Part shown: positions 1 through 43,810 of the stretch, piece by piece
Position numbering within the stretch: position 1 is the stretch's first letter
Layout of the letters: each line of letters opens with the position of its first letter
DNA from: Elusimicrobiota bacterium
GTDB taxonomy: Bacteria; CG03; SLGR01
Length of the DNA: 43,810 nucleotides
Direction: 5' to 3'
Assembly: GCA_003553445.1 (NCBI GenBank)
Contig: PWEK01000025.1
Location: forward strand, 1-43,810
Translations under genes and position numbers: made by a program
Notes under the pieces: model-generated
Seen by the model: the letters and a program-made list of their open reading frames with translations, nothing else
Told to the model about the DNA's origin: nothing
The model's database searches: none

Positions 1-63
1 CGAGACCCAGGTATTTGACACAAAGTTGCCACTTTTTGTAGAGTGGCATTAGGAAAACTTGAA

Positions 64-121
64 TGAATGGGGGGTGGTCACTTTGCTCCGGAATGGGTGG
101 TCACTTTCCCCGGAATATGCA
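64..121. mobile_element. IS21-like element terminus
   Basis: Two exact 13-bp direct repeats, GGGTGGTCACTTT, lie at 72-84 and 95-107. Each is followed a few bases later by CCGGAAT (88-94 and 110-116), and the block ends in TGCA. Multiple short subterminal repeats of this kind, with a CA end, are typical of IS21-family termini. The body of the element (istA/istB) would lie to the left of the window, so the assignment rests on the terminal pattern alone. A truncated IstB gene elsewhere in the island (12405-12689) shows that the family was active here. Confidence 0.55.
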
Positions 122-241
122 CTTTTGACTTTCCCTTTTTTTCCTGTAATTATTTTATTGCATTCAAATTATTTAGCTATCTGTATGGATTAGAATTTTT
201 TACATTTGTGTGGGCGGATCAGGCGACCTGTTAATTTATTT

Positions 242-297
242 TTCTATCGCCAAAAAAAGATGTGGCTCCCCGAGCTGGACGGCAGTGATTATAAAAC
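242..297 (+). repeat. tRNA-Asn-derived repeat, site A
   Basis: The core at 263-280 is TGGCTCCCCGAGCTGGAC. It differs by one base from the last 18 bases (CCA, discriminator, acceptor strand and part of the T stem) of tRNA-Asn at 14343-14360, read on the same strand. The left arm (CTATCG, then an A-rich run and GATG) resembles site B. The right arm, GGCAGTGAT, is shared with sites C and E and is not tRNA sequence. It is probably an integration (att) junction. Because it carries the element-type left arm, another module may continue to the left. Confidence 0.75.
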
Positions 298-490
298 TAA
301 TATTTTTATCTTTTTAATTTTCATAACCCATTTTATTAGTGCCCATCAGACTCATCTTCTTCAATATTCGTTGTTGCTTTGCATCAACTTTTTTTAAATA
401 ACTCCCTTTCCTGACTTCCGAAAATGACTGATCTAATAAAGCCATCTAACTAATAGGTTTTGAAAATATGGTGTTGCAAATTAACTTTTA

Positions 491-2047
491 TTAATCTTTT
501 CTGTAATTTAATATATCAAGACGTTTTGATACTTTTTCGATGTATTTTTCTTCAGGATATTTTTCTATTAGCTTAGAATAATATTCTTTGGCTTTTTCTT
601 TATTTTCCAGCTCAGTTTCATAAATTATACCAATTTTATACAAAAGCGATGCTCGACGCCTGTTCTCCTGATGAATCAAAAAATCTGAAATGCTTGTACC
701 ATCTTGAAAAGTTAATGATTTAAAGAAATCATCCCAACTTTCCATATCAATATTATAAACATCCAATGACTTTTTGTAGTTTTCAATCGCTTCCTCATAT
801 TGTTTTTCATCTTTTGCGGTATCCCCTGATTGCTCGTAATTATGTTTTTTTTGCTTTGCTTTGCGCAAGTTTGCTCCCCTAGTACCCTCTTTTGGGCGAG
901 AAGCAATAGCATAATTTGAAAGATCATCATCTTCAATTGCCTTCGAAAAGTAACGCGCTATCCATTCAATCAGTGGTCTAGTTTGCGGCAACGTAGATGG
1001 CCACCGCAAATCATATTCCCCCCTATGCAGGCCGTCTAGGTATTTGTAGCTGTACTTTCGGGCTTTATCCAATTTTCCAAGATAATAATATATTCTGGGG
1101 TAGTATTCATATCCAGAAAACTCCTCCGGCATTAACCGGATAAATTCAAGCTGTTTTTTAGCCATATTTCTAAAATATTCAGAGCTGTTTTCAGTAATTG
1201 AATGTTCACTCAACATCCTTTCATTGGATGTTAAAACCGTTCCCAGCTCAAGGAGGGATATTATGTCTTTTTCATCCGGATTCTGCATATTCATAACTTT
1301 TTCTACACTTGCAACGGCTCGCAAGAAATGCTTATTATAATAAATTGATATTTTTTCCGGCATAGAACCCTTGAACTCCCATATAATCGAGCCTTCACGG
1401 ATTTCATACCCTGAAGGCTCTTTTTTTATCCTTTCCAGCGGGGCATTTAAACCTGTTATGCTAATACGCGCTTTTTGAATATCTCCTTTCCATAACGGGC
1501 TGGCAGCCAGGGAATAACTTATTTCGCCATCTCCGATAGACCATATGGATTTACGGAATTTATATTTATTTCTTACGGTCCTAACCTGATCTTTTTCGAA
1601 TTCAACATTAAAGACATACATTTTTGGAACAGTCTGATTATACAATGGACCTCTCAGATAAGGATTTATTTCTGGATGGGACATGCCAAGTATTTCTTCC
1701 ACATCTATATTGCTTCCATCCACATAACAGGTGAAATCCTTTATAGGGTATTGAAATTCCTCAAGAGGGGGAGGAGGAAAATCTGCATAAGGTGCATCAG
1801 GAAAATCGGGAAATCCCATCTTAACATTAATCTTATCGCCCCTGTTGTGAAAAGTATATATACAGTCGGCTTGAAAATAGCCGTTAATATTTTTTATATC
1901 GACCCTTTTATCTACGAGAACAATATTTTCCGCACCATTCAACGGATAGACGATACAACCCTCTCCCCCGTAAATTAAATCGGCTGAAGAACGGCGCTGA
2001 AAAACTATTAGTAATAAAACCAGTATGCAGAAAACAGTTTTTTTCAT
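491..2047 (-). CDS. Secreted tetratricopeptide-containing protein
   Basis: This encodes 518 residues and I do not recognise a named family. The N-terminus (MKKTVFCILVLLLIVFQRRS, then SADL) is a signal peptide with cleavage likely near residue 22, so the product should be exported. Residues of about 25-240 are rich in beta-type segments with aromatic and proline-rich patches such as GFPDFPDAPYADFPPPP, suggesting a folded extracytoplasmic domain. From about residue 400 to the end there are helical repeats of TPR type: one around YEEAIENYKKSLDVYN and a last one around AKEYYSKLIEKYPEE. The TPR part suggests protein-protein contacts; no catalytic motif was seen. It is the only gene between repeat sites A and B, so it looks like the single cargo gene of that module. 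The ATG start has only a weak upstream AGGAT. Confidence 0.7.
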   Translation of the reverse strand: MKKTVFCILVLLLIVFQRRSSADLIYGGEGCIVYPLNGAENIVLVDKRVDIKNINGYFQADCIYTFHNRGDKINVKMGFPDFPDAPYADFPPPPLEEFQYPIKDFTCYVDGSNIDVEEILGMSHPEINPYLRGPLYNQTVPKMYVFNVEFEKDQVRTVRNKYKFRKSIWSIGDGEISYSLAASPLWKGDIQKARISITGLNAPLERIKKEPSGYEIREGSIIWEFKGSMPEKISIYYNKHFLRAVASVEKVMNMQNPDEKDIISLLELGTVLTSNERMLSEHSITENSSEYFRNMAKKQLEFIRLMPEEFSGYEYYPRIYYYLGKLDKARKYSYKYLDGLHRGEYDLRWPSTLPQTRPLIEWIARYFSKAIEDDDLSNYAIASRPKEGTRGANLRKAKQKKHNYEQSGDTAKDEKQYEEAIENYKKSLDVYNIDMESWDDFFKSLTFQDGTSISDFLIHQENRRRASLLYKIGIIYETELENKEKAKEYYSKLIEKYPEEKYIEKVSKRLDILNYRKD

Positions 2048-2290
2048 TTATTATGTTATCCTATAAAGTTACTTTTGCAATAGTAATATATATAAATTAA
2101 AGGGAATCAATTCGCTACTCATTTTATCGAAAGCGAGAATAACTTCCATTTTATCCTATTAATCCAATTCTTTTCCTTTTATATTAAATATATAACAAAA
2201 TTGGTAATTTATCAAAACAATGAAGCTGTTCCGAAGCTGTTTGGAAATAGAAATAAACATCTTAACCCCCTTCAAAAGTAAAAACCACCT

Positions 2291-2346
2291 ATTCTATCGT
2301 CGAAAAATGATGTGGCTCCCCGGGCTGGACGGTGTTAATAACAGTT
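2291..2346 (+). repeat. tRNA-Asn-derived repeat, site B
   Basis: The core at 2313-2330, TGGCTCCCCGGGCTGGAC, is identical over all 18 bases to the tRNA-Asn 3' end at 14343-14360. The left arm, CTATCGTCGAAAAATGATG, resembles site A. The right arm, GGTGTTAATAACAG, resembles site D (GGTGTCGATAACAG). The identity stops exactly where the tRNA T loop would begin, so this is a copy of the 3' end joined to element sequence and not a tRNA pseudogene of random length. Confidence 0.8.
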
Positions 2347-2588
2347 AAAAACCTAAATTGACTGTTAGGAATTTTTAAAAAGTGTTTTCTTCGGGCTCCC
2401 GAACCGGAAAAACGCTGCAGACAGCCGAGCAAAGCAAGGGAGTCAGTTATTTAATATCTTTCTTAATGATTATCGATAAAGTTGTAACTTTAAACCTCGG
2501 TATTGGCGTTAAATCAGTTTTCCATTCAATATTCCCGTTTCAAACCCAGCAAAAAAATATTCTCAAAGAACTCTTCAGAGAAAAAAAT

Positions 2589-3362
2589 TCATTCAGGCTT
2601 CCTAAAGGAGACTAGGTAAATCATTTCATTCCATAGAGTATGGGTAACTATATCTATCATTTCTTCAGGAATATGCTTAACAGGGGGATCATAGATATGA
2701 AAATCTGGCTTTTGATAAAAATAGGATATTATCTTTGGTTGCTTTTCTATTTGCTTAGCAGTTTCATCTCCTATGTAGATATTGGCCCCCGGTTTGGCTA
2801 CCCTAATCATCTCCTTTATAGCTTTAGTTTTATTATTGAAAAAGTTTATTCCTCCAATATGAAAAACCATGTCAAACACTTCGTCCTTAAAAGGTAACGT
2901 TTCAGCATTTCCCTGAACAAGACCAATATCAATGTCCCACTTTTTTGAATTGCGACGGCATTTTTTTAGCATTCTATACGAGATGTCTAACCCGTAATAA
3001 TCGACTTTTTTGCCTTTGTCATGCAAGTTCTTTATTTCCATTCCAGTTCCTATTGAAGTTTCTAGTACTAGAGCGCCGCTTTTGACTTCAATAATCTCAG
3101 CGATGCTTTTAAAAGCTTCTTTGCCTCCGAATAAAGAGCCAATGGTGCCAACCATAAAGTCATAAAAGTAAGCCAGCCAGTCATATCTTTTCTGGTACAA
3201 CTTATTTAAATCTTTAACTTCTTCTTCACGTAATAGCACAGGAATTCCATTCTTAACTGTGAACCGCTCTTCAGTTAGTGTATCAACTAGGAAGTCGTTT
3301 TCCCTTTTCAACTCGTTTCCACTGTAGGGGTTGATGAGCAATTCTAAAAATTCATATTTCAT
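2589..3362 (-). CDS. Class I SAM-dependent methyltransferase
   Basis: This 257-residue protein starts with a Trm112-like segment (residues 1-45; NPYSGNELKRE, then FTVKNGIPVLL) but lacks the zinc cysteines. A Rossmann methyltransferase fold follows. The SAM-binding motif I is LETSIGTGMEIKNL (about 95-108), with YGLDISYRML as motif II. VQGNAETLPFKDEVFDMVF (about 148-166) and the EMIRVAKPGANIYIGDE segment are typical of the Methyltransf_11/UbiE-type group. The substrate cannot be told from sequence; small molecules, quinones or lipids are all possible. AGGAG lies about 10 bases before the ATG. It is the sole gene of the module between sites B and C, reads leftward like most cargo, and shows no sign of decay. 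Confidence 0.85.
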   Translation of the reverse strand: MKYEFLELLINPYSGNELKRENDFLVDTLTEERFTVKNGIPVLLREEEVKDLNKLYQKRYDWLAYFYDFMVGTIGSLFGGKEAFKSIAEIIEVKSGALVLETSIGTGMEIKNLHDKGKKVDYYGLDISYRMLKKCRRNSKKWDIDIGLVQGNAETLPFKDEVFDMVFHIGGINFFNNKTKAIKEMIRVAKPGANIYIGDETAKQIEKQPKIISYFYQKPDFHIYDPPVKHIPEEMIDIVTHTLWNEMIYLVSFRKPE

Positions 3363-3457
3363 ATTTTCAAACTCCTATTTCCCATATTTATCAGCTACAT
3401 GCTCAATGATAACTCCATAAATAACAAGTGTTTCCTTTAGTTTCTGTGAAATCCTTT

Positions 3458-3507
3458 ATCACTTATGGGGTATTTTGTTCCCCAAGCTGGACGGCAGTGA
3501 TAACAGG
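3458..3507 (+). repeat. tRNA-Asn-derived repeat, site C (diverged)
   Basis: The core is TGTTCCCCAAGCTGGAC (3476-3492), a diverged copy of the 18-bp tRNA-Asn end with one base deleted. The right arm, GGCAGTGATAACAG, is identical to that of site E. The left arm ATCACTTATG (3458-3467) is not found at sites A, B, D or E. It does occur at 14325-14334, immediately next to the real tRNA 3' end and at the same distance from the core to within one base. This pairing of arms is what successive integrations would leave. Confidence 0.7.
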
Positions 3508-3538
3508 AATTTAATCTGATTAAAAGATTTTTTAAACA

Positions 3539-4465
3539 TCATTCTTCTTTCCAACCTTTCTTTTTTTGCCATTTCAGATTGAATGCTTTTTTCATTACAA
3601 TAGATTTTATGACCGGCATTATAAAATCTCTTAAGGTTATAACCGTATTTTCTAAACTTATCTCTGATTCTTTTATCCCAATTTTATTTAAAAATCCTTC
3701 CCACTGTTTATTTTTCTGTTTATCCATAATGAATTCTTCGCTTAACCCCACTGGAACAGTATCCGGAATTAAGGTTTTTCTTCTTTTGAAAGTTTTTTTT
3801 AATGCCTTCTGAAGTTTAGACCCATCTATTTTAAATGTACTAATCAAAAACTGAATATCATAATAATCCTTCATACGGCTGTTGATTATTCCCTTCTCAA
3901 AAATTATCTGGATTTTCTCTGCAAGGCTTGCCTCTACAGAATAGGCCAATAAGCAGGGAGCAGGAAAATCAAGCAATGTGGGATATTCAATCTTTTCCGG
4001 CTGCGTCATTATTGCGTCTCCAAACCCTATATTTATTTGAACCGGAATAACAGCTTGTCCCAGTTGTGTCTTGAATTTTATACGAATTCCCTGGTATTCA
4101 TTTTCTTCTCTTATATCTTCTGTTAATATCGTTTCTTCAATAAAATTCAATCCGTCATCATTCACTTTAACTCTACACAAATGTATTACTATCTTTTCTG
4201 CCTCTTTAATACTTATAATTTTTTTTGAAGAAAAATCTGCATCAAGGGTAGGTCTATGAGGCTCCCCGTGCCAATAACTATAAAGAGCTGCCCCCTTTAA
4301 AACCAATTTGTCTGAGTATTCCGATATACTAAGCCTATACAGAAACCGCTCCATTGCGTAACGAATTAACAAATTTGTAAAGATTTCGTTTCTATCCCTG
4401 GCAATATTAAGTAACCGCACCTTTACCGATGCCGGAATATTTTTATTACTCATAAACTGCTTCAA
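3539..4465 (-). CDS. AbiEii-type nucleotidyltransferase toxin
   Basis: This 308-residue protein belongs to the nucleotidyltransferase AbiEii/AbiGii toxin family, the toxin of type IV toxin-antitoxin and phage abortive-infection systems. The nucleotidyltransferase signature lies at about residues 56-82: LKGAALYSYWHG, followed by RPTLDADF, with the DxD pair binding metal and nucleotide. A later segment (SVEASLAEKIQIIFEKG, then RMKDYYDIQFLI) matches the conserved helices of the family. The first codons overlap the last 20 bases of the upstream antitoxin gene, so the two are translationally linked. The length fits the family and no key residue is missing. It reads leftward in the module between sites C and D. 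The cellular target is unknown from sequence; nucleotide transfer to tRNA is known for some relatives. Confidence 0.88.
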   Translation of the reverse strand: MKQFMSNKNIPASVKVRLLNIARDRNEIFTNLLIRYAMERFLYRLSISEYSDKLVLKGAALYSYWHGEPHRPTLDADFSSKKIISIKEAEKIVIHLCRVKVNDDGLNFIEETILTEDIREENEYQGIRIKFKTQLGQAVIPVQINIGFGDAIMTQPEKIEYPTLLDFPAPCLLAYSVEASLAEKIQIIFEKGIINSRMKDYYDIQFLISTFKIDGSKLQKALKKTFKRRKTLIPDTVPVGLSEEFIMDKQKNKQWEGFLNKIGIKESEISLENTVITLRDFIMPVIKSIVMKKAFNLKWQKKKGWKEE

Positions 4466-5045
4466 TATAAGGTCTTATCACATTCTGTACTTTATCAATT
4501 TTTGAATACTCCCAAAGCTTATCTACCGTACCCTTGTTCTGTTTTTTATACTCCTTTAGTGCCTCAATAGCTACATCCAGGCCAATTTTATTTCTAAACT
4601 TGAAGCAGTCAGCAACGGTTTTTTCCGGGCTATAAACATTAACTTTTATATTATCAATCAGATGCTCTTCACAACCTTTTTCCAGGGATCCCCCTGTCAT
4701 TCTTATGATTTTAAGCGGAATATTTATTTCAGGAGTCCAATCTTTATGATGTATTGCAATCCAAATCTGAAAAGGGTTTTGGGATGTCATCTCATGAAAT
4801 CTGAGCGCGCTAAGAAGGCAAATAACTGCATTGGGAACTTTTTTTGCTGTTTCAATCAGCATTATATCTTCCGAGATCTCTTTATCCGGAAGTTTATACA
4901 GGCCCCTACCTATTTTCTCAAGCCTTCCTTTTTTGCAAAGACGATAAATATACTGCCTGGGAATATTGTACTCTTCAACGTCTTTTGGCCTCAGTAAAGT
5001 TTTTTTTTCGGCCAGTTCTATAATTTTTTCTATTTTACTTTTCAT
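4446..5045 (-). CDS. AbiEi-type antitoxin / transcription regulator
   Basis: This is the antitoxin partner of the AbiEii gene that it overlaps. The product is 199 residues from the ATG at 5045. The N-terminal winged helix-turn-helix is seen in LLRPKDVEEYNIPRQYIYRL followed by GRLEKIGRGLYKLP. The C-terminal antitoxin domain follows (AVICLLSALRFHEMT, IWIAIHHK, then VYSPEKTVADCFKFRNKIG). A longer frame opens at 5090. I prefer 5045 because a perfect inverted repeat (5055-5082) and the start of transcription implied by the promoter fall between the two. AbiEi proteins are known to bind inverted repeats in their own promoter, which matches the layout here. Confidence 0.85.
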   Translation of the reverse strand: MKSKIEKIIELAEKKTLLRPKDVEEYNIPRQYIYRLCKKGRLEKIGRGLYKLPDKEISEDIMLIETAKKVPNAVICLLSALRFHEMTSQNPFQIWIAIHHKDWTPEINIPLKIIRMTGGSLEKGCEEHLIDNIKVNVYSPEKTVADCFKFRNKIGLDVAIEALKEYKKQNKGTVDKLWEYSKIDKVQNVIRPYIEAVYE

Positions 5046-5054
5046 GTTACTTAT

Positions 5055-5121
5055 CATAGGCATTTTTATATGTATGCCTATGTTTTGCAACTATACTAAT
5101 ATTTAATTTCATAAATGTCAA
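5055..5121 (-). promoter_or_regulatory. Promoter and operator of the AbiE operon
   Basis: On the minus strand, TTGACA (5121-5116) is followed after 17 bases by TAGTAT (5098-5093), a good sigma-70-type promoter. Just downstream, between promoter and start codon, lies a perfect 9-bp inverted repeat: CATAGGCAT at 5055-5063 and ATGCCTATG at 5074-5082. The repeat straddles the likely start of transcription and is the obvious candidate site for autorepression by the AbiEi protein. Confidence 0.6.
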
Positions 5122-5403
5122 CTGAAAAATGCCACAAACATGGGAACAGGAATGGACACAGTTATCCCTTTTAAAGGAAAATAATCCAATTTTATAAACC
5201 TAAAAAGGAATAAATACCTATTCTGTGTTCGAAAAAACAGAGATAAGGCTGCAATAAAAAGATAATTTATCAAAACTTATTGGAAATATGTTCACTGGAG
5301 TAGCTGTATTTCCGGAATTATGTTCACTCCATTGACTTTTTATCCAATCATTATTATTATTAATTTGAAATATCATTCAATTCAAAACAGCAGGAGGACA
5401 AAA
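5122..5403. other. Divergent intergenic region with IS-like direct repeats
   Basis: This separates the leftward AbiE operon from the rightward ATPase gene. At 5288-5329 the string TATGTTCACT occurs twice around TTCCGGAAT, resembling a decayed IS21-type terminus. Bases around 5212-5237 (ACCTATTC, then TTCGAAAAA) resemble the left arm of site B at about 2287-2308, without a core after them. This may be a half-site or chance similarity. AGGAGG for the ATPase is at 5392-5397. Confidence 0.35.
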
Positions 5404-6879
5404 ATGGCTATAACAAATAGACATCGTAGGGATAATCCCTGGTGGCAGTCAAAAAATAAAATTTTTGCAGATCCTCATTTAACTCGTATGAATAATCAAA
5501 TATTTAAATTTCATCATGGAATTCCTTTCAATCTCAATCAAGATATTATATATACATTGCGTGGACCACGGCAGGTTGGCAAAACCACGTATCTCAAAAT
5601 TCTTATAAAACATCTTTTATTTTCTGAAAAGTACGAACCGGAAAATATATTATATCTTGATATCCAGGGTGCCGGTTGCGCAAATTACGATACATTGAGA
5701 GAAATGGTAGAAGAATATATTAATTATATTCGGATCGCTTCAAATAATAAAAAACGTATTTACATCTTTCTCGACGAAGTAACCTCCATCAATGACTGGG
5801 GGGCCGCCTTACGGATTATGTATGAAAGAGGGTTATTGGAAAATACAACTATATTGGCAACCGGTCCCCACGCCCTGGATATTCAAAAAGGCGGGGAAAG
5901 CATGCCGGGGAGGAGGGGAAAAGAAAAAAACCTAGATTGGATTATGTCCCCTCTTTCTTTCGGGGATTATGTTAAAACCGCCAGTGCCCTTGCCGAGAAA
6001 AAACTTCCGGAACCTTTTTTACAATATTCTTTATTTGATGAAAAGATTTATAGCAAATCCCAAAAATTAGAAAATTATTCTGTTGTACTCTCAGAGTTTT
6101 TGGAAAAATACATTCTTACCGGAGGATTCCCTTACGCGATTGAAGCTGAATTACAGCAAGGCCATATTCCGAAATACATTTACAACCAACACAGAGACGC
6201 CATTTTACAGGAAATAAGAAGGTCGGGGCACCGGGAAACTTATTACAGGGAAATTGTAGACTGGCTTGCTAATAAGCATTTAGGAGATGAGTTTTCGTGG
6301 ACTTCAATAAGTAAAAACACTCATATCGGGAGTAAAAATACAGCAAGAAATTATCTGGAAGATGCAGAGCTGGCATATGTATGGCATATACTTTACAGGG
6401 TGATAAAACTGGGCAATTCTCAACCAGCACCAGGCAGTCCTAAAAAGATATATCCTATTGATCCCTTTACATGGCATACTCTTCATTGCTGGTCGGCAGG
6501 AATTCAAAATCCCTGGGAAGAAACAATAACGAGGGTTTCCAATCTCTCTTTTAAGGGTAAACTTATGGAGTCTGTTATAGCAGATCACCTTTACCGGAAA
6601 TTCGGAAGCTTTACTTATTTTTATAGAGACAAAAAAGGCAGGGAGAAAATTGATTTTGTCTTGCATAAAAATAAGACCGACTACCGTTTGCTGGAGATGA
6701 AATACCGTGAAACCATAAATTCTAAAGATAAAAAACTTTTGTTAAAATACGGCGGGGGCATCTTATGCACCAAAAAAGAATTAGATATCATCAAAGGAGA
6801 AAATGTAATTATGATTCCTGCTTATAATTTGCTTGCCGGAACAACTCAAAATTTAACTCTTTTTCCAAAACCTTTATAA
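5404..6879 (+). CDS. AAA ATPase of the DUF4143 family
   Basis: This is a 491-residue ATPase of the AAA_14/DUF4143 type, common in bacterial and archaeal accessory regions; its function is poorly known. Walker A is LRGPRQVGKTTYLK (near residues 50-63) and Walker B is RIYIFLDEVTSINDW. The middle part carries the DUF4143 region (ILTGGFPYAIEAEL, then the winged-helix-like SKNTHIGSKNTARNYLEDAE). The C-terminus has a PD-(D/E)XK nuclease-like core: KIDFVLHKNKTDYRLLEMKYRE supplies D, E and K in the expected spacing. The ATG at 5404 follows AGGAGG by six bases, so I reject the longer frame from 5320. It is the only rightward gene of this module, lies tail to tail with the next repeat, and looks intact. 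Confidence 0.82.
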   Translation: MAITNRHRRDNPWWQSKNKIFADPHLTRMNNQIFKFHHGIPFNLNQDIIYTLRGPRQVGKTTYLKILIKHLLFSEKYEPENILYLDIQGAGCANYDTLREMVEEYINYIRIASNNKKRIYIFLDEVTSINDWGAALRIMYERGLLENTTILATGPHALDIQKGGESMPGRRGKEKNLDWIMSPLSFGDYVKTASALAEKKLPEPFLQYSLFDEKIYSKSQKLENYSVVLSEFLEKYILTGGFPYAIEAELQQGHIPKYIYNQHRDAILQEIRRSGHRETYYREIVDWLANKHLGDEFSWTSISKNTHIGSKNTARNYLEDAELAYVWHILYRVIKLGNSQPAPGSPKKIYPIDPFTWHTLHCWSAGIQNPWEETITRVSNLSFKGKLMESVIADHLYRKFGSFTYFYRDKKGREKIDFVLHKNKTDYRLLEMKYRETINSKDKKLLLKYGGGILCTKKELDIIKGENVIMIPAYNLLAGTTQNLTLFPKPL

Positions 6880-7191
6880 AACCCTAAAACCAATTTAATT
6901 ACCTTGATACATTATCCGATTTAAACGTACATAGTTAAGGTATTTAATGTGTTTCAGAAGATCGATATCTCAAAAACAATGTGGCTCCCCGAGCTGGACG
7001 GTGTCGATAACAGGGTTTTTAGGTAAATATCAAAAAATACAGAAAATATTTTATTTCATCGGACGTCATAATTATTATTTGCTATTGTCTAATATGATTT
7101 TCGCAATTTCCCAGTTAAATTTGCCGCAATCTTCCGGTTGTATACTATAGATGAAAAAACATAAAAAAAGGCAATAATTATTCTTCACATC
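6880..7191. other. Intergenic region carrying repeat site D
   Basis: No gene is seen. The stretch holds repeat site D (core 6982-6999). The open frame at 6947-7150 crosses the repeat, has no recognisable domain and is most likely accidental. No clear terminator hairpin was found after the ATPase gene. Confidence 0.5.
6961..7013 (+). repeat. tRNA-Asn-derived repeat, site D
   Basis: The core at 6982-6999, TGGCTCCCCGAGCTGGAC, is the same as at sites A and E and one base from tRNA-Asn. The left arm CAAAAACAATG matches site E (GAAAACAATG). The right arm GGTGTCGATAACAG matches site B. The mixing of left and right arm types between sites fits recombination at the shared core. Confidence 0.78.
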
Positions 7192-8016
7192 CTAATATAT
7201 ATTATCATCCCCTGAATAGGATGACCCCTTTAATTTTGAAATAAACGCAGCGTGGATTACCTTGAAAGCCTCTTCTATATCATAATCCACATCTTTTGCC
7301 AGCAGAGGCTTAATATCTTCCTTAAAATCCTTGTCTTTATATTTACCGGATAAATTTTTCTCAAACCGTGCTTTTGTAATTGGGATATCCAGTTTTTCCG
7401 TATATATTTTAAAATAATTAACTACTTTTTCCTCTTCAACTAAACCATCTTTCACGCTCTTCCATAAATCAAAAAGATCCCGCCCCTTATTCCTCTGAAA
7501 TAAGGCTCTTAGTTTTGTAGCAAGCAATTCATTAATAGTATAAGTGGGGATATTAACATTACCTGAAAACCACGGATTTACAACTGTATATTTCTTGAAT
7601 ACTTTATCTGCTACAATAAAATCTTCCAGATAATTTATCTCCAGTTTAACTTTGTTTTCAACTGGTGGAGGAAACTCGCATTTGTAATAAAAAGTCATTG
7701 TTGCCATTGACTCGCCTCTGCCTGTATCTGTTTTTTCAAATAATTTATCGAATTTTTCCCTGAGAGAATCATAAACCGGGCCTATCGGGCCTTTTTTAAT
7801 CATTACAAAATCCAGGTCTTCGGAATACCGGACAGGGCTTTTCATATATAGTTTATTAAGAGCCGTCCCTCCCCTGAAAAGTAGAGTTTTCTTTAAAATA
7901 TTATCCGAAAATATTTCTGCCAGCACCCTGGAAAGAATAAGGTCCTGTTCAACCTGGGAATAATCCTGCCAGGGAGCAAATTTTTGCCAGCCGATTATAA
8001 AATTCTCCGGAATCAT
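7192..8016 (-). CDS. AbiEii-type nucleotidyltransferase toxin (second system)
   Basis: This 274-residue protein is a second AbiEii/AbiGii-family nucleotidyltransferase, of a different subgroup from the one at 3539-4465. The signature is LLFRGGTALNKLYM followed by RYSEDLDFVM (near residues 46-73), with the Gly-Gly and DxD motifs complete. The C-terminal segment TINELLATKLRALFQRNKGR, then DLFDLWK, is the conserved helical part of the family. It starts at the base next to the stop codon of its upstream partner, giving zero spacing and clear translational coupling. The two AbiE toxins share little beyond these motifs, so this is not a recent duplication. It is the first gene inside the module to the right of site D. 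Confidence 0.88.
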   Translation of the reverse strand: MIPENFIIGWQKFAPWQDYSQVEQDLILSRVLAEIFSDNILKKTLLFRGGTALNKLYMKSPVRYSEDLDFVMIKKGPIGPVYDSLREKFDKLFEKTDTGRGESMATMTFYYKCEFPPPVENKVKLEINYLEDFIVADKVFKKYTVVNPWFSGNVNIPTYTINELLATKLRALFQRNKGRDLFDLWKSVKDGLVEEEKVVNYFKIYTEKLDIPITKARFEKNLSGKYKDKDFKEDIKPLLAKDVDYDIEEAFKVIHAAFISKLKGSSYSGDDNIY

Positions 8017-8817
8017 TTATAGAAGAGTTACATCGGCTTCAATTTCTCTGTTTTCCAGCACATGCCATTTCTTATTATGGTTGGCTTTTTTTCTGGAATT
8101 TCCCGCTGAGAGAGGAATTCTGCTGAGATTGTTTTCCTTAACCCATTTTGCCAGATTTCCTGTAAGCTTCGAGAAACCGAATTTATCCAGCAAATAGCCC
8201 AATCTTTGCACAGTTGCCTTATCATGCATTTGAATAGATGCCGTAAAAAGTCTCTCCTCGCTGATTTTGCCGGAGGATGCCAGTTCAATTAAAACATTGG
8301 CTGCATTATCCAATCCGCCGGCATATTCTTTGTAAAATACAATATCTACAGCAGTTGCCTCAATTGTTGACATCCGGATATATCCTGCGGGTGTCTTTTT
8401 TTCTTCTGTTAATACTTTTTTTATTTTACCGGACTTTATAAATTTAATAGCTGCTCTTCCTTTTTCAATATCTCTTATTGATGAGTTAACTATAACCTGA
8501 AATACCTGGGGAGCTTGATGCGAAGCGCCGTGAAATGCAGCCGCGGAAAGTATTCCCACATAATAAGTTCTTTTAAGATATTTCATTAACTGATCTATGA
8601 AGTATGCGGGAGGAGGTCCGCCGGCATGGATATCTTCGGGTTTTATTATAACGAAAAAGCCCTGGGCGGGCTGAATAAGTCTGCCTTTTCTCTGCAATCT
8701 CGATATGCTTTTATGAAAAGCTGAAGTTGAAAGACCACTCCTTTCCAGGGCATCCCGCTTTGTAAAGGTTATTTTTCCCTCACTTCGATATACATTTATT
8801 AACTCGTTTAATCTCAC
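8017..8817 (-). CDS. AbiEi-type antitoxin (second system)
   Basis: This 266-residue partner of the adjacent AbiEii toxin begins with a winged helix-turn-helix: ITFTKRDALERSGLSTSAFH, then LQRKGRLIQPAQGFFVII. The AbiEi antitoxin core follows (YYVGILSAAAFHGASHQ, VIVNSSIRDI, then MSTIEATAVDIVFYKEYAGG). It is longer than the first antitoxin (199 residues) and has an extra C-terminal region of about 60 residues with basic character (NSRKKANHNKK). The start is GTG at 8817, very close to the predicted promoter, so the leader would be short. If transcription starts a little further upstream, GTG remains the best start, because the helix-turn-helix begins only about 15 residues in. Confidence 0.83.
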   Translation of the reverse strand: MRLNELINVYRSEGKITFTKRDALERSGLSTSAFHKSISRLQRKGRLIQPAQGFFVIIKPEDIHAGGPPPAYFIDQLMKYLKRTYYVGILSAAAFHGASHQAPQVFQVIVNSSIRDIEKGRAAIKFIKSGKIKKVLTEEKKTPAGYIRMSTIEATAVDIVFYKEYAGGLDNAANVLIELASSGKISEERLFTASIQMHDKATVQRLGYLLDKFGFSKLTGNLAKWVKENNLSRIPLSAGNSRKKANHNKKWHVLENREIEADVTLL

Positions 8818-8824
8818 TGCACTG

Positions 8825-8859
8825 TGTTATTAATAACATATTTTTCCATATATTGTCAA
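8825..8859 (-). promoter_or_regulatory. Promoter and palindromic operator of second AbiE operon
   Basis: On the minus strand TTGACA (8859-8854) is followed by an AT-rich stretch, with a possible -10 TATTAA at 18-base spacing (8835-8830). A perfect 14-bp palindrome, TGTTATTAATAACA (8825-8838), covers the -10 region and would block polymerase if bound. This is a likely site for self-regulation by the AbiEi protein. The palindrome differs from that of the first AbiE operon, as expected for two unrelated antitoxins. Confidence 0.45.
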
Positions 8860-8910
8860 GACTTGCATTTACCAACACACAAAGATAGGGGGGGGTAATA
8901 GAATATTCAG

Positions 8911-8955
8911 CGATAGATGTTTTGAATGGACCCCAAGTGGGAGGACGGTGTTTAA
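8911..8955 (+). repeat. Decayed tRNA-Asn-derived repeat, site F
   Basis: CGATAGATGTTTTGAA, then TGGACCCCAAGTGGGAGGAC, then GGTGTTTAAT lines up with site E. The left arm CGATAGATG is identical to that at 12059-12067, the core is recognisable with several changes, and the right arm GGTGTT matches site B. It is too degraded to be certain. If real, it splits the 5.1-kb module into a 1.9-kb AbiE module and a 3.2-kb SEC-C/Fic/recombinase module. Confidence 0.45.
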
Positions 8956-9297
8956 TTTTTGTTTTAAATGTTCGGTTTTTGATGTGTACCATATGGTGAC
9001 AGAAATTATAGGAAATTCTCATTACGATACCAATTAGTGGCAATTATTTCAATATATTCCCATTCAATATATTGCCGTCAGTTGTCAAAAAACCAAATAT
9101 TTCCCTATATTTTTATTGTTTGGTGTAACTTTGATTGCAAAAAATCACGACGATTATAGAATTATCTTGACTTTTGGAAAATTATGCGCACACTATTTAT
9201 GAATAAATAGAAGCATAGTAAGCGGATAAATAGCAGTTTAGAGTTTGGATAAACAGCATGAGCAGGGTTTTTCAAAATATGTGGTATTGGCTTATAT

Positions 9298-10272
9298 TCA
9301 ATTATTCCCGCAACAATATTTATATTTCTTCCCGCTTCCGCAGGAACAGGGATCATTTCTACCTACTATTTTATCTTTCGTCTGTTTTTTTAACCATTCA
9401 ATTGCTCCAGGGACTTTCTTCCAGGCTTCCAAAAAAACAGCGCCATAACACATGGCTTCGCTCTCTCCACCTAATGTAATTCTGTCCGGAAGTTTTTCGC
9501 TCGGTATTTTTTTCCCAACAAGGTAATCCGGCACATGTGCATTATATTTTCTTGCCACCAAAAGCAATTTGTTTGTTTCTTCACAGGAGCCATTTTTAAC
9601 ATATGCCAATAACGCTTCCGAGTATATCCAGTCAGCAGCGCAGTCATTTTTGTATTTTTCCATATTGAAAAGTTTTTCCAGATCATCCCATCTCTGATCC
9701 TCCGCGTAGCAGGCTGCAAGAATATATCTTATGCCCTGATTATCACCAGGATTAAGTTCCAGCATATCTCTGTAATTTTCAATAGCTTCCTCATGTCTTC
9801 CAAGCTTCCATAAAGCATGCGCATGTCCCCTGCGAGCGCGCATATAAGGCCTTGATTTTGTGAAACCCCAGAAATGCCCCTTATATTCCTCGAAATTTTT
9901 CTTGCCCAAGGCTCTTTCTCCAGCTTTAATTCCCTTCATATAATAATCTTTTGTTTCCTCCCAGGATGTTGCCGCGTCCTCTGCTAGAATCACATAGGCA
10001 TCAGCGCAGTCTTTTGATATTTCAAGGGCCTCGTGGGCCGCCTCCACCCGGTCAGCAGGATATACAAAATCCCAAGCCTCATAAATTATATCCTGAGCGC
10101 GCCTTAACGGAGTTTGATTTACAACTGGAGGCATTTCGGACTTGCCGGTAAATTGATTTAAATACTCCCTGACTTCTTCAACAGATTCAAATTCCTTATC
10201 TTCAAGAAGCTTTGAAATATTGCTTGTAATCTTTTCGGTAGATTTAATTCCTTTTTTCTTTTTCTTGCCCAT
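9298..10272 (-). CDS. TPR protein with C-terminal SEC-C metal-binding motif
   Basis: This 324-residue soluble protein has a lysine-rich first 12 residues. Residues of about 60-270 are mostly helical and include a recognisable TPR (GRHEEAIENYRDMLELNPGD) preceded by ACADAYVILAEDAA-like repeats. The last 22 residues form a SEC-C zinc motif, RNDPCSCGSGKKYKYCCG, with Cys309, Cys311, Cys320 and Cys321. SEC-C motifs occur at the end of SecA and in many unrelated proteins, so this does not imply secretion. GGAGG precedes the ATG and overlaps the last codons of the upstream RhuM-Fic gene, whose stop codon abuts this start. The two were therefore one transcript and probably one functional unit. The function is unknown; toxin control or a partner role in defence is inference from context. 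Confidence 0.78.
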   Translation of the reverse strand: MGKKKKKGIKSTEKITSNISKLLEDKEFESVEEVREYLNQFTGKSEMPPVVNQTPLRRAQDIIYEAWDFVYPADRVEAAHEALEISKDCADAYVILAEDAATSWEETKDYYMKGIKAGERALGKKNFEEYKGHFWGFTKSRPYMRARRGHAHALWKLGRHEEAIENYRDMLELNPGDNQGIRYILAACYAEDQRWDDLEKLFNMEKYKNDCAADWIYSEALLAYVKNGSCEETNKLLLVARKYNAHVPDYLVGKKIPSEKLPDRITLGGESEAMCYGAVFLEAWKKVPGAIEWLKKQTKDKIVGRNDPCSCGSGKKYKYCCGNN

Positions 10273-11286
10273 TTATTTACCTCCTTTCCGAACTCCGTTT
10301 TCAACATTTTCCGATACTGTTTCACTCATATCTATTAAATTAGTTATCACAGATTCAATTATTTCTTTCTCCGACGGACCGCTTTCGGCAATCATAAGGG
10401 TCAATGCGCACAGGGTATTCTCTTCAATGCGTTTCCTTGCTTCATTAATATACAAAAGATTGTTTTTGTCCAGGTAACTTAAAAAAACAGTAGATGCTAT
10501 TCTCTTATTTCCATCAACAAAAGCATGATTTTTAGTTATCGTATAAAGCAGGTGGGAAGCTTTTGATTCAACACTGGGATATAGTTCCTGACCACCGAAG
10601 GTTTGATATGTATTTTCAATTGCCGACTCAAAAGACCTGTCTTTCACTTTACCAAATAGCTTCTCTCCGGAAAATTTTTTCTATAATTGATTAACAACTG
10701 CATTTGCATCTTTTAAACTGAATTTATAGTTCTCTTTTATGGCCTCTTTTTTTTCAACTTTTCCGTTGTCATAATTATCGAATAAAACCAGGGCGTTGTA
10801 ATAATCTGATATAATTTTAAGTAATCCCTTTGTTTCCAGTAAATCAGTCTCTTTTTCCAGCTTATTAACTATATTAAAAAGCTCCTTCAGTTTTTCTTGC
10901 CTCTCCTGCAGTCTGCTAATATTAAGTGTATAGCCCCGGACAATATAATCCCTTAATTTTGACGTGGCCCATTTTCGAAAGTCTGTGCCTCTTTGAGACT
11001 TAATACGGTAACCGACCGAGATAATAACGTCTAGGTTATAATGATTAATCTCTCTTTCGACATCCCGGCCTCCTTCGTTTTGAACTATCCGGAATTTCCG
11101 GATAGTTGGATATTTTTCTAACTCTCCCTCACTGTATACATTCTTTATATGCTCGTTTACTGTTCTCACGTCTTTTTCAAACAAAACGGACATTTGCTTC
11201 TGGGTAAGCCAGACTGTTTCTTTATCCAGTTTAACATCTATCTCTGTTTTTCCGTCAGCGGTTTTATAAATCTCTATGTTGCTCAT
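10273..11286 (-). pseudogene. RhuM-Fic/DOC family gene split by an in-frame TAG
   Basis: Reading leftward from 11286, the first 201 codons encode a RhuM-family N-terminus (MSNIEIYKTADGKTEIDV, TVWLTQKQMSVLF, YNLDVIISVGYRIKS, RGTDFRKWATSKLRDYI). A TAG at 10683-10681 stops it. The same frame stays open beyond (KKFSGEKLFGKVKDRSFESA) and continues into a Fic/DOC domain with FVDGNKRIA, ending at 10273. Joined, the 337 codons match the usual length of RhuM-Fic proteins, so one nonsense codon is the only lesion. The C-terminal part could restart at a GTG at 10647. The Fic motif has Ala in place of the usual Pro (HAFVDGNKR), which many family members tolerate. Fic domains transfer AMP or similar groups to proteins. 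It is followed directly by the SEC-C gene. Confidence 0.82.
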
Positions 11287-11469
11287 TTTTTATTTTACTT
11301 AATTTTTATCATAAATACCCTCAATATAATAACCCTTACTTATTTCTGGCTATATTATTTTTTTTTATTATAACACTTTTCCAAATCGATTAAAATGGCG
11401 ATGGCTGTAACCTCGCAACTCCAATAACGAAACTATAGCGTAAATTGTAACTAAAGGAGAACCCCTCTT

Positions 11470-12007
11470 ATGAAAAAATGCGGAATATACCTCAGGGTAT
11501 CCACAGAAGGACAGGCAGACGTAAAAGAAGGCTCGCTTAAATCCCAAATAAGCAGGCTGAAATCGTTAATTAAATCAAAAAACAATATGCGGGAAAAATG
11601 GAAACTGGTTCAAGTATATTCTGAAAAAGGCCGTTCTGGAAAAGACCTTAACAGGCCGCAGATTCAACTATTGATTGAAGATATCTTAAAACATAAAATC
11701 AACCTGGGCCCGAGGCAACGGCGGTGAATATTACTATTACTCCTGCATCTGCCGGAACAATTATATCCGGGCGGATTTAATAGAAAAGCAGATTATATCC
11801 CTGGTTCGAAAATATGCCGTTAACACCTGCGTTAATATTAATGACCTCAAAATTAAAATCACCGGAGGATCGTTCGGAAAAGCGAAACTTGCTGAGTTGT
11901 CACGTAGATTATCTGCGGCAAAAACTCCATTCCGGAGAAATATTTTAAAAAGAATAATAAAAAAGATTTATTGCAAAGATAGAAGCATAGAGATTGAATT
12001 GCAATGA
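11470..12007 (+). pseudogene. Serine recombinase, internally deleted and frameshifted
   Basis: From the ATG at 11470 (AAGGAGA nine bases upstream) the first 75 or so codons are a serine resolvase/invertase N-terminus. They carry GIYLRVSTEGQ with the nucleophile Ser, KSQISRLKSLI, and VYSEKGRSGKDLNRPQIQLL. The frame then closes at 11727 after an unrelated tail. From about 11722 to the TGA at 12005-12007 a second frame encodes what looks like the C-terminus of a large serine recombinase: YYYYSCICRNNYIRADLIEK (zinc beta-ribbon end), a helical segment, and a final RRNILKRIIKKIYCKDRSIE. The middle (catalytic helix E and DNA-binding parts) is missing. The gene is dead, but it is the only site-specific recombinase in the island and stops about 50 bases from repeat site E. 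Confidence 0.75.
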
Positions 12008-12056
12008 AAATCTGCGTGTTTTTACTGAAAGTTCGAAGGAATTTCAGGTGCCTTCT

Positions 12057-12114
12057 CGACGATAGATGGTTCGAAAACAATGTGGCTCCCCGAGCTGGAC
12101 GGCAGTGATAACAG
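12057..12114 (+). repeat. tRNA-Asn-derived repeat, site E
   Basis: The core at 12083-12100 is TGGCTCCCCGAGCTGGAC, with left arm CGATAGATGGTTCGAAAACA and right arm GGCAGTGATAACAG. It has the best-preserved arms of the set and can serve as the reference: sites A, C and E share the right arm, and sites D and E share the A-rich left arm. It lies just after the broken recombinase gene. Confidence 0.8.
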
Positions 12115-12144
12115 ATTTTACATAATATTGGAATTGACTTTTGT

Positions 12145-12372
12145 TTACCCGTTATGGGCTAAACATCTACACTTTTTTAAAACTTTTTCTATTGATATTG
12201 CAAATGTTTTTTGCTTAACAAAAGATTCAGATGGCAATCCCAGGGATAGCATTCCCACAACTTCACCATTAATACTATCCACAAAAGGGCCACCGGACAT
12301 TCCTTTCTGGCTTTTAAAAGATAATTTAAATCTCTCGACTTCCTGCTTTTTTATATTTTCCGCATTTACCTA
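12145..12372 (-). pseudogene. C-terminal fragment of a trypsin-like serine protease
   Basis: On the minus strand, 75 open codons end at a TAA at 12147-12145. The translation contains KGMSGGPFVDSINGEVVGML, the catalytic-serine box of trypsin-like (S1-type) peptidases (GxSGGP followed by a G-x-V-V-G strand), then a family-like end (FAISIEKVLKK). There is no N-terminus: the histidine and aspartate of the triad are absent, and an in-frame TAG lies at 12372-12370. The fragment is cut off where an IS21 remnant begins on the other strand, so insertion of that element probably destroyed the gene. Confidence 0.65.
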
Positions 12373-12404
12373 AAAGCTATAATAAATTCCATAGCGAACG
12401 CCGG

Positions 12405-12689
12405 AGAAATTTCCAGAGTTTAAAAACAAGCGTTTTGGATGAACCGGGATTTAAAAAATTACCCAATTACAGCGCTGATGATTTTTTTGAAATAATATCT
12501 AAGCGTTATGAAAAAAATTCTGTGATAATAACTGCGAATAAAACTTTTGAACAATGGTCGGATATTTTTAATGACAGCATTCTTGCCAATGCCATAATTG
12601 ACAGAGTTGTACACTATTCAACTGTCATTAAGATAAAGGGACCAAGCTACAGAAAAAAGAATCTGAAAAAGGGAGGTGATGGACAGTAA
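12405..12689 (+). mobile_element. istB: Truncated IstB (IS21 helper ATPase) remnant
   Basis: The frame that includes 12435-12689 encodes the C-terminal third of IstB, the AAA+ helper of IS21-family transposition. It contains SVLDEPGFKKL (Walker B region), FFEIISKRYEKNSVIITANK, FEQWSDIFND, ANAIIDRVVHYS and IKIKGPSYRKKN, all in family order. The N-terminal region with Walker A is gone, and no istA is present nearby. No intact terminal repeats were recognised at its edges. It is a relic and should not be called as a gene. Confidence 0.8.
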
Positions 12690-12931
12690 AAAAATTTGGG
12701 TTGAACTATGGAAAAAAGTTTGGCATTACCTATGGAATTTTATTTGACTTTGAGACACTTATTAAAGAGTCACCTGGGTATTATAAGAAAGCTTTAATAT
12801 TGTAAATGCCATATGGATTAAACCACATAATTATCCCTTATCTGCTTGTAGCCCTGATCGGTTTGCCAAATTACCTGGCCAAACAATGCAATTTATAAAT
12901 CAGTTATGGGCTCTTTTTCTTATAACATCTT

Positions 12932-13396
12932 TCAGTTAAACCAGTACCTGATACCTATTCCTCCGTTTAACTCCGCATCTGTATCTGGCAGCAGCAGCAT
13001 TACCGGAACAATTTCAATAAAAATATCCAGTGGCGCTTCTGAGAGAATAAAATTTATACCCACAGGAATCCTGACCCCTGTTTCCGGATCATCGCTGATC
13101 GTTACCCTTCCGCCCATGCCATAATAGAATAAGGTGTTGCCGGCATCTTCAATATCCTCAGTTGCGGTATCGATACCACTATGCCAGAGATAGTCCAGGT
13201 GAAGATGGAACGATTCAATACCGATAAATGACCAGGCCACTCCGGCGGCCAGGGCATTTTTTTCGGTTGTCCATCTTTTAAAACTGAGCCCCGTAGGTTG
13301 CCCAAGTATTATCCCTAGGCCGGTTTTATCAGCCTGAAGTTCTGCACCGGGAGCTAAAACTAAAATCCCAAAAATAACAATCAATAATTTTTTCAT
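12932..13396 (-). CDS. Small outer-membrane beta-barrel protein
   Basis: This 154-residue protein has a clear signal peptide (MKKLLIVIFGILVLAPGA, cleavage probably after ELQA near residue 22). The mature part is made of alternating short amphipathic strands such as GLGIILGQPTGLSFKRW, NALAAGVAWSF and HLHLDYLWH. It ends in GGIGIRYWFN, a glycine-rich last strand close to the aromatic C-terminal signature of outer-membrane proteins. It resembles DUF3996-type small barrels, but I cannot name the family. GGAGG lies upstream of the ATG. Its presence supports a diderm envelope, provided that the gene is at home here. It sits in the module next to tRNA-Asn and appears intact. Confidence 0.72.
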   Translation of the reverse strand: MKKLLIVIFGILVLAPGAELQADKTGLGIILGQPTGLSFKRWTTEKNALAAGVAWSFIGIESFHLHLDYLWHSGIDTATEDIEDAGNTLFYYGMGGRVTISDDPETGVRIPVGINFILSEAPLDIFIEIVPVMLLLPDTDAELNGGIGIRYWFN

Positions 13397-13538
13397 TTTT
13401 TATATTTCCTCCTTTCTTTTCTTCCATCTTAAAATGTATACAATATAAGAAGGGCTCAAACAATTGCCTATTTCTACTCTTTACTGACCTTTAATGCGGC
13501 TTGTATAATTTTGCACTAAAAGATATAATTAAAAAAAT

Positions 13539-14198
13539 ATGACTAAAAATTACAAAGTATTAAGAAAGGAAAGTTTAACATGGAAAGGCCGCTCCATTTT
13601 GATAGAAATCAGAATGAAACCAAAATTTCCATATGGTACTGATTTTTATGTTTTTATGGATAACGAAATTATTTCTCACACAAGTAATACTGAAGCTATA
13701 GAAATGATATGGGAAGATGTTAAAGGAAGAAGATCAATCCCAGAAGATGAAACATATAAATTACACAAAGAATTAGAAAAATTAAAAACAAATGACTACT
13801 TTACTCATGAGGGAGCGCGAATTCCCATAAAAGTTGAATTACACTTCCAAGAAATTATAATCCCGAAAAATTTCTCCGAACTACTTGAAAAAATGAGGAA
13901 TATACTATCTACTGTACAGAATAAAAAAAACTTTTGCCCGTCTTTTTATGATTCAGGATATTCTTATTTTACCGTTACAATAAATGGTGAAAAACATATT
14001 ATTGGTAAAAAAGAAGCAGAAAGAAAAAGCAGTTGTGCTGTATTAGTCGGTGGTTTATTTTTTTTTACAATGGGAATTTTTATCTTTCAAAAAGGAATAC
14101 GAGAGGGAGAGTTTTTAGCTCCATCCATTTTTTCACTTATCTTTGGTTTACTATGTATTTTGGGAAGTAATATTAAATTTAGAAAACCTAAAAAATAG
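13539..14198 (+). CDS. Hypothetical membrane protein with two C-terminal helices
   Basis: This encodes 219 residues and the family is not recognised. Residues 1-165 are soluble and mixed in charge, with repeated beta-type segments (SILIEIRMKPKF, DFYVFMDNEII, IPIKVELHFQEIIIP, YFTVTINGEKHIIG). Two hydrophobic helices follow, SCAVLVGGLFFFTMGIFIF and FLAPSIFSLIFGLLCILG, with a short loop between, then a basic tail (KFRKPKK) that should stay in the cytoplasm. With no signal peptide, the N-terminal domain probably faces the cytoplasm. No good ribosome binding site is visible, and base composition is more AT-rich than in the core genes, in keeping with imported DNA. Confidence 0.6.
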   Translation: MTKNYKVLRKESLTWKGRSILIEIRMKPKFPYGTDFYVFMDNEIISHTSNTEAIEMIWEDVKGRRSIPEDETYKLHKELEKLKTNDYFTHEGARIPIKVELHFQEIIIPKNFSELLEKMRNILSTVQNKKNFCPSFYDSGYSYFTVTINGEKHIIGKKEAERKSSCAVLVGGLFFFTMGIFIFQKGIREGEFLAPSIFSLIFGLLCILGSNIKFRKPKK

Positions 14199-14342
14199 AA
14201 TCGGTAAAAGCAGCAACTTTCCTTATGCAATCTATAACGGCAACTATTTTTACCGCATTATAACTCTTTTCAAAATTAGTGTGAACACGATAGTAACGTA
14301 TTCAATTAAAATAATACAAAATTGATCACTTATGTGTTAAAC

Positions 14343-14418
14343 TGGCTCCCCGGGCTGGACTCGAACCAGCAACTTAGCGGTTAACAGCCGCTCACTCTGC
14401 CAATTGAGTTACCGGGGA
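14343..14418 (-). tRNA. tRNA-Asn (GTT)
   Basis: This is a 76-base cloverleaf with encoded CCA. The acceptor strand TCCCCGG pairs with CCGGGGA; the anticodon loop is CTGTTAA with anticodon GTT; the T arm is GCTGG TTCGAGT CCAGC. It lies eight bases after the porB stop codon and may be co-transcribed with the por operon. Its 3' end is the source of the repeated core found five or six times in the island to its left, so it is the probable integration target. Confidence 0.95.
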
Positions 14419-14425
14419 ACTGTTT

Positions 14426-15355
14426 TTAAGATGTTGCTTTCTGAAGATCTTCGAGGCGTTTCCAGTTTTTGTCAATGTTTTTTTGTATTTCGCCAATTAT
14501 ATTTTTATTCTCTTCTTTTTGCAAATGGCGGAAACGACCCTGCATTTTGATCCATTCATCCACAGGTTTAGGTTTTCTTGGTGTATAGGTAATTTTGTAT
14601 TTTCCTTCTTCTACTTCGTAAAGTGGCCAGGCTTTGCAATCTACCATTGCTTTTGCAAATTCAATTGTTTTCTCTGTTTTATGTTTTATACCTGGTGGAC
14701 ACGGGGAAAAAACATTTAAAAAAGCCGGGCCCTCAACAGCAAATGCCTTTTGCGCTTTTGCTATAAGATCCTTCCAGTTAGATATTGCACCCTGAGCTGC
14801 ATAAGGAATCTTGTGTGCTGCTACAATTTCAGTAAGGTCTTTTGGAAAGACATTCTTTCCGGGTATTTCTTTTCCGGCCGGAGACGTAGTTGTTGCTGCC
14901 CCTTTTTGTGTTGCACCCGAACGCTGAATCCCTGTATTCATATATGCTTCATTATTGTAGCATACATAAACAAAATCATGCCCTCTCTCAAGCGCTCCGG
15001 AAAGAGATTGTAAACCTATGTCGTATGTTCCACCATCTCCGCCAAAAGCCAGAAACTTAATATTCTTTTTTATTCTTCCCTGTTTCTTCAAAGCTCTGTA
15101 TGCGCTTTCTGCTCCCGCCGCAGTTGCGGCTGAATTCTCAAATGCGCTATGCATCCATGGTGTTTTCCATGCAGTATATGGATAAATGGTGGTTGCTACT
15201 TCCAAGCATCCTGTCGCATTAGTCACAACCACAGGATCTTCGGTACCCATCATAACCATCTTTGCAACGAGTGGAGCACCGCACCCCGCACAAAGTCTGT
15301 GACCAGGTCCAAGCCTTTCAGGAATCTTAGTTAATTTTTTTAAATTTACAGCCAT
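14426..15355 (-). CDS. porB: 2-oxoacid:ferredoxin oxidoreductase, beta (TPP) subunit
   Basis: This 309-residue subunit binds thiamine pyrophosphate and carries an Fe-S cluster in the CoA-dependent oxidation of pyruvate (or a related 2-oxoacid) to the acyl-CoA with reduction of ferredoxin. RLCAGCGAP (Cys22, Cys25) and NATGCLEV (Cys50) supply cluster ligands, with a further Cys in NVFSPCPPG. The TPP motif runs from FGGDGGTYDIGLQSL to YVCYNNEAYMNTG. Length and motifs fit the four-subunit archaeal/anaerobe form. Pyruvate is the likeliest substrate, but other ketoacids cannot be excluded. It is the last gene of porC-D-A-B, one base after porA. Confidence 0.93.
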   Translation of the reverse strand: MAVNLKKLTKIPERLGPGHRLCAGCGAPLVAKMVMMGTEDPVVVTNATGCLEVATTIYPYTAWKTPWMHSAFENSAATAAGAESAYRALKKQGRIKKNIKFLAFGGDGGTYDIGLQSLSGALERGHDFVYVCYNNEAYMNTGIQRSGATQKGAATTTSPAGKEIPGKNVFPKDLTEIVAAHKIPYAAQGAISNWKDLIAKAQKAFAVEGPAFLNVFSPCPPGIKHKTEKTIEFAKAMVDCKAWPLYEVEEGKYKITYTPRKPKPVDEWIKMQGRFRHLQKEENKNIIGEIQKNIDKNWKRLEDLQKATS

Positions 15356-15356
15356 C

Positions 15357-16550
15357 TTATTCTCTCACTCCCAGGTAATCAACTTTTTCTTTTACAGTAC
15401 CATCAGAGGCTATGTGTTGCATTTCGTCAATTACCTTCATTATATGTTCTTCCGATATTTCTCTTCCGCCAAGACCGTATATATAATTTTTTATTAACGG
15501 CTTATTTTTATTTTCATATAAAGCGGAACGGACCTCTGAAAACATCGGTCCGCCTTGATTAGAAAAACCTTCACTTCTATCCAGAACCGCCACCGCGCTT
15601 CTTGATGTCAACAAACTTTCAATTTCTTTTGCGGGAAAAGGTCTGTACATTCTCGGAAAAACCAGCCCTACCTTAACACCGCTTTTACGTTTTTCATCTA
15701 TTACATCCTTTGCCGTACCTACCGTTGACCCAAGGGCTATGAGCACATAATCTGCATCATCCATTTTATACTTTTCCACCCTTGAATATTTTCTTCCCGA
15801 TATCTTTTCATATTCCTTAAATATATTATCGGCAACGCCTGGAACCATTTTCATTGCTTCAGACTGCTGCCTTTTATGTTCAAAATAGTAATCAAAAAGA
15901 TCAAGGGGTCCGTATGTAACAGGATTATCTACATCCAAAAGAGAATTTTCAGCTTCGTATATACCTATGAAGTCCCTGACTTTCGAGTCCTCGTTTGTAT
16001 TGACCCTTTCCAGTGAATGACTGGTGATGAATCCGTCCTGCATTACCATTGCAGGCAGCAATATGTTTTTATCTTCAGCTATCCTTACGGCTGCTATTAT
16101 ATTATCGTAAGCCTCCTGAGCATTCTCAGTGTAAATCTGTATCCAACCCGAATCTCTCGCTCCCATTGAATCCGAATGATCACAATGAATGTTTATTGGG
16201 CCTGAAAGCGCCCGGTTTACCACGGGCATTATAATGGGCAGTCTCGTAGAAGCTGCAATATAGACTATCTCCCACATAAGGGCAAGCCCGTTTGCAGCGG
16301 TCGCGGTCATTGCCCGAGCTCCCGCAGCTGAGGCGCCTACGCATGCACTCATTGCGGAGTGCTCTGACTCTACAGGAACAAACTCAGTATCAACAATTCC
16401 ATCATTTACATAGTTTGAGAAATTCATTACTATCTCAGTCTGAGGCGTTATCGGGTAAGCTGCAACTACGTCAGGGTTTATCTGACGCATTGCTTCAGAG
16501 GCAGCTTTCGCACCAGTAAGCGCCTTTGCTTTTTTTGTTTTAACGGTCAT
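15357..16550 (-). CDS. porA: 2-oxoacid:ferredoxin oxidoreductase, alpha subunit
   Basis: This is a 397-residue alpha subunit with the pyrimidine-binding domain of the enzyme (AAYPITPQTEIVMNFSNYV, then FVPVESEHSAMSACVGAS). In its second half, YVLIALGSTVGTAKDVID and VGLVFPRMYRPFPAKEI are typical. NRALSGPINIHCDHSDSMGA is the conserved active-site region. A longer frame opens at 16619 but runs through porD. The ATG at 16550 overlaps the porD stop as ATGA and is preceded by AGGAAG, so it is the real start. It works with the beta, gamma and delta subunits in the cytoplasm. Confidence 0.93.
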   Translation of the reverse strand: MTVKTKKAKALTGAKAASEAMRQINPDVVAAYPITPQTEIVMNFSNYVNDGIVDTEFVPVESEHSAMSACVGASAAGARAMTATAANGLALMWEIVYIAASTRLPIIMPVVNRALSGPINIHCDHSDSMGARDSGWIQIYTENAQEAYDNIIAAVRIAEDKNILLPAMVMQDGFITSHSLERVNTNEDSKVRDFIGIYEAENSLLDVDNPVTYGPLDLFDYYFEHKRQQSEAMKMVPGVADNIFKEYEKISGRKYSRVEKYKMDDADYVLIALGSTVGTAKDVIDEKRKSGVKVGLVFPRMYRPFPAKEIESLLTSRSAVAVLDRSEGFSNQGGPMFSEVRSALYENKNKPLIKNYIYGLGGREISEEHIMKVIDEMQHIASDGTVKEKVDYLGVRE

Positions 16551-16846
16551 CTTTCTTCCTTTACCATCCGCACACATTTTTTGGGACATACCTCTTCGCA
16601 TATCCCACAGCCTTTGCAATATTCCAAATTAACCCTGGATATTTCATTGTCCTTCAACTCAATTGCCATGTCAGGGCAGTATAACCAGCAAAAAAGACAG
16701 TTAATGCATTCGTCTCTGTCTATTTCCGGCTTAAATGTTTTCCAGCCACCGGTTTTATATTTACATGCCGAACCGGCTTCTGTTATTTTGCCGCCTATTG
16801 GAATATCTTTCCAGCCTTTTTTACCTTGATCTTCTTTATTACTCAT
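16547..16846 (-). CDS. porD: 2-oxoacid:ferredoxin oxidoreductase, delta (2x4Fe-4S) subunit
   Basis: This 99-residue ferredoxin-like subunit relays electrons from the TPP site to external ferredoxin. Two 4Fe-4S motifs are complete: CINCLFCWLYCP at about residues 47-58 and CKGCGICEEVCP at about 77-88. The first 40 residues are the usual extension of PorD (GWKDIPIGGKITEAGSA, then YKTGGWKTFKPEID). The end overlaps the start of porA by four bases, and the start lies five bases after porC, so the four subunits should be made together. Confidence 0.94.
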   Translation of the reverse strand: MSNKEDQGKKGWKDIPIGGKITEAGSACKYKTGGWKTFKPEIDRDECINCLFCWLYCPDMAIELKDNEISRVNLEYCKGCGICEEVCPKKCVRMVKEER

Positions 16847-16851
16847 ATTAT

Positions 16852-17421
16852 TTACTTTACTTCCTTGTAAGCTCTTTCTATTCCGGTCAAATTTCCCTCG
16901 AGGACGTCTGGAGAAAGTTTCCCTTCAAAATGGTTTTTTATTTTCTCTTTAAGAATTTCGAGGTCAACAACGCCCGTTATTTTAAGTAAGGCGCCCAACA
17001 TTGGAACATTTGTTATAGGGCGCTTAATTGTTTCAAGAGCTATCTTTGTCGCATCCACTGTATGGACCTTCTGACCATTCGCAGGACTCAACCTGGACGC
17101 TAACTTTTCCGGACTCGCCTCTGTATTGACTATTACCTGTCCGTCTGGCGCAAGTCCTTCCATGACATCAACTGCCTCTATAAGCGTCGGATCAATTACT
17201 ACAACAACCCCCGGATCAGTGACTCCCGAATGTTTTCTTATCTCATGGTCACTTATGCGGGTGTAAGCTTTAATCGGCGCCCCTGTTCTCTCCGGTCCGT
17301 ATTCCGGAAATGCCTGAATATATTTTCCGGACTCAAGCGCTGCTTCTCCAAGGAGCATGGAAGCCGTTTTGGCCCCCTGCCCACCTCTACCGTGAAATCT
17401 GATTTCTGTTATTTTCTTCAT
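16852..17421 (-). CDS. porC: 2-oxoacid:ferredoxin oxidoreductase, gamma subunit
   Basis: This 189-residue gamma subunit begins MKKITEIRFHGRGGQGAKTA, the family signature (GRGGQG). It continues with AFPEYGPERTGAPIKAYTRI and the nucleotide-fold segment VVVVIDPTLIEAV, then NVPMLGALLKITG. The frame extends upstream to a TTG at 17460, but the ATG at 17421 starts at the conserved N-terminus and is preferred. No strong ribosome binding site is visible. It lies 48 bases after recR, the largest gap in the run from dnaX to porB. Confidence 0.9.
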   Translation of the reverse strand: MKKITEIRFHGRGGQGAKTASMLLGEAALESGKYIQAFPEYGPERTGAPIKAYTRISDHEIRKHSGVTDPGVVVVIDPTLIEAVDVMEGLAPDGQVIVNTEASPEKLASRLSPANGQKVHTVDATKIALETIKRPITNVPMLGALLKITGVVDLEILKEKIKNHFEGKLSPDVLEGNLTGIERAYKEVK

Positions 17422-17468
17422 AATTAAACTAATACTATTAAAATAAATTTCTGGTGTCAAACAGAGAT

Positions 17469-18071
17469 TTATTTAAGTTCCTTTCTTCCCTCTAAAGCCT
17501 TTCCCAGCGTTACTCCATCAGCATACTCCAGATTACCACCCATGGGTATCCCATACGCCAACTGAGTAACCTTAACCTGCATATCTTTAAGTTCTTCCCT
17601 TATATACGCTGCCGTCGCCTCACCCTCTACATTGGGATCCAGCGCAAGAATGACCTCCTCAACATCTTCACTGCCGACTCTCTCAGTTAGCTGTTTAATA
17701 CGAAGATCCTCGGGCTCAATGCCATCGAGAGGAGATAGAGACCCCAGCAGCACATGGTACATCCCGTTATAGTTCTCTGAAGATTCTATTGAAATCACAT
17801 CCTGCGGGTTCTCTACGACACAGATGGTTCTCTTATCTCTTTTCTCGGAAGAACAAATATCACACTTATCTCTGTCTGTAATATTCGCGCATATATCGCA
17901 ATGCCTTATATTCTCCACTGCTTCTCTTATGGATTCTGCAATATCCAGGGCCTCATCACCGGAAGACTTGACTATGTAAAAAGCAAGCCTCTGAGCAGAT
18001 TTCGGCCCGATTGAAGGAAGCTTTGAAAGAGAATTAACAAGCTTCCCTAACTTTTCAGGGAGCTTATACAT
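17469..18071 (-). CDS. recR: Recombination mediator RecR
   Basis: This 200-residue RecR works with RecO (and RecF) to load RecA on gapped DNA. It shows the N-terminal helix-hairpin-helix (LSKLPSIGPKSAQRLAFYI), the four-cysteine zinc finger (HCDICANITDRDKCDICSS), the Toprim domain (TICVVENPQDVISIESS, then VEEVILALDPNVEGEATA) and the Walker-B-like end (VTQLAYGIPMGGNLEYAD). The ATG overlaps the ybaB stop as TAATG. The dnaX-ybaB-recR order is one of the most widely kept gene clusters in bacteria. Confidence 0.96.
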   Translation of the reverse strand: MYKLPEKLGKLVNSLSKLPSIGPKSAQRLAFYIVKSSGDEALDIAESIREAVENIRHCDICANITDRDKCDICSSEKRDKRTICVVENPQDVISIESSENYNGMYHVLLGSLSPLDGIEPEDLRIKQLTERVGSEDVEEVILALDPNVEGEATAAYIREELKDMQVKVTQLAYGIPMGGNLEYADGVTLGKALEGRKELK

Positions 18072-18367
18072 TATCCGCCAAGCATACTGGAAAGACCGCC
18101 TGAACCTCCCATTGCTTCTTTAGCCATATTTTTTTGAATATCCTGCTGTTTTTTAAGACAGGACTTAACCGCAATTAGGGTCGCCTTTTCAATGTTTTTC
18201 TTGCCCTTGTCATAAAGCTCCTGCGATATTTCAAAATTTTTAACCTTGCCGTCACCTGATATGCGCAGAACAGCGCCATCTACCTCTTCTTCAATAACCT
18301 GTTTTGCTATTTTTTTCTGCGCTTTTTTTAATTTACCCGCCTGCTTCATTAGTTTCATAACATCCAT
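18071..18367 (-). CDS. ybaB: YbaB/EbfC nucleoid-associated protein
   Basis: This 98-residue YbaB/EbfC protein is a small dimeric DNA-binding protein coating the nucleoid. The N-terminal helix (MDVMKLMKQAGKLKKAQKKI) is followed by beta strands (GAVLRISGDGKVKNFEIS) and a long helix (KKNIEKATLIAVKSCLKKQQ). The glycine-rich tail (GGSGGLSSMLGG) is usual in the family. It lies between dnaX and recR, overlapping recR by one base. The alanine-poor, lysine-rich composition reflects the AT-rich genome. Confidence 0.93.
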   Translation of the reverse strand: MDVMKLMKQAGKLKKAQKKIAKQVIEEEVDGAVLRISGDGKVKNFEISQELYDKGKKNIEKATLIAVKSCLKKQQDIQKNMAKEAMGGSGGLSSMLGG

Positions 18368-18383
18368 TTTTCTATCCTTCCTT

Positions 18384-20027
18384 TCATTTTGATATTTTCT
18401 CTATCCTTCCACCGAATAGCTCAACAATTTCTCTCACCAGCGGTTCATCTTCTTCAATCTTAGCCGGCGTTATCCTCTTTTTTTTCTTTACTTTTTTTTT
18501 AGGAGCCTTTTCTTCCTTTTTTCTTGACATCCTGAAATCGGGATAATAATCTTCTCCCATCACCTGGTTAATCTTATCCTTCATAATCTGCTTATGCTTA
18601 TCCGTAGGCTCAAGCGGATCCCGCCAGTTTATTACAATTGCTTTGCCTATAAGCTCAACTTCGGATTTCTTTGCGGTATGGAAAAGCGGCAGTGATTCCT
18701 TTTTTAATAGCTTTAAAATGGTATCCCATTTTCCTCCCTGCCTGGGTTTTTTTCGTTTTCCGGATGACGACGGAGAAGATTTTTCCCGATCTGCATTACT
18801 TCGTTTATCAACACCCTTTTTGTCGTCATTAGGGCCGGTGTTTTCCACAACTTTATTAACAGCCCCTGATGTCTTTTTAACAACTTTTTCACCCCCATTT
18901 TTTCCCTTATCCATGATTTTCATCAAGTCATCATAGCCAACATACTGCTGACAGAGCTTAAACACCACTGTATCAAAGACTATATGAGAATTTTCCGAGA
19001 ACTTCATTCTTTTTTCAGTAGATGTCATAAATTCACAAATCCATACCAGGTGATCTTCTGAAAAGTCTTTTGCCGCTTCAGACAGCTTTTGCGCATAATC
19101 TTTATTAAACCCAACCTCATCAAGAGAGTCTTTCATTACACGTGCAAACATCAGATTTCTGAAGTGAAGATGCATTTCATCAAAAACTCTCTTTACGCTG
19201 TAACCTTCATTTATAATTTTCTGATTGAGCTTAATAGCTCCCCTGGGATCCGATTTTATGAAAAGTTCTGCATATTCAAAAAGAAATTCCCGCGGCACCA
19301 TACCAAGCGCCTTTCTTGTATCGGTCTCAGTGATTTTCCCGCCCGAAAAAGACAGCGTCTGATCCATAAGGCTTTCCGCATCCCTCATGCTTCCCTTGGC
19401 AGCAGAAGCTATGAGATCCAGTCCCTCTTCTTCATAGTTCACCTTTTCTTTTTCGGCTATGCGTTTTAGCGCTTCCTTAATCTCTTTTTCCGGTATAAGC
19501 TTAAATGTAAAATTCTGACACCTTGAAGTAATAGTATCCAGTAGTTTTTCCGGTTCAGTGGTAGCCATCACAAATATTACATGGTCAGGAGGTTCTTCCA
19601 GGGTTTTTAATATAGCGTTAAATGCAGGCTTGGTAAGCATATGAACCTCATCAATAATGTATAGTTTGTATTTTGATGAAGCCGGGGCGAATTTTACATT
19701 TTCCCTCAGCTCCCTTATTTCATCCACACCCCTGTTTGATGCCGCATCTATTTCAATTATATCCACGCTGGATGATTGAGTGATTTCTTTGCAGCTGCTG
19801 CATTCATTGCAGGGTTCTTCTCCCTTAGGGTTTTGACAATTCACCGCCTTTGCGAGTATCCTTGCCGAAGTTGTCTTACCCACTCCCCTGGGTCCCGAAA
19901 AAAGATAGGCGTGGGATATTTTGTCATACTTTATCGCGTTTTTGAGTGTTCTTGTTATATGTTCCTGACCCACAACATCATCAAATCTCTGGGGCCGATA
20001 CTTTCTTGCTATAACTAAGTAGGACAT
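18384..20027 (-). CDS. dnaX: DNA polymerase III subunits gamma and tau
   Basis: This 547-residue clamp-loader ATPase has Walker A GPRGVGKT (residues 45-52), zinc ligands Cys64, Cys73, Cys76 and Cys79, Walker B LYIIDEVHM and sensor motif TSRCQNF. Domains I-III end near residue 370. A lysine/serine-rich linker follows (about 375-430), then a C-terminal tau-like region. In the linker the run CGAAAAAAACCC (residues 425-427, T7 at 18747-18753 on the plus strand) has the form A-AAA-AAA of a -1 slippery heptamer, at almost the codon position used in E. coli dnaX to make gamma. The start overlaps the preceding stop codon as TAATG. Confidence 0.96.
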   Translation of the reverse strand: MSYLVIARKYRPQRFDDVVGQEHITRTLKNAIKYDKISHAYLFSGPRGVGKTTSARILAKAVNCQNPKGEEPCNECSSCKEITQSSSVDIIEIDAASNRGVDEIRELRENVKFAPASSKYKLYIIDEVHMLTKPAFNAILKTLEEPPDHVIFVMATTEPEKLLDTITSRCQNFTFKLIPEKEIKEALKRIAEKEKVNYEEEGLDLIASAAKGSMRDAESLMDQTLSFSGGKITETDTRKALGMVPREFLFEYAELFIKSDPRGAIKLNQKIINEGYSVKRVFDEMHLHFRNLMFARVMKDSLDEVGFNKDYAQKLSEAAKDFSEDHLVWICEFMTSTEKRMKFSENSHIVFDTVVFKLCQQYVGYDDLMKIMDKGKNGGEKVVKKTSGAVNKVVENTGPNDDKKGVDKRSNADREKSSPSSSGKRKKPRQGGKWDTILKLLKKESLPLFHTAKKSEVELIGKAIVINWRDPLEPTDKHKQIMKDKINQVMGEDYYPDFRMSRKKEEKAPKKKVKKKKRITPAKIEEDEPLVREIVELFGGRIEKISK

Positions 20028-20266
20028 TATCTGTCTTTTAAATACTCCTCTATAATTTCTCTTGCTTTCTCCATGTTTTCTTTATCATCAGCGGGAACCA
20101 TAATTTTTATTGGCACCGCTGAACTTCCAATAGCGTATATTGAAGAAAGATGCAAATTATGAATGTAACTTTCAATTCCGTTAGAATCCATAAGTGATTT
20201 TACAAAACCCGCTTCCATGCTTGTGTATGTGTTATATACCTCAACGAGCTCTCTATACTCAACCAC
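20027..20266 (-). CDS. DUF2007-type small protein
   Basis: This 79-residue protein resembles the DUF2007 'putative signal transducing protein' family: LVEVYNTYTSMEAGFVKSLM, then GIESYIHN, and a closing strand VPIKIMVPADDKENMEKARE. These proteins have a ferredoxin-like fold related to the ACT/PII-type regulators; no biochemical role is established. The start is GTG at 20266. It is the first gene of the dnaX-ybaB-recR-por run and overlaps dnaX by one base, so whatever promoter drives it drives the clamp-loader gene too. Confidence 0.75.
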   Translation of the reverse strand: MVEYRELVEVYNTYTSMEAGFVKSLMDSNGIESYIHNLHLSSIYAIGSSAVPIKIMVPADDKENMEKAREIIEEYLKDR

Positions 20267-20335
20267 TGTAAAAGAATTTTTCTATAAAATTTTTAACTTT
20301 TTTCTGCATTATTTTTTTAATCCTATTTTATAGCC

Positions 20336-20411
20336 TGGTGGAGATGGGGGGACTTGAACCCCCGACTTGTACGATGCGAACGTACCGCTCTCCCAACTGA
20401 GCTACATCCCC
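20336..20411 (-). tRNA. tRNA-Ala (CGC)
   Basis: This is a 76-base cloverleaf including CCA. Acceptor GGGGATG pairs with CATCTCC, giving the G3-U70 wobble pair that marks tRNA-Ala. The anticodon loop TTCGCAT holds CGC, reading GCG. It lies ten bases downstream of tRNA-Ser(GCT) in transcription order, so the two are probably processed from one transcript. Confidence 0.93.
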
Positions 20412-20420
20412 GTTAAAAAA

Positions 20421-20514
20421 TGGCGGAGAGGCCGGGATTTGAACCCGGGCCAGGCCGCGAAAGCCTGCTAGCGGTTTAGCAAACCGCCCCCTTCAACCAC
20501 TTGGGTACCTCTCC
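20421..20514 (-). tRNA. tRNA-Ser (GCT)
   Basis: This is a 94-base tRNA with encoded CCA, acceptor GGAGAGG pairing with CCTCTCC, anticodon loop TTGCTAA holding GCT (reading AGC/AGU), and the long variable arm of class II tRNAs. It stands upstream of tRNA-Ala and in the same neighbourhood as serS. Confidence 0.94.
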
Positions 20515-20648
20515 AATTATTCAATAGATTATAGGAAAAGAATTATTAAAAATCAAAATAACTATTTTCCTTAAACTTTAACACTTTACTTTTCAATATT
20601 TAAGGATACCTTTTTCGATGGCGGCCGATTTATTTCTTTAATGAAGAA

Positions 20649-20680
20649 AAAGTTAAAGTCTCAGAAAGTTAAAGTCTCAG
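20649..20680. repeat. Exact 16-bp tandem duplication
   Basis: AAAGTTAAAGTCTCAG occurs twice back to back (20649-20664 and 20665-20680). The second copy contains the stop codon of the cyclophilin-like gene. It probably arose by replication slippage and has no evident function. Confidence 0.7.
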
Positions 20681-21048
20681 TCGGCTTTTTTTATCTTTAT
20701 CTTGTCTCCGTCAGATACTTCTTTGAATCTTTTAGGATCTCCCTCTAACTTGCCGACAGGGTTCACTGCCGATGCGGGTCTGATCTCATCACCCCTTGAT
20801 ACAGGTGTTTTACCGAAAAATATGCAGAAACCGCCTCCCTGCGGCCAGTATGCCAGATCGCCGAGCTCTACTGTTTCTTTAGGATTTTCCGGCTCTGCAT
20901 CCACCGGTATTTCAAAATAAATTTCATCCCCCCATGTTCTGACTGAAGACTCCAAAGGCAGAGAATTGTAGATTTTTGACGCAGTATCCGATTCATTAAA
21001 CTCTGCCTTCATTTTTACCCTGTCTGTTACTATTTCTATTTTTCTCAT
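20677..21048 (-). CDS. Cyclophilin-like fold protein
   Basis: This 123-residue protein resembles the bacterial and archaeal cyclophilin-like family typified by TM1367 (DUF369-type). It has IYNSLPLESSVRTWGDEIYF, VELGDLAYWPQGGGFCIFFG, then EIRPASAVNPVGKLEGDP. These proteins share the cyclophilin barrel but lack the proline-isomerase active site; their function is unknown. The frame is open back to 21135, inside tRNA-Ser. The ATG at 21048 has a strong GGGAGGA five bases upstream and starts the conserved domain. It stands alone between tRNA genes. Confidence 0.8.
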   Translation of the reverse strand: MRKIEIVTDRVKMKAEFNESDTASKIYNSLPLESSVRTWGDEIYFEIPVDAEPENPKETVELGDLAYWPQGGGFCIFFGKTPVSRGDEIRPASAVNPVGKLEGDPKRFKEVSDGDKIKIKKAD

Positions 21049-21086
21049 TTTTCCTCCCGTATTCGCTTTATGAATCGTTAATAAAT

Positions 21087-21178
21087 TGGCGGAGGGGGTA
21101 GGATTCGAACCCACGGACCCCGTAAAAGAGGTCAACGGTTTTCAAGACCGCCGCATTCGTCCGCTCTGCCACCCCTCC
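21087..21178 (-). tRNA. tRNA-Ser (TGA)
   Basis: This is a 92-base class II tRNA with encoded CCA, acceptor GGAGGGG pairing with CCCCTCC, anticodon loop CTTGAAA holding TGA, and a long variable arm (TTGACCTC, loop, GGGGTC). It lies nine bases after the stop of serS and so probably on the serS transcript. Confidence 0.94.
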
Positions 21179-21187
21179 GCTGGAATG

Positions 21188-22453
21188 CTATTCTTTTTCA
21201 ATAACCCTTATGCCTTTCATGTATTTAGCTAATTTATCTGGTATTTTAACATTTATTTTGTCTGTTTGAAAGTTTTCCAGCACCGCGGCAAGTATTCTCC
21301 CCACAGCCAGGCCGGAAGAATTAAGAGTATGTACATAACCGGTTTCTCCGCTGTCTTTTCTGTACCTTGTTCCCATTCTGCGGGATTGAAAATCCAGGCA
21401 GTTAGAACAGCTGGAAACCTCTCTCCATTTTTCTTCACCCGGCATCCATACCTCCAGATCGTATGTCTTTGTAGCTGAGAACCCCATATCTGAAGCACCC
21501 AACTCAAGCACCCTGTAAGTAAGCCCGAGCTGCTTTAAAACCTCTTCTGATTCTTTAAGAAGCTGCTCATGAATTTTGGGAGATTCTTCAGGTAAAACTA
21601 TATTAACAAGCTCCACTTTATTAAACTGGTGATTTCTGATAAGCCCCTTCACATCCCTGCCGTAAGAACCGGCCTCTCTTCTGAAACACGGTGTATGTGC
21701 AACATATTTTATGGGAAGATTCTCTTTATGAAGTATTTCCCCGCGATGAATATTCAACAGCGGCACCTCTGCAGTGGGTATAAGGTAAAGATCATCATTA
21801 CCGAGCGCATACATCTCCTCCGTAAACTTTGGCAGCTGACCGGTTCCCACCATTATCTCTTCCTTAACAAGATACGGCGGCGCTACTTCTTTATAACTAA
21901 ACATTTCAAGATGTATATCCAGCATAAATGCAGCAAGAGCCCTTTCCAGAAGAGCCCCCTGTCCCTTAAGCAGGGCAAACCTGGAGCCGCTTAGTTTTGA
22001 AGCCGCGCTAAAATCAAGGATATTAAGCATCTCTCCTAAATCCCAGTGAGTAAGTGATGAGCTATCTTTTTCGGGTACTTCCCCGCTTTGCCTTACAACC
22101 CTGTTCTCACGGGCTATTCCAGCATCCGGGATATTCGGTATTTGAAGCATCAGCCTATCAAGCTCAGATTTTACTTTTTTTGTTTTTTCATCCAGTTCTT
22201 TTACCTTTGCAGAGATGTCTCTCATTGAAGTTATCTTATCTTGGGCATCGCCGCCCTCGCGCTTAATCTTTCCGATTTCATCGGAAACCTTATTTTTCCG
22301 GCTTTTGAGCTCTTCGGATTCTGCAAGATACCCCCTCCATTTTTCATCCAGATTTTCCGCTATGATTATACTGTCTGAATAATCCTGGCCTCTGAGTGAA
22401 AGCTTATCAATAATTTCTTTTGAATTTTCTCTGATTTTTTTTATATCAAGCAA
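21188..22453 (-). CDS. serS: Seryl-tRNA synthetase
   Basis: This 421-residue class II synthetase charges serine to tRNA-Ser. The N-terminal coiled-coil arm that grips the long variable arm covers about residues 25-105. The catalytic part has motif 2 (CFRREAGSYGRDVKGLIRNH), the serine-binding TAEVPLLNIHRGEI, EVSSCSNCLDFQSRRMGTRY, and motif 3 (NSSGLAVGRILAAVLENFQ). Length is standard for the bacterial enzyme. The start is TTG at 22453 (reading TTG CTT GAT), with AAAGGA eight bases upstream. It follows rtcB by four bases and is followed by its own substrate, tRNA-Ser(TGA). Confidence 0.97.
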   Translation of the reverse strand: MLDIKKIRENSKEIIDKLSLRGQDYSDSIIIAENLDEKWRGYLAESEELKSRKNKVSDEIGKIKREGGDAQDKITSMRDISAKVKELDEKTKKVKSELDRLMLQIPNIPDAGIARENRVVRQSGEVPEKDSSSLTHWDLGEMLNILDFSAASKLSGSRFALLKGQGALLERALAAFMLDIHLEMFSYKEVAPPYLVKEEIMVGTGQLPKFTEEMYALGNDDLYLIPTAEVPLLNIHRGEILHKENLPIKYVAHTPCFRREAGSYGRDVKGLIRNHQFNKVELVNIVLPEESPKIHEQLLKESEEVLKQLGLTYRVLELGASDMGFSATKTYDLEVWMPGEEKWREVSSCSNCLDFQSRRMGTRYRKDSGETGYVHTLNSSGLAVGRILAAVLENFQTDKINVKIPDKLAKYMKGIRVIEKE

Positions 22454-22457
22454 ATTT

Positions 22458-23867
22458 TTATCCTTTCACAACCCCCGCAGGCGCAAGTTTTGCAACCCTC
22501 TCCGACAAACCGGCATTGTGACAGATATTCACAACCCGGGATACGTCTTTATAGGCCTGGGGAGCCTCTTCGGCTATTGTCTTCATCCTCTTGGCCATTA
22601 CATATATTTTTCTATTTCTCAGCTCTTCCCTGAGCTGAGAGCCCTTCACGGATTTTTTTGCTCTGGTCCTTGACCATGTTCTTCCGGCACCGTGACATGT
22701 AGAACCAAATGACTCCCCCATGGCCTTTTCTGTTCCCTTTAAGACGTATGAGGATGATCCCATTGTTCCCGGGATTAAAACCGGCTGTCCCGTATTTACA
22801 TATTCATCGGGTAACTCTTTTCTTCCCGGTCCAAATGCCCTTGTAGCTCCTTTTCTATGGAGCAGCAGTTTTCTGCCTTTATGCTCTTCAACTTTGCCGA
22901 TATTATGACAAACATCATAAAGCAGTTCAACCTCTGTTCTTTTCCCCATAATATCACGCAGGGTTTCCCGTACAGAACTCATTATGCACTGCCTGTTTGC
23001 CCACGCATAATTAGCCGCGCACTTCATTGCTGAGAAATACCTCTGTCCCCGAGAAGATTTATAGGGAGCACACGCAAGCTGCCTGTCTGCAAGATCAATA
23101 TTGTACTTAGACGAAGCTTCGCGCATAACCTTAAGGTAATCGTCACATACCTGGAATCCTAACCCCCTTGAACCAGTGTGAATCATCAGTGTTATCTGCC
23201 CATCTTTCAACCCGTATTGATCAGCCGTATCACTGTCGAATATTTTTCCAACAAACTGAAGTTCAAGAAAATGGTTTCCAGATCCCAAAGTACCCAGCTG
23301 CGGCCTACCTCTTGTAATCGCCCTTTTAGAAAGTGTTTTCGGATCTGCTCCTTCAAAGCATCCGTTTTCTTCGGAATATTCAAGGTCTTTATCACATCCG
23401 TATCCGTTTTGGACCGCCCATTTTGCGCCATCTTTAAGCACTTTTTTTAATTCTGATTCCGATATGTTTATTTTCCCTGAAGAACCTACTCCGGATGGAA
23501 CATTTTTATATAAACTATCGCAGATTTTTTTAACATCATCTTCAGTTACTTCACTTATATGTAAGTTTGTTTTCAATAACCTCACGCCGCAGTTAATGTC
23601 ATATCCTATCCCTCCGGGAGATATTACCCCTTCTTCCAAATCAAAGGCGGCAACTCCCCCTATGGGGAAACCATATCCATAGTGAATATCCGGCATGGCC
23701 ATAGAGCGGCCTACTATACCGGGAAGAGAAGCAACATTTGCTACCTGTTTCCAGGAATTGTCTTTTTTAATGTCTTTTATCATAACATCGTCCGCGAAAA
23801 TGAGGCCTTCAACTCTCATATCATCCGTTTTTGGAATAATAAATTTATAGTAATCTATTTTTTTCAT
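22458..23867 (-). CDS. rtcB: RNA-splicing ligase RtcB
   Basis: This 469-residue RtcB is the GTP- and Mn-dependent ligase that joins 2',3'-cyclic phosphate or 3'-phosphate RNA ends to 5'-OH ends. Visible motifs are GGIGYDINCGVRLL (metal Cys), GTLGSGNHFLE, MIHTGSRGLGFQV, GTMGSSSYVLKG and SFGSTCHGAGRTWSR (with the guanylated His). The ATG at 23867 follows GGGAGG by six bases; a longer frame from 23888 is not needed. Its activator archease is the next gene upstream, and serS is four bases downstream. Repair of cleaved RNA, tRNA included, is the likely role. Confidence 0.96.
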   Translation of the reverse strand: MKKIDYYKFIIPKTDDMRVEGLIFADDVMIKDIKKDNSWKQVANVASLPGIVGRSMAMPDIHYGYGFPIGGVAAFDLEEGVISPGGIGYDINCGVRLLKTNLHISEVTEDDVKKICDSLYKNVPSGVGSSGKINISESELKKVLKDGAKWAVQNGYGCDKDLEYSEENGCFEGADPKTLSKRAITRGRPQLGTLGSGNHFLELQFVGKIFDSDTADQYGLKDGQITLMIHTGSRGLGFQVCDDYLKVMREASSKYNIDLADRQLACAPYKSSRGQRYFSAMKCAANYAWANRQCIMSSVRETLRDIMGKRTEVELLYDVCHNIGKVEEHKGRKLLLHRKGATRAFGPGRKELPDEYVNTGQPVLIPGTMGSSSYVLKGTEKAMGESFGSTCHGAGRTWSRTRAKKSVKGSQLREELRNRKIYVMAKRMKTIAEEAPQAYKDVSRVVNICHNAGLSERVAKLAPAGVVKG

Positions 23868-23990
23868 AAAAAACCTCCCATCTATCAAAATACTAAAACC
23901 CTAAATAGAGTCTCTGTTTTCACAAGCGGATACCCCGAATGTTATAAGTAATTTAACATTATTATATTGAAAATTAAAGAGTTTTGATAA

Positions 23991-24404
23991 CTACAGGTCG
24001 AAGTAAATCTCGGTTCTGAAACCCTCTTCATCCTTTTCAAGTTTAAGTTTATGATAAGTAGCGGCTTTAACCTCATTTTTTACCGATGAAGAAGATTTAA
24101 CCTCTCCCCTTAACGAAGCCTTCAGAGAAGAATTTTCAATTACGCAGTTTCCTCCCGAAGGAAACCAGTTTTCGCTGTTTATTTTATAAAGAATTTCATT
24201 AAGAAAATCCACAAGGAGCGATTCCCTATCAGGGGCTTTTAACTCAAACGTCTTTTCTTTTCCCCCCGGATTTATTTCCTCATAATCAGAAACCAGTTCC
24301 GCAAGACCTTTCACCGCCTGCATAAAAAGCTCCTCCAGAGTTGGCCCGCAGACCAGCAATCCTGCATCCGCAGTATGTTCCAGTGGTTTTCGGTATGCCG
24401 TCAT
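23991..24404 (-). CDS. Archease, RtcB cofactor
   Basis: This 137-residue archease promotes guanylation and turnover of RtcB. It has the family start (PLEHTADAGLLVCGPTLEEL), the central LLVDFLNEILYKINSENW, and the end (VKAATYHKLKLEKDEEG, TEIYFDL) whose acidic residues bind metal. It starts one base after the gyrA stop codon and lies upstream of rtcB, separated by about 120 bases. That gap holds a small inverted repeat, AATGTTA (23938-23944) and TAACATT (23954-23960). The pairing with rtcB strengthens both calls. Confidence 0.93.
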   Translation of the reverse strand: MTAYRKPLEHTADAGLLVCGPTLEELFMQAVKGLAELVSDYEEINPGGKEKTFELKAPDRESLLVDFLNEILYKINSENWFPSGGNCVIENSSLKASLRGEVKSSSSVKNEVKAATYHKLKLEKDEEGFRTEIYFDL

Positions 24405-24405
24405 T

Positions 24406-26853
24406 TTAATCTATCAAATCTTCTTTAGCTATTCTTGCGAGAGATACAAGCTTGTCTTCATCATCAAGCTTCATGAGCCTTACACCTTTAGTGTTTCTTC
24501 CTATTGCTCTTATCTCCTTTACCTTCTGCCTGTTTATTATTCCCTTTTTAGTTATTAACATAATATCATCATTAACATCTACTTTCTTAACAGCCACAAC
24601 ATCACCGTTGCGTTTTGATGCCTTTATGTTTATAACCCCCATCCCGCCTCGTTTCTGTATTCTATAATTTTCCACCAGTGTTCTCTTGCCATAACCGTTT
24701 GCACACGCGGTCAGCAGGCTTTCGCCGTCTTTTATCACAGACATCCCCACCACTTCATCATCATTCTTAAGTGTTATCCCTTTTACACCCCTTCCGGTTC
24801 TTCCGATAGGGCGTACCTCTTCTTCTTTAAACTTGATGGCCTTCCCTTTTTTTGTCGAAATTATTATATCATCATCGCCGTTTGTTTCCTTTACTTCAAT
24901 CAATCTGTCTCCCTCATCCAGTTTAACAGCGATTATGCCGCCTCTGCGCGGACGCGAATAATCCTTTAGAAGGCTTTTCTTTATAATCCCGTTTTTAGTG
25001 GCCATTACTATGTATTTGTCTGCTTCGTCAAAATCCCTGACTGATATAAGGGCGGTTATCCTTTCATCTTTATTTATTTTTATTAGGTTAACTATAGCTT
25101 TTCCCCTGGCATGACGCGCCGCAGTCGGGATATCATAGACCTTAAGCCAGTAGACCTGTCCTTTATTTGTAAAAAAGAGCATGTAGGCATGTGTTGAAGT
25201 AATAAAAATATCATCCAGAAAATCCTCTTCCTTCGTACCCATGCCCTTTATGCCTCTGCCTCCCCGGCGCTGGGACTTATATGTTGTTAAAGGAAGCCGT
25301 TTAATATATCCGTCATTTGATATGGTTACAACCATCTCTTCCTCTCTAATGAGGTCTTCTTTATCAATATTTCCAACATACTCGCCTATTTCTGAGAAAC
25401 GCTCATTCCCATAATCCTTTTCAACATTTCTTATTTGTTTTCTTATAATTTCATCAACCTTTTTCGGACTCTCCAGTATTGCCTTGCATCTCTCTATTTC
25501 TTTAATCAACTCTTTATATTCTTCTTCGAGCTTTTCCCTTTCAAGTGAAGTGAGCCTGTGCAGCCTCATATCCAATATGGCATTACTCTGCTTTTCCGTA
25601 AGGTCGAATTTTTCCATAAGGGTCTGGCAGGCCTGGTTTCTGTCCGAAGACCCTCTTATAATCTTAATTACTTCATCCAGATTTGATAATGCTACCCTAA
25701 GCCCCTCTACTATATGCGCCCTGGCCTCCGCTTTATCTAAATCATACTGAGTACTTCTTCGCACAATCTCTTTTCTGTGCTGAAGATAGTAATAAAGTAT
25801 TTCCCTGAGGTTTAGAATACGCGGCTGATTATCAACAAGGGCTATCATGGTCATTCCAAAAGTTGACTGAAGCCCAGTGTCTTTATAGAGCTGATTCAGA
25901 ACAACATCAGGGTTTGCATTTCTTGAAAGTTCTATCATAATCCTCATCCCGTCCCTGTCGCTTTCATCCCTTAAATCCGTTATCCCGTCAATTTTTTTTG
26001 CTTTTACCAGATCCGCAATCTGCTTTATTATTGTAGCTTTATTTCCCATATAGGGTATTTCTTTGACCACAAGCGCAGACTTATTCTTTTTAAGCGGTTT
26101 TGTAATTACCTTTGCTCTTAGTTTTACCGATCCCCTGCCTGTTTCATATGCTTTCTTTACTCCGGATAATCCGCATATTATCGCCCCTGTTGGAAAATCA
26201 GGAGCCTTTATGTGCTGCATAAGCTCATTGACTGTTATGTCCGGGTTGTCTATCATAGCCAATAAGCCCTCTGAAACCTCACTTAGATTATGCGGAGGGA
26301 TATTTGTTGCCATGCCTACCGCAATACCTGAAGAACCGTTTATGAGTATATTGGGAAGGTTAGACGGAAGGAGAGAAGGCTCGGAAAGTGAGCCGTCAAA
26401 ATTCGGAACGAAATCCACCGTATCTTTTTTTATGTCCCTTAAAATTTCATCCGTTATTTTAGACATCCTGATCTCGGTATATCTCATCGCTGCAGCGCTG
26501 TCACCGTCTATGGACCCGTAATTGCCCTGGCCATCAAGTATTGGATATCTCATAGAAAAATCCTGAACCATTCTAACCATGGAGTTATATACAGCCTGGT
26601 CTCCATGGGGGTGATATTTTCCCAGCACTTCACCGACAACCCTGGCACATTTTTTGTATGGCTTGTTATTTGTCAGGCCCATATCACTCATTGCGTAGAG
26701 TATTCTTCTGTGGACCGGTTTAAGTCCGTCCCTCACATCCGGAAGGGCCCTTCCAACGATCACGCTCATAGCATAATCAATGTAAGAGTTTTTCATTTCA
26801 TCTTTTATGTCTCTGTGCTCGTGTTTTTCTTTAAAAATTTTTTCTTCTGACAT
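24406..26853 (-). CDS. gyrA: DNA gyrase subunit A
   Basis: This 815-residue gyrase A breaks and rejoins DNA during ATP-driven negative supercoiling. The N-terminal signature [20 protein letters not shown] is complete; the catalytic tyrosine is Tyr125 in [10 protein letters not shown]. The GyrA box is [10 protein letters not shown] near residue 528, showing gyrase and not topoisomerase IV, and six beta-pinwheel repeats follow. In the quinolone-contact loop the sequence is [15 protein letters not shown]. The residues equal to E. coli Ser83 and Asp87 are Gln86 and Asn90, changes that in other bacteria reduce quinolone binding. It starts 17 bases after gyrB. Confidence 0.97.
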
Positions 26854-26870
26854 TTTCTGTCCCTTTCTTT

Positions 26871-29240
<2,370 letters not shown>

Positions 29241-29525
29241 TTAAATATCTCCTCCCAGCCTGAAACTGATATCTTTAACTTTTTTTTCACCTTCAATTTT
29301 ATCATTTATAGTCCTTATAAGCATATCTTTTTTATATGAAAGTTCCTGCAGATAGACGCTGTTTTTTACATTAAGATAAAGCCTTCCGTTCTTAAAAGTT
29401 ATAACTTCCGCTTTCCGGCTTTCTTTTCCTGTTTTCTCCCATGCCCGTGATATATCATCTTTCACAGGCTTAAACCTGGAAATAATACCATCAAGCATTG
29501 TGTCGGCCTTTTTCCACCTGTTCAT
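29241..29525 (-). CDS. DUF721 (DciA-like) protein
   Basis: This 94-residue DUF721 protein has the family pattern: an N-terminal helix (MLDGIISRFKPVKDDISRAW), then a KH-like core (VITFKNGRLYLNVKNSVYLQ, ELSYKKDMLIRTIND). Proteins of this family include DciA, the ancestral loader of the DnaB helicase in bacteria that lack DnaC/DnaI. The place between recF and gyrB is the usual one for dciA. The start overlaps the recF stop by four bases (ATGA). I infer the helicase-loading role from family and place. Confidence 0.8.
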   Translation of the reverse strand: MNRWKKADTMLDGIISRFKPVKDDISRAWEKTGKESRKAEVITFKNGRLYLNVKNSVYLQELSYKKDMLIRTINDKIEGEKKVKDISFRLGGDI

Positions 29526-30532
29526 AACCTGATAACCTCAATACTTTCCCCAACCTCGTGGGGCATATCTGTAGAGGTTAAAATGGTTTGTGATTCCCCT
29601 ATTTTCCTGCCTATCCTCTTCCTGTTGGTTTCGTCCAACTCGCTAAAAACGTCATCCATAAGAAAAATCGGGTTTTTTTCTCTTTTTTCTCTGATTAAAC
29701 TCCAAACCGCAAGCCTGTAAACAACAGCAGCCATTCTTAGCTCACCTCTTGACCCCATCAGGCTCAGGCTTTCGCCGTTTTTACAAAAAGAAAATCTATC
29801 TCTGTGAGGACCCCAGGTTGTATATCCCCTTTCCCTGTCTTTCTTTACGCTTTCGTCACCTTTATAATTAGACGGGTCGTACTCAAGCAAATATATATTT
29901 TCTCCAATCCGTGATGATTCATAATGCATTACTTTATTCAGTTTTTCTGTAAAAACTTTCCTGTTTTCCAAAATTAAACTGCCATATTTTTTTAAAAGAT
30001 CTGTCCAGGCGCTAATTTCTGTTACGGCAGCTTCCGCTTTCAGGGATGCATTTCTTTCTTTCAAGGCCTTTCTGTATCGAATTAGGGAGTTTATGTACCC
30101 TGTGTTAACCTGTGATATATTTATATTAACCATGCGCCTTATACCCGAAGGAGGCCCTTTAATAGTTTCAATGTCATCAGGGGAAAACATAATAACAGGG
30201 AATTTTTCCAGAACCTGTTTTGACGAAGCGCGGGAGGAGTTAATCTCTTCCGATATGCCTCCTCCATATTTATAAATCATTTTTATGTTAAATTTCCCTA
30301 AGCTATCCACCGCTTCGGCAATTACTGCACAATTTTTCTCGCCCTTCATCACTATTTCACTGCATTTTGCGGTTCTATGCGAAGTGGTAGTGGAGGCAAA
30401 AAAAATAGATTCAAGTAAATTTGTCTTCCCGGTGCCGTTCTCTCCGACAACCAAATTTGCCTTTTTGTCAAACTCAAAATTTTTATTTTTATGATTCCTG
30501 AAATTAACTAATTTAATTTTTTCCAAATACAA
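29522..30532 (-). CDS. recF: DNA replication and repair protein RecF
   Basis: This 336-residue SMC-like ATPase acts with RecO and RecR in gap repair and restart of stalled forks. It has the N-terminal strand pair (IKLVNFRNHKNKNFEF), Walker A GENGTGKTN, the RecF signature VIMFSPDDIETIKGPPSGIR, the ABC signature-like MGSRGELRMAAVVYRLAVW, and Walker B PIFLMDDVFSELDETNRKRI. It lies one base after dnaN and overlaps dciA, in the standard dnaA-dnaN-recF order. Length is a little short of the usual 350-370. Confidence 0.96.
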   Translation of the reverse strand: MYLEKIKLVNFRNHKNKNFEFDKKANLVVGENGTGKTNLLESIFFASTTTSHRTAKCSEIVMKGEKNCAVIAEAVDSLGKFNIKMIYKYGGGISEEINSSRASSKQVLEKFPVIMFSPDDIETIKGPPSGIRRMVNINISQVNTGYINSLIRYRKALKERNASLKAEAAVTEISAWTDLLKKYGSLILENRKVFTEKLNKVMHYESSRIGENIYLLEYDPSNYKGDESVKKDRERGYTTWGPHRDRFSFCKNGESLSLMGSRGELRMAAVVYRLAVWSLIREKREKNPIFLMDDVFSELDETNRKRIGRKIGESQTILTSTDMPHEVGESIEVIRL

Positions 30533-30533
30533 A

Positions 30534-31646
30534 TTAAGGTCTCATCGGCATTATAACCCCAATGTAATTTTCATCATCGGATTCAGAGGTTATCTTTCCC
30601 GGGTTTATTGAAGATGTAAGACCCAGTTTAATTTTATCTCCTCTTATTGATTTTAAATTACTAATCATAAAATCGGGATTAAATGCAATATCAATTTCAT
30701 CACCATCATAGTCAACCTCAATTGTGCTCTTGCCGCTTCCCGTTTCTGTATTTACCGATACAACCGCTTTATTATTGCTGAATTTGTACTCAACTGCAAT
30801 AGCCCTTTCAGTAGTAACAGCAAGCATTTTTTTTGTTGCATTAAGAAGCAGTGAGTTATCAACAACTATTTCTTTTGTTGGGTTATCCGGGATAACCTGG
30901 GAGTAATTAGGATAATCTCCCTCAATCATTCTGGAGTATATAACCGTATTTCCCAAAATAAAATATATTTGATTTTCACCGGAATCTTTACTTATTCGTA
31001 TTTTATCTTCCCCGCTGGATGAAATAGCCCTTTCAATAACATTAATTGCCTTAGTGGGTATAATAGCGCTGAATTCATCTGTTTTTTTAATAACCTTATC
31101 TTTGTAAAATGAAAGTCTTCTGCCGTCAGTAGCAACCATTTTAAAAGAATCACCATTAACTTCAAAAAAAGCTCCGCAAAGAACATATCTTGACTCATCC
31201 TTTGATACAGAAAAAATTGTTTTATCAATGGCATCTTTAAAGAGTTCTGCATCAATTTCAATAAAATTGTCCCCTTTAACTTCAGGAACAACAGGGAATT
31301 CTTCTTTTTCTCCAGTGACAATAGTATATGTAGTATCTCCTTTATCTGAAGAAACTTCATAATGAGAATCAGTTACTTTTTTAAAAGAAAATTTTTCTGA
31401 ATCCAGCGCATTAACCATATCTGTAAGGTTTCTGGCAGGAGTTGTACAGGAACCTTCTTTTTCAACATCAGTTTCAATTGATGAAGAAATTCCGATTTCA
31501 AGATCAGTAGCATAAATTTTTAAAATGCTGTCTTTTGCCTCAATTAAAAAATGTGACAGGGCCGGTAAAGTGCTTCTCGATGAGACCGCGGGAAGTACTG
31601 TTTTTAATAAATTGGAAAATTCATCTGTTTTTAGTTTTAGTTTCAT
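30534..31646 (-). CDS. dnaN: DNA polymerase III sliding clamp (beta)
   Basis: This 370-residue beta clamp, a dimeric ring that tethers DNA polymerase III, shows the three clamp domains: first (MKLKLKTDEFSNLLKTVLPA, LPALSHFLIEAKDSILKIYA), second (FVDGRRLS-like segment VATDGRRLSFYKDK), and third ending GVIMPMRP, which is the conserved C-terminus of the protein-binding pocket. AGGAGG lies seven bases before the ATG. The 175 bases before it carry a hairpin and a DnaA box. Confidence 0.97.
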   Translation of the reverse strand: MKLKLKTDEFSNLLKTVLPAVSSRSTLPALSHFLIEAKDSILKIYATDLEIGISSSIETDVEKEGSCTTPARNLTDMVNALDSEKFSFKKVTDSHYEVSSDKGDTTYTIVTGEKEEFPVVPEVKGDNFIEIDAELFKDAIDKTIFSVSKDESRYVLCGAFFEVNGDSFKMVATDGRRLSFYKDKVIKKTDEFSAIIPTKAINVIERAISSSGEDKIRISKDSGENQIYFILGNTVIYSRMIEGDYPNYSQVIPDNPTKEIVVDNSLLLNATKKMLAVTTERAIAVEYKFSNNKAVVSVNTETGSGKSTIEVDYDGDEIDIAFNPDFMISNLKSIRGDKIKLGLTSSINPGKITSESDDENYIGVIMPMRP

Positions 31647-31698
31647 GGTATCCTCCTTTTTTTAACAACGACTATAATAATGAATATATCAAATTATT

Positions 31699-31736
31699 GT
31701 AGTTATTGATATAACTACTGTTAATTCTGTGAATAA
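31699..31736. promoter_or_regulatory. Hairpin and DnaA box in dnaA-dnaN interval
   Basis: GTAGTTAT (31699-31706) and ATAACTAC (31711-31718) form a perfect 8-bp stem with a four-base loop. Ten bases further right TGTGAATAA (31728-31736) is a perfect DnaA box on the minus strand (TTATTCACA, matching TTATNCACA). The hairpin could be an operator or attenuator before dnaN. The box suggests DnaA-dependent control or a part of the origin. Confidence 0.5.
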
Positions 31737-31821
31737 CTTTAAAAATTAGTCATAAAACCTCCATTTAAAAATCTGTTAAAAACAATTAAATTTAATTAAC
31801 AAGTCAAACATAAGTATAAAA

Positions 31822-33183
31822 TCAGCAGTTAGCTTTAATCTTGTTAATAATCCTGTTGACAAGTGTACTAAAATATGGATCATCTTCAATTTTTTTTCGG
31901 ATTATCTGACAGGCATAAAGTACGGTAGTATGATCTCTGTTTCCAAAATCCCTGCCGATTTCTGTAGTAGATTTTTCAGTCATCTTACGGGATAAATACA
32001 TAGCAAGATGTCTGGGGAAAACGATGTTTTTTGTTCTTTTTTTGCTTTTCAGCTCTTTAACATTAATACGATAATGTTTGGATACTTCCTGTTGAATTTT
32101 GTCAATGGAAATCGGGGATTTTGAAGAATCCTTTGAGATAATATCCTTTAATATTTCCCTGGCGTTATCAACAGTTACATCGCTGCCTGTTAATGAGGAA
32201 AAAGCGTAAATCCTTATTAAAGAACCTTCAAGCTTACGAATATTATCTTTAATATTTGTAGCTATAAATAAAAGAACATCGTCAGGAACATCAAGGTTTT
32301 CTCTTTCAGCCTTAGTTTTTAAAATTGCTATTCTTGTTTCTAGGTCTGGAGGCTGAATGTCTGATATAACACCCCACTGAAACCTGGATCGTAAACGCTC
32401 TTCAAGAGTTTTTATCTTATCCGGAGGTTTGTCAGAGGAAATAACAACCTGTCTTTGAGACTCGTAAAGGGTATTAAATATGTGAAAAAACTCTTCCTGT
32501 GTTCTTTCTTTGTTTTCAATAAACTGAATGTCATCCAGAAGAAGAACCGAAACGTTATTATATTTTTTGTTAAATTCGTGTGTTTTGTTATTTCTGAGGC
32601 TGTCAATAAATTCCTGGGTAAATTTTTCACATGTAAGATACAGCACCCTTTTTTTGGGGGTCTTTGATTTTATTTTATGCCCAATTGCATGAAGAAGATG
32701 GGTTTTTCCCAGGCCCACTCCCCCGTAAATAAAAAGAGGGTTGTATCTGGTGCCGGGGTCTGTGGCTACAGCTTCAGAAGCTGCCTGCGCAAACCTGTTT
32801 GCAGCTCCTACGACAAAAGTATCAAACGTATACCTGGGATTAAGGTCAGTCCCCGGAAATACTGTTTCACTTTCAGGCTCATAAACAGGCTCGGGTATTT
32901 CATTTTTTTCTTCCTGATTACAATCAAGTGAATCATGCCTGATTTCGAAGTCAACACATAAGTTATTTGAATCAGAAACCTCTGATAAAGCCTTATTAAT
33001 AAGGTCAAGATGCTTTTCCATCCAATCCCGAAAGTGCTTATTGGGAAGTTCAATAATTAAAACCGAATCAGATATTCTAAGGGGCCTGGACTGCCCAAAC
33101 CATAGTTTAAATGTTGCGGGAGGAAAATCTGATTTAATTTTTTCAGTTGCCTTATTCCATATTGTCTGAGGGTTATCATTCAT
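31822..33183 (-). CDS. dnaA: Chromosomal replication initiator DnaA
   Basis: This 453-residue initiator has domain I (IWNKATEKIKSDFPPATFKL), a short linker, and the AAA+ domain with Walker A GGVGLGKTHLL and Walker B VLLLDDIQFI plus LRSRFQWGVISDI. Domain IV carries the DNA-binding helix-turn-helix (FPRHLAMYLSRKMT, GRDFGNRDHTTVLYACQII), all residues of the DnaA-box signature RDHTTV being present. It opens and binds the origin, here probably the AT-rich region directly upstream. It is divergent from rpmH, the classical layout. Confidence 0.98.
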   Translation of the reverse strand: MNDNPQTIWNKATEKIKSDFPPATFKLWFGQSRPLRISDSVLIIELPNKHFRDWMEKHLDLINKALSEVSDSNNLCVDFEIRHDSLDCNQEEKNEIPEPVYEPESETVFPGTDLNPRYTFDTFVVGAANRFAQAASEAVATDPGTRYNPLFIYGGVGLGKTHLLHAIGHKIKSKTPKKRVLYLTCEKFTQEFIDSLRNNKTHEFNKKYNNVSVLLLDDIQFIENKERTQEEFFHIFNTLYESQRQVVISSDKPPDKIKTLEERLRSRFQWGVISDIQPPDLETRIAILKTKAERENLDVPDDVLLFIATNIKDNIRKLEGSLIRIYAFSSLTGSDVTVDNAREILKDIISKDSSKSPISIDKIQQEVSKHYRINVKELKSKKRTKNIVFPRHLAMYLSRKMTEKSTTEIGRDFGNRDHTTVLYACQIIRKKIEDDPYFSTLVNRIINKIKANC

Positions 33184-33395
33184 TTAAAAAATATACCTTA
33201 TTTTTCCACAAGTTATTAACATGTTAATAATTAAAAATTTATACTATTATAAAAGAGTATTATAGTAAATTTCTTCGTAAAATTTATAATATAAAATAAG
33301 CATATGGAAGTCAAGGATTTGAATTATTTGATATCTTTGCATATAATAAATAAAATTTTTGTTATAAAAGATATATTCGTAATTAGGAGGTATAA
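33184..33395. other. Probable oriC / dnaA-rpmH divergent region
   Basis: This is a strongly AT-rich 212-base interval between divergent dnaA and rpmH. It contains TTTTCCACA (33202-33210), one base from the DnaA box TTATCCACA, and next to it a perfect 18-bp palindrome TTATTAACATGTTAATAA (33213-33230). A TACTAT / ATAGTA inverted pair follows near 33242-33275. Core gene orientation switches here from leftward to rightward, as at an origin. Few perfect DnaA boxes are visible, so the initiator sites may be spread into the dnaA-dnaN interval. Promoters for both genes should also lie here. Confidence 0.6.
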
Positions 33396-33530
33396 ATGAA
33401 AAGAACATATCAGCCAAAAAAAAGGAAAAGAAAAAGAAAACACGGTTTTAGAAACAGAATGAAGAAAAAATCTGGAAGAAAAACCATAAATAACAGAAGA
33501 AAGAAGGGTAGAAAAAAGCTTTCTGTATAA
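33396..33530 (+). CDS. rpmH: 50S ribosomal protein L34
   Basis: This 44-residue, highly basic protein starts [20 protein letters not shown] and continues [20 protein letters not shown], the full L34 signature. AGGAGG lies at 33385-33390, five bases before the ATG. It is the first gene on the right side of the probable origin, three bases ahead of rnpA, as in most bacteria. Confidence 0.97.
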
Positions 33531-33533
33531 ATT

Positions 33534-33866
33534 TTGAACCAGAAATTTACACATGACGACAGACTATCAAAAGAAATTAGGCAGGTAATATACACCGGTA
33601 GTAGATTTCGGATAAAGAATGTAGTAATGTACATTAAAGAAAGCAGCAGACCCAGGATCACTGTAATTGCAGGGAAAAGAACAGGAAAAAGCAATAAGAG
33701 AAATAAGTTAAAAAGAAGGACAAGAGAAATATTCAGAAAACAAAAGTGTAAATTAGCAAATTACAACATGGTAATAATTTATAAAAAGGGAAGTTCAGAA
33801 TATAATTATGGAACAATAAAGGAAATTTTGAATAAACTATGGACAGAAGCTCAGGTAGTAAAGTGA
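33534..33866 (+). CDS. rnpA: Ribonuclease P protein component
   Basis: This is a 110-residue basic protein that assists the RNase P RNA in maturing tRNA 5' ends. The conserved RNR box is KSNKRNKLKRRTREIFRKQK (about residues 52-71), preceded by RFRIKNVVMYIKESSRPRIT. The usual FSVSKKVGNAV block is diverged here (TVIAGKRTGKSN). The only start that covers the family N-terminus is TTG at 33534, three bases after the rpmH stop, with no clear ribosome binding site, so coupling to rpmH is likely. It overlaps yidD as TGATG. Confidence 0.92.
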   Translation: MNQKFTHDDRLSKEIRQVIYTGSRFRIKNVVMYIKESSRPRITVIAGKRTGKSNKRNKLKRRTREIFRKQKCKLANYNMVIIYKKGSSEYNYGTIKEILNKLWTEAQVVK

Positions 33867-34087
33867 TGGAAATTACTATAAAAAAAATAATTATTTTAAA
33901 TATTAAAATCTACAAAGCAGCGATATCTCCTTTATTAAGTAAAAGATGCAGGTTTTATCCCAGCTGTTCTGATTATTTCATAAAGGCATTAGAAAAAAAA
34001 GGATTATTTCGAGGGTGTGTAACAGGTGTTTACCGAATTATAAGGTGCAACCCGTTTAACCCCGGCGGATATGATCCCGTAAGGTGA
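33866..34087 (+). CDS. yidD: Membrane protein insertion factor YidD
   Basis: This 73-residue YidD has the full family motif set: IYKAAISPLLSKRCRFYPSC, then SDYFIKALEKKGLFRG and RIIRCNPFNPGGYDPV. It is a small membrane-associated protein aiding insertion by YidC. The ATG at 33866 overlaps the rnpA stop as TGATG; an earlier frame at 33839 only adds residues inside rnpA. It lies four bases before yidC. Confidence 0.94.
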   Translation: MEITIKKIIILNIKIYKAAISPLLSKRCRFYPSCSDYFIKALEKKGLFRGCVTGVYRIIRCNPFNPGGYDPVR

Positions 34088-34091
34088 AAAC

Positions 34092-35672
34092 ATGGAAAAA
34101 AGATTAATAACAGCAATAATAATTTCAATAGCAATACTGATAATATTCCAGAGGTTTCAGGAACCTGTGGTTCCAGAGAGAGAAGAACATCCTGAAGAAG
34201 TGGCAAAAGAGGTTGAAGACTATGAACAAGCTTATGCGCCGGAAGAGGAAAAGACTCCTGATACGCAAGAGCATATAAGATATAAAGAGGAGTACGAAGA
34301 AAAATCTCTCAGGAGAGGTACCCTGGAAATAGGAATTAGTTCTGCATATGCCGGTTTGTCCAGGGTTAAAATGGAGGATAAAGACGGAAGCAGGATAAAT
34401 CTTGTAGTAAAGGACACTCCGCCTTTTCCAATGGCTTTTAAAAATGTATCTAACTGGCAGCTAAACAGGGAGGGCGATAAGTTGCAGGCGCGTGCAGAAT
34501 ATAATGGTATGGACATAAAGAGAACATATGAAATCATTGACAACAACCGAGTTAAAATAATCAACAGCATAAATAATATAAATACAGAAGATTCAGTTTT
34601 TGAATTATCTCAGGGGTGGTATGCCGGCATTAGAGGGGCTAAGAATATTGATGAGGAAGAAAATATAAGCGACAACAGTGTGTTTTTAAGAATTGACGGT
34701 GAAGTAAAGAAAGGGCCTGAAAGCGGAAACTACGAAGGAAGTATTGGATGGGCCGGCATTTTAAACAGGTATTTTATTGCAATATTTAAGGATGTGCATG
34801 AATCTTTGAATACGGCTGTGGTTGAACAAACTGAAGGAAGCAGGTTTGGATGCGGAAGAGGCAGTGGCGGAGAATATCCTTCAATTGAGCTCGCCGGAAA
34901 TATTGTAATTCCGGCTGAAGAAAACTATGAATTCACACAGAAGCTTTACGGAGGCTTGAAAAACTATAAAGAACTTACTGCTATGAACAGTGATTTCAGA
35001 GATGTTTTTTCATTCGGTATATTCGGCTTTTTAAGCAGGTTTTTTCTTAATCTTCTTATATGGCTTGAATCTATATTCGGGAATTACGGTGTAGCAATAT
35101 TGATAATGACACTTCTTCTACAGGTGGTATTATTCCCCTTAAGCAAAAAAAGCTATAAGGCCATGAGGGCTCAGAGGGAACTGCAGCCTAAGATGAAAAA
35201 GATAAGAGAGAAATACAAAAGCGACCCGCAGCGGATGAACCAGGAAATCATGATGCTTTATAAAAAGCACAATATCAACCCGCTTGGTGGATGTTTGCCC
35301 ATGCTCGTGCAGCTTCCGATATTCTTCAGCCTCTTTACCATGCTGAGAAGCTCAGTGGAGTTAAGGTTTGAAAGATTTTTATGGATGCGGGATCTGGCCG
35401 GAGTGGATGATTTATTTTCAGTTATCCCTCTGGTAAGGGAAATACCTCTCATAGGAAATGCGGGACCGCTGCCTTTTCTTGTAGGTGGCGCCATGTTTCT
35501 GCAGCAGAAGGCAATGGGGGCGTCAGAGGGGCCCCAAAAGGCAATGAGCTATATGATGCCTCTAATTTTTATAATAGTGGGAATGAATTTTGCCTCAGGA
35601 CTCAATCTGTACATTCTCATAAATAGTATATTCATGTTTATTTCTCAATCTACTTTAGGAAAAAAGACATAA
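34092..35672 (+). CDS. yidC: Membrane protein insertase YidC
   Basis: This 526-residue insertase has an N-terminal membrane helix (LITAIIISIAILIIFQRF), an acidic linker, and a periplasmic beta-sandwich (about residues 70-300). The conserved 60-kDa inner-membrane core starts near residue 310: SIFGNYGVAILIMTLLLQVV, KMKKIREKYKSDPQRMNQEI, MLYKKHNINPLGGCLPMLVQ. The large periplasmic domain is the diderm form; Gram-positive YidC/SpoIIIJ lacks it. It works with SecYEG or alone to insert membrane proteins. Confidence 0.97.
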   Translation: MEKRLITAIIISIAILIIFQRFQEPVVPEREEHPEEVAKEVEDYEQAYAPEEEKTPDTQEHIRYKEEYEEKSLRRGTLEIGISSAYAGLSRVKMEDKDGSRINLVVKDTPPFPMAFKNVSNWQLNREGDKLQARAEYNGMDIKRTYEIIDNNRVKIINSINNINTEDSVFELSQGWYAGIRGAKNIDEEENISDNSVFLRIDGEVKKGPESGNYEGSIGWAGILNRYFIAIFKDVHESLNTAVVEQTEGSRFGCGRGSGGEYPSIELAGNIVIPAEENYEFTQKLYGGLKNYKELTAMNSDFRDVFSFGIFGFLSRFFLNLLIWLESIFGNYGVAILIMTLLLQVVLFPLSKKSYKAMRAQRELQPKMKKIREKYKSDPQRMNQEIMMLYKKHNINPLGGCLPMLVQLPIFFSLFTMLRSSVELRFERFLWMRDLAGVDDLFSVIPLVREIPLIGNAGPLPFLVGGAMFLQQKAMGASEGPQKAMSYMMPLIFIIVGMNFASGLNLYILINSIFMFISQSTLGKKT

Positions 35673-35686
35673 AAGGGAGGAAAAAA

Positions 35687-36325
35687 ATGGAAAAAGAATA
35701 TAAAGGTAAAAATGTTGAAAACGCTATAAACAAGGGATTAAAAGATTTAGATATACGGAAGGAAGAAGCCAGCATCAAGGTGCTTGAAGAAGGAAAGGCG
35801 GGGCTATTTGGCCTGATGGGGTCCGTTCCGGCAAGAGTTAAGATAAAAATAAAGGGACACAAGCAGGGGATTAAATGGGAAAAAGCGGTCAATAAGGCAA
35901 GGGATTTAACATTATTGCTGGCAAAAGAAATAGATGAAAAAGTAAAAGTAAAATCCAGGAAATCCGGTAACGTTATACAGGTATCACTGGAGAGCGCTAA
36001 TCAGGCGCTGCTTATCGGGCGAAAAGGGGGTAATTTAAAAGCCGTTAATTATCTTGTGAATTTGATGATGAAAAAGGACCCGGACAGCAGAATAGATGTT
36101 TATATAGACATTGCTGATTACAGAAAAAGAAAAAAGAACAGCGCAAGGGAAAAACTGAAAGAGGCTGTGTCAAAAGTCAAAAAAAAAGGAAAACCGGTTG
36201 AGCTGGATCCAATGGACCGTGAAGAAAGAAAGGCGGTTCACAGACAGGCAAATCAAATTGAAGGTGTGAACACGGAAAGTAAAGGCCGGGGAGACGAAAG
36301 AAGAGTGGTGGTAAAGAAAAAGTAA
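35687..36325 (+). CDS. jag: RNA-binding protein Jag/KhpB
   Basis: This 212-residue protein has the three Jag parts in order. The Jag-N domain is at 1-52 (YKGKNVENAINKGLKDLDI, EEGKAGLFGLMGSVPARVKI). The KH domain is at about 85-150 (VIQVSLESANQALLIGRKGG, LKAVNYLVNLMM). The R3H domain is at about 155-208 (MDREERKAVHRQ, then VNTESKGRGDERRVVV), with the Arg and His of R3H. KhpB proteins bind small RNAs and mRNAs and affect cell elongation. GGGAGG lies before the ATG. Its place after yidC is standard. Confidence 0.93.
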   Translation: MEKEYKGKNVENAINKGLKDLDIRKEEASIKVLEEGKAGLFGLMGSVPARVKIKIKGHKQGIKWEKAVNKARDLTLLLAKEIDEKVKVKSRKSGNVIQVSLESANQALLIGRKGGNLKAVNYLVNLMMKKDPDSRIDVYIDIADYRKRKKNSAREKLKEAVSKVKKKGKPVELDPMDREERKAVHRQANQIEGVNTESKGRGDERRVVVKKK

Positions 36326-36358
36326 AAGAATATAAAAATTCCGCAGTTTGGAATAAAC

Positions 36359-37723
36359 ATGTACAATCCGCATGATACAATAGCCGCCACGGCAACTCCA
36401 CCCGGAAAAGGGGCGCTAGCAATAGTTAGAATGAGCGGTAGAGAAAGTTGGGAAATTGCGGGAGAAATTTTTTTCAGAAAAGAAAGAAAATTCAAAAACT
36501 TCAAGTCTCACAGATTATACTACGGAAACATAAAAGATAATTCTAAAAAAATAGATACTGTGCTTATATCAACCATGAAATCTCCCAAAAGCTATACCGG
36601 TGAGGACACAGTAGAAATAACATGCCATGGCGGCAATTACGTAACCTCCAGAATTTTAGAATCATTATTAAAAAACGGGGCGCGTCCGGCAAATCCGGGT
36701 GAGTTTACAATGCGGGCATTTATAAATGGCAAGATGGATCTGGCAAGGGCGGAGGCGGTGAACAGCATTATAGATGCGAACTCTGAAAGATCATTGGAGG
36801 AAGCGCTGAAAATGCATGATGGAAGAATTTCTGATAAAATAAAAATCTATGCAGAGGAAGCCAGCCAGATAAAGACTGAAGTAGATGCTTCTATTGAGTG
36901 GGGCGAAACAGAAGAAATCGACCCCGCTGGGATATCAGAGATACAAAAAAGATTAAAAAAGCTGACAGAAAAGATAAAGAAGGAAGCCGATGAAGCTCCA
37001 AGCGATGAAAGGCTGGGGCAGGGTTTCAGAGTGGTTATATGCGGAAAGCCCAATGCGGGGAAATCTTCAGTTTTTAACTCACTTCTGAAAAGCTCAAAAA
37101 ACATTATAAGCAGCCATCCTGGTACAACGAGGGATGTTGTTGAGGGCGAGTTAATATTAAACGGTTTTTTGGTAAAGTTAATCGACACAGCGGGAATTGG
37201 TGTTGAAGTGCCGGATGAAATTTATAAAATGGCCTCGGAAAAGTCAAAGAGAGAAATAAAAAATGCAGATGTCGTGCTGTATATAATAGACGCTGAAAAA
37301 GGAATCCAGGAAGAAGATTACAAAATAAAGAAATTATGCAATGAAGACAGATTTATTCCGGTAGTAAATAAAAGCGATATAAGAAAAAGAGTAAAGGGGG
37401 GCAGTGAATTTTACTCCGGTATAGAGGAAGTAAACACATCATGCATGACAAAGGAAGGGTTTGAAAAATTAAAAAAAAGGATAGGTGAAAAATTAAGCGA
37501 ATACGATACGGACAGAGCAATGATTACAGCCAGACAGAGAAATTCACTTTTTAGAGCTGAAAAAGAATTAAGGGAAGCTGAAAAAAATATCAAAGACGGC
37601 GAATTCGTTGTTGCCTCTTATGAAATAACATCCGCATTATCAGCTTTAGGAAATATTGACGGTTCCACCGTTAATGAAAGAACGCTGGACAGAATATTCG
37701 AAAGGTTCTGCATAGGAAAATGA
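36359..37723 (+). CDS. mnmE: tRNA modification GTPase MnmE
   Basis: This 454-residue GTPase works with MnmG to make the aminomethyl-type modification of U34 in certain tRNAs. The folate-binding N-domain starts HDTIAATATPPGKGALAIVR and continues SYTGEDTVEITCHGG. The helical domain contains the G domain: GKPNAGKSS (about 229-237), the switch TTRDVVEG, and DTAGIG. The protein ends FCIGK, which carries the conserved C-terminal cysteine. The 33 bases before it contain no strong ribosome binding site, but the conserved N-terminus leaves no doubt about the start. Confidence 0.97.
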   Translation: MYNPHDTIAATATPPGKGALAIVRMSGRESWEIAGEIFFRKERKFKNFKSHRLYYGNIKDNSKKIDTVLISTMKSPKSYTGEDTVEITCHGGNYVTSRILESLLKNGARPANPGEFTMRAFINGKMDLARAEAVNSIIDANSERSLEEALKMHDGRISDKIKIYAEEASQIKTEVDASIEWGETEEIDPAGISEIQKRLKKLTEKIKKEADEAPSDERLGQGFRVVICGKPNAGKSSVFNSLLKSSKNIISSHPGTTRDVVEGELILNGFLVKLIDTAGIGVEVPDEIYKMASEKSKREIKNADVVLYIIDAEKGIQEEDYKIKKLCNEDRFIPVVNKSDIRKRVKGGSEFYSGIEEVNTSCMTKEGFEKLKKRIGEKLSEYDTDRAMITARQRNSLFRAEKELREAEKNIKDGEFVVASYEITSALSALGNIDGSTVNERTLDRIFERFCIGK

Positions 37724-38520
37724 AACACTATGTAGCGATGTCAAATTTTTCTATGCTGATGAACCCTGAAAAAATACTACAATGGGCCCTGGATAAAAAC
37801 TATGATGGTATTGAGATATGGTTTGATGTTCCCTATTTCCATGTTGATGAAATAGATAAGAAAATGATAAAGATGTATGCTGAAAAACAAAACAGGATAA
37901 AATACACAGCGCACGCGCCGATATACGGCATCAACATATCTTGCGTAAACCCGGGAATAAGAAAAGAATCAATAAGGCAGATTAAGAAAACCGCAAGATG
38001 GTGCAGGGAACTGGGTATAAAAAGTATAGCAGTACACCCGGGGAAGGCGCCTGTAGCTGAAAAAAGAGTTATAGATGAGGTAAAAAAGATTACATACAAC
38101 AGCCTGAAAGAAATCAAAGAGTCTATGGCAGTTGAAAACATTGAAATATTAATTGAGAATATTGCAATTGCAGAACAGGATATAGACAGAGACATCAGAT
38201 ATTTTAAGAGATTAATCGAAAAGCTGGATGTAGGAATATGTTATGACACAGGGCATGCAAACATAAACTGGAGAAACGAAAAAATTCAGGAGTTGTTTGG
38301 CAATAGAATAAAACGAGTTCATGTCAGTGACAACCGGGGGTATAAAGATGAGCATCTTTCCGCAGGGGAAGGAAATGTACAATGGGATAGATGCAGATTT
38401 TTATCGAAAGGCGAACTACCCATGGTGCATGAGGTGCGTAGTGGAAAGAAAACAAAAGGATCCAATATAAAAAGCAGGGAAGCTCTGGAGAAATTGTTTC
38501 ACGTGAAACAATCAGGGTAA
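37720..38520 (+). CDS. TIM-barrel sugar isomerase / endonuclease-IV-like protein
   Basis: This 266-residue protein belongs to the xylose-isomerase-like TIM-barrel (AP endonuclease 2) superfamily. It shows the strand-end residues of the metal site: YDGIEIWFDVP, KYTAHAPIYGINISC, IKSIAVHPGKAP, IEILIENIAI, VGICYDTGHANINW and RVHVSDNRGYKDEHLSAGEG. The exact substrate is unknown; sugar phosphates or damaged DNA are both possible in the superfamily. It overlaps mnmE by four bases (ATGA). Its last codons contain a perfect parS site (38495-38510), so the C-terminus LFHVKQSG is set in part by the ParB-binding sequence. Confidence 0.82.
   Translation: MKHYVAMSNFSMLMNPEKILQWALDKNYDGIEIWFDVPYFHVDEIDKKMIKMYAEKQNRIKYTAHAPIYGINISCVNPGIRKESIRQIKKTARWCRELGIKSIAVHPGKAPVAEKRVIDEVKKITYNSLKEIKESMAVENIEILIENIAIAEQDIDRDIRYFKRLIEKLDVGICYDTGHANINWRNEKIQELFGNRIKRVHVSDNRGYKDEHLSAGEGNVQWDRCRFLSKGELPMVHEVRSGKKTKGSNIKSREALEKLFHVKQSG
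38495..38510. promoter_or_regulatory. parS site 1 (within coding sequence)
   Basis: TGTTTCACGTGAAACA is the perfect 16-bp bacterial parS palindrome, the nucleation site for ParB in chromosome segregation. It lies inside the last codons of the preceding isomerase gene (reading Leu-Phe-His-Val-Lys-Gln), 1.6 kb from parA and about 5 kb from the probable origin. Confidence 0.95.
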
Positions 38521-38522
38521 AA

Positions 38523-38538
38523 TGTTTCACGTGAAACA
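38523..38538. promoter_or_regulatory. parS site 2 (intergenic)
   Basis: This is a second perfect TGTTTCACGTGAAACA, 12 bases after the first (28 bases centre to centre), in the short gap before the patatin gene. Paired sites so close together should load ParB on nearly the same face of DNA. The start codon of the patatin gene follows within four bases, so bound ParB could affect its expression. Confidence 0.95.
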
Positions 38539-38541
38539 GTT

Positions 38542-39414
38542 ATGATATTTTCTAAAAAAAGAAAAACTGGTGTTGCTATAGGGGGAGGAGGGGTCAGATC
38601 CCTATCAAGCATAGGGGTTCTCAGGCATCTTGAAAACCGGAGGTTGAAAATAGGGTATATTTCCGGAACAAGTATGGGTGCCATCTCCGGGGCCTTGTAT
38701 TCTCTTTACCAGAGTGCGGATAAGGTTGAGGAGCAGATAAGAAAACTCGTATCATCAAGCGCATTTAAAAGAATGAGGGACGAGTTCACCCGCAGGATTA
38801 AATCATCTCCTGATGAAAGAGGAAGTAAAATAATAGAGAAGTTTCAGAAATACTACAGCCAGATATATATGTTTAAGCGCATTGTTGCGGATAAAAGTAT
38901 AATTGAGGGAAAACACATAAGGCCGGTTGTAGATTATCTTCTGCCGGACATCAATATAGAAGACATGCCCCTTCCTTATTCCTGTATATGTACGGATATT
39001 GCAAGTGCGGAAAAGGTCGTATGTGAAAGTGGCAGCTTAAGAACTGCTGTAATGGGAAGCATATCTATTCCTGGTGTCATTGAACCGATGAAGAACGGCG
39101 GACAGATGCTTACTGACGGCGGTAGTGTAAGCCTTGTTCCTGTTGAAGAGGTAAGGGATATGGGGGCCAGGTATGTTATAGGAATTGATGTATCTTCTTA
39201 TATTGAAAGGGTTGAAGAGTTTAAAAGCGGTCTGGAAATATTTGCAAGGGCATCAAGAGTAACAGGCAGAGAGCTCCATAAAAGGATTATTAAAAATGCA
39301 GATCTTGTTATATCTCCCCCGGTTAAAGGCATATATTGGGCAGATTTCAATAAGCTTGATTACTGTATAACTGCCGGTGAAAGTGCTGCTTACGGCATTT
39401 CGAAAAAAATATAA
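38542..39414 (+). CDS. Patatin-like phospholipase / serine hydrolase
   Basis: This 290-residue patatin-family hydrolase has the oxyanion-hole motif GVAIGGGGVRSLSSIGVLRH at the N-terminus, the nucleophile elbow GTSMG (Ser near residue 44), and the catalytic Asp in MLTDGGSVSLVPVEEV. No signal peptide is visible. The family cleaves acyl chains from phospholipids or other esters; this branch resembles the bacterial RssA/NTE type. Its place between a TIM-barrel gene and rsmG is unusual, though it is clearly on the same transcript. The ATG directly follows parS site 2, which leaves no room for a normal ribosome binding site. Confidence 0.88.
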   Translation: MIFSKKRKTGVAIGGGGVRSLSSIGVLRHLENRRLKIGYISGTSMGAISGALYSLYQSADKVEEQIRKLVSSSAFKRMRDEFTRRIKSSPDERGSKIIEKFQKYYSQIYMFKRIVADKSIIEGKHIRPVVDYLLPDINIEDMPLPYSCICTDIASAEKVVCESGSLRTAVMGSISIPGVIEPMKNGGQMLTDGGSVSLVPVEEVRDMGARYVIGIDVSSYIERVEEFKSGLEIFARASRVTGRELHKRIIKNADLVISPPVKGIYWADFNKLDYCITAGESAAYGISKKI

Positions 39415-39415
39415 A

Positions 39416-40084
39416 ATGACACTTTCGGGCTGGGTGGAAAAAGAGATTCCTTCAAAAAAAAATAAAATTGAACAGCTCAAGCTATATAGGGATTTAATAC
39501 TAAGAGAAAACAAGGTGCGCAATATCACAGGCAACTGTGATAAAGAAGACCTTGAATTGAATCATATCATTCCATCTATGGATCTTGCGATTGATATTTG
39601 TGGTATCAAAGGTGTTGATGTAGGGTCGGGAAACGGATTCCCCGGACTGGTTATAGCGATTATGTTTCCTGAAAAAGATGTAACTTTAATTGAGCCGCGA
39701 AAGGCAAGGGTCAGTTTTCTTAATATGGTAAAGAGAAAGATTAAGCTTGAAAATGTTAAAGTCGTGTCAAAAAGAGCGGAGTCTGCCGGAAGGGGTGAGC
39801 TTAGGGGGCGCTTCGAATTTGCAACATGCCGGGCAGTTGCGCCTTTCAGGATTTCACTTGAACTTGTTTTTCCTCTTCTCGAAGAACAAGGCACTTTCTT
39901 TGCCCAGGTTGGTGAGAAAGTTAAGTCTGAAATAAAAAAATACCATTATTTCATTGAAGAGTTGGGGGGGCGGGTTTTGAAAAATGAAAAAAATTATATT
40001 CTGTTAAGAAAAATAAAGATGACTCCCGGAGTTTATCCCCGCAATTGGAAAAAAATAAAAAAGTCTTCTAAAAAATCACTTTAA
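39416..40084 (+). CDS. rsmG: 16S rRNA m7G527 methyltransferase RsmG
   Basis: This is a 222-residue RsmG (GidB), which methylates G527 of 16S rRNA with SAM. The family core is present: LYRDLILRENKVRNITGNCD, LELNHIIPSMDLAI, VDVGSGNGFPGLVIAIMFPE (motif I), VTLIEPRKARVSFLN, and ATCRAVAPFRISLELVFPLL. The frame is open from a GTG at 39377, which would overlap the patatin gene. I chose the ATG at 39416, one base after the patatin stop codon, but neither start has a clear ribosome binding site. It precedes parA, as usual near origins. Confidence 0.93.
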   Translation: MTLSGWVEKEIPSKKNKIEQLKLYRDLILRENKVRNITGNCDKEDLELNHIIPSMDLAIDICGIKGVDVGSGNGFPGLVIAIMFPEKDVTLIEPRKARVSFLNMVKRKIKLENVKVVSKRAESAGRGELRGRFEFATCRAVAPFRISLELVFPLLEEQGTFFAQVGEKVKSEIKKYHYFIEELGGRVLKNEKNYILLRKIKMTPGVYPRNWKKIKKSSKKSL

Positions 40085-40123
40085 TTCTTGCAAAGATAAT
40101 TTTATTTAACTAACATAGATTTT

Positions 40124-40891
40124 ATGGAAAGTAAAGTTGTCGCGATAACAAATCAAAAAGGGGGCGTGGGAAAAACCACAACAGCAGTAAACCTGGCTGC
40201 CGGCCTGGCGCTCGAAAAGCATAATGTGTTGCTTATTGATATGGATGGGCAGGCAAATGCCACACAGGGATTGGGTTATGAAAAGAATGATTCCGAAAAA
40301 TCTGTATACGAGGTCATAATGGGAAACGCCGTACCCGAAGAGGTGATAAAACCAACAAGCGTGGATATGCTGGATATTATGCCGGCCCATATGAATTTAA
40401 GTGGCGCTAAAATTGAACTGGTTGAAATTAACGGTAGAGAATTCATATTAAAAAAAATTGTTGATAATCTTAGAGAAAAATACAGGTTTATAATTGTTGA
40501 TTCGCCGCCTTCATTGGATTTGCTGACAGTAAATTCGCTTACCGCCAGCAATTCGGCACTGATCCCAATTCAGTGTGAATATTATGCTCTTGAGGGCCTG
40601 GGGCAGCTGGTGTCTACGCTTTCGAAAATAAAAAAAGGCTTGAATCCGGAATTAGAGATAGAGGGAGTCCTGCTTACGATGATGGATAGAAGGACAAGCC
40701 TTTCATTTCAGGTAATGGAAGAGGTTAAGAAACACTTTAAGGCGGCAGTTTACAACACAGTTATCCCCAGAAATATACGCCTGGCTGAGGCGCCAAGTTT
40801 CGGAAAGCCGATAGTAGAGTATGATCCGGTATCTACGGGAGCAAAGGCTTATAAAGAATTGGCTGATGAGTTTTTAAGTGATAATATATAA
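40124..40891 (+). CDS. parA: Chromosome partitioning ATPase ParA/Soj
   Basis: This 255-residue ParA/Soj ATPase has the deviant Walker A VAITNQKGGVGKTTTAVNLA, switch I LLIDMDGQANATQG, Walker B FIIVDSPPSLDLLTVNSLTA, and PIQCEYYALEGLGQL. It is the short chromosomal form without an N-terminal DNA-binding extension, which acts with ParB on parS to move origins apart. It lies 39 bases after rsmG and 20 bases before parB. Confidence 0.97.
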   Translation: MESKVVAITNQKGGVGKTTTAVNLAAGLALEKHNVLLIDMDGQANATQGLGYEKNDSEKSVYEVIMGNAVPEEVIKPTSVDMLDIMPAHMNLSGAKIELVEINGREFILKKIVDNLREKYRFIIVDSPPSLDLLTVNSLTASNSALIPIQCEYYALEGLGQLVSTLSKIKKGLNPELEIEGVLLTMMDRRTSLSFQVMEEVKKHFKAAVYNTVIPRNIRLAEAPSFGKPIVEYDPVSTGAKAYKELADEFLSDNI

Positions 40892-40911
40892 ATAAAAAGG
40901 GAGAAAATAAA

Positions 40912-41763
40912 ATGAGAAAAGTGCTTGGTAAAGGATTGGACTCACTAATCCCGGAACAACAGGGAAGCAGTGTGCAAGATGTCAGTGTAAATGAAATAGT
41001 GCCCAATAAATATCAGATGAGATCCGATTTCAACAGCAGCAAAATAGAGGAACTATCTGAAACAATAAGGGAGCAGGGAATTGTACAGCCGCTTCTGGTT
41101 ACACATAAAGAGGGAAAATATATGCTTATTGCCGGAGAAAGAAGATTGAGAGCAGCCAAAAAGGCAGGGTTGCGTAGAATACCCTGCATTGTAAGGGATG
41201 TCTCTGAAGAGGAAGCGCTGGTTGTTTCCTTGATAGAAAACATACAAAGAGAAGACCTATCTCCTGTTGAGGAGGCTGTGGCATACAGAAGAATGGTTAA
41301 AGAATTTTCAATGACTCAGGAAGAGATATCTGAAAAAGTAGGTAAAAGCAGACCCACAGTGGCCAATACATTACGAATTCTGACGCTTCCAAAAGACTTG
41401 ATTGAGTTAATTAAGGAAGGAAAACTTACGTCAGGGCATGCAAGGGCCCTTCTGCAGATAGATAATCCCAAAAAAAGAAAAGCTCTGGCATTAAAAATAG
41501 TAAGAGAAAAACTTACAGTGAGGGAGGCAGAGAGGCTTGCAGGCAGAAAAAGCGGGAATGCAAAAAAGAGAAAGAAAAAGTCCGATGTTGATAAAAGCCC
41601 TGAAGTCAAGGATATGGAAAATAAAATGGAAAAGAGCCTGGGTACTAAAGTGAATATTAAAATGAAAAATGCCAGCGGAAAAAAAATAAGCGGCGCTATT
41701 GAAATTGACTTTTATTCAATGGATGATTTTGAAAAAATAGCAGATATAATATGCACAAAATAG
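40912..41763 (+). CDS. parB: Chromosome partitioning protein ParB/Spo0J
   Basis: This 283-residue ParB has the N-terminal ParB/Srx CTPase domain (YQMRSDFNSSKIEELSETIR, LIAGERRLRAAKKAGLRRIP, SLIENIQREDLSPVEEA). The helix-turn-helix that reads parS follows (FSMTQEEISEKVGKSRPTVA, LTSGHARALLQI), then a lysine-rich linker and a C-terminal dimerisation segment (IEIDFYSMDDFEKIADII). Two perfect parS sites lie 2.4 kb upstream. It ends in TAG and is followed by a probable terminator hairpin. Confidence 0.97.
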   Translation: MRKVLGKGLDSLIPEQQGSSVQDVSVNEIVPNKYQMRSDFNSSKIEELSETIREQGIVQPLLVTHKEGKYMLIAGERRLRAAKKAGLRRIPCIVRDVSEEEALVVSLIENIQREDLSPVEEAVAYRRMVKEFSMTQEEISEKVGKSRPTVANTLRILTLPKDLIELIKEGKLTSGHARALLQIDNPKKRKALALKIVREKLTVREAERLAGRKSGNAKKRKKKSDVDKSPEVKDMENKMEKSLGTKVNIKMKNASGKKISGAIEIDFYSMDDFEKIADIICTK

Positions 41764-41851
41764 TCTTTAAGCCCTTTTTCCAATATGTTAGTTTATAATA
41801 CGTAGGTGTAATTTACATATTGATAAAATTTCACAATTTATAATAATTATT

Positions 41852-41889
41852 AATAAAAGCCATTTCCGCATATACTAGTGGTTTTTATT
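41852..41889. terminator. Terminator-like hairpin after parB
   Basis: AATAAAAGCCA (41852-41862) pairs with TGGTTTTTATT (41879-41889) in an 11-bp stem with one G-T pair and a 16-base loop. A T-rich stretch follows. The stem is AT-rich, so its strength is uncertain. It separates the long operon ending in parB from the next gene. Confidence 0.4.
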
Positions 41890-41895
41890 TTTATG

Positions 41896-41924
41896 TTGAC
41901 ATTACTTTGTTTATATATTAGCAT
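41896..41924 (+). promoter_or_regulatory. Promoter of the acidic-protein gene
   Basis: TTGACA (41896-41901) is followed by TAGCAT (41919-41924) at 17-base spacing, and by GAGGAG just before the ATG at 41950. The -35 box is perfect, while the -10 box matches four of six positions. It lies immediately after the putative terminator of the parB operon, suggesting an independent transcription unit. Confidence 0.5.
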
Positions 41925-41949
41925 TTATTAAATTTGCAGAGGAGTTTAT

Positions 41950-43810
41950 ATGGCTAAAGATAAAGACAGTAACAAAGGCAAAAGGCATAATCGAGATAAG
42001 CCCGATATAGAAGAGATTGCGGAGTCTTTAGGTGAAATCAGCGAAGATACTGAAAATGAAGAAACTGTTATCGAGGGAATTTCTTCTCCTAAAGAAAAAG
42101 ACGAAGATTATGTTCTAAATGATTATCAGGGGATAGACTCTGATGATAAATTTAAAGAATATGATGATACAGATGAAGAAGATACTGTAATCCCGGACGA
42201 TAATGATGAGGGGGAAAAAAGATTAGAAGATTATGAGAGGCTGAAAGAAAAGACCCCGCCACAGGATTTTGGAGATGAATTCAGCGATATAAGCGAAGAT
42301 GAAACTGTTATCGAAGGGCTTACTTTTTCTGAAGATGTCAGGAAAGAGTTTTTAAAAAGCAGTAAAAAAAAGAAAAAGAGAAAGGACAGCTCTGAAAAAA
42401 ATAAAGATTATTCTTCAGCTTCTGAAGAAACCCGATCCGAAAACATTCAAAAAGATGAATATGAGGAAACTGTTGACAAGCCGGATTTTTCTCAGCAGAA
42501 CCAGCAGGATGGTATTTATGAAGAAGAAGATTATGAGGATGAATATAAATCTGAAGAAGGGGACAGGGCAGTAACGGATCTCGAGGGAGTTTCTTTCCTT
42601 TCTGATACTGAGGATTTAAGTAGTTCAGAGGAAAAAAAAGATATAAAGGATTCAACTTCAGTTGAAGAACCCCGGAAAGAGAATAAGGAAAAAACTGGCG
42701 CTGATAAAGAAAAAGGTTATGACCACGGTGATGAATTGACAGAAGAATCCTATTCAGAGCAGGCCGGGTCAGTTCAAAAGGAAGAAAAGGAAGCTTCCGA
42801 CACAGAAGATGCTGCCGGAGATGATGATAGCGGGAAGCGGCTTGTAAAAGAGGAAGAAAAAACAATGAGGGAAGCCGGTCCCAGTCAAGAACAGATCAAA
42901 CCGGAAAATAAAAATAAACACAAAAATGCTGCCTCAGAGCCTGACTTAAAAAAAGAAAGAAATGAAAATGAGTCTGTATCGAAACAGAGCCAGTCAACTG
43001 GTAAGAGGCCTACAATAAACGGGAAAGTTCAAGAAAAAAGCGTTGAAAATATTCAGCCTGAAGGTGAGGTGGGTTCCTCTGAACCTAAAAAAGTTACTGA
43101 AGAATATAAAGAAAAAGGTTATGATGATATAACATCAACCAGTTTTGTAGAGAAAGTAGAAGAGCTTGATCTTGAAGAACTTATCAGAGAAGAGAAAGCC
43201 GCTTCGCAAATAGACGAAGAGGGACATCCTGATCAAAACAATGCAGATGAAATTAATCTCGAACATGGAAGAAGCGGGGAAAGCCATAAGGGAGAAATAG
43301 ATCTGGATGAGTTTGTTTTGGAAGAAGAAAAGAGTGAACCCGGCAACGAAGAAAAAGAGTTTAGGCCAAAGGAAGGCATAGAATTTAAGGATGCTTCCAA
43401 GGAAGAAATCAGTAAAGCGGGTGATAGTAAAGAAAAGAAAGAAGAATCCGGTGATGAGAAAATTTCTTATGATTCGGGCAGTACAGATATAGATGATATG
43501 GGGCTGGAGTATTCAGCTGGGAGAGAAAAAGAAAAGCCGGTTTCCGAAATCACTGATGCTGCCGGAGAGGAAGAAAAAGAGGCAGAAGATTCTTCAGAAA
43601 CCAAAGAAGCGAGTATAGAAAATGCTGCAGGGAGTGAGAAAGAAATAAGCCTGGATGATATAGACCTGGACGATTTAGGGATTGGGCCACCAGGTGATGA
43701 GGAAGGAGAAAAGGAAGCTTCTGAAATTACTGATGCGACCGGAGAGGAAGAAGACTCTGCGGAACAAAAAGAAGCGAGCATAGGAGATGCTGCGGAAAGT
43801 GAGAAACAAA
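41950..43810 (+). CDS. Long acidic, repetitive, probably disordered protein (partial)
   Basis: This is an uninterrupted frame of 620 codons running off the window, starting MAKDKDSNKGKRHNRDKPDI after GAGGAG. It has no signal peptide and no globular domain so far; it is dominated by Glu, Asp, Lys and Ser and should be unfolded. Two copies of a block of about 30 residues, SEITDAAGEEE to AAGSEKE, lie 177 bases apart (43543 and 43720). Three short boxes, NEETVIEG, EEDTVIPD and DETVIEG, lie near 42058, 42175 and 42298 and resemble acidic phosphothreonine sites. A basic patch (KSSKKKKKRKDS) lies near residue 140. A folded domain may exist beyond the edge; I do not assign a function. Its place right after parAB may hint at a cell-organisation role. 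Confidence 0.75.
   Translation, partial: MAKDKDSNKGKRHNRDKPDIEEIAESLGEISEDTENEETVIEGISSPKEKDEDYVLNDYQGIDSDDKFKEYDDTDEEDTVIPDDNDEGEKRLEDYERLKEKTPPQDFGDEFSDISEDETVIEGLTFSEDVRKEFLKSSKKKKKRKDSSEKNKDYSSASEETRSENIQKDEYEETVDKPDFSQQNQQDGIYEEEDYEDEYKSEEGDRAVTDLEGVSFLSDTEDLSSSEEKKDIKDSTSVEEPRKENKEKTGADKEKGYDHGDELTEESYSEQAGSVQKEEKEASDTEDAAGDDDSGKRLVKEEEKTMREAGPSQEQIKPENKNKHKNAASEPDLKKERNENESVSKQSQSTGKRPTINGKVQEKSVENIQPEGEVGSSEPKKVTEEYKEKGYDDITSTSFVEKVEELDLEELIREEKAASQIDEEGHPDQNNADEINLEHGRSGESHKGEIDLDEFVLEEEKSEPGNEEKEFRPKEGIEFKDASKEEISKAGDSKEKKEESGDEKISYDSGSTDIDDMGLEYSAGREKEKPVSEITDAAGEEEKEAEDSSETKEASIENAAGSEKEISLDDIDLDDLGIGPPGDEEGEKEASEITDATGEEEDSAEQKEASIGDAAESEKQ

Follow-up and report, generated by a model that had tools for sequence, protein, structure and literature searches.

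Why does the 3' end of a tRNA gene recur, always in the same orientation, in the DNA beside that gene, and which enzyme placed the copies there? This question is raised by an Elusimicrobiota contig (assembly GCA_003553445.1, genome G000; contig PWEK01000025.1, C103), and the whole of its 43,810 nucleotides is the window analysed here. Since the window is the complete contig, the array may extend further left. Our analysis makes it very probable that integrative elements have accreted here into an array specific to tRNA-Asn, in which a site made of core and arms is recombined with the tRNA end by a large serine recombinase (LSR) of the CcrB/DsiB type. Two related genomes also contain the core, G004 (same order, other family) and G007 (same family, other genus), and are used for comparison below.

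Junctions and modules of the array

The features of the array in the window are as follows.

263-294, plus strand: junction A, core with one mismatch, right arm GGCAGTGATTATAA
491-2047, minus strand: TPR protein, cassette gene of module A-B
2313-2344, plus strand: junction B, core without mismatches to the tRNA, right arm GGTGTTAATAACAG
2589-3362, minus strand: SAM methyltransferase, cassette gene of module B-C
3475-3506, plus strand: junction C, degraded core with four mismatches, right arm GGCAGTGATAACAG; start of the AbiE cassette
3539-5090, minus strand: AbiEii/AbiEi type IV toxin-antitoxin cassette; G004 counterpart between cores (L029:3201-4944, 92.7% over 1744 bp)
5203-5236, plus strand: left-arm-like remnant without core (family D9), 79% like the left arm of B
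5320-6879, plus strand: AAA/DUF4143 ATPase gene
6982-7013, plus strand: junction D, core with one mismatch, right arm GGTGTCGATAACAG
7192-8817, minus strand: second AbiEii/AbiEi pair
9298-10272, minus strand: TPR/SEC-C protein
10273-11286, minus strand: RhuM-Fic gene, split by a premature stop; its homologue comes after a core in L029
11470-12004, plus strand: LSR remnant reading toward junction E (resolvase N-terminal part 11470-11727, C-terminal part 11693-12004)
12005-12082, plus strand: left arm of the serine-recombinase element; the same arm adjoins the intact tRNA-Asn in G004
12083-12114, plus strand: junction E, core with one mismatch, right arm GGCAGTGATAACAG
12115-14342, no strand assigned: tRNA-proximal module with a peptidase-gene remnant, an IstB fragment, an outer-membrane-like protein and a 219-aa unknown protein
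14343-14418, minus strand: tRNA-Asn(GTT), the anchor of the array, whose 3' 18 bp are the core; identical to the G004 tRNA-Asn (100% over 79 bp)

The core is the 3'-terminal 18 bp of tRNA-Asn (TGGCTCCCCGGGCTGGAC on the plus strand). Its recurrence at five sites, claimed in the initial annotation, was confirmed with 1, 0, 4, 1 and 1 mismatches at A to E. At up to three mismatches the window contains five matches, the tRNA itself counted, and 100 dinucleotide-preserving shuffles of the window contain none. The arms that were described as shared are conserved to different degrees. Specifically, in 13 copies from three genomes the 14-bp right arm has 1.14 bits per column and the 14-bp left arm 0.49, against a flank null with a mean of 0.20 and a maximum of 0.32 bits per column. 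The right arm pattern GG(CAGTG/TGTNN)ATAACAG is thus strongly conserved and the A-rich left arm only moderately; at site C the left arm differs from that of the other sites and the core is much degraded. Dyad symmetry around the core, which is expected of serine-recombinase sites, is weak.

Spacings from A through B, C, D and E to the tRNA are 2050, 1162, 3507, 5101 and 2260 bp. These agree with the five modules originally proposed, but the 3.5-kb and 5.1-kb ones are composite. Comparison with a relative places the right end of the AbiE cassette near 5221, and the remnant at 5203-5236 is probably the decayed junction at this end. Many modules lack a recombinase; these measure 1.2-2 kb and hold one operon, often a toxin-antitoxin pair. 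In the tRNA-proximal module the peptidase-gene remnant is common to G007 and the outer-membrane-like protein to G004 (90% at the nucleotide level).

Core-bounded cassettes in related species

The search for the core in this genome and its relatives, proposed at the outset, returned three further contigs of G000 (C109:6722, C58:169 and C51:301) in addition to G004 and G007. The copies on C58 and C51 are variants; together with the C109 copy they could be the remainder of the window's array or separate insertions. Across 84,980 GTDB species the core pattern gave two records only, both of them MAGs from the CSSed soda-lake series, and no match was found in IMG/VR viral contigs. It is important to note that all genomes are metagenome assemblies, those of the core-bearing relatives coming from sediment of one soda-lake series, that most junction contigs are short and that the remaining genomes are similarly fragmented.

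Comparison between species, rather than strains, locates cassette boundaries at the core. The right side of C matches G004 (L029:3196) over 1744 bp at 92.7% with the core at the start of the match, and the left neighbours are unrelated; in G004 this AbiE cassette stops 12 bp short of the next core. To the right of E, 317 bp match G007 (L031:13608) at 89%, the left neighbour again being different. The left side of E is similar to the left flank of the intact G004 tRNA-Asn (408 bp, 93.4%), a match that extends no further than the core; this one arm is thus found next to the tRNA in one case and next to another element in the other. Moreover, a HEPN-MNT cassette lies between cores twice in G004 (L028 287-1513 and L029 1845-3196, 91% over 1143 bp). 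Homologous cassettes that start or end exactly at the core in other genera or families are AbiE, HEPN-MNT and the peptidase-gene cassette. This core-bounded homology supports the view that left arm-core-right arm junctions arose as one element after another inserted at the tRNA end, and module gain or loss bounded by the core, which had been anticipated between strains, is seen here across species.

Cassettes shared between families are 90-93% identical, whereas the adjoining korAB DNA is 69% identical; between G000 and G004 the cassette proteins are 91-93% identical and KorA/KorB beside the array 71-72%. Core-bounded units thus move horizontally between species. L028 has the order HEPN-MNT, Fic and L029 the order HEPN-MNT, AbiE, Fic, as might follow from the gain of a single cassette, but since the two Fic genes are only 77% alike the comparison is only suggestive. 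In four other species contigs end at the tRNA-Asn 3' end; this weakly suggests a variable junction, because other tRNAs in those genomes are also near contig ends. Neither the tRNA-Gln sites of the order nor the tRNA-Asn sites of family f6 yielded arrays; only single copies or isolated matches were found there.

The recombinase at the junctions and the rival explanations

The initial annotation saw no intact integrase and described the array as integron-like or tycheposon-like. While the window indeed has no intact enzyme, it does carry the broken LSR at 11470-12004, the middle of which is deleted with the two ends in different frames. The C-terminal part shares 87.5% identity with a G004 recombinase, and this homologue reads into the intact tRNA-Asn 3' end with its stop codon 76 bp away. 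An intact LSR of G004 (L028:1461-3065; 534 aa with Resolvase, Recombinase and Zn-ribbon domains) runs through the core at 1513. It is only distantly related to the type of the window remnant and represents a second subfamily. Upstream of it there is only a 100-aa DUF6788-like gene; a second, smaller serine recombinase (CcrA/DsiA) or a six-gene integration module is absent.

The same arrangement is found throughout the phylum. In a survey of 16 genomes the LSR is tail-on to the tRNA 3' end in 10 of the 10 loci counted, i.e. those with a tRNA on the C-terminal side of the recombinase. The gap between the stop codon and the tRNA 3' end ranges in these 10 loci from -266 bp (inside) to +89 bp (outside), and several LSR C-termini are encoded by the antisense strand of the tRNA. 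The targets are tRNA-Asn, -Gln and -Ser. Two tRNA-Asn LSRs from another family form a group with the tRNA-Asn LSR of G004 in the tree, with support 99/96. Close relatives of the second subfamily are found at tRNA-Gln, and one copy lies at an Asn-type core. In NCBIfam the LSRs score best against CcrB and XisF and remain far short of the cut-offs (100 bits against 900 for CcrB); the A118 serine integrase is among the solved structures that they match. Relatives of the LSR in viral, phage and plasmid records are only 25-30% identical, so no transfer vehicle was found; nor was a relaxase, phage or plasmid link. The enzyme behind the array is likely to be an LSR.

tRNA 3' ends are usually seen as the territory of tyrosine integrases. 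If the locus were a set of tyrosine-integrase islands (tycheposons or classical tRNA islands), the integrase would have been lost or would act in trans and the serine recombinases would be cargo on the junction side. Such islands are usually built around a repeat like the present one, 18 bp of a tRNA 3' end that terminate in the T-loop (Islander, PMC4383910), and G000 does encode a short tyrosine recombinase (193 aa) on C58, 2 kb from a variant core; C49 carries a decayed copy. However, no core is near the C49 copy, and none of the junctions on C103, L028, L029, L030 or L031 has a tyrosine integrase next to it. It is LSRs of two unrelated subfamilies that lie at the junctions, and phylum-wide they are found at tRNA ends in one fixed orientation. 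We consider the tyrosine-integrase reading unlikely.

Less probable still is that the repeats are fossils, i.e. that the array is old and inert and the shared cassettes are due to homologous recombination at flanking repeats or to mis-binned contigs. There are many broken genes (the recombinase, RhuM-Fic, IstB), site C is degraded and the bins are imperfect, with 5.6% contamination in G000. Decay of single modules is nevertheless compatible with activity in relatives, and in both G000 and G004 the contig bearing the tRNA has its own diverged korAB. The core bounds shared cassettes at near single-base resolution in separate pairs. The least probable explanation, to which we give hardly any weight, is an integron-like array with attC-type sites, although it would fit the small cassettes of one operon each, which mostly share an orientation and lie between short repeated sites. 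The site is derived from a tRNA, and folding at four junctions does not exceed that of shuffles on either strand (z -0.67 to 1.15). The C58 protein, the sole candidate examined, reaches 105 bits against an integron-integrase cut-off of 265, and no integron-kind tyrosine integrase is linked to the array; this part of the original description did not hold. The tycheposon likeness is retained as an analogy (tRNA anchor and regenerated 3' end), the linked enzyme being a CcrB-related LSR.

In the accretion array driven by an LSR, each element would consist of left arm, core and right arm, the core being a copy of the tRNA-Asn 3' end. The LSR would recombine the site of the element with the tRNA-Asn 3' end; the core would restore the tRNA, the previous element would be displaced outward and left arm-core would be left against the tRNA. 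The next element would insert at the same tRNA end and elements would stack. With the tRNA restored and the previous element displaced, every internal core would be a junction between two elements. Where an element carries the LSR, the gene lies at its left arm and points to the core. Modules without recombinase are probably cis-mobilizable cassettes that depend on a recombinase from another locus. The sequences show the anatomy of the junctions, the cassette ends at the core, the movement among species and the place of the recombinase at the junctions; mobilisation in trans, which is plausible, recombination by the LSR and the order of events are inferred. Two junctions of G004 (4d and 4e, L029:3196 and 4957) have a common left arm and common first ten core positions, including the diagnostic base at position 5, and differ from core position 11 onward. 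This places the crossover, probably, between core positions 5 and 11.

Relation to known systems

The locus is a known kind of array; new here are the tRNA-Asn target, the very small cassettes and the exchange between families. The nearest known systems are the ssrA islands of Dehalococcoides and the SCC/ECC elements. In the former, tandem islands are bounded by repeats, about 20 bp long, of the 3' end of an RNA gene, insertion at the T-loop was inferred and islands without integrase were proposed to be cis-mobilizable (McMurdie et al. 2011, PMC3146451). DsiB is a CcrB-like serine recombinase of about 540 aa encoded beside and overlapping the att site (PMC3146451). The array closely resembles these islands in its RNA-gene 3'-end repeats, in the inferred T-loop insertion, in the LSR overlapping the att site and in having integrase-less members. 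They differ in that they target tmRNA and carry reductive dehalogenases along with a six-gene integration module; in the present array the target is tRNA-Asn, modules are as small as 1.2 kb, genes are of toxin-antitoxin type and exchange crosses families. Because it has no CcrA/DsiA partner or six-gene module, we describe the array as working like a DsiB island and do not file it as one.

The staphylococcal and enterococcal cassette chromosomes, SCC/ECC (CcrAB), are the experimentally studied analogue: LSRs insert variable cargo at the 3' end of a conserved gene, and complex SCC have extra att sites (PMC6222049). Their target is rlmH, ECC measure 21-78 kb and ccrA and ccrB are paired (PMC6222049), unlike the tRNA-Asn array. 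Assignment to SCC in the strict sense was rejected on the target, which is not rlmH, and on the CcrB score given above. Accretion is also known from CIME/ICE, in which integrase-less elements keep att sites and pile up at the end of one gene as they integrate there one after another. Arrays of this type at tRNA ends rely on tyrosine integrases and derive from ICE or IME (PMC5704250), whereas the present array is linked to an LSR. In contrast to CIME/ICE, neither a relaxase nor a conjugation gene was identified here. Tycheposons are mobilised by a tyrosine recombinase and have cyanobacterial and other hosts. They are likewise tRNA-anchored and cargo-bearing and regenerate the tRNA 3' end, but membership was rejected since no tyrosine recombinase is adjacent to the array, the nearest candidate being on the separate contig C58. 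Integrons share the arrays of small exchangeable cassettes; attC folding and IntI are absent here.

A wider reading, which we offer tentatively and think rather doubtful, would make the system a serine-recombinase counterpart of the integron. Minimal cassettes, each hardly larger than an att site and one toxin-antitoxin or defence-like operon, would be captured in trans at the tRNA-Asn end and shared between families of one sediment community, with at least two unrelated recombinase subfamilies serving one class of site.

A whole small phylum thus has LSRs placed tail-on to several tRNAs, in one case with tiny stacked cassettes at tRNA-Asn. This would widen the range of serine-recombinase attachment sites known for genome engineering. 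It would also offer a natural system in which to follow the mobilisation of integrase-less cassettes and the circulation of toxin-antitoxin and defence genes among uncultivated bacteria. The host of the window is itself an uncultivated bacterium, with relatives in soda-lake sediment.

Genomic setting of the array

The array of stacked cassettes lies less than about 20 kb from the chromosome origin region, since the window also carries the following gene set, with names assigned from translations:

24406-41763: gyrA, gyrB, recF, dnaN, dnaA, rnpA, yidC, mnmE, rsmG, parA, parB

The contigs of four further species from this order (L054, L055, L056 and L057) stop 0-18 bp past the tRNA-Asn 3' end. 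The one from G005 finishes with CAATG, which agrees with the array's left arm. A tRNA-like remnant is found in L028, a locus of G004 from another family of the order, at 9034-9068; its start is core-like and its left arm is array-like (GTCAAAACCATG).

Cassette content and decay

In L029, another G004 locus, about 100 bp to the left of the core are nearly identical in two cassettes with different genes (3097-3232 and 4859-4993). This stretch probably includes a ribosome-binding site, and the near-identity hints that both cassettes share a promoter or leader end.

The RhuM-Fic gene has a premature stop in both species (window 10273-11286; L029 5027-5629). The stop position differs between the two copies, and therefore the gene was broken independently.

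L019, another contig of the window's genome (G000:C109; 12.5 kb), has one core copy amid a dense group of AbiE-like genes together with genes for a helicase and a Fic protein. It also holds a recombinase fragment at 10602-10685.

Second repeat class and recombinase copies

A second class of att-like repeat lies on either side of another HEPN-MNT cassette in L028 (3615-3701 and 5232-5318). Each repeat consists of TGGCTCCCC, then a run rich in T, then TTCGAACC. Near these repeats there is an inverted duplicate of the 3' end of the intact large serine recombinase gene, and likewise in loci L110 and L119.

The tyrosine recombinase of L020 (2138-2719; 193 aa) consists of the catalytic domain only. 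A decayed copy, about 75% identical, is located on a separate contig (L060; G000:C49 30679-30944).
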